Shown here piece by piece: positions 1-60,810 of a stretch of 60,810 bases of DNA. The DNA is from Spirochaetales bacterium. Lineage in GTDB: Bacteria; Spirochaetota; Spirochaetia; UBA9216. Both the position numbers and the translations under genes were made by a program. Within the stretch, counting starts at the first letter, position 1; every line of letters begins with the position of its first letter. The DNA lies in the NCBI GenBank assembly GCA_003245835.1, contig QKCC01000016.1:1-60810 (forward strand), given 5' to 3'. The notes under the pieces were generated by a model, which had not been told where the DNA came from, made no database searches, and saw nothing but the letters and a program-made list of their open reading frames with translations.

Positions 1-570
1 GCTGTTCTTCAGCTGTTTACTTCCCCGTCGGCAGTTTCAGGAAGGAAGGCCGGGCAGGATCAGACCGGGCTCTCTGGAAACTCCTTTGAAGGAATTGTGG
101 ACTCCCTCGAAGGGGCAAATCCGCTTGTTATAATCCTTGACGGGGTAACGGATCCCCATAACTTCGGCGCCATTCTTCGGTCCGCGGATCAGTTCGGTGC
201 TGACCTTGTTGTGACAAGAAACAGACGTTCCGCCTCGGAGAATGATACCGTGGCAAGGACTTCTTCGGGTGCAGTCAATTTTGTTAATACTGTAACGGTC
301 AACAATCTTGTACGAGCCGCTGAATACCTTAAAGAGCACGGCTTCTGGGTATATGCTGCCGATATGGGCGACGAACCGCTGTACAGGGTTAATCTTCGCG
401 GAAAAACCGCCATAGTGATGGGAAGCGAAGGCGGCGGCGTCTCAAGGCTTTTGTCGGAGAAATGCGACGGAAAGGTGAGTATACCCTCAAGAGGGCAGAT
501 TGATTCTTTGAATGTCTCGGTAGCTGCAGGTATTATTCTCTACGAAATACGCCGCCAGCAGGCTGAATAA
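1..570 (+). CDS. SpoU/TrmH-family rRNA (2'-O-)methyltransferase, 5' truncated by window start
   Basis: Frame 1 is open from base 1. Motifs LDGVTDPHNFGAILRSADQFGAD, IVMGSEGGGVSRLL, IPSRGQIDSLNVSVAAGIILYE are typical of the SpoU family. Confidence 0.93.
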   Translation, partial: AVLQLFTSPSAVSGRKAGQDQTGLSGNSFEGIVDSLEGANPLVIILDGVTDPHNFGAILRSADQFGADLVVTRNRRSASENDTVARTSSGAVNFVNTVTVNNLVRAAEYLKEHGFWVYAADMGDEPLYRVNLRGKTAIVMGSEGGGVSRLLSEKCDGKVSIPSRGQIDSLNVSVAAGIILYEIRRQQAE

Positions 571-616
571 GCAGCCTTACCGCAATACCGCCGTCCGCCC
601 TGCTGATAATACATGA

Positions 617-652
617 ATAAAAAATCCCCGCAGCAGGTTTCCGCCGCGGGGA
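617..652 (-). terminator. Rho-independent terminator of the pur operon
   Basis: TCCCCGC (625-631) / GCGGGGA (646-652) stem. A-run on plus at 619-624, i.e. a T-run on the minus strand. Confidence 0.75.
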
Positions 653-678
653 CTGTATACAGGTTCAAATCCGATTAT

Positions 679-1083
679 CTAATTATTGCAGTTGATGATT
701 CTCTCGGCAAGGTGAATAGAGTTCAGCACTCCCTGCTTGCCGATGCCCATCGTACCGCAGGGGATTCCTTTAGGAAGCTGGAGTATCGACAGGAGTGCGT
801 CCATTCCGGCAAGGTGTCCGGATACCAGAGGTATGCCGAGAACAGGCTTTTTTACCATAGCAGCTACAACGCCGGGAAGCGCTGCAGATAAACCTGCTGC
901 CGTAATTATTACCTTGTAGTTTTTTTCTTCTTTTCCGAGGAATTCGGTCAGTTCCGGAAGGTTCCTGTGTGCGGAATATACAACCAGGTCACAGCTGAGC
1001 CCCTTTTCTGCTGCAAGTGCGAGTCCCGGTTCAACCTGGGCTTTGTCTGATTCCGAACCAATTATAAAAAGCAGATCCTTCAT
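679..1083 (-). CDS. purE: 5-(carboxyamino)imidazole ribonucleotide mutase / AIR carboxylase PurE
   Basis: IIGSESDK, SAHRNLPEL, AAGLSAALPGVVAAMVKKPVLGIPL; sits in a pur operon. Confidence 0.9.
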   Translation of the reverse strand: MKDLLFIIGSESDKAQVEPGLALAAEKGLSCDLVVYSAHRNLPELTEFLGKEEKNYKVIITAAGLSAALPGVVAAMVKKPVLGIPLVSGHLAGMDALLSILQLPKGIPCGTMGIGKQGVLNSIHLAERIINCNN

Positions 1084-1125
1084 ATATTACCCCTCTTGAA
1101 TCGCCTGCAAAGAACAGGCTGTAGA

Positions 1126-2385
1126 TTAGTCTTCGTTGGCAAAAAACTTTTTCCCGATGTCGCGTCTGTACCAGGAACCTTCAAAAGTTACACTTTTTAC
1201 GGCTTCATATGCCCGGGCATTTGCTTTCAGGGCGTTTGTACCTATACCGACACAGGTGAAACATCGCCCGCCGCCGGTTATAATCTTTCCGTTCTCGTCT
1301 TCATTGGTTGAAGAGTGGAAAATCAGCGCATCTTTTTCAGGGAAAGAGGGGATCGGTTTAACAGGAATACCCTTCATGTACTCACCCGGATAGCCCCCGG
1401 CTGCAATAACAACTCCGAGAGCGGAATTGTTGGATACCCTCGGGTTGTACTCATCAAGGTTGCAGTTCAGCATAGCGTCAACAATGTTGCCGAGATCCGA
1501 ATCGATCAGCGGAATCAGTACCTGTGCCTCAGGGTCGCCGAACCTGACATTGTATTCGAGCAGCATGGGACCCTTCGGAGTCATCATCAGCCCGAAGTAC
1601 AGGACTCCGATATAGCTGAGATCATCCTTTTCCATCCCGCGGAAGGTCGGAATTACAACTGTCCTTTCGATTTCGTTCAGAAGCGAGGAGTTGATGAGCG
1701 GTACAGGGCAAATAGCACCCATTCCGCCGGTATTCGGTCCTGTGTCGCCCTCTCCGGCTCTTTTAAAGTCGGCACAAACCGGCAGAAGTTTGTAATTTTT
1801 ACCGTCGGTTAATGCGAAAATTGATACCTCATAGCCGGTAAGGCATTCTTCAACAAGCAGTTTGTCATCCTGCAGAATGTCCTTTCCGAAGGCAGTAAGT
1901 TTTTCTTTGTCATCAGATACAAGCACGCCCTTGCCGGCTGCAAGCCCGTCTTTTTTGATTACGACCGGACCCTTGATGCTGCTGATGTGACTTTCAAATT
2001 TGGCAATATCACTGAATTCTATTGCGCCTGCAGTGGGTATATTATGTTTTTTCATGAAATTCTTGGAAAAAACTTTGCTGCCTTCGAGTCTCGCTGCAGA
2101 TTTATGCGGGCCGATTGCAGGAATGCCTGCATTTTTCAGCTCATCGACGATTCCTGCCGCGAGCGGTGCTTCAGGTCCGACGAATACATGCGAAATACCA
2201 TACTGACGGCACGCATTTATTACCTGTTCGGAGTTTTCCGGGTCAACCTCGGGAAGGTTTACTCCAAGTTCCCCTGTGCCTGCATTACCGGGAGCAATGT
2301 AAAGTCCGGTAATTCTCTTACTTTTTGAATACTTCCAGGTTATAGCGTGTTCTCTCGCTCCGGATCCAAGGATAAGAACTTTCAA
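1126..2385 (-). CDS. purD: Phosphoribosylamine-glycine ligase
   Basis: MKVLILGSGAREHAI N-terminus; ATP-grasp motifs VIKKDGLAAGKGV, NTGGMGAICPVP, EYNVRFGDPEAQ. Confidence 0.96.
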   Translation of the reverse strand: MKVLILGSGAREHAITWKYSKSKRITGLYIAPGNAGTGELGVNLPEVDPENSEQVINACRQYGISHVFVGPEAPLAAGIVDELKNAGIPAIGPHKSAARLEGSKVFSKNFMKKHNIPTAGAIEFSDIAKFESHISSIKGPVVIKKDGLAAGKGVLVSDDKEKLTAFGKDILQDDKLLVEECLTGYEVSIFALTDGKNYKLLPVCADFKRAGEGDTGPNTGGMGAICPVPLINSSLLNEIERTVVIPTFRGMEKDDLSYIGVLYFGLMMTPKGPMLLEYNVRFGDPEAQVLIPLIDSDLGNIVDAMLNCNLDEYNPRVSNNSALGVVIAAGGYPGEYMKGIPVKPIPSFPEKDALIFHSSTNEDENGKIITGGGRCFTCVGIGTNALKANARAYEAVKSVTFEGSWYRRDIGKKFFANED

Positions 2386-2426
2386 AGAAATCCTCCAGTG
2401 ATGATGTTAAATAAATCTATAAGATG

Positions 2427-2987
2427 TTAAATTTCGTCAAGAATATCCAGCAGTACTGCCGGATAGCTTTGGTGTTCAAGTTCGTGAATTTTTTTCTCGA
2501 TTTGCTCGAGTGTTTCGTTCCCGCCTCTAGTGAAAGACTTTTGCACAATAACAGGTCCAGTGTCAAGACCGTAATCTACCCTGTGTATTGTGATGCCGAG
2601 CTCCCTGTCTTCTGATTCAAAACTTTCAATGATTCCATGTGTCCCGGGGTATTTGGGTAAAAGGGAAGGGTGTATGTTTATGATCCTTCCCGGAAACCTG
2701 TCTATCAGTTCCGGCGTGAGCAACCTCATGAATCCGGCAAGCGCAATCAGGTCTGTATTATGGGCCGTCAGAATTGATGCTATTTCGGTTTCCGCCTCAC
2801 CGCGTGTTCTGTTTTTATATCCTACAAAGTATGACGGGATGCCGTATTTTTCTGCCCGTGTGAAGGCATAAGCATCTTTGCGGTCGCAAATAAGGCAGAC
2901 TACCTTATGGGCAGACTTTTTAAGCTGTCCGGCAATCGCCTCGAAATTTGAACCGCTGCCTGATGCCAGCACGGCAAGGCCGGCCAT
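2427..2987 (-). CDS. purN: Phosphoribosylglycinamide formyltransferase
   Basis: VLASGSGSNFEAI, INIHPSLLPKYPG, DTGPVIVQ. Confidence 0.94.
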   Translation of the reverse strand: MAGLAVLASGSGSNFEAIAGQLKKSAHKVVCLICDRKDAYAFTRAEKYGIPSYFVGYKNRTRGEAETEIASILTAHNTDLIALAGFMRLLTPELIDRFPGRIINIHPSLLPKYPGTHGIIESFESEDRELGITIHRVDYGLDTGPVIVQKSFTRGGNETLEQIEKKIHELEHQSYPAVLLDILDEI

Positions 2988-3943
2988 TAGTCCAGCCTTC
3001 CTGCTTCAAAGATTTCAATCCCGGACTCAGCTGCCTTGGCAAGAACGGTGTCGACATCGTCCTTTTTTACCACCATGGCGATACCGATTCCCATATTGAA
3101 AACCTTTCTCATCTCAGCCTCTGCAATATTTCCCTTCTTTTGGATGACTTCGAATATTTCGGGAAGATTCCAGCTGTAGTTGAAGTTCATCTTCAGATTA
3201 GCCGGGATTACCCGGCTCAGGTTTCCTTCGAGACCGCCGCCGGTAATGTGCGCGGCGGAAAGTATTTTGCCCGTTGAAATAAGCTGTTTGAGGGCTTTTA
3301 CGTAAATAATAGTCGGCTCGAGCAGCATGTTCATCAGGCTTTTGTCGGTATCAGGAATAATCTTTCTTGCGAGTGAAAGCCCGTTGGAGTGGATGCCGGA
3401 GGAGGGCAGGCCGAGAATAATATCGCCTGAACCTATTTTGTCGGTGAACGGCAGCATCATGCTCTTTTCGACAAGCCCGACGCAGAAACCTGCAAGATCG
3501 AAGTCGTCCCCGGTGTACATGTCCGGCATTTCGGCAGTTTCTCCGCCTGCAAGGATGCATTCAGCCTGTTCGCAGCCGTCCACGATTCCCTTTATTACTT
3601 CGTGCATGATCTCTTCATTCAGACTTCCGCAGCCTATGTAGTCCAGGAAACTCAACGGCCATGCCCCGCATACTGCAAGATCGTTCACGCACATCGCAGT
3701 CAGGTCGATTCCGAGGGTGTCGAATTTTTTAAGCTTCTGGGCAACGATCAGTTTCGTTCCGACTCCGTCGGTGGCTGAAAGCAGTACGGGGTGTTTGAAG
3801 CCGCTCATGTCAAGTTCAACCCCTCCTGCGAATCCGCCGATAGCTTTGGATACCGCCGAAGATTTTATTGAAGAGATATATGATGCGAAGCGATCTCCCT
3901 TTTCGATATCTACTCCGGCTTCGGAATATGATTTTATGTCCAA
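2987..3943 (-). CDS. purM: Phosphoribosylformylglycinamidine cyclo-ligase
   Basis: SATDGVGTKL, MCVNDLAVCGA, ILAGGETAEMPDMY, HITGGGLEGNLSRVIP. Confidence 0.95.
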   Translation of the reverse strand: MDIKSYSEAGVDIEKGDRFASYISSIKSSAVSKAIGGFAGGVELDMSGFKHPVLLSATDGVGTKLIVAQKLKKFDTLGIDLTAMCVNDLAVCGAWPLSFLDYIGCGSLNEEIMHEVIKGIVDGCEQAECILAGGETAEMPDMYTGDDFDLAGFCVGLVEKSMMLPFTDKIGSGDIILGLPSSGIHSNGLSLARKIIPDTDKSLMNMLLEPTIIYVKALKQLISTGKILSAAHITGGGLEGNLSRVIPANLKMNFNYSWNLPEIFEVIQKKGNIAEAEMRKVFNMGIGIAMVVKKDDVDTVLAKAAESGIEIFEAGRLD

Positions 3944-4010
3944 GATTTATTCTCCTTTGAATTGAATGCGCTTCCGGCGGGCCGTCATGAATGACACCGC
4001 CGAAACTGCC

Positions 4011-5402
4011 TTAATTCAGTACCTTCACAGGATAATCGCCGCAAAAGCAGGCGTAACAATAATCGTTGTCAGATTCAACACATTTTTTAAGTTTTTCGAT
4101 CGGCAGGAACATGACCGAATCGGCACCGATGTACTCCGCAATCGCCTCCGGCGGTTTGCTGTTGGATATCAGTTCCTCACGGGTCGGAATGTCAATTCCG
4201 AAAAAACAGGGCCATTTAAGTTCCGGAGAAGACAGTCTCAGGTGAACCTCGGCGGCGCCGGCATCTTTGAGCATTTTAACCAGTATCTTGCTTGTAGTGC
4301 CCCTGACAAGCGAGTCATCGACGAGGATGATCTTCTTCCCTGCTATGGTTTCCCTTATCGGGTGCAGTTTCATTCTTACGGCGAGCTCTCTCTGTGCAGT
4401 CGTTGGCATAATAAAAGACCGGCCTGCGTAATGGTTTCGGGTCAGTCCGTGATCGAACGGAATTCCTGATGCCTCGGCGTATCCGATTGCTGCATTATTG
4501 CCTGAGTCAGGTACCGGAATGACTACATCGCCTTTTACGGGGTCACATTCCCACAGGGCTGCACCCATTTTTTTGCGGGTCCCGTGAACCGATTCGTCGA
4601 AGACGCGAGAATCCGGTCTCGCAAAATAAATCAGTTCGAATATGCACTGGCTTGTTCGCTCCGCCTTCGGCAGGAAGCTGTTTCGGGTCCCTTCAGCATC
4701 TATCACGATGATCTCGCCGGGTTTAACCTGGCGGTACTCGGTTATTTTCAATGTTTCAAGAGCGCAGGTTTCGGAGGCTACGGCGGTCAATCCGTCCTTT
4801 TCTCCGATATAAAGCGGCCGGAATCCGTGAGGATCGCGTACTGCAATCATGCTGTCGTCATGAATCAGAACCATGCTGAAAGCGCCTTCAAGCTGCTCGA
4901 GCGTTTCGGTAAATGCTCCGAAGAAGTCGTCTTTCCGGCTTAAGGCGATCATATGAAGGATTAGTTCAGTATCCGAGGTCGTCTGGAAAATTGACCCTGC
5001 GTCCCTGAGCCTGTCATGGAGTTCTCCCGCATTGGAAATATTGCCGTTATGTGCAAGTGCAATGTCGCCTTTATTGCAGGTCACTGCAATCGGCTGGGCG
5101 TTTTCTATCCGGTTGCCTCCGCGTGTAGAATATCTGACGTGGCCTATAGCGGCCGTCGATTTTCTTTCTTTGTTCAGGTATCTCGACAATACCGAAGATA
5201 CCATACCGAGGTCCTTGTAGGTGACGGTCTTGCCGTCTTCGCGGTAGGATATTCCCGCACTTTCCTGGCCGCGGTGCTGGAGCGAAAAGAGGCTGTAAAA
5301 CAGCTTTTCGGGTAAATTGGCGGGTTCGGCAGAAAAAAAGCCGGAAACACCGCAGTGATGTTTAAGATTGTCGTTTGAATCGTCCACATGCAAAATTATC
5401 AA
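4011..5402 (-). CDS. purF: Amidophosphoribosyltransferase
   Basis: CGVSGFF, LQHRGQESAGI, HVRYSTRGG, VPDSGNNAAIGYAEASGIPF, IILVDDSLVRGTTS. Confidence 0.96.
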   Translation of the reverse strand: MIILHVDDSNDNLKHHCGVSGFFSAEPANLPEKLFYSLFSLQHRGQESAGISYREDGKTVTYKDLGMVSSVLSRYLNKERKSTAAIGHVRYSTRGGNRIENAQPIAVTCNKGDIALAHNGNISNAGELHDRLRDAGSIFQTTSDTELILHMIALSRKDDFFGAFTETLEQLEGAFSMVLIHDDSMIAVRDPHGFRPLYIGEKDGLTAVASETCALETLKITEYRQVKPGEIIVIDAEGTRNSFLPKAERTSQCIFELIYFARPDSRVFDESVHGTRKKMGAALWECDPVKGDVVIPVPDSGNNAAIGYAEASGIPFDHGLTRNHYAGRSFIMPTTAQRELAVRMKLHPIRETIAGKKIILVDDSLVRGTTSKILVKMLKDAGAAEVHLRLSSPELKWPCFFGIDIPTREELISNSKPPEAIAEYIGADSVMFLPIEKLKKCVESDNDYCYACFCGDYPVKVLN

Positions 5403-5423
5403 AACACAGCACTATTGTAAAGT

Positions 5424-5588
5424 AAGGCGGAGGGCAAATCGGCTATTTCCCCTCCGCCTTCAGAAGTATTTACTAAAGTAAATACTTCATGCTCCAAACC
5501 TGAAGTGTCCGTAAAAGCTGAAGCTTTTACGGTTTCTGTTGGTTGTACAACTTCAGCGGTTAAAAAAGGTGGATTTTTTTAACCGCTG
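5424..5588. repeat. Array of four consecutive perfect inverted repeats between dus and purF
   Basis: Arms 5424-5434/5450-5460, 5463-5473/5478-5488, 5509-5519/5522-5532, 5554-5567/5575-5588 (11, 11, 11 and 14 nt, all exact). Confidence 0.9.
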
Positions 5589-5649
5589 ATCCCGCCCACT
5601 TATGCTTCAGATTTCATATAATTTGACTGCGATTTACGAAGCGGAGGGG

Positions 5650-6669
5650 TTATTCGGCGGTTTCGGTGTTGTGATGCAGCAGGATTTCTCTATATTCCGC
5701 GTGGCTTGACGCATGAACTATCAGGTTCCGAATTGCTGCTGCGCCGGAAGTGCCCTTTGTATAGGAACAGAGGTGCTTTTTCATCTCTTTACAGGCTCTT
5801 GCTTCTCCGTTGAAAAATACCGCCGCATCGAGATGTTTGAGCGCTACCGCTATTTTTTCAAGGTCGGAGGGCTGCTCAATCGGTTTTCCGGTCAGCAGAA
5901 GGTGCTTCGTCTGCTCGAAGATCCACGGGTTGCCGAGTGCTCCTCTTGAAAACATTACCCCGTCGCAGCCGGTTGATTCAAACATTTCGAGCGCAGCCTC
6001 CGGTGAAAACAGATCACCGGATCCGATGACCGGTACGCTTATTGATTCTTTCAATATGCGCAGATGTTCCCATGCGGCCCTGCCTGAATACCCCTGGGCC
6101 CTTGTTCTTGAATGCAGACTGATCATCGATGCCCCGGCATCAACTGCTGTCTGTGCTGTTTCGATATAATTAATACTTGAAGAGTCCCAGCCTGAACGGA
6201 TTTTGACCGAAACCGGGGGTGCTGCAGAGCGTTCCGTCTTTGCGTATTCGGCGGCGCCTTCGGTGAGTGCCGTTACGATATCTTTGAGCCGCGGAAGGTC
6301 GTTCATCAGTGCGGATCCGGCCCCGTTTTTTACGACTTTAGGAACCGGGCAGCCGCAGTTCAGATCGATTACATCCGGCCTGTAGGACATTACTTCAGCA
6401 GCGGCTTTTAGGGCCATTTCAGGGTCGGAGGTGAACAGCTGGACAGCGAAAAAGTCTTCATTGGCTGCGCGTTTGAGCAGCGCTTTTGTTTTTTCACCGT
6501 TTCTGACCAGCCCGTCGCAGGATACCATCTCGGTGAAACCCATCGAGGCGCCCTTTTCAATACAAATGCTTCTGAATGCGGCGTCTGAGAATCCGGCAAT
6601 GGGCGCTAAAAAAAGATTACCCGGGATTTTACACCCGGGCAGTTCGATATCGTGATAAAATTGCGGCAT
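5650..6669 (-). CDS. tRNA-dihydrouridine synthase (Dus family)
   Basis: LAPIAGFSDAAFRSICIEKGA, DLNCGCPVPKVVKNGAGSALM, VKIRSGWD, SLHSRTRAQGYSG. Confidence 0.93.
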   Translation of the reverse strand: MPQFYHDIELPGCKIPGNLFLAPIAGFSDAAFRSICIEKGASMGFTEMVSCDGLVRNGEKTKALLKRAANEDFFAVQLFTSDPEMALKAAAEVMSYRPDVIDLNCGCPVPKVVKNGAGSALMNDLPRLKDIVTALTEGAAEYAKTERSAAPPVSVKIRSGWDSSSINYIETAQTAVDAGASMISLHSRTRAQGYSGRAAWEHLRILKESISVPVIGSGDLFSPEAALEMFESTGCDGVMFSRGALGNPWIFEQTKHLLLTGKPIEQPSDLEKIAVALKHLDAAVFFNGEARACKEMKKHLCSYTKGTSGAAAIRNLIVHASSHAEYREILLHHNTETAE

Positions 6670-6675
6670 TCAGGT

Positions 6676-7449
6676 TCAGTCTTTGATCCCGAAGAACGTC
6701 ATTGAGTTGTTGTAGAGTATTTCGGTCAGTTCTTCGATGTGCATTCCGCGCATGTCCGCAAGGAATTCCGCCGTAGCATGAAGATATGCCGGTTTATTGC
6801 GCTTGCCCCGGTATGCGGAAGGTACCATAAACGGGCTTTCCGATTCTATCAGCATGCGGTCAAGCGGCATGTTTTTGGCTGTCTCATGCAGGTTTCTTGC
6901 ATTTCTGTATGTCACGTTTCCGGCAAATGAGATATAGAGATTAAGTTCGAGCGCCTTCTGCGCGTATGCCCAGTCTTCTGAGTAGCAATGAAGTATTCCG
7001 CCTCTTGGGGGCAGTTTTTCCTGAAGAATGCTCAATACGTCGTCGCCGGCCTCACGGTTGTGAATTATGACCGGCTTGTCTAGTTTATAGGCAAGTTCAA
7101 GCTGTCTGATGAACAGCTCAACCTGTGAGTCCCTGTTGCCGAATTTACGATAATAATCGAGACCGATCTCTCCTACTGCAACAACACGGTCGAAATTTGA
7201 GCCTTCTATAATTTTCATCTCCCAATCTGCACCGGGATTCTGAACTTCTGACGGAGAAACGCCGATACTATGGTATATATGAGATGCTGTTTCGAGATTG
7301 GAGTAGACATAATCAAAATCCGCGAGACTGTTGCAGATGCTGACGATATGCGCAACATCCGCCTGTCTGGCTTCCTGGGTAATTATAAGCTGCTCGATAG
7401 GATCTTCGTGAATAAGCCCTATGTGCGCATGAGTATCAAAAAGTTTCAT
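6676..7449 (-). CDS. TatD-family metal-dependent hydrolase
   Basis: LFDTHAHIGL, VGEIGLDYYRKFGNRDSQVELFIRQLELA, PVIIHNREAGDD, LIESESPFMVP. Confidence 0.92.
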   Translation of the reverse strand: MKLFDTHAHIGLIHEDPIEQLIITQEARQADVAHIVSICNSLADFDYVYSNLETASHIYHSIGVSPSEVQNPGADWEMKIIEGSNFDRVVAVGEIGLDYYRKFGNRDSQVELFIRQLELAYKLDKPVIIHNREAGDDVLSILQEKLPPRGGILHCYSEDWAYAQKALELNLYISFAGNVTYRNARNLHETAKNMPLDRMLIESESPFMVPSAYRGKRNKPAYLHATAEFLADMRGMHIEELTEILYNNSMTFFGIKD

Positions 7450-7636
7450 CTGATTTCCTGCTTTAGTAGTTTAATAAGATACTTGAGAATTATATGTTTA
7501 AAATTAGCACGTTCAATCGACGGCGTCAATATTTATTTGTTAAATGATATATATATAAGGATTACTGCCTATGTTTTTAGGCATATTCTCTTGCTAGTAA
7601 AAGGAATATCCAATATAATATACCAAGGAGCAGGGA

Positions 7637-8650
7637 TTGTCAGCTGAAAGATACAAGAAATTCGAAAACCGGTTGATCGAGGGTGCCGGAAGAATATTTA
7701 AAAGATTTTTCAACGGTATTAATCGCGCGGTAGCCTCTTTTTTTAATACCGGCCGGCAGAAATTTACCATCATGCTTGTTCCTCATTCAGAAAAAAAGGT
7801 CGTCAATTTCAGGATTTCTGTTTTTTCACTTGTTTTTCTGTTTGTAGTCACTGTCGCTGTTCTGGGCACTTTTTTCATATATACGACAAGAATTTCAGGA
7901 GTAACTCAGCAGCTCTCACAGAAATCCTCCGAGCTTGACAAGTCTGAAGAAAATCTCGACCTCCTGCTCGATAAGGTTTCCGAACTGAAGCGCGCTTCGA
8001 GGAATTTTGAGGTTTCGCTGAATAAGGCGATGGAAGCTCTGAATATAAGCAATGACAAGGGGCTGAAGGCAAGCGTGGCAGACGGTGATTTTACGTCGCT
8101 CATATCGGCGAATGAGACCGATGCCGGGGTCATGCGGGAAATCAGTGATCTTGAGAATCTGTCAGCCTACCTTGAAGACTCGGTCGAATCATTCGGCAAG
8201 ATAACCGATTTGATAATATCGCAGGGAGATCTCCTTGTAGAAATGCCTACATTATGGCCGGTTGAGGGCGGTGACGGAAGGATAACGAACTATTTCGGTC
8301 CGGCTGAGCATCCGTTTACTCATCAGTGGTATCTTCATAAGGGACTTGATATCGGCTACGGGTTCGGAAAACCGATTCTGGCCGCGGCAAACGGCAAAGT
8401 CGTAGAGAGGGGATATGAACCTCTCGGTTTCGGTAATTATTTCATCATCAGGCATAATTACGGCTTTCTCACAAAGTATGCTCATTTAAGCGATGTATAT
8501 GTTAACGAGGGTGATGTTGTTACCCAGGGGCAGATCGTCGGAACGATGGGCAGTACCGGACTTTCCACAGGACCGCATCTTCACTTTGAAATCAGGATAG
8601 GTTCACAGGTTGTCGATCCCGAGAAATTCCTGAACGTAAGAAAGCGCTGA
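7637..8650 (+). CDS. M23-family metallopeptidase with N-terminal TM and coiled coil
   Basis: TM segment near N-terminus; HKGLDIGYGFGKPILAAANGKVVERGY and STGLSTGPHLHFEIRIGSQVVDPEKFL (LytM/M23 zinc motifs). TTG start after AGGAG. Confidence 0.92.
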   Translation: MSAERYKKFENRLIEGAGRIFKRFFNGINRAVASFFNTGRQKFTIMLVPHSEKKVVNFRISVFSLVFLFVVTVAVLGTFFIYTTRISGVTQQLSQKSSELDKSEENLDLLLDKVSELKRASRNFEVSLNKAMEALNISNDKGLKASVADGDFTSLISANETDAGVMREISDLENLSAYLEDSVESFGKITDLIISQGDLLVEMPTLWPVEGGDGRITNYFGPAEHPFTHQWYLHKGLDIGYGFGKPILAAANGKVVERGYEPLGFGNYFIIRHNYGFLTKYAHLSDVYVNEGDVVTQGQIVGTMGSTGLSTGPHLHFEIRIGSQVVDPEKFLNVRKR

Positions 8651-8713
8651 TTACGAAAAACCGAAGCCTGAATTTTACTTGCGAAAAATTAATACTGTAA
8701 CAAGGGTTCTTGA

Positions 8714-9160
8714 ATGAGCAATTATCTTTCCGAAGACGGAACATTTATAAATTCTCTTATCGGTGAAGGGACGTTTTTCAAGGGGGATCTGACCCTGAAC
8801 GGACTTCTTAGAATAGACGGTGATTTCAAAGGCACAATTTCAGACGGCGGAAAGGTCCTGATCGGCAAGAGCGGCAGGGCGGAGGCTGCGGTTAAAGCCG
8901 GAACAGTCGTTATCGGCGGGGTTCTGAAGGGCGACATTCAGGCGACCGAGAAGGTTGTAATACTTTCATCCGGGCTTGTTATCGGGAATATAACCGCACC
9001 GAGGCTTCTGATTGAAGACGGTGTAATCCTTAATGGCTACTGCCGCATTGTTGAGTCCGGGGCTGCCGGAAGTACCGGGAGCAGTAAAACGGGCGGGTTG
9101 TTCAGTCTTGGTGCCGGCAGAAGACGGGAGATGGAGACGGCTTCCTCGTGGACAGAATAG
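8714..9160 (+). CDS. Bactofilin family protein (first copy)
   Basis: TFFKGDLTLNGLLRIDGDFKGTI...GKVLIGKSGRAEAAVKAGTVVIGGVLKGDIQATEKVVIL. Confidence 0.92.
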   Translation: MSNYLSEDGTFINSLIGEGTFFKGDLTLNGLLRIDGDFKGTISDGGKVLIGKSGRAEAAVKAGTVVIGGVLKGDIQATEKVVILSSGLVIGNITAPRLLIEDGVILNGYCRIVESGAAGSTGSSKTGGLFSLGAGRRREMETASSWTE

Positions 9161-9648
9161 GATCTCTTGATCCGGGAAATAAATTCAGAAAAACTGAGGG
9201 CGGCAAAAAGGATGTCAAAAAGAATTCGTCCTCTCCATCAGTTTTTGAAAGCCTTGTTGAATCTGAAACCCTGACAGCCAATGCTGTTACCGGAATAGAC
9301 GCCTTCGACGAGGACTCAGATCTTGAAGATCTTCTTGATGATGTACATCAGCAGGGAGACAGGCTGGTTAGAGAATCAAGTCTTGATTCGATAGAAGCCT
9401 ATAAAAAATCCGTTCGTAATTTTATCCATTATATTCTTAAACAGAACGTTACGGTTGAACAGATTGAAGGCGCAAAATTTAACCGGTTTAAACCCTCCAT
9501 CAAGCAAAAAAGGTATACACTTATAAGTATAATTGATGATAAACTCGATAAGCTTGCCGCCGGAATACTGATGAATCAGGGCCGGCAGCTTAATCTGCTT
9601 GCAAAGGTTGAAGAAATAAACGGTCTTCTGGTAGATTTAATAAGCTGA
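9148..9648 (+). CDS. YaaR/DUF327-like protein
   Basis: RLVRESSLDSIEAYKKSVRNFIHYIL...KQKRYTLISIIDDKLDKLAAGIL; adjacent to a PSP1 gene. Overlaps bactofilin 3' end. Confidence 0.75.
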   Translation: MDRIGSLDPGNKFRKTEGGKKDVKKNSSSPSVFESLVESETLTANAVTGIDAFDEDSDLEDLLDDVHQQGDRLVRESSLDSIEAYKKSVRNFIHYILKQNVTVEQIEGAKFNRFKPSIKQKRYTLISIIDDKLDKLAAGILMNQGRQLNLLAKVEEINGLLVDLIS

Positions 9649-9665
9649 TTTTACGGAGCAGATAT

Positions 9666-10526
9666 ATGGAAGATACTGCTGTACAGGATGTGCAGACAAA
9701 TTATAGAGTAAAAATGATTCACTCGAATGAGACTCATGTTGTCGAGATTAAAGACGCTGGTGAAGTCAATTCCAACGATAAGGTGATTGTTACAAGCCGT
9801 TATGGCAAGGATATGGCAACTGTTCTTGGCCGCTGTCATTGCGGTGCAAAACATGAAGGAGAGCTTCAGACCTTCGTCCGGATGGCTACGGAAAAGGATA
9901 TTGAAACCTTCGAAACCAATCTTGAAAAAGAGCGCGAGGCTGTCCGTGTCTGTCGGGAGAAGGTCGCTGAACATAAACTTGACATGAAGCTGGTTTCGGC
10001 TCATTACCTTCCCGACGAATCGAAGATTCTGTTCTTTTTTACTGCCGACGCCCGGGTTGATTTCAGGGGACTGGTAAAGGACCTTGTTGCTGTATTCAAG
10101 ATGAGAATCGAACTCAGGCAGATCGGTGTAAGGGATGAATCAAGGGTTCTCGGCGGAGTAGCGGTCTGCGGCAGGCAGTACTGCTGTCACAATATCACCG
10201 ACAGGCTGCAGTCCGTATCGATTAAAATGGCAAAGGAACAGAACCTTTCACTGAATTCGATGAAGATCTCGGGACCCTGCGGAAGACTGCTCTGCTGTCT
10301 CTCGTATGAATATGATTTTTACCGCGAAGAAAAGAAAAAACTGCCTTCAGTCGGTTCCAGGATTGTAATCGGCAATGTTAACTTCAAGGTTACTGATGTA
10401 AATATTCAGTCCATGAAAATAACCATGTTCGGCGATGACGGACGGAAAGTCGAGGCAGATGCTTCGAGGTTTGTAAAGGAAGGGGATAATTCCCATTGGA
10501 GATTTGACGGTATCCTTGAGGATTAA
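9666..10526 (+). CDS. PSP1-domain (YaaT/RicT-like) protein
   Basis: FTADARVDFRGLVKDLVAVFKMRIELRQIGVRDESRVLGGVAVCGRQYCC...ISGPCGRLLCCLSYE, the Cys-rich PSP1 signature. Confidence 0.92.
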   Translation: MEDTAVQDVQTNYRVKMIHSNETHVVEIKDAGEVNSNDKVIVTSRYGKDMATVLGRCHCGAKHEGELQTFVRMATEKDIETFETNLEKEREAVRVCREKVAEHKLDMKLVSAHYLPDESKILFFFTADARVDFRGLVKDLVAVFKMRIELRQIGVRDESRVLGGVAVCGRQYCCHNITDRLQSVSIKMAKEQNLSLNSMKISGPCGRLLCCLSYEYDFYREEKKKLPSVGSRIVIGNVNFKVTDVNIQSMKITMFGDDGRKVEADASRFVKEGDNSHWRFDGILED

Positions 10527-10601
10527 TCTCTCGATTAACGAGTGAAAGTGGAGTAGTAATACGATACAGCCGCAGCTGGTCAGAGTCAGAGTATTTCTGC
10601 G

Positions 10602-10630
10602 TTGACTTTTCACTGTTTATTTGTTAGATT
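10602..10630 (+). promoter_or_regulatory. Putative sigma70 promoter (TTGACT-N17-TAGATT)
   Basis: -35 10602-10607, -10 10625-10630, upstream of the small zinc-ribbon ORF. Confidence 0.45.
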
Positions 10631-10674
10631 TAGCACCGCGGAAATAATTCTATATTTATATAAAGGAGCTTTTT

Positions 10675-10845
10675 ATGGCACAGGTGAGTAAGAATGCGCG
10701 TACCGGCTCTACTACACACAAACATCTTTGTACTTGCGGCGGCGAGGTCAAGATGAGAGCGTTATTTCAGAACGGTAAACTCAGAAACGTAGCCGTTTGT
10801 GAACAGTGCAATAGAAGAGAAAGAAGACCGAAAGATTTCGATTAA
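10675..10845 (+). CDS. Small (56 aa) zinc-ribbon-like protein
   Basis: ATG after AAGGAG. MAQVSKNARTGSTTHKHLCTCGGEVKMRALFQNGKLRNVAVCEQCNRRERRPKDFD with CxC and CxxC. Absent from the supplied ORF track (below its size cutoff). Confidence 0.75.
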   Translation: MAQVSKNARTGSTTHKHLCTCGGEVKMRALFQNGKLRNVAVCEQCNRRERRPKDFD

Positions 10846-10905
10846 TAGCAGTTCTTCTTTTAGTTGAAAGGTCCGCCGTTTTGGATCCTGCAAACGTTAA
10901 TGCGT

Positions 10906-11697
10906 TTAATAGGGTTTGATATGGCGGCCTTTTTCTATTTTGGGGTTTTCTCTATCTGTTTTTTGCCAGCTGTAAACCTGTTCTTTTATGCTTTCAGCGG
11001 CTTGTTCAACGATTTTCTGGATTTCCTGTTTTGAAGTCGGTGCGTCGAACTTTTCAAGCAGTTTTACATGGTAATTGAAGTCAGACATGTTCCGGACGAG
11101 CCCCTCAATGTTTCCGACCCTCCAGCCTCCTTCAATAGCGGCTGTTACGACCGGCAGCGGATTTACCGAGAGCATCTTTCTTACAGCCCCAAGGTGAAAT
11201 GTTCCTATATGTCCGTCCCTTGAACGCGTCCCTTCCGGGAATACCACCGGACAGTACCCCTGGCCGGCTTTCTGTGCGACCCTTTCAAGCGTCTTCATTG
11301 TTTCAGCGGCGCTTCCTCTACGGTTTATCCTGCCGTGCTGCTGTATTCTGAGCATTATTGATACCATCGGTACCCAGCTGAAAAGGCTGTCTTTTGCGGA
11401 AAATCTCAAATCATGGTCCGGAAAGGACCATATCAGCAGCGGGATGTCCTGTATACTCTGGTGATTGGCTATGAGCATGAATGTTTCGGGGAGTTCAAGT
11501 TCCATTGGACGTTCAAAATGAATATGGACATTCGTATACATCGCTGTAAAGCTGAACAGCAGGTTGCAGATGCGGTGAAACTGCCTGTCTACCCAAGGCT
11601 CAATCGATTTTCTGCTGAATATATATTTAATTCTAATCAATAAATCCCAGTATAAAAATACCGAGAAAGTTAAAAGTGCAAGTACAATCTTCTTCAA
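10906..11697 (-). CDS. 1-acyl-sn-glycerol-3-phosphate acyltransferase (PlsC-like)
   Basis: LIANHQSIQDIPLL (NHxxxxD-type motif), VVFPEGTRSRDG. Confidence 0.9.
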   Translation of the reverse strand: MKKIVLALLTFSVFLYWDLLIRIKYIFSRKSIEPWVDRQFHRICNLLFSFTAMYTNVHIHFERPMELELPETFMLIANHQSIQDIPLLIWSFPDHDLRFSAKDSLFSWVPMVSIMLRIQQHGRINRRGSAAETMKTLERVAQKAGQGYCPVVFPEGTRSRDGHIGTFHLGAVRKMLSVNPLPVVTAAIEGGWRVGNIEGLVRNMSDFNYHVKLLEKFDAPTSKQEIQKIVEQAAESIKEQVYSWQKTDRENPKIEKGRHIKPY

Positions 11698-11868
11698 TTA
11701 TTAAACCTCATTTATAATTTTAACGATTAGTCCAACTGATTGCAAGGAGAAGGCGATATCTATTTGATCTGCCTATATATGCTTGACTATAAAGGATTTA
11801 TCTGTTAATTTATCACACCGTTAAGTAATTTAGGTATATACGTTTCAATAAATATACGGAGGACCGTT

Positions 11869-12138
11869 TTGGGAACCAATAGTTCAGCAGCAAAACGCTA
11901 CAAACAGAGCGAAAAGAGAAGACTTCGAAACAGAGCTGCAAAAAGCAGGGTAAGAACTGTTACTAAAAGCTTTATGACAGCTGTAAAAACCGGCGATAAA
12001 GATGCCGCAGAAGTGAAATTCAAGGAAATGGCCAAGCTTATGGATACAGCAGCCGGTAAGGGTATTTACCATAAAAATACCGTTGCAAGAAAAAAATCCA
12101 GAATGAATAAACTTCTGAATTCGCTTTCAGCAGAATAA
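11869..12138 (+). CDS. rpsT: 30S ribosomal protein S20
   Basis: SSAAKRYKQSEKRRLRNRAAKSRVRT...AAGKGIYHKNTVARKKSRMNKLLN; TTG start. Confidence 0.95.
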   Translation: MGTNSSAAKRYKQSEKRRLRNRAAKSRVRTVTKSFMTAVKTGDKDAAEVKFKEMAKLMDTAAGKGIYHKNTVARKKSRMNKLLNSLSAE

Positions 12139-12167
12139 TACAGAATCTTTTTAATAAAAAAAGGGGT

Positions 12168-12479
12168 ATGCTTGTGAGCCGGGATAAACTCACAAAGGCT
12201 GAGATAATCGAAAATATTCACGAACGTGTGAGTCTCAATCGCAAAGACGTTCATTTGATCATCGATGAGCTGTTCGAAGAACTGAAGGTGGCGCTTGAAG
12301 ACGATAAGGTTGTCGAGCTGCGGGGATTCGGAACCTTTGAAATCCGTACCCGAAAGGGCAGGGAAAAGGCGCGGAATCCAAAAACCGGAGAGATCGTGCC
12401 GGTCAAAGCGCACGGTGTTGCGGTATTCAGACCCGGCAAAGAACTTAAGACACTTGCATGGCCGCTTAGAGATGAGTAG
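12168..12479 (+). CDS. HU/IHF-family DNA-binding protein
   Basis: LTKAEIIENIHERV...VVELRGFGTFEIRTRKGREKARNPKTGEIVPVKAHGVAVFRPGKELK. Confidence 0.95.
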   Translation: MLVSRDKLTKAEIIENIHERVSLNRKDVHLIIDELFEELKVALEDDKVVELRGFGTFEIRTRKGREKARNPKTGEIVPVKAHGVAVFRPGKELKTLAWPLRDE

Positions 12480-14082
12480 TGTCGCAATAAAACCTTCTGC
12501 CAGTGTAAAGCAGGTCTTCATAGAAATAGGCCTGCTTGCGCTTTCTGCCGTCCTTTTTGCACTTTCATATCCGAATGTAATTAATACCTGGGGATTTTTC
12601 CCGCTTGCTTTCATCTGCCTTACTCCTTTATTTATTGTAGTACACCGCTGCGGATGGGGCCGGGTTTTCGTTTACGGAATAACATACGGATATGTCAGCT
12701 ACGCATTGTTTAATTACTGGCTGGGAGCTTTTCATCCCCTTGCAGGCGTTATCGTCTATGTAATATACGCTTCATACTTTCTCGTACTTGTTCCCCTGCT
12801 GAAATTAGCGGACAGATTGTTTCCCCGGTACGGGTATCTGCTTCAGGCCGGTCTATGGGTGGCCTATGAATTTCTTAAGACAAAGGGCTTTCTCGGGTAT
12901 CCCTACGGGAACCTTGGTTATTCACAGTACCTTTTTCTCCCGTTTATTCAGATTTCTTCCGTATTCGGGGTTTGGTTTGTTTCACTGATGGTGGTTTTGC
13001 CGTCTGTATTTATTGGAAATGCCCTTAAAAACGGGGTTTCCGGGTTCAAACCGTTTATAAAGAAGAATAAGCTGTTCATTTACATTTACGCCGCGGTTTT
13101 TATTGCCGTACTGATTTTCGGCTTTGCTTCGCCGTCGGATTTTTCCGATTCGCCGCAGATTAAACTCGGATTTGTTCAGCATAATGCCGACAGCTGGAAG
13201 GGCGGAACAAGACAGTTCGAAAACAACAAAGATAAACTGATAGCCCTCAGTGAAAAGGCGCTTGCTGAAGATCCGGACATACAGATGATGATATGGTCGG
13301 AAACCTGCTTTGTGCCGGGCATTGACTGGCATACCCGCTACCGAACCGATCCGGAGAGGTACAGGCTGGTCAAAGAGCTTAAGGACTTTTTTGCAACCCA
13401 GAAGATTCCCTATGTAATAGGTAATGATGACGGGCAGCTTGAACCTGACAGCAGCGGCGAGCCTGAAAGGGTTGATTACAATGCGGTTCTGCTGTACGAC
13501 GGTGAGCTTAAGCAGACCTACAGGAAGATTCATCTTGTTCCTTTTACGGAGCATTTTCCTTATCAGAAAATAATGCCCAGGTTTTACCAGGCTTTGAAAG
13601 ACAGGGACTACCATTGGTGGAAGCAGGGTACAGAGTATACGGTATTCGATGCTGCAGGCGTCAGGTTCAGTACTCCGATTTGCTTCGAGGATGTTTTCGG
13701 TTATCTTTCAAGGAATTTCGTCAATGCCGGGGCGCAGATCCTGGTGAATATGACAAACGACTCATGGTCCGGGTCGATTCCTTCAGAAATGCAGCATATG
13801 GCCATGGGAGTGTTCCGTGCTGTCGAAAACCGCAGGACTATGGTCCGGGGAACAAATGCGGGCATTACATGCACAATTGAACCGGACGGTAAAATTACAT
13901 CTATGATTGATCCGTTTGAAGAAAACTATATGATAAGTACCGTTCCGATTTATGAGAGTACCGATACACTCTATACAAAATGGGGCGACTGGTTTGCCGT
14001 TACGGTTCTGATTGCGTCGCTTGCTGTCCTGGCTGCAGGTATTGTCTATAAAATCAGCAGACGTGTCAGGTCGGCGACCTAA
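12472..14082 (+). CDS. lnt: Apolipoprotein N-acyltransferase
   Basis: Multiple N-terminal TMs; nitrilase-like domain (MIWSETCF, RKIHLVPFTEHFP, STPICFEDVFGY, NMTNDSWSGSIPSEMQHMAMGVFRAVENRR). Start set at 12472 (MSSVAIKPS), overlapping the HU stop. Confidence 0.93.
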   Translation: MSSVAIKPSASVKQVFIEIGLLALSAVLFALSYPNVINTWGFFPLAFICLTPLFIVVHRCGWGRVFVYGITYGYVSYALFNYWLGAFHPLAGVIVYVIYASYFLVLVPLLKLADRLFPRYGYLLQAGLWVAYEFLKTKGFLGYPYGNLGYSQYLFLPFIQISSVFGVWFVSLMVVLPSVFIGNALKNGVSGFKPFIKKNKLFIYIYAAVFIAVLIFGFASPSDFSDSPQIKLGFVQHNADSWKGGTRQFENNKDKLIALSEKALAEDPDIQMMIWSETCFVPGIDWHTRYRTDPERYRLVKELKDFFATQKIPYVIGNDDGQLEPDSSGEPERVDYNAVLLYDGELKQTYRKIHLVPFTEHFPYQKIMPRFYQALKDRDYHWWKQGTEYTVFDAAGVRFSTPICFEDVFGYLSRNFVNAGAQILVNMTNDSWSGSIPSEMQHMAMGVFRAVENRRTMVRGTNAGITCTIEPDGKITSMIDPFEENYMISTVPIYESTDTLYTKWGDWFAVTVLIASLAVLAAGIVYKISRRVRSAT

Positions 14083-14125
14083 AATTGTTTGACAAGAACC
14101 GATATGTGTATCATTATTAATTTAT

Positions 14126-14863
14126 ATGGAAAAAACTAAAATACTGATAGCTGACGATGAACCGCTGAATCTTGAATTCTTTGAAGTAACCCTGGGAAAA
14201 CTGGGTTTTGATGTTTATAAAGCAGAAGACGGGTATGAGACCCTTGAAAAGGTAAAAGAAGTAAACCCGGATCTTATTATTCTTGATAATATTATGCCGA
14301 ATCTTTCAGGATGGAAGGTGACGAGCCTTCTGAAGGAAAGTGAGGAATACAGGAAATACAGGGATGTTCCCATCATCATGCTTTCGGCGATGGACAAGGT
14401 TCGTGACAAGGTTGAAGGCTTTGAGCTCGGTATAGAGGACTATATTACCGAACCCTTTAATTTCTCGGAGGTATATGCGCGTATAAGGGCTGTACTGAAA
14501 AACCGGGTGCTCTCAAAGCAGGTCCTTTCGCGTGAAAAAAGGCTTGCGACTGTCGAATCATTGAATGATTCTTTGACGTATTTTACGGCACATATAAAAG
14601 AACCGATGAGCGAACTCAATGCTTTAAGCAGTAAAATCGATCCTGAAGATATTGAATCCGTAAAGGTTCTTATTGAAAAGGTAAAAAAGGAAAGCAGTGA
14701 GGCGCTTGCGGCGATCGAAGGTCTTGAAGAAGAGATTCGGGAACTTGAACAGACGCCTGATATAGATTTTCACGGCGGAGCCCTTAAAGAGCTTGAAGAG
14801 AAATTTAAAAAACGGTATAAAGTTTTAAAAGAAGAGAATTTTAACGAAGAGGCATCAGTTTGA
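14126..14863 (+). CDS. Stand-alone response regulator receiver with C-terminal coiled coil
   Basis: ILIADDEPLN, LIILDNIMPNLSGW, IIMLSAM, DYITEPFNF; no DNA-binding output domain visible, Glu/Lys-rich coiled coil instead. Confidence 0.88.
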   Translation: MEKTKILIADDEPLNLEFFEVTLGKLGFDVYKAEDGYETLEKVKEVNPDLIILDNIMPNLSGWKVTSLLKESEEYRKYRDVPIIMLSAMDKVRDKVEGFELGIEDYITEPFNFSEVYARIRAVLKNRVLSKQVLSREKRLATVESLNDSLTYFTAHIKEPMSELNALSSKIDPEDIESVKVLIEKVKKESSEALAAIEGLEEEIRELEQTPDIDFHGGALKELEEKFKKRYKVLKEENFNEEASV

Positions 14864-15081
14864 TAACTGAAGAGAAGAAACAAGTCCTTAAATATTTTGC
14901 GGAAGGAAGAAAAAGCTACAAGCTTATGGATTTTGAATCTGCAAAAGACTCGTTCACGAATGCGCTTAAGGTTGATCCTGAAGACGGCCCTTCAAAAGTA
15001 TATCTGGCAAGATGTAAACACTATATTGAAACTCCGCCGCCGGAAGACTGGGACGGCGTCTTTGTTATGACAACGAAGTAA
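14860..15081 (+). CDS. Small TPR-like protein (73 aa)
   Basis: YFAEGRKSYKLMDFESAKDSFTNALKVDPEDGPSKVYLARC; TTG start overlapping the regulator stop. Confidence 0.7.
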   Translation: MITEEKKQVLKYFAEGRKSYKLMDFESAKDSFTNALKVDPEDGPSKVYLARCKHYIETPPPEDWDGVFVMTTK

Positions 15082-15091
15082 ACTGAGGACT

Positions 15092-15505
15092 ATGGGAAAA
15101 AGAACAGACTTCACTATATTGGATAAAATTGAGACGGTGCTGAAGCCGGGGACGGTTCTTGAGGGGACGCTGAAATTTCACGCACCATTAAAAATATGCG
15201 GACATTTTCGGGGTATCATCGAATCTGAAGCAGTGCTGTATATAGACAGCACTGCATATATTGAGGCAGATATCAGTACTCGGGTGGCTGTTGTAAGCGG
15301 GACTGTCCATGGAAATATTACCGCTTCTGAAAAAATCGAGATATTGCCGGGCAGCAGGATTTCAGGCGATCTGAAAGCTGCAAGGATTAAAATTGCCGAC
15401 GGGGTTGAGTTCGAGGGCAAGTGTAAGATGGTCAGAGACCCGGAAACCATCGATATATTTTCAGCCGGTGTCGAGAGGCTGAAGGAAATTGCCCGGACGT
15501 CCTGA
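15092..15505 (+). CDS. Bactofilin family protein (second copy)
   Basis: TVLEGTLKFHAPLKICGHFRGIIES...GTVHGNITASEKIEILPGSRISGDLKAARIKIADGVEFEGKCKM. Confidence 0.9.
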   Translation: MGKRTDFTILDKIETVLKPGTVLEGTLKFHAPLKICGHFRGIIESEAVLYIDSTAYIEADISTRVAVVSGTVHGNITASEKIEILPGSRISGDLKAARIKIADGVEFEGKCKMVRDPETIDIFSAGVERLKEIARTS

Positions 15506-15579
15506 GCATTCGTAAATCCATTCCTGATTTTTGGGAATTCATTAAACCGCTGAGGCTGAGTTTGTCAGGACGGCGTGAC

Positions 15580-15608
15580 TTGACAATTAAGAAATGAGTT
15601 AATATAGT
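15580..15608 (+). promoter_or_regulatory. sigma70-type promoter of rho (TTGACA-N17-TATAGT)
   Basis: -35 TTGACA 15580-15585; -10 TATAGT 15603-15608; 17-bp spacer. Confidence 0.7.
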
Positions 15609-15705
15609 GTAGGTATCGAAGAAAGCAGTTATTTTCGAATACCCGCATGCTTTTTTATAAAAATAAATACAGAACAACAGGTATTAATAATCTACTGGAG
15701 ATATT

Positions 15706-17526
15706 ATGGCAATAATTCGAAAGAAGCAGGCTGTAGCCGAATCTATTGATTTGGGCGAGTCTGCTGATTCAGCAGCAACCGCTGTTTCAGAAGAATCACA
15801 GCAGGAATTGAATCTGGATACTTCCGGTGCGGAAGAGTCCGGAGGACCGGCCGGGGATTCAGACGCAGGAAAGATTCCGGAGTATGCGGCTGAAAAAAGC
15901 CCCGCTGACAGGAGTCCTGCGGAAAATGATTCTTCAGCCGGGAGTTCCGGTGAGCAGACGGAGGCCGGGGGCGGTGATGAAACCTCAGCGGAAGAATCCG
16001 GAGGCGACCCTGATTCAGTATCCAAAAAAAGAAAACCGAAGAAAAAAAAGGTCCGGGTAGAAATTGTAAAGTCGGATGATTCTGATTCGGAGCAGGGCGG
16101 CAGCGACGAGGTTCCGTCAAGAAGCCAGGCAATGCTTCCGGCAGATGAAAACGACTCAAGAGACCGGAAACCTTCATCAAAGAATTATTCAAAAAAGAAT
16201 TATACAAGATTTAAGAAGACAGACGATGTTCCTGCCGCAGGTGACGGCGAAAAATTAAGTATAAATGATCTTACCCTTATGAATATGCGTGAATTGCGTG
16301 ATTTTGCGGGTACTTATAATATTTCCAGCGAAGAACTGATGTCCATGAAGAAGCAGGAGGTTATTTTCTCCATTCTGAAGGGTCATACGGTAAACGGCGG
16401 TCTTATATACGCTTACGGTTCTCTTGAAATTCTTCCCGACGGTTACGGATTTCTTCGTTCTCCGCAGAATTCCTATCTGCCGGGTTCTGATGATATTTAT
16501 ATATCTCCTTCGCAGATACGGCTTTTCAACCTGAGAACCGGTGATACGGTCGGTGGGCAGATACGTCCCCCTAAAGAGGGAGAACGTTTCTTTGCGATGC
16601 TAAGGGTCGAGAATGTCAACTTCAATGACCCCCAGGAGGCTCAGACCAGGATTCCTTTCGACAACCTGACTCCGCTCTATCCTGATTCGAAGCTTGATAT
16701 GGAGATCAAGACTGAGGACGTATCTACCAGGATGATCAACCTTTTCTGCCCGATTGGAAAGGGACAGCGGGGGCTGATTGTTTCCCCGCCGAGAACCGGT
16801 AAGACTATTCTGCTTCAGCAGATTGCAAACGCCATTACCACGAATCATCCTGAGGTCTTCCTCATGGTTCTTCTTATAGACGAACGTCCTGAAGAAGTTA
16901 CTGATATGAGACGGAATGTTAAGGGTGAAGTAATTGCGTCCACCTTTGACGAGCAGGCTACCAGACATGTTCAGGTTGCCGAGATGGTACTTGAGAAGGC
17001 AAAGAGGCTTGTTGAGCACAAAAAGGACGTAGTAATCCTTCTTGATTCGATTACAAGGCTTGCACGTGCGTACAACCAGACAGTCCCGACATCGGGCAAG
17101 ATCCTTTCAGGCGGTGTTGATTCAAACGCTCTTCACAAACCGAAGCGTTTTTTCGGAGCGGCGCGTAATGTTGAACAGGGCGGAAGCCTTACAATTGTTG
17201 CAACCGCCCTTATCGATACGGGAAGCCGGATGGATGAGGTTATTTTTGAGGAATTCAAGGGAACCGGTAATATGGAAATCCATCTTGACCGCAAGATGGC
17301 TGACCGCAGGCTGTTCCCTGCAATCAATATTAAAAAATCCGGTACAAGAAAGGAAGATCTGCTGCTGACCGAGGCTGAACTCGGCAAGATGTGGGTCCTC
17401 AGAAAGGTAATCGGTCCTATGGATGACATGGAATGTACCGAATTGATGATTGACAAAATGCGAAAAACAAAGAATAATGAGGCGTTTCTCCGTTCTATGA
17501 ATACTGGCGGAGTCGGCGCTGAATAA
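15706..17526 (+). CDS. rho: Transcription termination factor Rho with long acidic/low-complexity N-terminal extension
   Basis: Rho core: [78 protein letters not shown]. Ser/Glu/Asp/Gly-rich segment precedes it. Confidence 0.96.
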
Positions 17527-17538
17527 TTGGAGGCATAT

Positions 17539-17748
17539 ATGAAAAGCGGAATACACCCTGATTATGAGATGACCAAAATTAAATGTGCTTGCGGTAATAT
17601 TATCGAAACCAGAGCTACTGTTAAAGATATGGAAATTGAAATTTGTTCAAAATGCCATCCTTTCTTCACCGGAAAGCAGAAACTTGTTGATACTGCCGGA
17701 CGTGTTGAAAGATTTAACAGAAAGTACGGTATCAAGGTAGATAAATAA
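17539..17748 (+). CDS. rpmE: 50S ribosomal protein L31 (Zn-binding type)
   Basis: [25 protein letters not shown]...[31 protein letters not shown]; start at 17539 after GGAGG. Confidence 0.96.
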
Positions 17749-17775
17749 ACCCAAGCCGTCATATCATTTGTGTGG

Positions 17776-17808
17776 AGAGGTCCCGATAAGCAGGGACCTC
17801 TTTTTTTT
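17776..17808 (+). terminator. Rho-independent terminator downstream of rpmE
   Basis: AGAGGTCCC-N8-GGGACCTCT followed by a T-run. Confidence 0.9.
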
Positions 17809-17847
17809 ATTTGCAAATATCCTGTATTTCTTTTAATATGAATCAGA

Positions 17848-19008
17848 ATGGACGGTTTAATTGCCCGCCACAAAAAAGAACACGGCTCAAATCCGCAGGT
17901 GATTGCATCGGCGCCAGGGATACTTAATCTCATGGGCGAGCACACCGATTACAATGAAGGCTGCGTAATTCAGACAACTATCAACAGGAGAGTATTCGTA
18001 GCGGTGTCTGCCAGAAAAGACAACTCGCTCCGGTTTATCCTTGCTGATTCCGACGAGAAGAAGCGCACCACAGTTCCCAACCTCAAGTATAAAAGAGAAG
18101 ACCGCTGGGCTAATTACCTGAAGGGTGTTCTCTTCGAGCTTGTTAATATGGGATTCCCAGTGAAGGGGCTTGATGTAACAATCAGCGGTAATATCATCCC
18201 CGGCATAGGATTGGGAGCCTCTGCGGCGCTTGAAGTGGCGTTTGCCGCAGCTGTAAACAGGCTGTTCGGGTTCAACCTGGAAGAAAGCCAGCTGATTCAG
18301 GCTGCTTCGTATGCAGAAGCGACCTTCATTGGACGAAACACCGAAATCACCGACCAGTTTGTATCGACAATAGGTAAAAAAGACAAAGCTGTATTCCTTG
18401 ATCTGCGGAGTCTCGACTTCGAGTATCTGCCGCTTGATTTGAAAGAACACAATATTGTTATTATCAATTCAAATGTGCCTGGAACAGAGGCGGTGAGGGA
18501 AGCGGAACTTCTCGAACGCAAGGAACAGTGCGCTGAATGCGTTGAATACCTGAACCGAAAGAAGCCCGGACGCAGCCTGCGTGATTATTCAATGGACGAT
18601 ATAAGCGGAGGGCTCGGCCTGCTTCCGGAGCAGATACGCCGTATCTGCACACATGTAATCGGAGAGACCCAGCGCTCGCTTGAAGCCTGCAGCGTAATAA
18701 AATCCGGTAAACTGGATGTTTTCGGACGTATGCTGAACCGCTCCCATGAAAGTCTCAGGGACAATTACGAGGTTTCCTGTCCCGAACTTGACTGGCTTGT
18801 GAAGCGATCGCAGGAGATGGACGGCATTCTGGGGTCAAGAATGACCGGCGGCGGTTTCGGCGGATGCACTGTATCGCTGATAGAATCGCGGGTCCTTGAC
18901 AATTATAAGGAAAGACTACAAGAATATGAGCATATCTTCGGATTCGAACCGGAAATTTTTATCTGCGAACCTTCCGAGGGAGTGAAGATAGTTTTTCCGG
19001 AAAAATAA
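17848..19008 (+). CDS. galK: Galactokinase (GHMP kinase)
   Basis: APGILNLMGEHTDYNEGCVIQ, IIPGIGLGASAALEVA, SRMTGGGFGGCTVSLIE. Confidence 0.88.
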   Translation: MDGLIARHKKEHGSNPQVIASAPGILNLMGEHTDYNEGCVIQTTINRRVFVAVSARKDNSLRFILADSDEKKRTTVPNLKYKREDRWANYLKGVLFELVNMGFPVKGLDVTISGNIIPGIGLGASAALEVAFAAAVNRLFGFNLEESQLIQAASYAEATFIGRNTEITDQFVSTIGKKDKAVFLDLRSLDFEYLPLDLKEHNIVIINSNVPGTEAVREAELLERKEQCAECVEYLNRKKPGRSLRDYSMDDISGGLGLLPEQIRRICTHVIGETQRSLEACSVIKSGKLDVFGRMLNRSHESLRDNYEVSCPELDWLVKRSQEMDGILGSRMTGGGFGGCTVSLIESRVLDNYKERLQEYEHIFGFEPEIFICEPSEGVKIVFPEK

Positions 19009-19024
19009 GGAATTACAAAATATC

Positions 19025-19765
19025 ATGCGAATTTTACTTACCAATGACGACGGAATAAAAAGTCCCGGACTTGACGCGTTAAGGCAGTCGCTCAGCAGCC
19101 ACGACGTATGGGTTGTTGCCCCGGCTCAGGAGCAGAGCGGAAAGTCACATTCAATAACCTTTCTTGAACCGGTGAAGTTCAACCAGCTCGGAGACCAGAT
19201 TTTCTCCTGCGAAGGCAGCCCGGCGGACTGCGTTATGTTTTCAGTACTCGGCGCACTGCCCGAGAAGCCGGATGTCGTAATATCAGGAATCAATATAGGC
19301 CCCAACCTCGGGACCGACCTTATCTATTCGGGTACCGCAGCGGCTGCAAGGCAGGCGGCTCTTATGGGAGTTCCAGGGATTGCTGTCTCAACAGACTCGT
19401 TCACGGCGCCGTTTTACTTCAGCAATACCGCAGATTTTATCGCCGCTAACCTGGATTTAATGCTTTCGCTGTGGCGTTCCGATCATTTTATAAACGTGAA
19501 TACGCCCAACCAGCCGGAATTTCCCTCTGAGGTGCGTATTACTGCCCCGTCACGGCGTAATTACAGGGATAAGGTAGTTCGGTTCGACGGCCCGCGCGGA
19601 GGCAGCTATTTCTTTCTTGACGGAATTGGGGCGAGCTTTTCCGGGGAGGGAACAGATTCGGAGGCAATATCCGAAGGTGCTGTTTCAGTTTCTCCGATAT
19701 TTCTGCATCCTCAAAACAGGAAAGAAGCGGAAGTATATGAGAAGGCGGAATTCAGGACTAAATAA
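19025..19765 (+). CDS. surE: 5'/3'-nucleotidase SurE
   Basis: MRILLTNDDGIKSPGLDALR, SEQ-type VVAPAQEQSGKSHSIT, SGINIGPNLGTDLIYSGTAAAARQAALMG. Confidence 0.96.
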   Translation: MRILLTNDDGIKSPGLDALRQSLSSHDVWVVAPAQEQSGKSHSITFLEPVKFNQLGDQIFSCEGSPADCVMFSVLGALPEKPDVVISGINIGPNLGTDLIYSGTAAAARQAALMGVPGIAVSTDSFTAPFYFSNTADFIAANLDLMLSLWRSDHFINVNTPNQPEFPSEVRITAPSRRNYRDKVVRFDGPRGGSYFFLDGIGASFSGEGTDSEAISEGAVSVSPIFLHPQNRKEAEVYEKAEFRTK

Positions 19766-20463
19766 TGGCAGACAGATTCCTTGACGGAAGACAATTGTTT
19801 AAACTCGGAAAATACAGACAGGCTATGGCTGAATTTCTGAAGGTCAGGGACGACCCTCTCGAAGATCCGGACCTGTCGTATTACCTTGGATTATGCTATT
19901 CGAAAATTGAGGAGTGGGATGATGCCCTGCTGTACCTTGAACAGGTTGTAAACGCACATGACGATATTCTGCGGATATACCAGAGCAGGATGATTCTGAG
20001 CTACATATATACAATTACAGGCAGGATCAAGCTTGCGGAATTCGAGCTGAACAAGCTGATAGAGGAAGGTTTTGAGTCTCCGCAGGTTTTTTCTAATTTC
20101 AGTTATATTTATTATGAAACAGGCAAGGTCGAAACAAGCATAGAGTATCTTTACAAGGCCCTGGCGCTTGACCCGGATAATGCCAATGCGCTCAATTCCA
20201 TCGGCTACATTCTTGCTGACCGCTCAATTGATACCGAAAAGGCGGTAGACTACTGCCGGAAGGCCGTAAAGGCTAAACCGGAAAACCCGGCCTACCTTGA
20301 TTCGCTGGGCTGGGCCTTCTACCGCTCTGGACAGAATGAAGAGGCCAGGCATTATCTGAAAAGAGCGTTTGAGCTGTCCTCAAACAATAAGACTATTGCC
20401 GTCCATCTGCGTACGGTAATCGATGAAATTGATCGGGTTAACCGGTCCAAACTCGAATCCTGA
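19765..20463 (+). CDS. Tetratricopeptide repeat protein
   Basis: Repeated TPR helices, e.g. VETSIEYLYKALALDPDNANALNSIGYILAD, KAVDYCRKAVKAKPENPAYLDSLGWAFYRSGQNEEARHYLKRAFELS. Confidence 0.85.
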   Translation: MADRFLDGRQLFKLGKYRQAMAEFLKVRDDPLEDPDLSYYLGLCYSKIEEWDDALLYLEQVVNAHDDILRIYQSRMILSYIYTITGRIKLAEFELNKLIEEGFESPQVFSNFSYIYYETGKVETSIEYLYKALALDPDNANALNSIGYILADRSIDTEKAVDYCRKAVKAKPENPAYLDSLGWAFYRSGQNEEARHYLKRAFELSSNNKTIAVHLRTVIDEIDRVNRSKLES

Positions 20464-20528
20464 TTATTTTTAATTTTTTTTCTTTATTTTGTAGAATCAC
20501 CATGTCGAAAATATAAATGGAGAAAAAA

Positions 20529-20690
20529 ATGCGTGTGGACGGCGTAAATTTTAACAGTTCAAACGTCTCTTCGATTAAAAAAAGCGGCAATGTAGCGGGT
20601 GCTGATGAAATAAAATCAATCCTGTTTCTCGGGATCAAAAGCGACATCCCTGCCGGCGACACTAAGAGAAAGGTAGATATAATTATCTAA
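20529..20690 (+). CDS. Small hypothetical protein (53 aa)
   Basis: AUG 8 nt after GGAG. MRVDGVNFNSSNVSSIKKSGNVAGADEIKSILFLGIKSDIPAGDTKRKVDIII. Below the ORF-track cutoff. Confidence 0.5.
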   Translation: MRVDGVNFNSSNVSSIKKSGNVAGADEIKSILFLGIKSDIPAGDTKRKVDIII

Positions 20691-20709
20691 CCGTTGTATA
20701 CTTGGCATT

Positions 20710-22767
20710 GTGAAAACCGATAAAGTGTTCGAGAAAATCAGGACCGGCATATTCATACTTCTTTTACTTCTGCCCGCTTTCAACAGTTTCGCACAGGATG
20801 CTATCGACCTCAATCTTCTAAGCGCAAGAGAAGAGTTCAAATGGGGAGTAAAAGCCTATCACCGCGGCTTGTTTAATGAGGCGGCACGTGCATTCGAAAA
20901 GGCTCTCGCATTTAAACCTGAAAATACCCAGATGCAGGAATGGCTCGGAATGGCATGGTTCAGATCCGGTTTCACCGATGCTGCAATTCACCTGTGGGCT
21001 TCAATAGAAACCGCCGGAGAAGCAGATTCAATGCTGAGCAACCGTCTTGAGATCCTCGACATGCAGAACGGCGTTTCGGCAACTGCTCCGGAAGCCGGAC
21101 GTTATCTTCCCGCTATGGAACTTGAAGGTGTTCAGAAGGATTTTACCCTCTTTAAACGACCTTCCGCAGTGCTGCCCGACAGAAACGGCGGATTCTATGT
21201 TGCATCATATGCAACAAATGAAGTACTGCAGTTTAACTCCAACGGAGCGATAACCCGAAAAATAAACGGGGGACTCGAGGGCTTCAATCATCCGTTTGAT
21301 ATAAGAATGGCTCCCAACGGATGGCTCTACGTCTCCGAGTTCGTCGGAGATCGAATCAGCAGGATTGGTACTGACGGCCGCGGTGTTTTAAAGTTTGGTG
21401 AAAGCGGCAGAGGCGATGGTGCGCTGCTCGGACCTCAGTACCTCGCGGTTGACGAGAAGAATTTTATCTATGTAACAGATTCGGGAAACCGGAGGGTCGT
21501 TAAATTCGATCAGGACGGTAATTTCATACTTTCATTCGGAAAGAAGAACTATAATTTCAGCGGATTCACCAATCCCACCGGTATCGAATGCTTCGACGGC
21601 AAGGTTTATGTAGCTGATGCCGACAGGGCTGATATTTCGGTATTCGATTACAGCGGAAACTTTGCAGGCACTCTTGCCGCGGGAAAACTGAATTCGCCCG
21701 AGGGCCTTTCCAGGCTTGACGGCAGAACAATTCTTGTTGCCGATACCAACCGTGTTATGAGTCTTGACGCCGATACCGGTGAGGTCAGGCTTGTGTCGGA
21801 TGTAGATGGAAAGGCAAAACGTGTTGTGCGGACTGCTATAGATGCGAACGGTAATCTGCTGACGGCGGATTTCGATTCAAACAGGGTTACTGTACTGACT
21901 GAACTCGCCAACATGTATTCAGGCCTTTATATTCAGATAGACAGGATTGACTCTTCAGGTTACCCGGAGGTGATAACAGACGTCAGGGTTACTGATCGGG
22001 CAGGCGATCCTTTTGTAGGTCTTTCATCCAATAATTTTGTTGTTACCGAGAACGGGTACCCTGTTCCTGATGTCAAGCTTGTGTACCGCGGCAACACGGA
22101 CAATCATCTTGAAGCGGCAGTTTTATTCGACTGCAGTGCAGAAATGAAGACCTACCAACCGGACATGATAAAAGCCGCCACCTCGCTGATGAATTCTGCC
22201 GGAAGCCGGGCCGGCCTGAAGCTCGTGACAGCCGGAGAAAACCCGACAACTGAAGCAGAACTCTCGAACGGCAGCCGTCAGTTCATAGCGGCTGCTGCAG
22301 ACGACGGAATGTTCTCTGAGAAAGCCCGCTTCGACCTGGGGCTGAGACATGCTGCTTCGGAACTCGTCAATTACCGGGGCAGGAGGGCTGTCATATACAT
22401 AACCGACGGACTGAACACCCCCAATTCTTTTGAAGATTATCATCCGGTTGAACTTGCCGGGTACCTGAAGAATAACGGAATAAAATTCTACTGTGTTGAT
22501 GTTTCAAACACTACCGGAATATCAGAAGAACTTGATTTTCTTTGTACCGAAACAGGCGGTGAGCAGCTCTATCTATACCAGGCTGAAGGGCTTGGCAGAA
22601 TGTTCGACGATATAATCACAGAAGCTGACGGAACATATACGCTTGTTTTCGATTCAATCAACAAGTACCTCACACCCGATGATTTTATTCCGCTCGAGGT
22701 TGAATCTTTCCTTTACAACAGGAGCGGACGGGAAGAGTCCGGGTACTTCAAGCCGGGAAATTTCTGA
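20710..22767 (+). CDS. Secreted TPR + NHL/beta-propeller + VWA-like protein
   Basis: Signal peptide; TPR (FNEAARAFEKALAFKPENTQMQEWLG); NHL-type repeats (GPQYLAVDEKNFIYVTDSGNRRVVKFDQDGNFILSFG); VWA-like tail (EAAVLFDCSAEM...RRAVIYITDGLN). Confidence 0.85.
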   Translation: MKTDKVFEKIRTGIFILLLLLPAFNSFAQDAIDLNLLSAREEFKWGVKAYHRGLFNEAARAFEKALAFKPENTQMQEWLGMAWFRSGFTDAAIHLWASIETAGEADSMLSNRLEILDMQNGVSATAPEAGRYLPAMELEGVQKDFTLFKRPSAVLPDRNGGFYVASYATNEVLQFNSNGAITRKINGGLEGFNHPFDIRMAPNGWLYVSEFVGDRISRIGTDGRGVLKFGESGRGDGALLGPQYLAVDEKNFIYVTDSGNRRVVKFDQDGNFILSFGKKNYNFSGFTNPTGIECFDGKVYVADADRADISVFDYSGNFAGTLAAGKLNSPEGLSRLDGRTILVADTNRVMSLDADTGEVRLVSDVDGKAKRVVRTAIDANGNLLTADFDSNRVTVLTELANMYSGLYIQIDRIDSSGYPEVITDVRVTDRAGDPFVGLSSNNFVVTENGYPVPDVKLVYRGNTDNHLEAAVLFDCSAEMKTYQPDMIKAATSLMNSAGSRAGLKLVTAGENPTTEAELSNGSRQFIAAAADDGMFSEKARFDLGLRHAASELVNYRGRRAVIYITDGLNTPNSFEDYHPVELAGYLKNNGIKFYCVDVSNTTGISEELDFLCTETGGEQLYLYQAEGLGRMFDDIITEADGTYTLVFDSINKYLTPDDFIPLEVESFLYNRSGREESGYFKPGNF

Positions 22768-22768
22768 C

Positions 22769-23119
22769 ATGATTAAAGAACTCGCAGCAGCCTGGGACTC
22801 AATATGCCTCGAATGCGGGCAATGCTGCTGCGAAAAAGTTCCCGTCCGGCTGATTCGGGAGAAGAAAAGAAGAATTCCCGGTGTTCTGTCTGTAAACCGC
22901 AGATTCTTCATTGATTACAGCAAACCCTGTTCATATCTTGATGTCGAGACAGGCGATTGTCTTGTTTATCCCGAAAGATTCAGAGCCTGCCGCAGCTGCA
23001 TCCCGATGACAATTTTCCATGCCTTCTTCGCCGACTACCTCCCCAGTGACTGCGGGTATGTTATTAAATTCCGCTTTTGGAGAAAATTCAACAAAGATAA
23101 AATAAGCCCAAAGCATTGA
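22769..23119 (+). CDS. YkgJ-like cysteine-cluster protein
   Basis: CLECGQCCCEKVPV, KPCSYLDVETGDCLVYPERFRACRSCIP; start at 22769. Confidence 0.82.
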   Translation: MIKELAAAWDSICLECGQCCCEKVPVRLIREKKRRIPGVLSVNRRFFIDYSKPCSYLDVETGDCLVYPERFRACRSCIPMTIFHAFFADYLPSDCGYVIKFRFWRKFNKDKISPKH

Positions 23120-23263
23120 AACAAGCAGCCCCGGATGAGCAAAGCGAGGCGCAGGGACTTGCGGATATGTGGTAAAATTCCGATTCTGGAGAAAACTAAA
23201 AAAGATACAAAAAGCCTGAAGCATTGAAACAAGCAGCCCCGGCTGAGCAAAGCGAGGCGCAGG
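23048..23263. repeat. Tandem direct duplication, two ~108-bp copies (23048-23155, 23156-23263)
   Basis: Terminal 44-bp block agcattgaaacaagcagccccgg[a/c]tgagcaaagcgaggcgcagg at 23112-23155 and 23220-23263 differs at one base; 5' halves are more diverged. Confidence 0.9.
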
Positions 23264-23326
23264 TTATGCAGTTACATGGATTGATTAACTTGATAAGTGC
23301 CGTCCGCCGGGGTATATTTTCGGGAT

Positions 23327-24145
23327 ATGAATATGAAATATCGAAAGATTAATAGATGTATTTTTACGGCTGTTCTGCTGTGTGCGGTTTCGTTAAGCGG
23401 TTTTTCCCAGTCTGCAGACAGCAGCAGCTTGACAGATAAATCTGAAGTATTTGAACTTTCGCTGCGGGTCGATATCCCTGTGGCGGCTGCCGGAACGGGG
23501 ATTTTTGTCGCCGGCCTACTGACAGAGCCGGCAACCGGAGCACAGGCGGACATCAGCCGGCTCATTTTTCCGGATAACCTGAGTATATTTCCATATAATT
23601 ACGGGATGGATTTTGCCTGTGAAGTTCTTTTCGGTGCATCACTTCTGCTGCCGGCGGCTTCATTCATCGGCGCTGATTTTAATTCAATCATGGAAACGGG
23701 CGTAATGTTTATTGAGACGATGCTTTTAACCTTCGGCACAAAGGACCTGATAAAGGACCTTGTTGTCAGATACAGACCCTATACCTATGTTTCTTCCCCG
23801 GTAGACGATGATTACATGAACAGTTTTCCTTCCGGTCATACTGCTGTCGCCTTTGCAATCAGCGGTTTCGCATCATATGTATTCTGCGGGCTGAATCCTG
23901 ATTCCGAATGGAAAATACCTGTCGTCGCCGCATCATATTCAATGGCTGCGGCTACTGCACTTCTGCGGATTTTCTCAGGAAATCATTTTCCGACCGATGT
24001 TGCTGCCGGGGCAGTTATTGGTACAATCTACGGTATAGGGGTCCCATGGCTTCATAAAAGCTCTACATTCGGTGAATCCGGTGTAGCTGTGGACTTTACA
24101 ATAACAGAGAAGCCGTCAATGACGGTAGCATATACGGTTCGATAA
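23327..24145 (+). CDS. PAP2-family phosphatase, secreted/membrane
   Basis: Signal peptide; KDLVVRYRPYTYV, SFPSGHTAVAFA, RIFSGNHFPTDVAAGAVIGT (three phosphatase motifs). Confidence 0.9.
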   Translation: MNMKYRKINRCIFTAVLLCAVSLSGFSQSADSSSLTDKSEVFELSLRVDIPVAAAGTGIFVAGLLTEPATGAQADISRLIFPDNLSIFPYNYGMDFACEVLFGASLLLPAASFIGADFNSIMETGVMFIETMLLTFGTKDLIKDLVVRYRPYTYVSSPVDDDYMNSFPSGHTAVAFAISGFASYVFCGLNPDSEWKIPVVAASYSMAAATALLRIFSGNHFPTDVAAGAVIGTIYGIGVPWLHKSSTFGESGVAVDFTITEKPSMTVAYTVR

Positions 24146-24146
24146 T

Positions 24147-24977
24147 ATGAAAAAAAGCCTGCTCCTGTTTTTACTGCTGCTACCGTACATTTGTTTTGCA
24201 GATGATAAGCTGTCTTCCAGCAGAGAACTTCTGTATGGACTGGACGGCACGGCCGCCGATGTTCTTTTCAATGTACAGCATGTTTTCAGATACGATGAAG
24301 AGAAGATTGGACTTCAATATTGTCCTGATACAGACAGCAGGGAAACACTGATCCGACTGAACAGTCAGCTAAGCCCGGAGGTTATGGTTGAAGGCCTGTA
24401 CCTGATTCCATATCCTGAGAATATGACTCAGGGTAACAAGAAGGAAATCATAGATGAGCTGTTTGGGCTGAGTCATAAAGTCAGTTCGATAGCCGGTGCA
24501 AAGTATTTTTCCGTGCGGAAAGATTCATATCAGGTTCTCTTTACCGACACTTATGCTGTAAACAATCTGAAAGATAAAAAAAGGATTCCTGATCCTGAAC
24601 CTTCATCGCTGTCGACCGGAGACAGGGTCTTCCTTCATATGCGTGAGAATGCGCTCGGCAGAGGATACTACCGTATTGATTACGGGAAGAGCAGCAGCGG
24701 AATAAGCATCAGCATGATTAACGAATCTTCGCTTGGTTTTATTCTGCCTGCGGTCTCACCGGAAGATATGCAGATCTTTCTTGATATTATCCCATGCAGC
24801 GACGCAATTCTGGTTTACGGATATTGCGGGGTTGTTCTGCAGAATGATGATTTTGTCAATCTGCTGCTCGATCCGTATTATGCATTTTACCGCCGGATGA
24901 CTGCAATGGAAACCTGGCTGTATAATATTCTTCATGACAGCGATGTGCTTCCTCCGATTGCTGAACCAATGCCGTAG
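24147..24977 (+). CDS. Secreted hypothetical protein
   Basis: N-terminal signal peptide MKKSLLLFLLLLPYICFA; no family recognised with confidence. Confidence 0.75.
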   Translation: MKKSLLLFLLLLPYICFADDKLSSSRELLYGLDGTAADVLFNVQHVFRYDEEKIGLQYCPDTDSRETLIRLNSQLSPEVMVEGLYLIPYPENMTQGNKKEIIDELFGLSHKVSSIAGAKYFSVRKDSYQVLFTDTYAVNNLKDKKRIPDPEPSSLSTGDRVFLHMRENALGRGYYRIDYGKSSSGISISMINESSLGFILPAVSPEDMQIFLDIIPCSDAILVYGYCGVVLQNDDFVNLLLDPYYAFYRRMTAMETWLYNILHDSDVLPPIAEPMP

Positions 24978-25064
24978 TCTTTCTTTTTGGTATCGGAGAA
25001 TGGCTGATAAAAAAACTAATATTTAAATATTTGACGATTAGTTTGCACAAATGTTCATTTTCTC

Positions 25065-25093
25065 TTGACTACTCCAGATGATCATTCTATGAT
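25065..25093 (+). promoter_or_regulatory. sigma70-type promoter upstream of pckG (TTGACT-N17-TATGAT)
   Basis: -35 25065-25070, -10 25088-25093. Confidence 0.6.
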
Positions 25094-25149
25094 AATTTCA
25101 CCGCAATTTAAAAAGTCACCTTGCATTAAAACGATAGAGGAGTGTAACA

Positions 25150-27114
25150 ATGTTAGAGCTGATGAAAGGGGTAGACATTCTGGCGGATGTTGGAGGTATT
25201 GCTGATTTAGCTGCCGCCAAAACGCTTTTTGAATCTAAATTAGATGATGCCAACCTTGTAAAAATCAAAACAATTAAAAACGAAGATGCTTTACTGAAGA
25301 TTGCCAACGCAATAGCCATGTGTGATCCGGACAATGTCTTTATCATCACCGAATCAAGAGATGATGCTGCTTATGTAAAAGAACAGAGTCTGAAAACAGG
25401 TGAAGAAAAAAAGCTTGCGATCAAAAACCACACGATCCATTATGATCTTCCGGAAGATCAGGGCAGACTCGTAAAACAGACCTTTTACATTGTGAATGAA
25501 GATGAAGACATCAGTTCGATCGCCAAAAAAGAATCCAGAGCAGATGCACATGCGTATGTAAAGGAAAACATGAAGGGGATTATGAAAGGACTTACGATGT
25601 ATGTCGCCTTTCTAAACCGCGGTCCTATCGGCGCAAAAGCGTCCATTCCCGCACTCATGATCACTTCTTCAACCTATGTTCAGACTTCCGGCGACCTCCT
25701 CTACAGAAATGTTTTTTCTGTTTTTGATGCTGAAGTTGAAAGATGCGGAACATTTTTTACAAATATTCACAGCCAGGGTACCAATAGATCTGAAGATGTG
25801 CCGAAAGCAAAGATCTACATGGATAGAAGCTGGCAGACTTGTTACTCGACATTCTGTACATATGCCGGGAATACCCTGCTTCTGAAAAAGGGTAATCACC
25901 GGTTTGCGGTTGACCGAGCAACATATTTTAAGGTTGAAGAGGAACTGTCGGAGCACATGTTTATAACCGGGATGACCGGTCCCGGAGGTCGTAAGACCTA
26001 TTTTGCCGGTGCTGCGCCATCCGGATGCGGTAAAACGACGACAGCAATGGTAGGAACCGATTTTATAGGTGATGACCTGGCCCAGATTTGGATAGACGAC
26101 GCAACCGGTACTGTTCGCGCTATTAATCCTGAATGCGGAATTTTCGGAATCCTCGAGGATGTAAATGAAGCGGGCGACCCGCACCTTATGGTTAGACTGA
26201 GAAAGGAAGGCACTACAGTCATCTTCTCAAACGTCCTTGTTGATGAAAATAATAAACCGAGATGGGTCGGTGACGGAGAAGAAATACCAGCGAAGGGAAT
26301 CAACTTTCAGGGAGAATGGTCTCCGGGCAGGAAAACTGCGGACGGTAAGAATGTTCCGATGTCGCATCCGAATTCGAGGTGTACCCTGTTATGTGAATCG
26401 ATTGATAATTATAACAAGGAAGCCGCCGAGAGCTCTGACGGTGTTCATATTCAGGTTGTTACTTATTCCGGACGGGATTCCGATACGATGCCGCCGATAT
26501 GGGTCGCAAAATCGATGGATGAAGGAGTAGCAATAGGCGCGTCGATTGTTTCAGCCGCAACTGCTACAGAGGTTGGCGCCGTCGGCGTAAACAGGCAGCC
26601 ATGGGCGAATGCCCCGTTCATTCCGGGTGCGCTCGGTGATTACATGGATGCACAGTTCAGATTTTTCAATTCGGGCAAGATAAAAAATAAACCTATCATG
26701 GCCGGTCTTAATTACTTTCTTACAGAGGGTGCAAGAGGCGGTGAGGGTAAGAAGCTTCTTGGCGAAAAAAAGGATGTAAAGGTCTGGCTCGGATGGCTTG
26801 AACTCAGGGCCAATGGTGATGCAGAAGCCATAGAGACTCCGATTGGGTATATTCCGATGTATGAAGATCTGAAGAAGCTTTTTGACGGAATTAAAAAGGA
26901 ATATCCGAAGTCGCTGTACAGTAAACAATTTTCCTTTTACATCGACAATATTGTTGCCAGGATTGATCTTCAGAATGAGGCGTTCAGAAAGGACGAGAGA
27001 ATTCCTGAAAAGATCTTCGAAATCTACAAGACTCAGAAGGCCGCACTGCTTAAGCTCAAAGAGAAATATGGTCCGGTCGTTAGCGTTGAGCAGCTCGCAG
27101 AAGCAGCAAAATAA
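25150..27114 (+). CDS. pckG: Phosphoenolpyruvate carboxykinase, probably GTP-dependent
   Basis: KTYFAGAAPSGCGKTTTAMVG, ECGIFGILEDVNEAGDP, length and layout consistent with PckG. Confidence 0.9.
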   Translation: MLELMKGVDILADVGGIADLAAAKTLFESKLDDANLVKIKTIKNEDALLKIANAIAMCDPDNVFIITESRDDAAYVKEQSLKTGEEKKLAIKNHTIHYDLPEDQGRLVKQTFYIVNEDEDISSIAKKESRADAHAYVKENMKGIMKGLTMYVAFLNRGPIGAKASIPALMITSSTYVQTSGDLLYRNVFSVFDAEVERCGTFFTNIHSQGTNRSEDVPKAKIYMDRSWQTCYSTFCTYAGNTLLLKKGNHRFAVDRATYFKVEEELSEHMFITGMTGPGGRKTYFAGAAPSGCGKTTTAMVGTDFIGDDLAQIWIDDATGTVRAINPECGIFGILEDVNEAGDPHLMVRLRKEGTTVIFSNVLVDENNKPRWVGDGEEIPAKGINFQGEWSPGRKTADGKNVPMSHPNSRCTLLCESIDNYNKEAAESSDGVHIQVVTYSGRDSDTMPPIWVAKSMDEGVAIGASIVSAATATEVGAVGVNRQPWANAPFIPGALGDYMDAQFRFFNSGKIKNKPIMAGLNYFLTEGARGGEGKKLLGEKKDVKVWLGWLELRANGDAEAIETPIGYIPMYEDLKKLFDGIKKEYPKSLYSKQFSFYIDNIVARIDLQNEAFRKDERIPEKIFEIYKTQKAALLKLKEKYGPVVSVEQLAEAAK

Positions 27115-27135
27115 TAAACAGAAGTTCCTGATTCG

Positions 27136-27168
27136 GCCGTTCCTGAAACCTTCAGGAACGGCTTTTTT
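27136..27168 (+). terminator. Rho-independent terminator of pckG
   Basis: GCCGTTCCTGAA-ACC-TTCAGGAACGGC then TTTTTT; 12-bp perfect stem. Confidence 0.92.
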
Positions 27169-27312
27169 AGTTTGCAAATGTTTTTGCGCAAACAATTAAA
27201 GTTGACATAACAGCTGATACAATGGTAGCATGTCTCCTTCAAAGTACATTTATAAAAAAAGTAATTGGAGAAAGTCCTGTAGAGAAATTTTATTGACAGG
27301 ATAATTTGTTAC

Positions 27313-28809
27313 ATGACAAAGAAACTTAGTGAAGTCGTAAATAATTTACGAAGCAATTGTTTAGATTCAAACCAGATTTTTGAGATTATCATGATGTTCC
27401 AGCAGGAATATCTGAAGTCTACAGAGAGTATACAGTCGCTCATCCATACCTCGTATGATGATCTTAAATCCGTAAACGGGAATGCTGAAGAGGTAGCCGA
27501 GCTGGTGAACAGGTCATCGGTGACCATCAAGCATACAATAGATTCATCACGAAAGAATATTGATGCCATGACAGATGCGGCTGATTCCGTGAACAGGCTC
27601 GATGAGGGTTTTTCCGAACTGAAGACAATCTTCGAAGCCCTGAACAAGTCAATTTCTTCAATAGTTGAGCGGATAGATGTTATTGAAGACGTTTCAGAGC
27701 TGACCAACCTGTTGGCGCTGAATGCTGCAATCGAAGCCGCCCGTGCCGGGGAGAAGGGAAGGGGATTTCAGGTTGTTGCCAAAGAAATACGAAAACTCGC
27801 AGACCGCAGCAGAAGCAACACGACTGAAATTACAGCAGTGCTTAAGGAGCTGACTGAGCGGCTAGAAAAGTCAAGGCATATACTGAGCCGTTACGGCAGA
27901 CTTCAGAATGAGGTGTTTGAAAACATCAGTGAAACCAGCCGCAGCCTTACCTCTGCAACAGAGGAACTCGGAGTTATAAATTCAGAGATCGGTTCTATAA
28001 ACACCCTGGTAGAAAAGCAGGCCGGAAATACCGCTTCTCTGCTTGAATCGCTTGATAATGTAAACAGCAACGGGGATTTCACGATAGCCAACGCCCCTTT
28101 TATAAATGAGGCAATAAAGAAATACCAGTTTGCTATGGGTAATACCGATTCTGTATTCAGCGAAATCGGCGGCATGCTGGATGCCGATTCCCGAAATGAC
28201 AGCGGCGATAGCGACAGGATCCTTACTATTGGTCATGATGTGGCGTATCCGCCATGGTGCTTTATTCAGGACGGCTCGTCGGCAGGGGTGAGCATCCTGC
28301 ACTCCAAAACTTACTTCGGCAAAGACGCAGACATCAGCTTTTTAGGCGGGCAATGGTCGGAAGTTTACCCCAAGCTGATTGACGGAAAACTCGATATTAT
28401 TGCCAATGTCGGATGGCCGAATAAATTTTTTGAAAGTGAACCGGTTGTCGCATCCAGGCCGTATGATAGTTTCAATATAAAGGTCTTTTCACGATCGGAT
28501 GAGATCGTGGACGTTTCATACTTCAGGGGTAAAAGAGTGGGGGTTCAGAAGGGCTCTTTCGCGGAAGAGGTTGCCGAAAAATACGGTTTTATTCCGGTAG
28601 TGCTCGATAATGATATTCAGGGTATGGTTCAGCTGCTCTGGAACAATATTGACGGGGTGGCTACGGAGGAACGGGTGGGTAAATATATATCCGATAATCT
28701 TTTTCTTGGTGCAGTTAAACCTGTGACGGAGACCATAGATTCTTTCGACGTTGTTTATCTTATTCACAGGAATTCTGAAATCAGAAAAAAATTCGATATT
28801 TTCCGCTGA
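27313..28809 (+). CDS. Chemoreceptor-like signalling protein: N-terminal MCP signalling domain, C-terminal SBP_bac_3-like domain, no TM segment
   Basis: MCP hairpin [48 protein letters not shown]; from about 28216 [19 protein letters not shown]...[14 protein letters not shown]...[17 protein letters not shown] resembles amino-acid-type periplasmic binding proteins. Confidence 0.88.
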
Positions 28810-28823
28810 TATCTGCATAAAAA

Positions 28824-28850
28824 AGCCTTCCGCCGTTTTGACGGAAGGCT
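28824..28850. terminator. Terminator hairpin between convergent genes
   Basis: AGCCTTCCG / CGGAAGGCT with A-run to the left, so a T-run on the minus strand for the OadA-like gene. Confidence 0.85.
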
Positions 28851-28884
28851 GCATATTTTTCTTCTAAAACAATATTACCGTATT

Positions 28885-30564
28885 TCAGGCAATTGAACCG
28901 AGCAGGGTGTGTGCTTCAACTACCGAGCCTGCTGCTACTTCGATACTCTGTATTTTGCCCGAAGCGATTGCCGGGATTTGTATTTCATAATCACCGGTCC
29001 GGTATACCATTACCGGTTCGCCGTAGACTACAGGATCGCCGGCTTTTTTGTATACAGCGGTTATTATTCCCGGAATTTTTGCAACGATGCCGACTCCTCC
29101 TGCCGCTGAAGCTGCAGGTTTCGCAGGTGCTGCAGGAGCTGCCGCGGGAGCCGCCGCAGGCGCTTCATTTTTTCGGACCATTGTTGTTGCCTCACCCTTG
29201 AGGTATGTAATTCCTTTTTCCTTGCAGGTTGCGGCAATGAAGATATTTTCATCGGTGACAGGCAGATCGCTTTCCTTAAGCAGGGCTGTGGCTGCAGCTA
29301 TTCCCTTTGTAGGATCTTCGTCATTGAGATCGACAGCTTTCCTGTCGGTAGGTTCAAGCTTCATCTGTGTTTTACAGAGTTCAATGATTTCCGGAGCCGG
29401 CTGTACAGGAGTTTTTCCGAAATAACCGAGTACCATTTTACCGTAACCGTCGGCTATTCTTTTCCAGGGACCGAAGAATACGTTGTTGAAGGCCTGCTGG
29501 AAGTAGAACTGCGATACCGGTGTAACCGAGGTTCCGAAGCCTCCCTTTTCAACAACCTCACCCATAGCGGCAATAACCTCGGGGAATCTTTCAAGACAGT
29601 TGTTGTCTCTCATCATCTGGGTGTTTGCCGTGAGTGCGCCGCCGGGCATCGGTGAGAAAGGAATCAGGGGTTCTACTTTTTCAGACTCAGGGGGTGTAAA
29701 GTAGTCTTTCATACACTCCTTGAAAACCTCTTCGGCCTTGATGACCTTATTGATATCGATACCAAGGTCAAACTCAGTACCGCGAAGGGCGTGCCACATA
29801 GTCACGACGTCGGGCTGACATGTACCGCCGCTTACGGGGGCAATCGAAAGATCGATCTGATCAGCCCCTGCTTCAAGAGCGGCCTTATAGCCGAGGACGC
29901 TTATTCCCGCTGTTTCGTGGGAATGAAACACAATCTTCATATCTTTACCGAGGACTTGCCTGGCCATTTTGATTGTATCATAAACCTTGCTTGGAACAGC
30001 TGTACCTGATGCATCCTTGAAACATACCGAATCATAAGGAATTCCTGCATCAAGAATACCCTTCAGAACGTCAATATAGAAGTCCGCAGTATGCGCGCCG
30101 GTACATCCCGGGGGCAGTTCCATAAGAGTAACGCAGACTTCATGCTTGAGTCCTGCATCATGAATAGCCTGCCCTGAATCAATCAGGTTATTCACATCGT
30201 TAAGAGCATCGAAATTACGGATAGTTGTAATTCCATGCTTTTTAAACATCTGTGCATGAAGCTTTATAATATCTCTCGGCTGCGAATCCAGTCCTACAAC
30301 ATTTACACCCCTTGCGAGTGTCTGCAGGTTGGCGTCCGGACCGGCAGCCTTTCTGAAAGAATCCATCATATCGAAAGCATTTTCATTGCAGTAAAAGAAA
30401 AGAGACTGGAATCTTGCCCCTCCTCCTGCTTCAAAATGGTTCATTCCTGCATCTACACAGGCCTCGACTGCGGGTAAGAAATCAGGTGTAAAAACCCTTG
30501 CTCCGTAGGCAGACTGAAATCCGTCACGGAATGCGGTTACCATGAATTCTACTCGTTTTTTCAT
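28885..30564 (-). CDS. oadA: OadA / pyruvate carboxylase subunit B-like carboxyltransferase with C-terminal biotinyl-like domain
   Basis: FRDGFQS, TIRNFDALNDVNNL, SVCFKDASGTAVPSK, IVFHSHETAGISVLGYKAALEAGADQIDLS; Ala/Pro linker; biotinyl/lipoyl-like C-terminus. Start placed at 30564 (MKKRVEF) after GGAAGGAA. Confidence 0.85.
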   Translation of the reverse strand: MKKRVEFMVTAFRDGFQSAYGARVFTPDFLPAVEACVDAGMNHFEAGGGARFQSLFFYCNENAFDMMDSFRKAAGPDANLQTLARGVNVVGLDSQPRDIIKLHAQMFKKHGITTIRNFDALNDVNNLIDSGQAIHDAGLKHEVCVTLMELPPGCTGAHTADFYIDVLKGILDAGIPYDSVCFKDASGTAVPSKVYDTIKMARQVLGKDMKIVFHSHETAGISVLGYKAALEAGADQIDLSIAPVSGGTCQPDVVTMWHALRGTEFDLGIDINKVIKAEEVFKECMKDYFTPPESEKVEPLIPFSPMPGGALTANTQMMRDNNCLERFPEVIAAMGEVVEKGGFGTSVTPVSQFYFQQAFNNVFFGPWKRIADGYGKMVLGYFGKTPVQPAPEIIELCKTQMKLEPTDRKAVDLNDEDPTKGIAAATALLKESDLPVTDENIFIAATCKEKGITYLKGEATTMVRKNEAPAAAPAAAPAAPAKPAASAAGGVGIVAKIPGIITAVYKKAGDPVVYGEPVMVYRTGDYEIQIPAIASGKIQSIEVAAGSVVEAHTLLGSIA

Positions 30565-30721
30565 ATTTCCTTCCTTCATAAGTTTAATTCGTTTAAGTTC
30601 AATTGATAGTATTATATGTAGATCCTGCACAGATGTCCATTTTTTTCGGCCCGAATCCGTCAATATTTTTACCTGAAAAAGGTAGTGAAAACACCATATT
30701 TTGCGTTATTATATAGAATAT

Positions 30722-31033
30722 ATGGCAATACATGATAATACAGAAAGCCTTGTTCTAGATAAAGCCGGACTGAAAGTAAAACCGCCGGAGATGTACAATG
30801 TAATCCTGCTGAATGATCACTATACTCCGATGGATTTTGTTGTTGATGTATTGCGCAAGGTATTCCACAAGAACCCTGTAGAAGCGACCAAAATAATGTT
30901 TGAAGTTCATCGCAGGGGCAAAGGCCTGGCCGGCGTCTACATCTATGATATTGCTGCAACCAAAATACAGCAGGTAGACCAGATGGCTAAGTTGGAAGAG
31001 TATCCGCTCAAATGCACGTTGGAGAAAACATAG
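30722..31033 (+). CDS. clpS: ATP-dependent Clp protease adaptor ClpS
   Basis: PPEMYNVILLNDHYTPMDFVVDVLRKVFHKNPVEATKIMFEVHRRGKGLAGVYIYDIA; followed by clpA. Confidence 0.95.
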   Translation: MAIHDNTESLVLDKAGLKVKPPEMYNVILLNDHYTPMDFVVDVLRKVFHKNPVEATKIMFEVHRRGKGLAGVYIYDIAATKIQQVDQMAKLEEYPLKCTLEKT

Positions 31034-33319
31034 ATGGAAATCAGTGAAGATGTACAGGGCATGCTGAATGCAGCTTATCTTGACGCCCGCGAACGGAAGC
31101 ACGAATACATAACACCTGAGCATATGCTTTATGCATCGCTCTATTTCGATCTGCCCCGGCAGATTATTCAGGCCTGCGGTCTTGAACCGGAAGAACTCAG
31201 AATGGAGCTTGAAGAGCATTTGAAACATAATGTTCCGGTGGCGGAAAATTCTGAGCCGATTCAGACAATCGGTTTTCAGGGAGTGATTGAACGGGCAGTA
31301 ATGCATACGGAATCATCATCAAAAAGGATGCTGGATCTGAGTGATATTCTTGTTTCAATCTTTGATGAAGAGAAATCATTCAGCTCGTACTTTTTAAAGA
31401 GGGCCGGATTAAACCGTCTGAACCTGCTAGAAAAAATTTCACATGGGATATATGAAGACGATGAGGACCTGCTTTTTGACACGGAAGAGCTTGAGCCCGG
31501 ACCGCCTGCTTTGTCTTTGGGAAGTTCCCCTCAAAGAGTTTCGGACATGAATCCCGGCGGGGAAGAGCCGAAGAAAGGCAAAAGCTTCCTGCAGGCCTAC
31601 ACAAGGGATCTGACCGAAGAGGCTGCTGAAGGACTTCTTCAGCCTTTTATAGGCCGCGAAGCACTTATAGGGCGAATTTCGGAAGTGCTCTGCCGAAAAC
31701 TCAAGAATAATCCAATTCTGGTAGGGGACCCGGGAACAGGCAAGACTGCACTTGCCGAAGGACTCGCACTAAGGATTGTCTCGGAAGAATGTCCGGCTTT
31801 CCTGGAAGGGTATAAAATCTTCTCACTGGATATGGGAAGTGTTGTAGCCGGAACAAGATTCCGCGGTGATTTTGAAGAGCGTCTGAAAAAGATAATTACC
31901 GAAGTCGAACAGATGAAGAAGGTGATTCTTTTTATTGACGAAATCCATACGATTATCGGTGCAGGTGCCGTTTCCGGCGGTTCGCTTGATGCAGCTAATC
32001 TTCTGAAGCCTGTTCTTGCAAAGGGTCAGGTAAGGTGTATAGGTTCAACTACCCACAATGAGTTCAAGAAAACATTTGAGAATGAACAGGCTCTGCTTCG
32101 CCGGTTTCAGAAGATCGATGTTCCCGAAACCGACAGGGAAGAGACCTTACAGATCCTCTACGGTCTGAAGTCTGATTTTGAAGAACATCATGATGTCGTA
32201 TACAGGGAAGGCACACTCGAAGCAGCTACCGATCTTTCGAAACAGTATATAAACGACAGGTTCCATCCGGATTCCGCTATCGATGTAATTGACGAAGCGG
32301 CTGCCTGGATGCGGGTGCACTCAACCCCTCCTCACGAGATAGGTATTGAAGATATAGAACGAATAGTTTCAAGAATCTCCAATGTTCCCGAGAAATCGGT
32401 AAGCTCTAGTGAAGCCGACAGGCTGCGGGGGTTAGGCGATGAGCTTTCAACCGATATTTTCGGTCAGGAAGAGGCATTGCGGATGATTGTACAAGCCGTC
32501 AGACGCGGCCGGGCTGGATTCAAAAATCCGGATAAACCTGTAGCGTCGTTTCTTTTTGCAGGTCCTACAGGTGTAGGTAAAACCGAGACTGCCAGAAGCC
32601 TTGCGAATGCGCTGTCAATGCCTCTTCACCGTTTTGATATGAGCGAATACCAGGAAAAGCACGCTGTGGCCAGGCTGATCGGTTCGCCTCCGGGTTACGT
32701 AGGTTTCGAAGAGGGCGGTCAGCTTACTGATATTATCAGGCGAACTCCTCATGCCGTACTGCTGCTGGATGAAATAGAAAAGGCCCATCAGGATATTTTC
32801 AATATTCTTCTGCAGATTATGGATTATGCCACTTTAACGGACAATAACGGCAAAAAGGCTGATTTCCGGAACGTTATTCTTATAATGACATCAAATGCCG
32901 GCGCGCGTGATGTAGGAAAGAGCCTGATCGGTTTCGGTGAGAATGAGGTTACCGAAAGTGCTATCAACACCGCTGTTGAAAAGACATTTTCCCCTGAATT
33001 CAGGAACCGTCTTGATTCAATAATAAAATTCAACCGGCTGGGCAAGCAGGTGATCCTGCAGATTGTCGATAAGGAAATCAGTTTTTTTCAGCATCAGCTT
33101 GAAGAGAAGAATGTTACCCTTGAGGTTACGGAACAGTGCCGCAGCTACCTTGCCGATAAAGGATACTCCTATGAATACGGCGCAAGAAATATCTCAAGGC
33201 TTATACAGGATGAAATCAAGTCGTTCTTTGTTGATGAAGTTCTGTTCGGACGTCTGACAGAGGGCGGCAATGCTGTTGCCGATTTCGAAAACGGAGAAGT
33301 CAGGATAAAAGTTTTATGA
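31034..33319 (+). CDS. clpA: ATP-dependent Clp protease ATP-binding subunit ClpA
   Basis: Two AAA+ modules: GDPGTGKTALAEGLA, FIDEIHTIIGAGAVSGGSLDAANLLKP, FAGPTGVGKTETARSLA, LLLDEIEKAHQDIFNILLQIMD; preceded by clpS. Confidence 0.95.
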   Translation: MEISEDVQGMLNAAYLDARERKHEYITPEHMLYASLYFDLPRQIIQACGLEPEELRMELEEHLKHNVPVAENSEPIQTIGFQGVIERAVMHTESSSKRMLDLSDILVSIFDEEKSFSSYFLKRAGLNRLNLLEKISHGIYEDDEDLLFDTEELEPGPPALSLGSSPQRVSDMNPGGEEPKKGKSFLQAYTRDLTEEAAEGLLQPFIGREALIGRISEVLCRKLKNNPILVGDPGTGKTALAEGLALRIVSEECPAFLEGYKIFSLDMGSVVAGTRFRGDFEERLKKIITEVEQMKKVILFIDEIHTIIGAGAVSGGSLDAANLLKPVLAKGQVRCIGSTTHNEFKKTFENEQALLRRFQKIDVPETDREETLQILYGLKSDFEEHHDVVYREGTLEAATDLSKQYINDRFHPDSAIDVIDEAAAWMRVHSTPPHEIGIEDIERIVSRISNVPEKSVSSSEADRLRGLGDELSTDIFGQEEALRMIVQAVRRGRAGFKNPDKPVASFLFAGPTGVGKTETARSLANALSMPLHRFDMSEYQEKHAVARLIGSPPGYVGFEEGGQLTDIIRRTPHAVLLLDEIEKAHQDIFNILLQIMDYATLTDNNGKKADFRNVILIMTSNAGARDVGKSLIGFGENEVTESAINTAVEKTFSPEFRNRLDSIIKFNRLGKQVILQIVDKEISFFQHQLEEKNVTLEVTEQCRSYLADKGYSYEYGARNISRLIQDEIKSFFVDEVLFGRLTEGGNAVADFENGEVRIKVL

Positions 33320-33335
33320 TAATGGATTATCAGGA

Positions 33336-34100
33336 TTGATTGATAAGGATTTTCCTGTACTAGATGAGCACCAGAGACTGGAATTCCCGGCTCCGAACGA
33401 AGCAAACGAAGACGGCATAATCGCCGCCGGGGGCAACCTGTCTCCGGGAATGCTTCTGTCTGCCTACTCACAGGGCGCTTTTCCGTGGTATTCCGGCAAC
33501 GAACCTATTTTATGGTGGAACCCTGACCCCCGCTGCGTACTGTACCCCGAAAAGCTGCACGTCTCGAAAAGAATGAAACGGACTCTTCGCAACGGCTGCT
33601 TCATCTTCCGCAGCGATACGCGCTTTGCCGATGTTATACGGACATGTGCCGGAATCAAACGCAGACATGAAGACGGTACCTGGATTAACCCTGATATAAT
33701 TGCCGGTTACACGGAACTGCATGCACTCGGCTGGGCTCACTCCATCGAAGCCTATATGCCTGCGGAACTCGTACCGGAAGAAGAGCTGCCTGAAGAGAAG
33801 GTTTCCGAGATGATTGACGGGATCGAGTACATACTTGCAGGCGGACTTTACGGTATTTCGCTCGGCCGCTGTTTTTTCGGTGAATCAATGTTTTCGAACG
33901 TGACCGATGCCTCAAAAGCCGCCTTTATTTCAATGGTGGGCGCGCTGTCGGCCCTGGGTATAGAACTCGTCGACTGCCAGATTTTTACCCCCCATCTGGC
34001 CTCGCTTGGGGCTGAAGAAATTTCACGAAAACAGTATATGAGCGAGCTTGACCGGCTGCTGGATTACCCGGATCTGAAGGGCCACTGGAAATTATTCTAA
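33336..34100 (+). CDS. aat: Leucyl/phenylalanyl-tRNA-protein transferase
   Basis: GIIAAGGNLSPGMLLSAYSQGAFPWYSGNEPILWWNPDPRCVL, HSIEAY, LAGGLYGISLGRCFFGESMFS. Confidence 0.95.
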   Translation: MIDKDFPVLDEHQRLEFPAPNEANEDGIIAAGGNLSPGMLLSAYSQGAFPWYSGNEPILWWNPDPRCVLYPEKLHVSKRMKRTLRNGCFIFRSDTRFADVIRTCAGIKRRHEDGTWINPDIIAGYTELHALGWAHSIEAYMPAELVPEEELPEEKVSEMIDGIEYILAGGLYGISLGRCFFGESMFSNVTDASKAAFISMVGALSALGIELVDCQIFTPHLASLGAEEISRKQYMSELDRLLDYPDLKGHWKLF

Positions 34101-34111
34101 CTTCTTTATGC

Positions 34112-34380
34112 CTGAGCGGATGCGTCCAAATGCCATGAACGGCCCTTGCCGCACCCCGCGTCACGGCAAAACCGTCGCGGGCTCCTGAATTTTTGCCGCA
34201 CCGCGGGGCCCCGCAGCGTCGGCATAAATCTGCATCCGCGCAGGCATAACTGCAAACCCGGTTTGTGAAAAGATTCCATAAGGCGGTAATTCTGAGCGGA
34301 TGCGTCCAAATGCCATGAACGGCCCTTGCCGCACCGCGGGGCCCCGCAGCGTTGGCACAAATCTGCATCCGCGCGGGCTC
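34112..34380. repeat. Mosaic intergenic repeat with GC-rich palindromes
   Basis: 44-bp exact repeat 34112-34155 = 34292-34335; second repeat 34193-34243 ~ 34326-34376; palindrome GCGGGGCCCCGC at 34203-34214 and 34336-34347. Confidence 0.9.
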
Positions 34381-34444
34381 CTGAATTATTTTAGTGATTT
34401 CACTACAAAAATCCATTTTTTCACAACATTTCTTCATATTTCTG

Positions 34445-34473
34445 TTGACAGATTCCAAAAGGTGATCTACGAT
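34445..34473 (+). promoter_or_regulatory. sigma70-type promoter (TTGACA-N17-TACGAT) of ABC/GntR operon
   Basis: -35 34445-34450; -10 34468-34473. Confidence 0.55.
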
Positions 34474-34477
34474 GTCA

Positions 34478-34504
34478 GTGTATTAGTAAGATAGAACACT
34501 AATA
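34478..34504. promoter_or_regulatory. Putative GntR (YtrA-type) operator
   Basis: GTGTATTA-N6-TAGAACAC imperfect dyad 34478-34499, overlapping TATTAGT/ACTAATA dyad 34481-34504; immediately downstream of the -10. Confidence 0.5.
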
Positions 34505-34517
34505 AGGGAGATTTACT

Positions 34518-35357
34518 ATGTTGGAAGTAAAAGATCTTTATTTTTCGTATGCTAAAAAAGATTTATTTAAGGGGCTGAATCTGGCAGTTAAGCCGGGGCT
34601 GTACGGCCTGCTTGGAAAAAACGGGGCTGGAAAATCAACGCTGCTGAAGCTTATGAGCGGAGAGCTCTTTCCCCACGGCGGTGAATGTATATCGATGGGA
34701 TGGAACGCTTCGAAGCGGGTTCCTGCAATGCTGTCGGAAATCTATTATCTGCCGGAAGAATTCGATCTTCCGGCTATGACGGGAACTCAGTATGTTGAAT
34801 CCTATGCGCCGTTTTACCCGAAGTTCAGTATGGAATTTTTTAAGAACTGTGCCGAAGAATTCGAGATTTACCCGGGAAGCAAACTCGGCTCGATGTCATA
34901 CGGACAGAAAAAGAAGTTCATGATATCGTTCGGGCTTGCTACCTGGTCGAGCATTCTGCTTCTCGACGAACCCACAAACGGCCTCGACATTCCGTCGAAG
35001 AGCCAGTTCAGACGGCTTGCAGCCGCAGGGACCTCGGATGAAAGGATAATACTCGTATCCACACACCAGGTCAGAGACATGGAAAACCTGATCGACCCGA
35101 TTATTATCGTCGAAGACGGCAGGATTATCTTCAACTACAGCCTCGAGGAAATCAGCAGCAGCATCACCTTCAGGCTGGCAGATTCAAAACCCGAGGGTGA
35201 AGACGTTATCTATTATGAAAAAGTCCTCGGTGGTTACCTGACCGCTTACAGGAGTGCTGACGACGACGGAAGGGCACTTGACCTGGAGTTTCTGTTCAAT
35301 ATGGCGGTTAGTCGTGGGGATGAACTTAACAATATCATAAGCGGAGGTGCAAAATGA
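34518..35357 (+). CDS. ABC transporter ATP-binding protein
   Basis: LLGKNGAGKSTLLKLMSGE, MSYGQKKKFMISFGLA, ILLLDEPTNGLD. Confidence 0.94.
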   Translation: MLEVKDLYFSYAKKDLFKGLNLAVKPGLYGLLGKNGAGKSTLLKLMSGELFPHGGECISMGWNASKRVPAMLSEIYYLPEEFDLPAMTGTQYVESYAPFYPKFSMEFFKNCAEEFEIYPGSKLGSMSYGQKKKFMISFGLATWSSILLLDEPTNGLDIPSKSQFRRLAAAGTSDERIILVSTHQVRDMENLIDPIIIVEDGRIIFNYSLEEISSSITFRLADSKPEGEDVIYYEKVLGGYLTAYRSADDDGRALDLEFLFNMAVSRGDELNNIISGGAK

Positions 35358-36154
35358 ATATACAGACATATCTTAGTCCGTTGAGATTATGGTTCCTGTT
35401 TAAACGGGATATAAACAGGCAGTGGAAAGACTACCTTATAACGATGAGTGCGTTCTGCGGTTTTTTTCTTATTTCACTGATAATTACGTCAAAGGTTGGC
35501 AGCATAGAGTCAGGTGTTCATTATGCGTTTCTGAGCATTTTAATTTACGTTCTCGGATTTATTCTTGCAAGCATGGCATTCAGGGACGCTCATAAAAAGC
35601 TGCTGAACCACGACTGGCTCATGCTGCCGGCTTCAACGCTCGAAAAGTTCGTCGAGAAGCTTGTCCTGTATTCGGTTGTTCTTCCGGTAGTGACGATAGT
35701 TTTTTACACAGTGTTTTCACTGATCGGAAAACTGATTATCCAGGTTTTCATGGGAGAATATTTCCCGTTGTTCAATATTGCAAACGGCGCCGTCTGGCAG
35801 ATGTTCGGATACTACGTAATTGCTGTTTCAATTTTCATACTCGGAGCTGCGTGGTTTAAAAACAACAATTTCATAAAGACCATTGTAGCGCTTGTTGTTT
35901 TCTCAATAATACTGTCTATCGTATCAACATTGATTGTATGGCTGGTTTTCAACGATTATTTCTGGCCGCTCGTACGTGGAAATTTTCATATGAGCTATGA
36001 TTTTTCCCAGGGATTCGACACGGTTGCATTCGAGAATTTCGGCTGGGGCTTATTCAGGTTTCTGAAGTTTTTCTGCTTCTGGATGCTTGCTCCGATTTGC
36101 TGGGTCGGAGCCTGGCTGAAACTGAGGGAAGTGGAGGTCAAAGATGGAGTTTAA
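35354..36154 (+). CDS. ABC transporter permease, membrane protein
   Basis: About six hydrophobic segments; 4-bp overlap with the ATPase gene and overlap with the GntR gene. Confidence 0.75.
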   Translation: MNIQTYLSPLRLWFLFKRDINRQWKDYLITMSAFCGFFLISLIITSKVGSIESGVHYAFLSILIYVLGFILASMAFRDAHKKLLNHDWLMLPASTLEKFVEKLVLYSVVLPVVTIVFYTVFSLIGKLIIQVFMGEYFPLFNIANGAVWQMFGYYVIAVSIFILGAAWFKNNNFIKTIVALVVFSIILSIVSTLIVWLVFNDYFWPLVRGNFHMSYDFSQGFDTVAFENFGWGLFRFLKFFCFWMLAPICWVGAWLKLREVEVKDGV

Positions 36155-36515
36155 AGACGGAAAGGCTATTTATCTGCAGATTGCGGATTATATCGCTGAA
36201 AATATCATCAATAATGAATGGAAGGAAGGTGACCGGATTCCGTCGGTACGCGAATTCGCTGTCGATATAGAGGTAAATCCGAATACAGTTATGAGGGCCT
36301 ATTCATGGCTGCAGGATGAGGGGATTATTTTCAATAAACGTGGAATCGGTTATTTCGTAGGAGAAGAGTCGGTGGAAAAGGTAATGAAACTGAAAAGAGA
36401 AGATTTTATTAAAAAGGAGCTTCCATATTTTTTCAGGATACTGGAAATGCTCAAAATAGATTTTGATTCGCTGAAGGACATGTACGACGAGTACAGGAAT
36501 GAAAGGAGCGCGTAA
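36144..36515 (+). CDS. GntR-family regulator, YtrA-like
   Basis: IYLQIADYIAENIINNEWKEGDRIPSVREFAVDIEVNPNTVMRAYSWLQDEGIIFNKRGIGYFV; short C-terminal region as in YtrA-type. Confidence 0.92.
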   Translation: MEFKDGKAIYLQIADYIAENIINNEWKEGDRIPSVREFAVDIEVNPNTVMRAYSWLQDEGIIFNKRGIGYFVGEESVEKVMKLKREDFIKKELPYFFRILEMLKIDFDSLKDMYDEYRNERSA

Positions 36516-37246
36516 TGAAGAATTCGAGAAAATTCATCTGGATTGTAATCGGAGCGATAGCCGCGTTTGTGATTATACTGACAGTTATTGTGCGTGTTAT
36601 GGTTTCAGATTACCTGGTAGTATCGGCTGAAGGCGAGGGGATCTCCTTCGACAGCAGCCGTCCCACTGCCTCAAGAGAATTCAGCATGGAAGATTTTTCC
36701 AGGCTTAGAATAGAGGGCGGCTGGGATGTCAAAGTCATCTCGGATGATTTTTTCGGTGTTACAGTAGAATACGGACAGGATGCCAAAAACGCTTTCCGTG
36801 TCGAGCAGGACGGTGATACGCTTAATCTGCTGATAGATTGGGGCAGGAAAGGCAGCGTGTCGGATCTTCACGGTGCATCGGCAACAATACATATGCCGGC
36901 GGTATCGGAAATTAATGTTGAAGGCGCGGTAAACCTGAAGCTGGAGAATTTCAGCAGTGACGAACTCAGTTTTAAACTTGAGGGTGCCGGACAGGCCATA
37001 GGCGACAACTGCAGCTTCGAACAGCTGAATATAAAATCAAGCGGGGCTGTTAATGTCGATTTTTCAAAAAGCAGGATTGCCAATGCCGATATCAATGTTG
37101 ACGGGGCAGGTAACGTGGTGCTTCATATGACAGGCGGGGAACTGACGGGTAATCTTGCCGGCTTTTCCAACCTTGAATATTCAGGAGATGTCAGCCGTAT
37201 TGCCGTTGAAAAGGACGGTATCGGCAGCATCAATCATAAAAACTGA
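36515..37246 (+). CDS. Membrane-anchored DUF2807 (head GIN domain)-like protein
   Basis: N-terminal TM; FSRLRIEGGWDVKVISDDFFGVTVEYGQD...INVEGAVNLKLENFSSDELSFKLEGAGQAIGD beta-repeat pattern. Confidence 0.8.
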   Translation: MKNSRKFIWIVIGAIAAFVIILTVIVRVMVSDYLVVSAEGEGISFDSSRPTASREFSMEDFSRLRIEGGWDVKVISDDFFGVTVEYGQDAKNAFRVEQDGDTLNLLIDWGRKGSVSDLHGASATIHMPAVSEINVEGAVNLKLENFSSDELSFKLEGAGQAIGDNCSFEQLNIKSSGAVNVDFSKSRIANADINVDGAGNVVLHMTGGELTGNLAGFSNLEYSGDVSRIAVEKDGIGSINHKN

Positions 37247-37270
37247 TTGGGGGCTGTTCACAGCTGGTAT

Positions 37271-37304
37271 GCCGGAGGCAGTCATTCTGCTTCCGGCTTT
37301 TTTT
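37271..37304 (+). terminator. Rho-independent terminator of ABC/GntR operon
   Basis: GCCGGAGGCAG-TCATT-CTGCTTCCGGC then TTTTTTT. Confidence 0.92.
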
Positions 37305-37369
37305 AACGATTGCAAGCGCCCGGAGTGCAGGTGATCGCTTATAAATAATAATTTTAATAAATGGCTGGG

Positions 37370-38821
37370 CTAATTGACGGTGACCCTGTCTTTTCCGTCC
37401 TGTTTTGATTTGTAGAGTGCGTCGTCAGCCCGCTTCATATAAACACTGAAATCTTCATTCGGCAGGTATTCGGTCACACCGATGCTCATTGACAGAATCT
37501 CTCCGATTCTGCCGTTCATCATTCTGCGCGTGATTTCACGGCACGAGGTTTTTATCCGTTCACTCATCCCCGAAGCTTCATCAAGAGAAGCTTCCATCAG
37601 GATCACAAACTCATCGCCGCCCCATCTTGCCACAACATCAATCGGGCGGACAGATTTTGTTATCATCGATGAAATATCTTTCAGGACGTTATCACCGGTA
37701 AGATGCCCGAATTCGTCATTGATCGATTTGAAATTATCAAGGTCGATCAGAATTAGGCTCAGGCTTGATCCGTACCGTTCCGCCCTGTACCGAAGCTGTT
37801 CGAACTGTTTCGAAAGTTCACGTCTGTTTGCCAAATTTGTAAGAGAGTCTGTACCTGCAATACTTTCCATCTGGGTCTGAAATCCCCTCAATATCAGGTA
37901 GCTTGCTGTAAACAGAAAGACTGCTATAACTGCAGTGATTAACAGGTTGATGTAGAGGCTTCTTCTGGCCTGAAGGTAGGTAGCTTTCTCATTTTGTTCT
38001 ACAATTACATGCCAGCCTATCTCGGGGATGTAGCGGGAACTTATCAATACTGTCTCACCCCTGTCTATATAGGTGCGGTCCACAGGTGAATCGGACATTT
38101 TCATCAGATCCCCGGCTATCCGTTCTATTCCTTCCCTGGTATAGATGTTTGATTTTTCTACAAGATTGAGATCGGAATGCACCTGGACATACCCGTTTTC
38201 ATCTACAAGGTAAATATCTCTTTTATATTTATTCTTTTTCTGTTTTAGAAATTCTGCAATTTTCTCTAGCTTGATGCCGACTCCGACAACCCCTAGGAAT
38301 GTGCCGTCGAGTCCGTTCAGCCGGTGGTTAATAAAGATTGTAAGGCTGCCGTTGCTTGCTTCATTTGTGTCGACGTCCAGATCCATCTCTCTTCCGCTCT
38401 GTTTAAAATCATAATACCAAACATCATGATTGTTGAGCGGTGATATTTGCTTCAGGATTCCGTCATAGTAATAGTAATTGCGGGTTTCTTCAGATATGAA
38501 GAAGGTTGAAAAGAATCCGTACCGCGCTTTCAATTTTCCCAGGTAGAGTTTAATTTCTTCAGGCGTTTTTTCACCCGAGGCGACCCAGTTGATAAGAAAA
38601 GAATCCTCAGCCATGGAAGAAGAGACATTTATGGGTGCGGCAAGTGCCTTCTGAAGCTCAGAGTAAATATTCTCGCTTAAAAGAGGAAGGGAGGAATTGC
38701 GTATCTCGCTCCGCAGACTGCTTTTTGCCGCCTGAAACGAAACGAGACTTGAAATTAAAAATGCGCACGAGATTATTACTGTGAGCACAATCATGGTGAT
38801 TTTGCCGGTTTTATTATGCAT
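37370..38821 (-). CDS. Membrane diguanylate cyclase with Cache-like sensor and GGDEF domain
   Basis: Two TMs flanking an extracytoplasmic region; RWGGDEFVIL with RPID (I-site RxxD) five residues upstream. Confidence 0.92.
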   Translation of the reverse strand: MHNKTGKITMIVLTVIISCAFLISSLVSFQAAKSSLRSEIRNSSLPLLSENIYSELQKALAAPINVSSSMAEDSFLINWVASGEKTPEEIKLYLGKLKARYGFFSTFFISEETRNYYYYDGILKQISPLNNHDVWYYDFKQSGREMDLDVDTNEASNGSLTIFINHRLNGLDGTFLGVVGVGIKLEKIAEFLKQKKNKYKRDIYLVDENGYVQVHSDLNLVEKSNIYTREGIERIAGDLMKMSDSPVDRTYIDRGETVLISSRYIPEIGWHVIVEQNEKATYLQARRSLYINLLITAVIAVFLFTASYLILRGFQTQMESIAGTDSLTNLANRRELSKQFEQLRYRAERYGSSLSLILIDLDNFKSINDEFGHLTGDNVLKDISSMITKSVRPIDVVARWGGDEFVILMEASLDEASGMSERIKTSCREITRRMMNGRIGEILSMSIGVTEYLPNEDFSVYMKRADDALYKSKQDGKDRVTVN

Positions 38822-38912
38822 TAGATGTATGATAATATACTTTTTTAAAGATTAAAACAGATATTATATTATGCTGTGCACCGTTTATTCATCTTTTATT
38901 CAGAGACATCAC

Positions 38913-40577
38913 CTAATATTTAAAATCCGAATCACCGATGAATTCCCTTAAAATAGAGTTCATCGGTACGTATTTAGGCTGAATGGGGCTGAAGTTGTTC
39001 AGGAACGACAGCAGCCTTGCCGCCTCTGCATACTCCTCGTGCCGGGGTTTTACCGCTTTCAGGACCGGTACCGCCAGGTTTTTCAGAACGGCAAGTTCAT
39101 AATCGAGCGCCGAATTGAAAACCGCATCGGCATTGTTCTGGAACGGGAAGATGTTCTTCTTTTCACCCCTTCTGACCGATTCCCACATCCCGAGGGTTTT
39201 GAGCGCGTCGTAGCCGCGGAACTGGTAGTCCCTGACAATTCTGCGAAGCAGCCTGTTGTCGGTAGTCGCGATCCTGTTGTTGTCGTCAAGGTTCAGCTGG
39301 GTAAGCGCCGAGATATAGATCTTGAACTTCTGCTCGGCAGGGATCCGTGCTGTCAGCCTGTCGTTAAGACCGTGGATGCCCTCTATCAGCAGGATGTTTC
39401 TGTGCTTCATCCTTATTTTGTGCCCCTTGTATTCGCGCAGCCCGGTTTTGAAATCGAAAGATGGCAGGTCAACCTCTTCACCTGCGAACAGCTTCAGCAG
39501 ATCGTTGTTCAGCTGGGCTATGTCGATTGCTTCCAGGGCCTCGAAATCATACGCACCGAATTCATCCTTCGGGGTAAGCTCACGGTTCACGTAGTAATCG
39601 TCAAGCGAGATCAGCTGCGGGTTGAACCCGAGCACTCTCAGGTGGATCGCGAGCTTTTTTGTAAATGTAGTTTTGCCGGATGACGACGGTCCTGCTATCA
39701 GGACTACCCTGACTTTCTCCTGGCGTTCGGCGATAAGGTCCGCAATATGGGATAACTTCTTTTCGTGAAGCGCCTCGGCAACCCGTATGAAATCCTTAAC
39801 TCCGCTGCCGAATGAAAGACTGTTGAGTTTTCCGGTGCAGTCTACGTTCAGGATTTTTCCCCAGGCCTTGTACTCGAAGTAGATCGATTTAAGAAGAGGA
39901 TTGTCCTCAAAATTCTCGATTTTATCCGGGGATGAGGCGTGCGGGAACCTGAGGATGAAGCCGGGTTCGTACGGCATTAAATCGAATTTGTTAAGCATAC
40001 CGGTCTCGGGAAGCAGCGGTTCATACGCAAGGTCGACCCAGTTCCTGATTCGGTATACCGGTACAATGGAATCGTTAAGAAAATCAAGCAGCAGCTTCTT
40101 GGATTCGTTGCCTTTGAGCTGCTCGCAGGCATCTTCGTAAGCCATGTTTTCATAGGTGATTTTAAGATTTTCGTCTATCAGCTTCTGCATGCCTTCGCGA
40201 ATCTGTTCCAGATCATCATCGTCAACAGAGAGCCTTCCGTCGAAATAGCAGAAGTATCCGTTGGACAGGGAATGCCCGACTATCAGTCTTCGGTCCGGGA
40301 AAAGGCCTTTGCAGACCTTTGACAGGAGTATTGTAAGCGTCTTGCGGTAGACACGTGCACCGGCTGTTGAATTAAGGAATACCGGTTTTACCTCGGCGTT
40401 TATCTTCAGTCTTGAGCTGAGGCTGACAAGCTCGTTATTTACCAGCGCGGCGGTTACCGGGTAGTCGTTTATATCGAGCTGATTATGTTCTTCCAGAATT
40501 GTAAGAATATCAGTACCGTATTTTACTGTTGCTTCACGTCCGCTGACGAATCTGACATTTATATCTTTCATATTCAT
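38913..40577 (-). CDS. Uridine kinase-like nucleoside kinase with N-terminal ThrRS/TGS-like region
   Basis: VVLIAGPSSSGKTTFTKKLAIHLR, LISLDDYYVNRELTPKDEFGAYDFEALEAID, IEGIHGLND. Confidence 0.88.
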   Translation of the reverse strand: MNMKDINVRFVSGREATVKYGTDILTILEEHNQLDINDYPVTAALVNNELVSLSSRLKINAEVKPVFLNSTAGARVYRKTLTILLSKVCKGLFPDRRLIVGHSLSNGYFCYFDGRLSVDDDDLEQIREGMQKLIDENLKITYENMAYEDACEQLKGNESKKLLLDFLNDSIVPVYRIRNWVDLAYEPLLPETGMLNKFDLMPYEPGFILRFPHASSPDKIENFEDNPLLKSIYFEYKAWGKILNVDCTGKLNSLSFGSGVKDFIRVAEALHEKKLSHIADLIAERQEKVRVVLIAGPSSSGKTTFTKKLAIHLRVLGFNPQLISLDDYYVNRELTPKDEFGAYDFEALEAIDIAQLNNDLLKLFAGEEVDLPSFDFKTGLREYKGHKIRMKHRNILLIEGIHGLNDRLTARIPAEQKFKIYISALTQLNLDDNNRIATTDNRLLRRIVRDYQFRGYDALKTLGMWESVRRGEKKNIFPFQNNADAVFNSALDYELAVLKNLAVPVLKAVKPRHEEYAEAARLLSFLNNFSPIQPKYVPMNSILREFIGDSDFKY

Positions 40578-40650
40578 ATTATAGGCTGATGCGGTCAGTA
40601 ATCATAGACAAAAATTTTACAAAAAATTTTTAAAATTCTTCAGTGTCGGG

Positions 40651-40848
40651 TTATTTGCCGGACGTATCGCGGAGAACCCTGACCCATTTCCCGGGGCCTG
40701 TGTAGCGGAACCTGGTAGAAATCATTCTTTCAAGATCCTCAGGGTTTTGGAGAGGACGCGGAGAAAGCAGCTGCTGAACTGTCTTCCCGGTTCCAGTCTG
40801 CTGATTATCCGGATGATGCAGCAGATCAATCAATTCTTCGTATTGCAT
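40651..40848 (-). CDS. Small hypothetical protein (65 aa)
   Basis: Compact ORF between two co-directional genes; no family recognised. Confidence 0.45.
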   Translation of the reverse strand: MQYEELIDLLHHPDNQQTGTGKTVQQLLSPRPLQNPEDLERMISTRFRYTGPGKWVRVLRDTSGK

Positions 40849-40857
40849 AACTGTCCC

Positions 40858-41907
40858 CTAAAACAGTTCCAGCTGAACTGCTTCATTTGCCGGAGTCCTG
40901 GTTTTTTTTGGTTTATGAGATTCTGATTCTTCAGCCGGAGTTACAACCGCAGCTATAGGAGTCGCATCTGCGGCCGCAGTCTCCGCTTCGGAAGCATCTG
41001 CGGATTCGAACGTCCCGGGAGCAGGCGGCGGCGTGCAGTTCAGTGCGGCAGTGAGTGCTGAAATCCTGTCTGCGGGACTGCTCAAACGTGAACGGCGGGG
41101 AAGTGCAAAGAGCAGTTCAATTTCCGCTTCCAGCATAGTCAGCATTTCCGAAATATCTATCAGCACAGGATCATCCCCTGCACAGGGCTGAATAAGCGCC
41201 CCGATTATTTCAAGGTATGCAGCTGTTTCTTCACGCGAAATTGAACGGTCTATAAGCTTCTTTATAAGCGAGCGGGTGAAACAGATCAATGCAGATTCAG
41301 GTTCGCTTTCGATCAGCGAAAGGCCGATCAGCCTGAGTCCTTCGGCCTGTCCGAACAGCATCAGAATATTGTCTGCAAGGGCCTCGTCATCGAAGCCTTT
41401 ATCCTGGCTGGTTCTGAATGCCCAAAGAGCAAGACTCGCGGCCGCGTTTGAGTTCTTTTTTATTTCCTTGATTAAGAGAGATACTGTTTCTGTAAAGAGT
41501 TCTTCCCCGTATTCCATACTTTCGCGGAGTTCACTGACGGCGGAAGTGAGGAACCGGCTGTCTTCGGTTATCCTTCGGGCAAGCCGTTCTTCCTGGGTCG
41601 AAAGTTCGCCGTCTGCCGGTTTAAGTCCGGACATGTGGTACAGAACCTTCTGCAGTCTGCCGGGAACACTTTGCGGCTGGATTTCCGAAATCAGGCTGTT
41701 CATCTTTTCGAAATCCTGCCTGTAAAAGGCCTGGATAGCTCGGATCAGATTCAGCCAGTCCGGATCAGCAGATTCGTCCCCGAAAAGCAGATCTATTGCT
41801 TCGGGGTTATGCATTCCGTTTGTTACTGCCTCAAAGGCGTCGCTTACAATTGTGGACGGGAAAATATTATTCACCGAGACTGCCTCAGCAGAACCTGTCG
41901 CGATCAA
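40858..41907 (-). CDS. Hypothetical protein with low-complexity Ala/Pro/Thr C-terminus
   Basis: Helical leucine-rich body, tail APGTFESADASEAETAAADATPIAAVVTPAEE; no family recognised. Confidence 0.7.
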   Translation of the reverse strand: MIATGSAEAVSVNNIFPSTIVSDAFEAVTNGMHNPEAIDLLFGDESADPDWLNLIRAIQAFYRQDFEKMNSLISEIQPQSVPGRLQKVLYHMSGLKPADGELSTQEERLARRITEDSRFLTSAVSELRESMEYGEELFTETVSLLIKEIKKNSNAAASLALWAFRTSQDKGFDDEALADNILMLFGQAEGLRLIGLSLIESEPESALICFTRSLIKKLIDRSISREETAAYLEIIGALIQPCAGDDPVLIDISEMLTMLEAEIELLFALPRRSRLSSPADRISALTAALNCTPPPAPGTFESADASEAETAAADATPIAAVVTPAEESESHKPKKTRTPANEAVQLELF

Positions 41908-42001
41908 AAATGAAACCTCTCTGGTAAATTATTCGGAGATACAGGCTAATTTAAAGCTGTGTATCTGTCAACGGCTTTTCCGCCAAATCTGAATATATCT
42001 T

Positions 42002-43159
42002 TCAGTTGTTTGGAAGTTTTGCTTTTAGTGCTTCAACCTCTGTTCTGGTAAGCGCGCTGTCTATCTGCGGTTCGCTGTCCTCTCTGGTGTGGAACACCGG
42101 AGCGTCGGCATAGTATGTGCCTTTCGCGTCGAGAATCATCTTCAGAACCGGGAATTTGGGTTCGGCGGAATTTGTTTCGGCAACAACCCCTATCGAACCG
42201 TCGGTCATCTTCAGATATGTTCCCAGCGGGTAGACGGTTAGTGTCAAGAGAAGAACCCTCAGCACCTTCTCGTCATATTTGCGTCCCTTTTCTTTTATCA
42301 GATCGAGGATTCCGGAATGCCCGTCGACGTTGTCCCTGAACGGCCTTTTTGATACGACTGCACAGTACGAACTTGCCACTGCTACAAGCTTGCCGTAGAG
42401 ACTGATTTTATCCCCGGTAATTCCGCGCGGATAACCGGACCCGTCGATATTCTCCCGGTGTTCAAGCACCGCAAGAGCGACTGCAAGCGGAAAATCGGCG
42501 GCTTTGAGTGATCTGAATCCCAGTACAGGAAATAGAGTTATGCTTTTTTTCTGTTCAGGGGTCAGCGCCTGGTTGGAGTAGAACAGGTCCTGCGGAATCT
42601 GCATTGCACCTATCCTGTGCAGCAGGGCAGCAGTCCCGAGTTCAATCTGCTTGTGAGCCGGCAGCCTGAGGGTTTCGCTCATCGCTATAGCCAGTATTGC
42701 TGTTTTTACCGACTGTGAAACACTGTAGTCTATCTCGTTTGATTCATACTCCGCCAGGTTCAAAAGGTAGGGTTTATGCGTTTTGGTCATCTGCAGAAGC
42801 TGTTTAACCTGCTCGGAAATCAGGTGAAGCTTCAAATCGCTGCCCTCAGAATAGCTTTTAAAGAGTTTATCAACAAAACTGCAGAGGTTCTCGAAGAAGG
42901 CTGCGGCTTCACGCTCCTGTTCAAGCTCGGGTCCGCCCTTTTTAAGCAGCATTCCCTCAGCAGCAACGCTGCTTATAATCTCGGTGAATGTCGGAGTCCC
43001 TTCGGCCCGGACTCCCTTATAGCTCCAGTCAAAAAGTCTGCGCTTCAGAGCCGGGAGCATCGGGGTTTCGGGTGATAATAGAATATAATCATCATCAAGA
43101 TATATGTTCTCGGAACAGAATGCCTGGTTGGGCAGGTTTTCGATTGATATTTCGTTCAT
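42002..43159 (-). CDS. HD-GYP-related protein with altered metal motif
   Basis: TAALLHRIGAMQIPQDLFYSNQALTPEQ, AVLEHRENIDGSGYPRGITGDKISLYGKLVAVASSYCAVVSKRPFRD. Confidence 0.85.
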   Translation of the reverse strand: MNEISIENLPNQAFCSENIYLDDDYILLSPETPMLPALKRRLFDWSYKGVRAEGTPTFTEIISSVAAEGMLLKKGGPELEQEREAAAFFENLCSFVDKLFKSYSEGSDLKLHLISEQVKQLLQMTKTHKPYLLNLAEYESNEIDYSVSQSVKTAILAIAMSETLRLPAHKQIELGTAALLHRIGAMQIPQDLFYSNQALTPEQKKSITLFPVLGFRSLKAADFPLAVALAVLEHRENIDGSGYPRGITGDKISLYGKLVAVASSYCAVVSKRPFRDNVDGHSGILDLIKEKGRKYDEKVLRVLLLTLTVYPLGTYLKMTDGSIGVVAETNSAEPKFPVLKMILDAKGTYYADAPVFHTREDSEPQIDSALTRTEVEALKAKLPNN

Positions 43160-43262
43160 TAAACTTCCTCGTTGACCCCTTCATAATATTAAAGTAATAT
43201 CAAAAGGAATATGGTCCCTGGATATAATATACCCTTTCATATATATTATTGGAGTTTTTTAG

Positions 43263-44078
43263 GTGAAATTTAAGATAATTTTTTTATTATTCAATGTTCT
43301 TATCGTTTTTTCATTCCTGATGATCTTCCTGATGCCGGTTTTCATGCTTGGAGGGGACTATGCCCGGGAATTTCTGCTCGGCAGCTGGTATATCGCGCTT
43401 ATTTTCGCAGTAATACTCGCGTTCATCAATATTATTTATTTTACGAATAAAAAGGTACTCGACTGTCTCGAAACCGAAAACTGGCCGGAACTCAAGCTTC
43501 TGCTTTCCAAAAGAATCTTCGAAAACAATAGAACGGGCAGGGTTAACATCAGAATGTACATCAGTACATGTATTGCAACCTCCTCTGTAGAAGACATCAC
43601 CCTGCTTGAAGATAAATTCAGAAAAGAGAATCCTGCCGCTCTGAAAACCTGGGCGCTGCAGATCGGTCTTCCCCATCTTTTGAGCAACAATGCGGGCAGG
43701 ATGAAAGGGTATTTCGGACAGTTCCTCGATGCCGGTACGAAAGATACCGGATGGATCAAATGGAACTACTGTTTTGCCCTGCTGCTGCTTCGGGAAACAG
43801 AAGAAGCGGTCGGCATTCTTAAAACGCTGGCTGATGAGAACAAAGACCCGCTGCTTCGGATGTCGGTACTGTATATGCTTTCCCCGTTCGGCAGCGATGA
43901 AGCTGTCGGTACCGTTCTGTCAAAGGGACGTACCGAACTGCGTTCGACAATGACGAGAGACAGTTTTTCGAAAGAACTTGAAAAGCGCAAAGATAACGTC
44001 CAGATGCTCTTTCTGTCAAAGATTTTCAACGAAGCCCTTGAGTGGCTTTTCAGCGATGAGGCTCCGCAGAGTAAGTGA
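43263..44078 (+). CDS. Membrane-anchored hypothetical protein
   Basis: Two N-terminal TM segments followed by a helical cytoplasmic-type region; overlaps the next gene by 4 bp. Confidence 0.7.
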   Translation: MKFKIIFLLFNVLIVFSFLMIFLMPVFMLGGDYAREFLLGSWYIALIFAVILAFINIIYFTNKKVLDCLETENWPELKLLLSKRIFENNRTGRVNIRMYISTCIATSSVEDITLLEDKFRKENPAALKTWALQIGLPHLLSNNAGRMKGYFGQFLDAGTKDTGWIKWNYCFALLLLRETEEAVGILKTLADENKDPLLRMSVLYMLSPFGSDEAVGTVLSKGRTELRSTMTRDSFSKELEKRKDNVQMLFLSKIFNEALEWLFSDEAPQSK

Positions 44079-45292
44079 AAGAATTCAGAAAATCAAAAAA
44101 ACTCGATAATGTATGCTACGATATCCGCGGCCCCGTTATGGCCGAAGCGGAACGTCTTCAGGCTGAGGGCGCCAATATCCTGAAACTCAATATCGGAAAC
44201 ACAGCGCCCTTCGGTTTCTTTACCCCCGATGAGGTTGTGCGCGACATGATAATGAACCTGCGGGACGCCGAGGGATACTGCGATTCGAAGGGAATATTCG
44301 CTGCCCGCAAGGCCGTAATGCACAACTGCCAGCAGAAGAACATCCGCGGCGTCGATGTTGACGACATCTACCTCGGCAACGGCGTGTCGGAGCTGATTCA
44401 GATGTCGATGAACGGTCTGCTTGACAGCGGCGACGAGGTTCTGATACCGGCCCCTGATTACCCTTTGTGGACAGCCTCCGTTACCCTTTCAGGAGGGACT
44501 CCGGTACACTATATATGCGACGAGGCTTCAGGATGGATGCCGGACATTGCCGACATGGAATCCAAAATCAGCGACAGGACGAAGGCTGTTGTTATAATAA
44601 GCCCGAATAACCCGACCGGAGCGGTATACCCGCCTGAGGTTCTTCAGCAGATTATCGGACTCGCAGCGAAGCATGAACTGATCGTGTTTTCGGATGAAAT
44701 CTACGACAAGATCATATATGACCAGGATGTTTATATCTCGCCGGCCTCGCTGAGCGACGAGGTAATGTTTATAACCTTCGGCGGACTTTCGAAGGTCTAC
44801 CGGGCCCCGGGGTTCAGGGCCGGGTGGATGATCCTGAGCGGAAAAAAGAAGGCCGCGGCGGATTACATCGAAGGGCTGAATATTCTTTCGAATATGCGGC
44901 TCTGCAGCAATGTTCCAGCCCAGTTCGCGATTCAGACAAGCCTCGGCGGTTACCAGAGTATAGGCGAATTGATCCGTCCCGGAGGAAGGCTTTACGAACA
45001 GCGGGAGCTTGCATGGAAGCTGATGAATGATATACCCGGTATAAGCTGTGTGAAACCGGAAGGTGCACTCTACTGCTTTCCGAAAATAGACGCGAAGCGG
45101 TTCGGAATCAGGGACGATATGCAGTTTGTCCTCGATTTTCTGCGGGAAAAGCACATTCTTCTTGTGCAGGGAACCGGCTTCAACTGGAAGGCGCCTGATC
45201 ACTTCAGGCTTGTTTTTCTGCCTGCGGTTGAGGACCTTGAAAGGGCTGCCGCCGGGCTGAAGGATTTTCTCAGGACCTACAGGCAGGTATAA
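44075..45292 (+). CDS. PLP-dependent aminotransferase class I/II (AlaA-like)
   Basis: LKLNIGNTAPFGF, ISPNNPTGAVYPPEVL, SDEIYDKIIYD, TFGGLSKVYRAPGFRAGW (PLP Lys). Confidence 0.9.
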   Translation: MKEFRKSKKLDNVCYDIRGPVMAEAERLQAEGANILKLNIGNTAPFGFFTPDEVVRDMIMNLRDAEGYCDSKGIFAARKAVMHNCQQKNIRGVDVDDIYLGNGVSELIQMSMNGLLDSGDEVLIPAPDYPLWTASVTLSGGTPVHYICDEASGWMPDIADMESKISDRTKAVVIISPNNPTGAVYPPEVLQQIIGLAAKHELIVFSDEIYDKIIYDQDVYISPASLSDEVMFITFGGLSKVYRAPGFRAGWMILSGKKKAAADYIEGLNILSNMRLCSNVPAQFAIQTSLGGYQSIGELIRPGGRLYEQRELAWKLMNDIPGISCVKPEGALYCFPKIDAKRFGIRDDMQFVLDFLREKHILLVQGTGFNWKAPDHFRLVFLPAVEDLERAAAGLKDFLRTYRQV

Positions 45293-45361
45293 CCTCTGCA
45301 GCGGCTGCTGCTTGACTGCGGCCGCACGCATAACTGATAATATTGATTAAAGGATGAGACA

Positions 45362-46837
45362 ATGAGCGTAAGAGTAAGATACGCCCCTTCACCTACGGGG
45401 CTGCAGCATATCGGAGGCGTCAGAACGGCGCTTTTCAACTATTTTTTTGCCAGAAGCCAGGGCGGAAAATTCATTCTGCGGATTGAAGATACCGACCGCG
45501 AGCGGTACAGTGATGAATCGCTGCAGGACCTGTATGACACCTTCAGCTGGCTGGGCATCGAATGGGACGAAGGCCCGGACAAGGGCGGTGATTTCGGCCC
45601 CTATATCCAGTCCGAGCGCTTTGATCTGTACCGCAGGTATGCTGATCAGCTGATAGAAGAGGGCAAAGCCTACAAATGCTACTGTACCCCTGAGCGCCTC
45701 GAGTCACTCCGCCAGGAGCAGCAGAAGGACAAAAATGCCCACCAGGGCTACGACCGGCACTGCCGCGACCTGACCCAGGCTCAGCGTGATGAATACGAGG
45801 CACAGGGAATCAAGCCTGTTGTACGCTTCAAGATTCCGCTTGAGGGTAAGACCATCTTTCATGACGTTCTTTTAGGTGATGTAAAACGCAAAAACAGCGA
45901 CATAAGTCCGGACCCGGTCCTGCTGAAGTCAGACGGTTTCCCGACTTATCATCTTGCCAATATAATAGACGATCACCATATGGAGATTACCCACATAATG
46001 CGCGCGCAGGAATGGCTGCCCTCGGGGCCGCTGCATATCCTGCTGTACCAGGCATTCGAATGGGAACCGCCGACGTACTGCCACCTTCCGATGGTAATGG
46101 GCAAGGACGGCCAGAAGCTGTCGAAACGGCACGGCTCCACGAGCCTGCGCGACTTCATTGCCGCCGGCTATCTTCCCGAAGCGATAATTAATTACATTTC
46201 GCTGATCGGCTGGTCGTATGACGATTCACGTGAGTTCTTTGAAAAGGAAGACCTCGAGAAGCTGTTTGTGCTTGAGAAACTCAACAAGGCGCCGGGCGTC
46301 TTCGATTACAAAAAACTCGAATGGTTTAACGGTCAATACATAAGGAAGCTTTCAGACGATGATCTGAAAGCCAGGATTATTCCGTATCTCAGGGATTCCG
46401 GAAATATCGCCGACCCGCCGACCGCCGAACAGGACAGGATGCTTAACGACCTGATTCCTATTGTGAAGGAACGGCTGAAGCTGCTGTCCGACATTGTCCC
46501 GATGACTGCCTTTCTGTTTTCGGACATAAAAGGCTATCCGGCTGAAGAGCTGATTCCGAAAAAGCTGGATGCCGCAGGCACTGCCGCAATTCTGCAGCTT
46601 GGAAAGCCATTGATTGCCGGGATGGAAGGCAAGGACGACGAAGTTCTGGAAGAGGAGTTTAAACAACTTTCCGAAGAAAGCGGTTACAAGCTCGGCGATC
46701 TGCTTGCCCCTCTAAGGGTTGCAGTAACCGGCAGCAGGGTGTCTCCGCCGCTTTTTGCATCGATCAGGCTGCTCGGAACGGAAACTGCGCTCCTGCGTAT
46801 TGATGATGCAGCGGCTATGCTTGAGCAGAATCAGTAG
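45362..46837 (+). CDS. gltX: Glutamyl-tRNA synthetase
   Basis: RYAPSPTGLQHIGGVRTALFNYFFA (HIGH-type), KLSKRHGS (KMSKS-type). Confidence 0.96.
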   Translation: MSVRVRYAPSPTGLQHIGGVRTALFNYFFARSQGGKFILRIEDTDRERYSDESLQDLYDTFSWLGIEWDEGPDKGGDFGPYIQSERFDLYRRYADQLIEEGKAYKCYCTPERLESLRQEQQKDKNAHQGYDRHCRDLTQAQRDEYEAQGIKPVVRFKIPLEGKTIFHDVLLGDVKRKNSDISPDPVLLKSDGFPTYHLANIIDDHHMEITHIMRAQEWLPSGPLHILLYQAFEWEPPTYCHLPMVMGKDGQKLSKRHGSTSLRDFIAAGYLPEAIINYISLIGWSYDDSREFFEKEDLEKLFVLEKLNKAPGVFDYKKLEWFNGQYIRKLSDDDLKARIIPYLRDSGNIADPPTAEQDRMLNDLIPIVKERLKLLSDIVPMTAFLFSDIKGYPAEELIPKKLDAAGTAAILQLGKPLIAGMEGKDDEVLEEEFKQLSEESGYKLGDLLAPLRVAVTGSRVSPPLFASIRLLGTETALLRIDDAAAMLEQNQ

Positions 46838-48051
46838 ATCCTGACAGGGTGGTAGGCATCGGTCCTGGTCCCTATTCCAAACTGACCGTAGTCGTTGTTT
46901 CCCGCAGCCCATAAAGATCCGTCTTTTTTCAGGATTAAGCTGTATACGCTGTTGTAACTATACGAGGAATACTGCATGGATACAGATACCGATTCGACGC
47001 CGGTCATTACCTCCGTATACACGGTGATGACCTCATCATCTCGGTACTGCGCCAGGGGGTCGACGTCCGTTGCAAGCTGTCCATAATGGTTCGCTCCGAT
47101 TACCCGGAGTGAATCATCGGACATGATGATCATACTGCAGAAAGTTCCGGCATAAGCGGCTTTTACATTGCTCATCAGCTGAACAGGGGCTTCATACCGG
47201 TAGGCAGATGACTCAGAAAAAGCATTGTCACCATTTGAGCCGCAGCCCCATAGCGTATTATCTGTTTTTATAATAAGGCTGTGAAATGAACCGGCGGATA
47301 CGGATGCCACTTCCGGCATAATCTGGACGGGGGTTGACTGGTCGTAGCTCATACCGATGCCCATGCCCAACTGCCCGGAGCTGTTTCGTCCTGTCGCCCA
47401 CAGCGTACCGTCTGTTTTCAGAATCATACTGTGATCTGATCCGGCATCCATGGAGCTCACGTCTTCCATCACCAGGACCGGTGTGTATCTGGCGTCGTTG
47501 TCTCCTGTACCGAGCTGTCCGTATTCATTATCTCCGAACGCCCACAGGCTTCCGTCTGTTTTCAGTACAAGGGTATGAGATGTTCCGCATGAAACCGCTT
47601 CAACTTCCGTCATAAGCTGTACGGGCGGTGCAATATTTTCCACATCGCCAGTACCGAGCTTACCGGATGAACCGCTTCCGGTAACCCAGAGGGAATTATC
47701 TGATTTAATGATGTAACTGGAATAGGCGCCGGCGGTTACTGATTTTACACCTGACATGACATACTGAGGATACTTGCATATATTCCAGTCTTCATAATCA
47801 TCAGTATCTTCAGTAGAAACAAACTGCGGTTCAATTATTCCCAGCTCTCCGTTACAGTTGTAACCTGCGGCTATCAGGTCACTGTTGATTATGTATAATG
47901 AATGAACTTCGCCGGCGCTGAATCCGGTTACGGCAGCATTCCCGGATGTATTGTAATATTCAAAAATGTTTAGATACGAACCGGAAAAACAGGAAATTAA
48001 AATAATCACGGCAGGAATAATAATAATTTGAAATACAGTCTTTTTTTTCAT
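46831..48051 (-). CDS. RCC1-repeat lipoprotein
   Basis: Lipobox-like LISC; repeats such as HTLVLKTDGSLWAFGDNEYGQLGTGDNDARYTPV and HSMILKTDGTLWATGRNSSGQLGMG. Confidence 0.88.
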   Translation of the reverse strand: MKKKTVFQIIIIPAVIILISCFSGSYLNIFEYYNTSGNAAVTGFSAGEVHSLYIINSDLIAAGYNCNGELGIIEPQFVSTEDTDDYEDWNICKYPQYVMSGVKSVTAGAYSSYIIKSDNSLWVTGSGSSGKLGTGDVENIAPPVQLMTEVEAVSCGTSHTLVLKTDGSLWAFGDNEYGQLGTGDNDARYTPVLVMEDVSSMDAGSDHSMILKTDGTLWATGRNSSGQLGMGIGMSYDQSTPVQIMPEVASVSAGSFHSLIIKTDNTLWGCGSNGDNAFSESSAYRYEAPVQLMSNVKAAYAGTFCSMIIMSDDSLRVIGANHYGQLATDVDPLAQYRDDEVITVYTEVMTGVESVSVSMQYSSYSYNSVYSLILKKDGSLWAAGNNDYGQFGIGTRTDAYHPVRIY

Positions 48052-48227
48052 TTTATTACCCTCGAATAATCTGAATTATTAACATACGGGTAAAAACTAT
48101 ACTGTAATCCTATTATATGCTATAATGAGAAGATACACAATGTTCAGTTGATACAATACATATTAACTGAGCTGTTTACTGATCATGTTAGAGAACGGTT
48201 TATTCCTGATTTCCATTGGAGGTCAAT

Positions 48228-50369
48228 ATGAAGAAAATAACGGTTGCTCTGCTGATCCTCATAGTACCAACCTTTTTTCTCTATTCACAAAACAGCACGC
48301 TATATATGAACACCTCGTCAGCGGTTCTTTACATTCAGCACGAGATTCGTCTTAATGCGGAGCTGTGCAGGAATCCTGATACAGTCCGGAAGCTGGAAAA
48401 GATTATAGGAAAAAATATTCTGGATGAGTATGTTCCGCTGCTTACAGGATCAGGATTTTTTATTGATGATGACGGCACATTCCTGACGAACAGGCATGTT
48501 ATTCAGGTCCCTTTCATTAACAGTATGCGAAGCATGATCGCTGTTGAGTTTACAAACGAAATATCTGAAAGGTATGGTGGTAAATTCAGCATTGATGAAC
48601 TGAATACACTGCTTGATGATCTGTCTGAAATGGTAAAGAAAGGGGAGTACAGGCTGAGTGCCGCGATAGGGGATGAGGTTTTTAATGACATAACCATATT
48701 GCGCATCGCGAAAGACTCACTGCCCGATCTTGCTGTTGCCAGAATAAACGACGAACAAAAATTCGCTGTCTTAAAATTGTCGGACCTTCAAACATCACAG
48801 AATCTTGTCGGGACGGATGTCTACAGCTTCGGCTTTCCTCTTGGTCCGGTTTTCGACAGGATTTTTAATGAGCGTGTAGTTACGATGAATAAGGGCGCGG
48901 TCTCCGCTGTCAGAAAGGCCGAACTCAGTATACAGCATACAGCCGCCATAAGCCCCGGTAATTCCGGAGGTCCGCTGACTGATCAGGCAGGCACCGTCGT
49001 CGGAATAAATACCGCACTGTTCTCCGAAGGGGACAGCAGCAGCCTTTTTTATGCGATCAGTGCCGAACAGATAACAGGCTTTTTAGAAAATGAGGGCTAT
49101 GAAAACCTGCTGAAATGGAACCGCCGGGTCGCAGACAAAGCTGCTGGGGACGATGTACTGAAACTGAATGTGCTCGGGGAATTTGAAACATCCGCAGATC
49201 TGATTATTGACGCTGAAAAAGGCCTTGAGATTTATATCGACGGCGAACTGAAGGGGACATCACCTCTCTACCTGCAGCTTGATAAGCCTCTGAGTGAATT
49301 AATGGTGACCGGAATGCCGGGTGAGTTCAGTGTAAATTTGAGAGTTCTCTCCACGCTTTCCGGCACAACAACTATGCGTCCTTCCCTGCGGACAAAAAGC
49401 TCACTCGTGAAATTTGCAGGAGATCCCGGAGTTGAAATCTTTGCCGACGGAAAATTGATCGGTAAAACCCCGGCGGAGCTTGAACTGCCCGCGGATGAAT
49501 ATTTATTCAGCTTCAGTAAACCCGGTTATTATTATGAACCTGTTGCCTTTGCAGCAGATTCCGCAGCAGATAATGAAGTATTAATAAAATCCCGGCCTGC
49601 ATACAGGATTAACATTGAAGGTATCCCTGCCCAGAAAGAAGTCGCTCTTTCAGATTATGTATTCGGTAAATCGCTTTCGATAGATGAAAAGCTCGTTCGA
49701 ATAATTTTTAACAGTAATGAAAAAAAACTTGTATATGCACCGGGTGACTCGATTTTTCTCCCTGAAGGTTTATGGTTCCTATCTGTAGATGGTGTTTTTG
49801 AATATACCGGCATGAAGATACCAATTACTGTTTCCGGCAGAGATTTGAACATTGATGTTACGCAGTACCTTCCCCATTCGGCTTTGTCTTTCCGGGACTT
49901 GCCGGAGGGTGCCAGAATATGGATTGACGGCCAGGAAACCGAAGTTTCTCCCGATGCCCGGATGAACCTTCCGCTTGGTAAAAGGGAGGTTTTTATCTGG
50001 AAAGACGGGTATCAGCCGATGAGCACGGATGTTACTGTCCGGCCTGACGGCAGAGCGTTTATTAACTGGCAGGAATATACGGGGCACCAGGCCGGGGCCT
50101 GGGTATATACATCTATCGGAGTTCTATCGGCCGGTACAGGTACAGCATTTATGCTGGTCGGCAGCCTTTTTCTTGATAATGATTACGCTCTTCAGCATTC
50201 ACAGAATTATCAGGAATATCTGGATATAAAAAATCTTGGTTTTGCGGGTTTTGTCGCAGGAAGTATACTTTCGGCAGGGGGTGTTCTGCTGATCCCGGCA
50301 ATCATTGAATGGATTGAGTATGCAGATGATTTGAAATCATTAAAACTGATGGAGAACGGAAAACAATGA
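48228..50369 (+). CDS. Secreted trypsin-like serine protease with PEGA repeats and C-terminal TMs
   Basis: GSGFFIDDDGTFLTNRHVI (His), DITILRI (Asp), SPGNSGGPLTDQAGTVVGINTA (Ser); PEGA-type LEIYIDGELKGTSP, VEIFADGKLIGKTPAELELP, ARIWIDGQETEVSP; two TM helices at the end. Confidence 0.9.
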   Translation: MKKITVALLILIVPTFFLYSQNSTLYMNTSSAVLYIQHEIRLNAELCRNPDTVRKLEKIIGKNILDEYVPLLTGSGFFIDDDGTFLTNRHVIQVPFINSMRSMIAVEFTNEISERYGGKFSIDELNTLLDDLSEMVKKGEYRLSAAIGDEVFNDITILRIAKDSLPDLAVARINDEQKFAVLKLSDLQTSQNLVGTDVYSFGFPLGPVFDRIFNERVVTMNKGAVSAVRKAELSIQHTAAISPGNSGGPLTDQAGTVVGINTALFSEGDSSSLFYAISAEQITGFLENEGYENLLKWNRRVADKAAGDDVLKLNVLGEFETSADLIIDAEKGLEIYIDGELKGTSPLYLQLDKPLSELMVTGMPGEFSVNLRVLSTLSGTTTMRPSLRTKSSLVKFAGDPGVEIFADGKLIGKTPAELELPADEYLFSFSKPGYYYEPVAFAADSAADNEVLIKSRPAYRINIEGIPAQKEVALSDYVFGKSLSIDEKLVRIIFNSNEKKLVYAPGDSIFLPEGLWFLSVDGVFEYTGMKIPITVSGRDLNIDVTQYLPHSALSFRDLPEGARIWIDGQETEVSPDARMNLPLGKREVFIWKDGYQPMSTDVTVRPDGRAFINWQEYTGHQAGAWVYTSIGVLSAGTGTAFMLVGSLFLDNDYALQHSQNYQEYLDIKNLGFAGFVAGSILSAGGVLLIPAIIEWIEYADDLKSLKLMENGKQ

Positions 50370-50887
50370 AAATTATACGATTGATTATTATTGTTTTAAT
50401 ATCGTTTGCAGCAGCGTCATGCATCACGTCATCGGTCCCGGTAAGAATAACATCGGATGATTGTCTTGTACTGATTAAAACCGAAATCGAAAACCCTGAA
50501 AATCTGACTTTGGCAAGAACATTTAAACTGTCGGTTTCAGGTTTTGATGCACCGTTTAAAGTCCGGAATACAGCGGACGCATTTATTGCCGTGAAAATAA
50601 GGACTGATGATGTGAAGATTATCTCGGTTTCAAGTGACGTAACAAGCGAAGGCTTCCGCGGAGACTCGACGGATGTCGAACTGAACATTCCCCTTCCTTA
50701 TGAGCCTGGAGAAGTGGTAGCCGCTGATTTTAAGTTTGTCCAATTCTACTTCACTTCATCCGGGCGTCAGTCTTCGGAAAAATCAATCACTGTGTCAACT
50801 GATTTTAAAATTCCCTCGGCTGAAGAGAAAGCGGAACTCGTTAAAGACGTGAAAAGCATGGAGGAATATATAAGCTGGATTGACTGA
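50366..50887 (+). CDS. Hypothetical lipoprotein
   Basis: MKIIRLIIIVLISFAAASC lipobox; start overlaps the protease stop. Confidence 0.75.
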   Translation: MKIIRLIIIVLISFAAASCITSSVPVRITSDDCLVLIKTEIENPENLTLARTFKLSVSGFDAPFKVRNTADAFIAVKIRTDDVKIISVSSDVTSEGFRGDSTDVELNIPLPYEPGEVVAADFKFVQFYFTSSGRQSSEKSITVSTDFKIPSAEEKAELVKDVKSMEEYISWID

Positions 50888-51014
50888 ACCGGCTTCCGAT
50901 AATAACCGGGCAGATGCCCCGGCATAATCGGAGAGTTCCCTGCAGATCAGGGAAAGCCTGCTAACTCTTATGATTTTTGCGGAAAATTCTTCATATATTT
51001 ACATTTCTTTTTTC

Positions 51015-51043
51015 TTGACTCTGTTTAATCCTTTTAATATATT
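51015..51043 (+). promoter_or_regulatory. sigma70-type promoter (TTGACT-N17-TATATT) of marR-ABC operon
   Basis: -35 51015-51020; -10 51038-51043. Confidence 0.6.
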
Positions 51044-51057
51044 AAGCATTATTATTA

Positions 51058-51073
51058 TTTAAGCTAACTTAAA
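51058..51073. promoter_or_regulatory. Putative MarR operator (TTTAAG-CTAA-CTTAAA)
   Basis: Perfect 6-bp arms with 4-bp spacer between the -10 and the marR start codon. Confidence 0.55.
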
Positions 51074-51085
51074 TAAAAGGGTCTT

Positions 51086-51571
51086 ATGGAAAACAACACA
51101 GAGATTGAAAGAAGCAGAAAAGCGATGGCTGATTGGCTGGATCTGTCCATGCATATCTCGATGCGAAGCCACTTTCAGTATTTTCGGAAAATGGGACTGT
51201 CGCATTCGCAGGTATCAACTCTTCATATGCTTTTTCACAAAAAGGAATGCACGGTGGGTGACGTCAGCCGAATGCTGTCAATCAGCAGCCCTGCCGCAAG
51301 TCAGCTGCTTGACCACCTGGTTTCGATGGAGATGATCGAGCGCTACGAAAGCAGCCTGGACAGAAGGGTCCGGCTGCACAGGCTTACACCCAAGGGTGTA
51401 AAGATAATGAAAAACAGTCACTCGGTAAAACGGGACTGGTATCAGCCCCTGTTTGAGGGAATGTCGACCGATGAGCTGAATAATACAGCCGCGGTGCTTG
51501 AACTTCTGAACAGCAGAATGAAGCAGCTTGGATACTATAGTAAAGAACACGAACATGGAGATTGTGAATGA
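51086..51571 (+). CDS. MarR-family transcriptional regulator
   Basis: LSHSQVSTLHMLFHKKECTVGDVSRMLSISSPAASQLLDHLVSMEMIERYESSLDRRVRLHRLTPKG. Confidence 0.94.
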   Translation: MENNTEIERSRKAMADWLDLSMHISMRSHFQYFRKMGLSHSQVSTLHMLFHKKECTVGDVSRMLSISSPAASQLLDHLVSMEMIERYESSLDRRVRLHRLTPKGVKIMKNSHSVKRDWYQPLFEGMSTDELNNTAAVLELLNSRMKQLGYYSKEHEHGDCE

Positions 51572-53820
51572 TTAAACTTTTGAGATACATGAAGCCGTAC
51601 ATTCTTTCGGTTATATTGTGCGCGGGCCTCATATACCTGCAGGTCAACCTGCAGCTTGCGCTGCCTGACTACATGTCCAAAATAGTCAACACGGGTATTC
51701 AGCAGGGCGGAATAGAGACTGCAGTGCCGGAAGCGGTCAGTAAGGCAACTATAGATAAATTAGTCTATTTTATGACTCCGGACGAGAAGGATGCAGTTTT
51801 ATCGCAGTACACACTCGCAGATAAAGACTCCGGCAATTATTCGGAGCTTGTCAAAGCCTATCCGGCGCTTGAAAAGGAAGCCGTATACATTCTGAATGAA
51901 GGTGCTGAAACCGGGAACATTGAACCTGTTTTTGCCGCCGCGTTTACAGCGGTTTCCGGAATACAGAGGATGATAAACGACCCCTCTGCCGCGGGCGCCG
52001 CCGGGATGCTGTCAGGTTCCGCCGGGGCGGGGATGCCGGATTTTTCCACTCTGCCGCAGGGTACGGATTTCTTTACAATGCTTTCGATGATGCCTGAACA
52101 GCAGCGGGACGGAATCATTTCTCTGATCGAATCGAAGCTGACGGGGCTTGATCCGCTGATGCTTGAACAGGGAGCGCTTATAGCCGTCAAGGCTGAATAC
52201 ACCGCTCTTGGAATGGATGTCGATAGTCTTCAGATGGATTATATCAAGCATGCCGGCGTCCAGATGGTCCTTTTTACGCTTATCTCGATTGTCGCCAACA
52301 TGATAGCCGGACTGCTTGCTGCAAGGGCAGCGGCGGGTATGGCCCAGACAGTCCGAAGCGATACATTCAGGAAGGTTGAGCAGTTCAACGGAGAAGAATT
52401 TGACCGCTTCTCAACGGCTTCGCTGATTACGCGGACAACGAATGATATAACCCAGATTCAGATGGTAGTCTTTATGATGCTAAGAATCGTTATCTTCGCT
52501 CCCCTGATGGGAATCGGCGGTGTAATGAGGGCGTTCAGCAAGGCCCCTTCGATGGCATGGCTGATTGGTCTTGCCGTGCTGGTTCTGCTTGGTGTTATTT
52601 CTATTGTTATGTCGGTAGCTCTGCCCAAGTTCAAGATGATTCAGAAGCTTGTAGACAAGCTGAACCTTGTTACAAGGGAACAGCTGTCGGGACTTATGGT
52701 CGTTCGTGCGTTCAACAGGCAGAAATCCGAGGAAGAACGTTTTGACAAGGCGAACAGGGACCTTACTTCAGTCAACCTGTTTATTGCAAGGGTCATGGTG
52801 ACAATGATGCCCTTCATGATGCTGGTAATGAACGGTCTGACCGTAGCCGTTATCTGGGTCGGTGCACACAAGGTCGCGGAATCTGCAATGCAGGTCGGTG
52901 ACATGATGGCATTTCTGCAGTATGCAATGCAGATTGTTATGTCATTCCTTATGCTTTCAATGATCTTCATTTTCCTGCCGCGGGCATCAGTTTCCGGGGT
53001 CAGGATAGCCGAGGTTCTCGACACCGAACCCACAATCAGGGACCCTGAAAAACCGGCAGAATTCGAAGGACCGGTTTCCGGAAGGGTTGAGTTCAGGAAT
53101 GTCTGCTTCCGGTACCCGGGCGGAGAGGCATGTGCTGTCAGGAACATCAGTTTCACAGCCGAGCCTGGAAAAACAACTGCGATTATAGGTTCAACCGGCT
53201 CCGGCAAGAGTACCGTTGTCAACCTTATTCCCAGGTTTTACGATGCGGAAGAGGGAGAGATACTTCTTGACGGAATCAATGTAAAAGATTTAAGGCAGAA
53301 GGACCTCAGGGACCAGATTGGTTATGTACCGCAGAAGGTGATGCTGTTTTCGGGAACTATAAAAAGCAACCTGCAGTACGGTGATGAAAATGCCGACGAG
53401 AACGCATTGGTAGAGTCCGCTGCCACTGCGCAGGCCTCGGAGTTTATTGATTCCAAGCCGGAAGGGCTGGAAACAAAGATTGCCCAGGGAGGGCAGAATA
53501 TTTCCGGAGGGCAGAAGCAGCGGCTTTCAATAGCCAGGGCGCTTGTTAAGAAGGCCCCGGTATGTATTTTCGACGACAGCTTTTCAGCGCTCGATTTCAG
53601 AACAGACGCGGCGCTCAGGCGGGCTATGAAAGAAAATATGGGAGACAGCACCCTGATAATAGTTGCCCAGCGGGTATCAACTATTATGCGCGCCGACCAG
53701 ATTATCGTACTTGATGAAGGTGAAATTGTCGGAAAGGGAACGCATGATGAACTGATGAAAGACTGTGATGAATACCGTGAGATTGTGTATTCGCAGCTCA
53801 GCTTGGAGGAACTGGCATGA
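51568..53820 (+). CDS. ABC exporter half-transporter (degenerate-site subunit) with large extracytoplasmic insertion
   Basis: Walker A IIGSTGSGKST, signature ISGGQKQRLSIARAL, Walker B VCIFDDSFSALD. Confidence 0.93.
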   Translation: MIKLLRYMKPYILSVILCAGLIYLQVNLQLALPDYMSKIVNTGIQQGGIETAVPEAVSKATIDKLVYFMTPDEKDAVLSQYTLADKDSGNYSELVKAYPALEKEAVYILNEGAETGNIEPVFAAAFTAVSGIQRMINDPSAAGAAGMLSGSAGAGMPDFSTLPQGTDFFTMLSMMPEQQRDGIISLIESKLTGLDPLMLEQGALIAVKAEYTALGMDVDSLQMDYIKHAGVQMVLFTLISIVANMIAGLLAARAAAGMAQTVRSDTFRKVEQFNGEEFDRFSTASLITRTTNDITQIQMVVFMMLRIVIFAPLMGIGGVMRAFSKAPSMAWLIGLAVLVLLGVISIVMSVALPKFKMIQKLVDKLNLVTREQLSGLMVVRAFNRQKSEEERFDKANRDLTSVNLFIARVMVTMMPFMMLVMNGLTVAVIWVGAHKVAESAMQVGDMMAFLQYAMQIVMSFLMLSMIFIFLPRASVSGVRIAEVLDTEPTIRDPEKPAEFEGPVSGRVEFRNVCFRYPGGEACAVRNISFTAEPGKTTAIIGSTGSGKSTVVNLIPRFYDAEEGEILLDGINVKDLRQKDLRDQIGYVPQKVMLFSGTIKSNLQYGDENADENALVESAATAQASEFIDSKPEGLETKIAQGGQNISGGQKQRLSIARALVKKAPVCIFDDSFSALDFRTDAALRRAMKENMGDSTLIIVAQRVSTIMRADQIIVLDEGEIVGKGTHDELMKDCDEYREIVYSQLSLEELA

Positions 53821-55688
53821 GTGATGACAGAAGAAATAATTTTGGTCCAGGAGCCGGACGCCGCAGGGGAGGCCCGATGGGCGGCGGTCACGGCGCCATG
53901 ATGGGCGGCGAGAAAGCCAAGAATTTCGGCTCGACGATGAAGAGACTTTCGAGCTATCTTGCAAAATATAAGGTTACGCTGGTATTTGTATTTATCTTCG
54001 CGATAGTATCAACCGTTTTCATGATCATCGGACCGAAAGTTCTGGGCCGGGCAACTACCACCTTGTTTGAAGGAGTAATGGCCCAGATTAACGGGACGGG
54101 TACAGTAGATTTTCAGCAGATTGGAAAAATAATACTGTTTGTACTGGCAATCTATGTTGGTTCGACACTGTTCTCGTTTATAATGGGCTGGATGATGAGC
54201 GGGGTTTCGGCCGACATTACCTACCGCTTCAGGCAGGATGTCTCGCGGAAGATAAACAGGATCCCGTTCAATTATTACGATAATACGACCCATGGTGAGA
54301 CTCTTTCGAGAATTACCAACGACATTGATACGATCAACCAGACGCTGAGCCAGAGCCTGACGCAGATCATTACATCGGTTGTTACGCTTATCGGCGTCAT
54401 GATCATGATGTTTTCAATTTCATGGCAGATGACGCTTATCGCTCTCGGAATGCTTCCGTTATCCGCTGTACTTGTCGGGGTAATTGTCAAGAATTCACAG
54501 AAGTACTTCAAGCAGCAGCAGGAATACCTCGGTCATATCAACGGGCATGTTGAAGAAATGTTTTCGGGACATATGATAATGAAGGCGTTCAACGGTGAAG
54601 AACGCAGCATCAAAACCTTTGAAAAGAACAATAAAACCCTGTTCTCGTCCGCGTGGAAGTCACAGTTCCTTTCTGGAATGATGATGCCGCTGATGCGTTT
54701 TGTGGGCAATCTCGGGTATGTCGCGGTCGCGATTCTCGGCGGATGGTTTGTTATTCAGCGCGTAATTTCGATAGGCGATGTGCAGGCATTTATTCAGTAT
54801 GTGAACAGCTTTACCCAGCCTATTACGCAGGTTGCCAATATAAGCAATGTTCTGCAGCAGACTGCAGCAGCTGCAGAGCGTGTGTTTGAATTCCTCGACG
54901 AGGACCAGGAAATAGCTGAAACAGAAAACCCGGTCAAGCTTGAAAACGTAAACGGGCTGGTGGAGTTCCGCAATGTACACTTCGGTTACGACCCTGCAAA
55001 CCCGGTTATCAACGACTTCTCGGCTATAGCTGAGCCCGGACAGAAAATAGCAATTGTCGGTCCGACCGGCGCCGGAAAGACGACGATGGTGAAGCTGTTG
55101 ATGAGATTTTATGATGTACAGTCCGGTGCGATCCTTGTAGACGGCCACCCGCTTCAGGATTTTACCCGCGAGGACCTGCGCAGCCATTTTGGAATGGTTC
55201 TTCAGGACACCTGGCTTTACAGCGGGTCTATAAGGGAAAATATACGCTACGGCAACCAGAACGCAACTGATGCAGATGTAATCAGGGCGGCTGAAGCTGC
55301 ACATGCCGACCATTTTATCAGGACGCTTCCCGACGGTTACGATATGCAGCTGAACGAGGAAACGACCAATGTCTCGCAGGGACAGCGGCAGCTTCTGACT
55401 ATTGCAAGGGCAATCCTTGCCGACCCCAGGATCCTGATTCTTGACGAGGCAACAAGTTCGGTTGATACAAGAACGGAAGAACTCATCCAGAAAGCAATGG
55501 ACAATCTTATGGCCGGCAGAACAAGCTTTGTAATCGCACACCGGCTGTCGACCATCAAGAACGCGGACCTGATTCTTGTAATGAATGAGGGTGATATAGT
55601 AGAGCAGGGCACGCATACCGGGCTCCTTGAAAAGGGCGGGTTTTATGCCGATCTTTACAACAGCCAGTTCGACCGCACATCCTTCTGA
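53817..55688 (+). CDS. ABC exporter half-transporter (canonical Walker B)
   Basis: IVGPTGAGKTT, VSQGQRQLLTIARAIL, ILILDEATSSVD; 4-bp overlap with partner. Confidence 0.94.
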   Translation: MSDDRRNNFGPGAGRRRGGPMGGGHGAMMGGEKAKNFGSTMKRLSSYLAKYKVTLVFVFIFAIVSTVFMIIGPKVLGRATTTLFEGVMAQINGTGTVDFQQIGKIILFVLAIYVGSTLFSFIMGWMMSGVSADITYRFRQDVSRKINRIPFNYYDNTTHGETLSRITNDIDTINQTLSQSLTQIITSVVTLIGVMIMMFSISWQMTLIALGMLPLSAVLVGVIVKNSQKYFKQQQEYLGHINGHVEEMFSGHMIMKAFNGEERSIKTFEKNNKTLFSSAWKSQFLSGMMMPLMRFVGNLGYVAVAILGGWFVIQRVISIGDVQAFIQYVNSFTQPITQVANISNVLQQTAAAAERVFEFLDEDQEIAETENPVKLENVNGLVEFRNVHFGYDPANPVINDFSAIAEPGQKIAIVGPTGAGKTTMVKLLMRFYDVQSGAILVDGHPLQDFTREDLRSHFGMVLQDTWLYSGSIRENIRYGNQNATDADVIRAAEAAHADHFIRTLPDGYDMQLNEETTNVSQGQRQLLTIARAILADPRILILDEATSSVDTRTEELIQKAMDNLMAGRTSFVIAHRLSTIKNADLILVMNEGDIVEQGTHTGLLEKGGFYADLYNSQFDRTSF

Positions 55689-55701
55689 AATCTTTACACA
55701 C

Positions 55702-55736
55702 AAAACCGGGAACACCATATTTGTTCCCGGTTTTTA
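55702..55736 (+). terminator. Rho-independent terminator of the ABC exporter operon
   Basis: AAAACCGGGAACA-N7-TGTTCCCGGTTTT with T-rich tail. Confidence 0.92.
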
Positions 55737-55823
55737 TTTATAATGGACAATAAAGGACAATAATGCCCAACAATGCCTTGACATTGCTCTTTTAGTTTAC
55801 TATTTTTAGTACTGGAGGCCGTT

Positions 55824-56333
55824 ATGGATCTTGGAAGTATAATAAATAGAGAAAGATGCCGTGTTTTAGCGGAAAAAACAAAGACTGAAGCAATTATCGA
55901 GCTGGCCGGCAGCCTGGAAGATTTTAAGGGGCCGCAGGTTATCGGGAACGCCATAGATATTGAAGAGCTGAAAAAGGAATTGTTCTACCGTGAACAGCTT
56001 ATGAGTACCGGTCTGAGCATGGGCATTGCGGTACCTCATGTGCGGTTTCGCGGGGTAAGTTCGCCGATTGTCATTGCAGGCGTTCAGCCTGAGGGCATTG
56101 CCGATTATGATACCCTTGACGGCCAGCCTGTAAAAATTGTGGTAATGATAATTGTTGGCGAGAACCAGCATAAAGATCATATTCGGCTTCTGTCCATGAT
56201 ATCGGCAAGGCTTAAAGAGGCCGAACTGCGCGACAAACTTATTGCAGCTGCCGACGGTGATGAAATATACAGTCTGCTTGTCAGCTACAAAAGCGGCTTT
56301 GATAAAAATGCCGGAGATACAGGCAATGAGTGA
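55824..56333 (+). CDS. PTS EIIA type-2 domain protein
   Basis: LFYREQLMSTGLSMGIAVPHVRF (His retained), VVMIIVGENQHKDHIRLLSMISARLKEAELRDKL. Confidence 0.88.
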   Translation: MDLGSIINRERCRVLAEKTKTEAIIELAGSLEDFKGPQVIGNAIDIEELKKELFYREQLMSTGLSMGIAVPHVRFRGVSSPIVIAGVQPEGIADYDTLDGQPVKIVVMIIVGENQHKDHIRLLSMISARLKEAELRDKLIAAADGDEIYSLLVSYKSGFDKNAGDTGNE

Positions 56334-58065
56334 ATTATTCAGCGAGATCACCGGCAATATATCGCTATCAAATATTAATATAATATTATTCCTTGGTATT
56401 ATTCTCTTCGGAGGGGCTGTCGGCGGAAGGCTTTTTCAGAAGATGAAGATTCCCCAGGTAGTCGGCTACATTATAATTGGTGTGATTTTGGGTCAGTCCG
56501 GACTTAAGTTCATCGGTCTCGACATGATTGCTACGCTTAAACCTGTCAGCACCTTTGCACTGTCGCTTATCGGTTTTGCCATAGGCGGTGAGCTTAAAAT
56601 CACGGAACTTAAAAAACGGGGAAAGCAGTTTACAGCTATTCTGCTGCTGGAAGCCCTCGGCGCCTTTGTTGTTGTCGGACTGGCTGTTACCCTGATATCA
56701 TTCCTTATAACCCATAATCTGAACCATTCAATTGCACTCGGTCTGATTCTGGGATCAATTTCAGCAGCGACAGCCCCGGCTGCGACGACCGATGTACTGT
56801 GGGAGAACCGGACCAAGGGCCCGCTGACCTCAACCGTACTCGGAATTGTCGCTATGGATGATGCGGTCGCGCTTCTGCTTTTCGCGTTCTCGGTAAGTAT
56901 TGCGGGCAGTCTGCTGGGCGGAGATGCCGCGGGCGCCCCGTCGCTGGCGGCACAGCTGCTCGGACTTGTCTGGGAGATCGGCGGTTCGGTTGTTTCCGGT
57001 GCACTGATTGCGCTTCTTCTAAGCAAGCTGATCAAGGGATTCATGAATGAAGACCGAATCCTTGCATTCTCGCTCGGTGCTATCATGCTTCTGACCGGGG
57101 TTACAGTTGCATTCAATTTCGACATGATTCTTGCAGCCATGACAATGGGTTTTGTAATTTCGAACTTTGCTCCGCGGAAGAGCCGGGAGACATTCGCGCT
57201 TGTACAGAAATTCTCACCGCCTATTTATGTGCTTTTCTTTGTGATGGTCGGCGCCAAGCTGAATATATGGGGCATAACAGGTACGGTCGCGGCTATCGCA
57301 GGCGTTTTTCTGGCAGGCAGGACCCTTGGGAAGGCAATCGGAGCCAAATCGGGTGCTCTTGTATCAAAAGCACCTGAAACGGTGAAGAAGTTTCTTCCGT
57401 TCTGCCTTTTAAGCCAGGCAGGTGTGGCCATAGGGCTTTCGATTGTTGCCGGGCAGATTTTTCCGGGTGATTTCGGAAACCTTATTGTTACGGTTGTTAC
57501 TACAACTACATTCGTTGTTCAGATTATCGGACCCATCAGTGTAAAATACGCGGTTGTCAAATCCGGGGAAGCCGGGCTCAATATAACCGAGGAAGATCTG
57601 ATAAGACAAAGTACAGCTGCCGACGTGATGTATTCGGATATTCCGCGAATTCCTGTGAATGCCCCGGTATCAAAAATCCTCGAGCAGTTCAGCGAGCACG
57701 ATGCATTCTGTTACCCTGTTGTATACAAGAACGGAAGTCTTGCCGGGGTAATCAGTATAGACGACCTGAAGAATACCTTCATGGCCGCCGAGCTTTCTGA
57801 TTTTCTGCTTGCCCACGACATAATGAAGCAGCCCGAGGTTTTCTGTACCGTCAATGACAGTGCAGAGGAGGTCCGCACAAGGTTTAAACTTGCCGGCGTG
57901 GATTATATTCCTGTATTGAACTGTGACAAAGGTGATGAAAACTGCGCTGACCCGGCGAATGCGGGAAAAAACGGCATTGCCGGAATGATCGATGACCGCG
58001 GTATACAGCTGTTCTTTTCAAGAAAGATGGCCGAGCTCAGCCGGAAGGCGGACGAGCTCGGTTAA
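56326..58065 (+). CDS. CPA2/Kef-type cation:proton antiporter with C-terminal CBS domains
   Basis: Many TMs; VVGYIIIGVILGQSGL, LGIVAMDDAVALLLFAF; CBS-like YPVVYKNGSLAGVISIDDLKNTF and VDYIPVLNCD. Start at 56326 overlaps the EIIA stop. Confidence 0.9.
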   Translation: MSELFSEITGNISLSNINIILFLGIILFGGAVGGRLFQKMKIPQVVGYIIIGVILGQSGLKFIGLDMIATLKPVSTFALSLIGFAIGGELKITELKKRGKQFTAILLLEALGAFVVVGLAVTLISFLITHNLNHSIALGLILGSISAATAPAATTDVLWENRTKGPLTSTVLGIVAMDDAVALLLFAFSVSIAGSLLGGDAAGAPSLAAQLLGLVWEIGGSVVSGALIALLLSKLIKGFMNEDRILAFSLGAIMLLTGVTVAFNFDMILAAMTMGFVISNFAPRKSRETFALVQKFSPPIYVLFFVMVGAKLNIWGITGTVAAIAGVFLAGRTLGKAIGAKSGALVSKAPETVKKFLPFCLLSQAGVAIGLSIVAGQIFPGDFGNLIVTVVTTTTFVVQIIGPISVKYAVVKSGEAGLNITEEDLIRQSTAADVMYSDIPRIPVNAPVSKILEQFSEHDAFCYPVVYKNGSLAGVISIDDLKNTFMAAELSDFLLAHDIMKQPEVFCTVNDSAEEVRTRFKLAGVDYIPVLNCDKGDENCADPANAGKNGIAGMIDDRGIQLFFSRKMAELSRKADELG

Positions 58066-58076
58066 ACGTTACATGT

Positions 58077-58859
58077 TCAGGAAAGGTCCGGGTAGTGTTC
58101 GGGAATCCACCGCTGCGAACCAATCGGCGGCCTGGTGTAGTTTTCGTCGGTCTGACGCGGCGGCAGCTTAATCGGCGGCGGCGTGAGGTCGGCGTATTCG
58201 AACTGCGAAAGAAAGTGCCTTATGCAGTTCAGCCGGGCGTTCCGTTTTAAATCCGCATTAACTACCCACCAGGGGGCTTCCTCTATATCGGTGTGAAGGA
58301 ACATCGCGTCCTTTGCCCTCGAGTATTCAATCCATTTGGAGCGCGATTCGAGGTCCATCGGGCTGAGCTTCCAGCGCTTTGCAGGATCGTTAATCCGCGC
58401 CTGAAAACGTTCTTCCTGTTCTTCGTCGCTTACTGAAAACCAGTACTTAATCAGTTTGATTCCGGAGCGTACCAGCATCCGCTCGAATTCGGGACAGCTG
58501 CGCATGAACTCCCTGTACTGTGCATCGGTACAGAAGCCCATTACGTGCTCGACTCCGGCCCGGTTGTACCACGAGCGGTCGAAAAGAACGATCTCTCCGC
58601 CTGCAGGCAGGTGCTCGACATAGCGCTGAAAATACCACTGGCTTTTTACGTAATCGGTCGGGGTTCCCAGCGCCGCGACCTTGCAGTAGCGGGGATTCAG
58701 GCTTTCGGTGATCCGCTTGATAGCGCCGCCCTTTCCGGCTGCGTCACGGCCTTCGAAGATTGCCACAACCTTCAGGCCTTCCTGCCTGATCCATTCCTGT
58801 AGTTTTACCAGCTCAATCTGAAGCCGCCTGAGTTCAGCCTCGTATTCCTTTTTGTTCAT
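58077..58859 (-). CDS. ppk2: Polyphosphate kinase 2
   Basis: FEGRDAAGKGGAIKRITESLNPR, ALGTPTDYVKSQWYFQRYVEHLPAGGEIVLFDRSWYNRAGVEHVMGF. Confidence 0.95.
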   Translation of the reverse strand: MNKKEYEAELRRLQIELVKLQEWIRQEGLKVVAIFEGRDAAGKGGAIKRITESLNPRYCKVAALGTPTDYVKSQWYFQRYVEHLPAGGEIVLFDRSWYNRAGVEHVMGFCTDAQYREFMRSCPEFERMLVRSGIKLIKYWFSVSDEEQEERFQARINDPAKRWKLSPMDLESRSKWIEYSRAKDAMFLHTDIEEAPWWVVNADLKRNARLNCIRHFLSQFEYADLTPPPIKLPPRQTDENYTRPPIGSQRWIPEHYPDLS

Positions 58860-58968
58860 ATCTGGATTATAGATTCACCTCTGTCTGCTGTCAAATGTTG
58901 TGTTGAATTTGACTTTATACCTGCATGGATTTATAATTGAGGTGAAAAATGAGTCAAAGAGGTTAAAT

Positions 58969-59220
58969 ATGAGTCAGATAACGATTCGAAATATGCCTGC
59001 TTCACTGGAGGAACGTCTCAGAAAACTGGCCCGGGCTGGTAATACCAGCCTGAATAAAACAATCCAGACTCTGCTTTATGAGTCACTGGGTTTGACTGGT
59101 GATTCAGGAAAAAAGAGGGATCTGACGGATCTTTCCGGCTCCTGGACTGAAAGTGAGGCTAAGCTTTTTGAAGAGAGTATTCACGAACTGGATCAAATCG
59201 ATGAGAAGATGTGGAAGTGA
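58969..59220 (+). CDS. FitA/Arc-like (ribbon-helix-helix) antitoxin
   Basis: MSQITIRNMPASLEERLRKLARAGNTSLNKTIQTLLYESLG; start at 58969 after GAGG; followed by a PIN gene. Confidence 0.85.
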   Translation: MSQITIRNMPASLEERLRKLARAGNTSLNKTIQTLLYESLGLTGDSGKKRDLTDLSGSWTESEAKLFEESIHELDQIDEKMWK

Positions 59221-59223
59221 TTT

Positions 59224-59613
59224 ATGAGGCTTTGTATTGATACGAATGCCTATACAGCCCTTATGAAGGGTGAAAAGGATATTCTACGGCTTCTGGAAAA
59301 TGCTGATGAGATTAACGTCCCGGCAACAGTTTTAGGGGAACTTTTTGCCGGATTCCAATCGGGTAGTTTACTGGACAGGAACCTTCTTGAGCTGGAAAAC
59401 TTCCTTTCAAAGCATGATGTTGCAATTCTTGAGACAACCCGGGATGTTTCGTTCCGTTACGGGTATATTTTCAAGATTCTTAAAGAACAGGGGACACCAA
59501 TCCCGTCAAACGATATCTGGATTGCCGCCGCCTCAATGGATTCCGGTTCAATTTTATTAAGCCGCGATCGGTATTTTTCATCTATTCCGGGCCTTCAGGT
59601 TCTGGATTTCTAA
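59224..59613 (+). CDS. PIN-domain (VapC/FitB-like) ribonuclease toxin
   Basis: MRLCIDTNAYTALMKGE, PATVLGELFAGF, IPSNDIWIAAASMDSGSILLSRDRYFSSIPGLQV. Confidence 0.9.
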   Translation: MRLCIDTNAYTALMKGEKDILRLLENADEINVPATVLGELFAGFQSGSLLDRNLLELENFLSKHDVAILETTRDVSFRYGYIFKILKEQGTPIPSNDIWIAAASMDSGSILLSRDRYFSSIPGLQVLDF

Positions 59614-59722
59614 GAGTTTTCCGCGGAAGGGGCAGAAGCGGTTACCGCCCTTTTCAGCGCGGCGGAGCGGAGCAAGCCGCGGACAGGCTGAAAAGCGGGG
59701 CGGTTCGAGCGGATGACCCGGT

Positions 59723-59760
59723 AACAAAAAACAGTTAGCTCTTGCTAACAGCTTTTTGTT
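59723..59760. terminator. Bidirectional terminator hairpin
   Basis: AACAAAAA...GTTAGC-TCTT-GCTAAC...TTTTTGTT: A-tract and T-tract flank a GTTAGC stem. Confidence 0.8.
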
Positions 59761-59895
59761 ATTCGCCCATATCTTCTATATTATGTTTGCGCTTGAAACA
59801 ATGTCGGATTTATTATATTTTATTTGTATCTGCCGTAACTCCGGCGGCTTTTCCTCCTTTTCAAGGGGGTTTTATTCCTTATAAAGGTGACAGAA

Positions 59896-60810
59896 ATGGC
59901 GAACAACGTGACAATGGACCAATTAGTATCTCTGTGTAAACGCAGGGGATTTGTATATCAGTCGAGCGAGATCTACGGCGGGCTTTCTTCGGCCTGGGAC
60001 TACGGTCCGCTCGGTGTTGAACTTAAAAAGAACATCCAGAATGTCTGGTGGAAAGAGATGACCCAGCTTCACGACAACATCGTGGGAATCGATGCGGCTA
60101 TTCTTATGCATCCGCGCGTTTGGGAGGCTTCGGGCCATGTCGAGAATTTCTCGGACCCGCTTGTCGACTGCAAGCAGTGCAAGACGCGTTTCAGGGCGGA
60201 TCATCTTGATCAGGCTGTGCTTGATTCGAAGAAGTGTCCGGACTGCGGCGGCGAGCTGACGGAGCCCCGGCAGTTCAACCTGATGTTTCAGACCCACATG
60301 GGCCCGGTTGCGGACGCGGGTTCGGTTGTATACCTGAGGCCTGAAACGGCGCAGGGTATTTTTGTTAACTTCAAGAACGTTATGCAGTCAAGCCGCGTGA
60401 AGATTCCGTTCGGAATTGCGCAGGTGGGCAAGGCTTTCAGAAACGAGATTACTACCAAGAACTTTATCTTCAGGACCTGCGAGTTCGAGCAGATGGAGAT
60501 GCAGTTTTTTGTTAAGCCGGGCGAGGATGATAAGTGGTTCGGGTACTGGAAGGAACAGCGCTGGAACTACTACGTGAACAAGCTCGGCATCAATCCCGAG
60601 AGCATCAGGTGGCACCAGCACGGCCCGAACGAGCTTGCGCATTACGCGAAGGACGCGTATGACATCGAGTTTGATTTTCCGTTCGGTTTCAGCGAGCTTG
60701 AGGGTGTTCACAACAGAACAGATTTTGACCTTAGCCGTCACAGTGAATACTGCGGCAAAGAGATTAACTATATGGAGGAAGAGACCAAGGAAAGGTATAT
60801 TCCGTACGTA
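59896..60810 (+). CDS. glyS: Glycyl-tRNA synthetase (single-chain), 3' truncated by window end
   Basis: Open from ATG 59896 to the window end: [47 protein letters not shown]..., [45 protein letters not shown]. Absent from the supplied ORF track (no stop in window). Confidence 0.96.

Follow-up and report, generated by a model that had tools for sequence, protein, structure and literature searches.

How can a carboxyltransferase (CT) work when the biotinyl domain fused to it has no lysine to carry biotin? A gene on contig QKCC01000016.1 of a marine Spirochaetales bacterium raises this question; it lies in a stretch of 60,810 nucleotides that was analysed as a whole (the window). Our analysis suggests that its product is an oxaloacetate-type CT without biotin of its own, which would use the free carrier MmdC in trans and, together with MmdA, form a split transcarboxylase. 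We give this reading about an even chance.

The gene and its biotinyl domain

The open reading frame, read together with the DNA itself, runs on the minus strand from an ATG at 30564 to a stop at 28885 and encodes 559 aa. The features that matter here are the following.

28885..30564, minus strand: coding sequence of an OadA/transcarboxylase-5S-type CT with a lysine-less biotinyl domain, 559 aa
29695..30558, minus strand: CT TIM-barrel domain, aa 3-290 (alignment of 105 rows; its fold matches transcarboxylase 5S and the OadA CT)
29185..29661, minus strand: PYC_OADA conserved carboxylase domain, aa 302-460 (Pfam PF02436, 98.7 bits)
29095..29166, minus strand: Ala/Pro-rich linker, about aa 467-490, predicted to be disordered (sequence; pLDDT <50 at 471-488)
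28888..29094, minus strand: biotinyl-type C-terminal domain, aa 491-559, predicted to be folded, without the acceptor lysine (PF00364, 26.3 bits; pLDDT about 90; constrained)
28990..28992, minus strand: GAT codon of Asp525, at the biotin-lysine position (DNA; alignment column with 98 K and 7 non-K)
25150..27114, plus strand: GTP-dependent PEP carboxykinase, a possible oxaloacetate source by context only (Pfam PEPCK_GTP and PEPCK_N)

Pfam recognises three parts of the protein, HMGL-like, PYC_OADA and Biotin_lipoyl, the last with 26.3 bits against a cutoff of 22.1. The solved structures nearest in sequence are transcarboxylase 5S (the best PDB match), PycB and the OadA CT, and the top Foldseek matches of the predicted model are two-subunit pyruvate carboxylase and transcarboxylase 5S. 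Against the NCBIfam oadA equivalog TIGR01108, the protein scores 258.4 bits, under the cutoff of 756.5.

The hairpin of the biotinyl domain reads GEPVMVYRTGDYEIQIPA, and the GAT codon of Asp525 (28992-28990) occupies the position of the biotin lysine. In the alignment with relatives, 98 of the 105 rows have Lys in this column and 7 have another residue. In the AlphaFold model (mean pLDDT 88), the C-terminal domain is folded, and beta strands at 517-523 and 526-531 place Asp525 in the turn of a beta-hairpin. The earlier note had put an Asp at the Lys position, and the DNA, the alignment column and the modelled hairpin all agree with it. Its description of the surroundings is also confirmed: FKDASG and the HSH-type residues are present in the CT (the latter as HSHETAG), the chemoreceptor-like gene and pckG that it saw nearby are an MCP-type gene (27313-28809) and the PEPCK-GTP gene (25150-27114), and no oadB or oadG was found adjoining the CT gene in the window.

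The MCP-type gene encodes an MCP signalling domain followed by a solute-binding-protein-like C-terminal region, an unusual order, and Pfam names only MCPsignal. Elsewhere in the window, clpS, clpA-like and aat-like (leucyl/phenylalanyl-tRNA-protein transferase) genes lie in a row at 30701-34100 as an N-degron pathway cluster (the Pfam check covers clpS only). At about 33985-34460, a motif like GPRGAARAVHGIWTHPL recurs in overlapping ORFs, suggesting short intergenic DNA repeats.

A free biotin carrier and a possible role in malonyl-CoA supply

Across the class, oadB lies within 4 kb of the CT gene in 56 of 71 loci, and the 15 loci where it does not include all members of the window's family. 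The lysine was read only in fetched loci; among these, every locus with oadB adjoining oadA keeps it where the domain is readable (L031 is frameshifted), and the lysine has been lost only in CT genes without an adjacent oadB. No oadB was seen near L069, L277, L278 or L279. In four genomes of the window's genus (G001-G004), the sole OadB sits in a separate operon, mmdA-mmdD-mmdC-mmdB (the G001 contig includes only the end of mmdA), in which mmdC encodes a stand-alone carrier of about 151-161 aa bearing an EAMKMD biotin motif. G233, a lysine-less member of a second spirochaete family (f37), likewise has an mmd-type operon with a free EAMKMD carrier.

In the window's own genome (G000), contig C252 holds mmdA, mmdD and the first ~50 codons of mmdC and then ends, so that the carrier's Lys site would lie beyond this point; PF03977 (OadB) has no match in this assembly. 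The carrier and OadB are missed in G000 because C252 stops inside mmdC, and true loss of the two genes is rejected on account of this break. G000 also encodes a BirA-type ligase, above the curated cutoff. Thus two of the partners that the earlier note had considered, a separate carrier and birA, are found, the carrier as the start of MmdC in G000 and complete in G001-G004, while a third, the biotin carboxylase accC, is not found in G000.

Use of a carrier in trans by the CT would thus seem well supported, and the carrier is most likely MmdC from the distant mmd-type operon. The CT gene is unlinked to that operon, so that the CT-MmdC pairing is inferred; likewise putative are acetyl-CoA as the substrate, the direction in which carboxyl groups move and what the lysine-less domain does. 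A free carrier does not force loss of the lysine, as G003 has the mmd operon with its carrier yet retains Lys.

In the model that we propose, the CT would move the carboxyl group of oxaloacetate onto the biotin of MmdC, yielding pyruvate and MmdC-carboxybiotin. MmdA would then pass it on from MmdC-carboxybiotin to an acyl-CoA, giving malonyl-CoA without ATP. The acyl-CoA is most likely acetyl-CoA, because the seven genomes of the family gave no match to methylmalonyl-CoA mutase. The net reaction would convert oxaloacetate and acetyl-CoA to pyruvate and malonyl-CoA in a cell without acetyl-CoA carboxylase (ACC). The neighbouring GTP-PEPCK could supply the oxaloacetate, as suggested by gene position only. 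As an alternative fate, the MmdB sodium pump could decarboxylate the carboxybiotin, releasing CO2 and moving Na+.

Lombard and Moreira (2011, PMC3199775) describe Spirochaetes and Thermotogales as lacking the standard ACC genes, and their passages on this point name no replacement. This absence raises the question of the source of malonyl-CoA in those members that still make fatty acids. Our genome-wide absences rest on profile searches. The biotin carboxylase C-domain (PF02785) was not found by profile search in G000 and G002-G006, six of the seven family genomes, with a positive result in 13 of 14 control genomes; a two-subunit pyruvate carboxylase with a PycA partner is rejected on this ground, and the classical propionate pathway is rejected in the genus by the missing mutase. 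In the same six genomes, PF01039 is matched by no protein other than MmdA (in G006 just a contig-end fragment). G002 (which shares its contig with L037, Candidatus Thalassospirochaeta sargassi) has the FAS-II cluster fabD-fabG-fabF-fabZ-fabV, plus fabH, and therefore needs malonyl-CoA. Alone in the family, G001 (81% complete) gives biotin-carboxylase profile matches; the biotin-carboxylase and pyruvate-carboxylase-like frames at L207 and L208 (G001:C400, C143), seen only in this genome of the genus, may represent contamination or a real gain.

Gene neighbourhoods elsewhere in the class connect CTs of the MmdA type with acetyl-CoA and fatty acids. At L326 (G068:C1:714000-727000), positions 4388-12999, an OadA-type CT with EAMKMM and mmdA are directly divergent from fabH-fabD-fabG-fabF-fabV, which we take as a strong contextual link between putative oxaloacetate transcarboxylation and fatty acid synthesis; G068 also encodes a large fused ACC-like protein. 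mmdA lies head-to-head with fabD in G045, beside the pyruvate dehydrogenase gene aceE in family f18, and alongside a gene of the aldehyde dehydrogenase family in G041, G051 and G059 (Pfam checked for G041). The MmdA of the window's family falls outside the clade of PDH-linked or OadA-linked MmdAs in a tree built without the G045 and G068 sequences. The mmdA of family f23 has neither a carrier nor a pump gene beside it, and the oadA of that family encodes two biotinyl domains that keep the lysine, a pattern reciprocal to that of the window's genus that would fit two CTs sharing one carrier.

A protein of roughly 1850 aa with a carboxyl transferase domain occurs at L196, L197 and L198 (G055, G036, G011). 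For the G055 protein, Pfam adds ACC_central, a domain of the eukaryote-type fused acetyl-CoA carboxylase.

From these neighbourhoods and gene contents we infer a role of the window CT in malonyl-CoA supply. More tentatively, and at somewhat less than an even chance, ACC-less spirochaetes in general would make malonyl-CoA from oxaloacetate without ATP, through OadA-type and MmdA-type CTs that share one carrier; where MmdC serves both, the fused domain would have lost its lysine and persist as a structural docking element. Among the open-access papers searched, which exclude most subscription journals, we found none that proposes this ATP-free route from oxaloacetate to malonyl-CoA.

With mmdB and mmdD among its genes, the mmd operon may encode a complete decarboxylase pump that works without the CT. 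On an unlikely but still serious alternative, the CT would load the oxaloacetate carboxyl on MmdC and MmdB would decarboxylate it, so that an oxaloacetate decarboxylase would rely on the carrier and pump of the mmd operon; synthesis of malonyl-CoA would then be incidental, or would proceed via reversed MmdB with MmdA. The presence of mmdB and an OadG-like mmdD in the operon agrees with such a shared sodium pump, as does the fact that homologous CTs adjoin oadB in most of the class, and the pump family is known to be reversible. However, the supply of malonyl-CoA would depend on a pump running uphill in reverse, and the f23 mmdA, which has neither pump nor carrier alongside, suggests that CTs can share a carrier independently of a pump.

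Active-site conservation and repeated loss of the lysine

The residues D14, Q17, E45, R85, K183 (of FKDASG), D184, H214, H216 and T248 show no variation in any row of the 105-row alignment that covers them, including the lysine-less proteins, which indicates that the CT enzyme is not decaying. The Thr that corresponds to T248 in pyruvate carboxylase acts as a proton shuttle to biotin, and its retention in lysine-less CTs favours continued biotin chemistry. This bears on a further alternative, which we consider quite unlikely, that the barrel alone acts as a biotin-independent oxaloacetate decarboxylase or another metal-dependent lyase, leaving the biotinyl domain as a relic. The CT protein indeed has no biotin site (Asp525), and CT domains of pyruvate carboxylase have a weak oxaloacetate decarboxylation activity that is independent of biotin. 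Against it stand the invariance of this Thr, the conservation of lysine-less CTs to the same degree as their biotinylated relatives, and the free carriers and BirA encoded in these genomes. Thus, among the three readings left by the earlier note, a carrier in trans is favoured by the MmdC operon, BirA and the intact CT site, structural repurposing may hold as well since the domain is retained, and biotin independence is disfavoured.

The window protein is one of several that lack the lysine. In the Ca. Thalassospirochaeta group, to which the window's genome belongs, G001, G002 and G004 read QTGN, QTGE and QTGD, and the fifth genome of the genus, G003, keeps the lysine (ESMKME). Four genomes of family f37 are also lysine-less: CP070696.1 (G233) and G197 read EFMMME, and G167 and G161 read ELMNTE/ELMNME at the biotin-Lys hairpin. 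In another member of f37, G106, ESMKME is kept, yet the CT reading frame is broken; at L234/L252 (G106:C143) the window-type oadA is interrupted by a frame change and a stop, and a second mmdA-oadA pair lies elsewhere (L328).

A single clade for the seven aligned lysine-less proteins is rejected (p-AU 1.6e-5). One ancestral loss for all of them is therefore discarded, and the lysine was lost at least twice independently. The f37 losses may be one event or two (p-AU 0.074). The four lysine-less members of the genus do not form a resolved clade in the CT tree, but a constraint that joins them is not rejected (p-AU 0.463); in the MmdA tree, the Lys-bearing G003 falls outside G000, G002 and G004 (G001 is absent from this tree). 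That the lysine was lost repeatedly while the CT site stayed intact suggests that an oxaloacetate CT and an acyl-CoA CT share a carrier, as a small three-protein system.

Synonymous differences within the genus have nearly saturated. Between lysine-less species, the non-synonymous distances of the biotinyl domain are about 0.15-0.36, and its identity is 0.49-0.76. Lys-bearing pairs at similar CT divergence have a mean biotinyl identity of 0.665 (quartiles 0.60-0.73), and the lysine-less pairs lie within their range. With dN well below dS and identity in the Lys-bearing range, the domain is still constrained: it is under purifying selection. It is also predicted to fold, and has probably been retained, in folded form, for docking or assembly.

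A distinctly improbable alternative is that selection on the domain has been relaxed and that it is decaying after another carrier took over, with no present role; such decay would be compatible with the explanation that we prefer for the CT itself. The lysine has been lost more than once, to D, E, N and M, and the biotinyl domain diverges faster than the CT domain, as decay would have it. The frame is nevertheless intact in all lysine-less proteins, dN is far under the near-saturated dS, the domain has diverged no more quickly than Lys-bearing domains when CT divergence is matched, and the predicted fold is confident. Finally, the chance that Asp525 is an assembly or sequencing artefact is negligible, because the lysine is also lost in three other same-genus genomes, to different residues and in otherwise clean reading frames, which rules out sequencing error despite a fragmented window assembly (318 contigs, 7.08% contamination).

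Relation to known systems

The proposed split transcarboxylase resembles the 5S/1.3S/12S transcarboxylase of Propionibacterium, which has a separate oxaloacetate/pyruvate CT (5S), a carrier and an acyl-CoA CT, and no biotin carboxylase. The counterparts of the latter two, a 12S-type acyl-CoA CT and a free carrier, are encoded as MmdA in G000 and as MmdC at its start in G000 and in full in G001-G004. However, 5S has no biotinyl domain, whereas a lysine-less one is fused to the window CT, and the putative partners of the window CT belong to an mmd operon with a sodium-pump subunit, with acetyl-CoA as the likely acyl-CoA.

The window CT shares its architecture of HMGL-like CT, PYC_OADA, linker and biotinyl domain with OadA, the alpha subunit of the Na+-pumping oxaloacetate decarboxylase, but lacks two of the features that define it, the biotin lysine and adjacent oadB/oadG, and also falls below the TIGR01108 cutoff. 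Methylmalonyl-CoA decarboxylase (MmdA-MmdD-MmdC-MmdB) matches the gene order in the sister genomes and would supply the probable carrier and acyl-CoA CT; unlike the proposed system, it has no oxaloacetate CT, and the genus lacks methylmalonyl-CoA mutase by profile search.

Plant BADC proteins are non-biotinylated BCCP homologues of heteromeric ACCase that serve assembly or regulation (PMC11926652). Both they and the window protein retain a biotinyl-type fold without the acceptor Lys or motif. BADC proteins are separate subunits of an ATP-dependent ACCase, whereas the bacterial domain forms one chain with an oxaloacetate-type CT, in genomes where no ACC was found. The window protein thus offers a bacterial, fused instance of what plant BADC proteins otherwise exemplify, a biotinyl domain that is not biotinylated.
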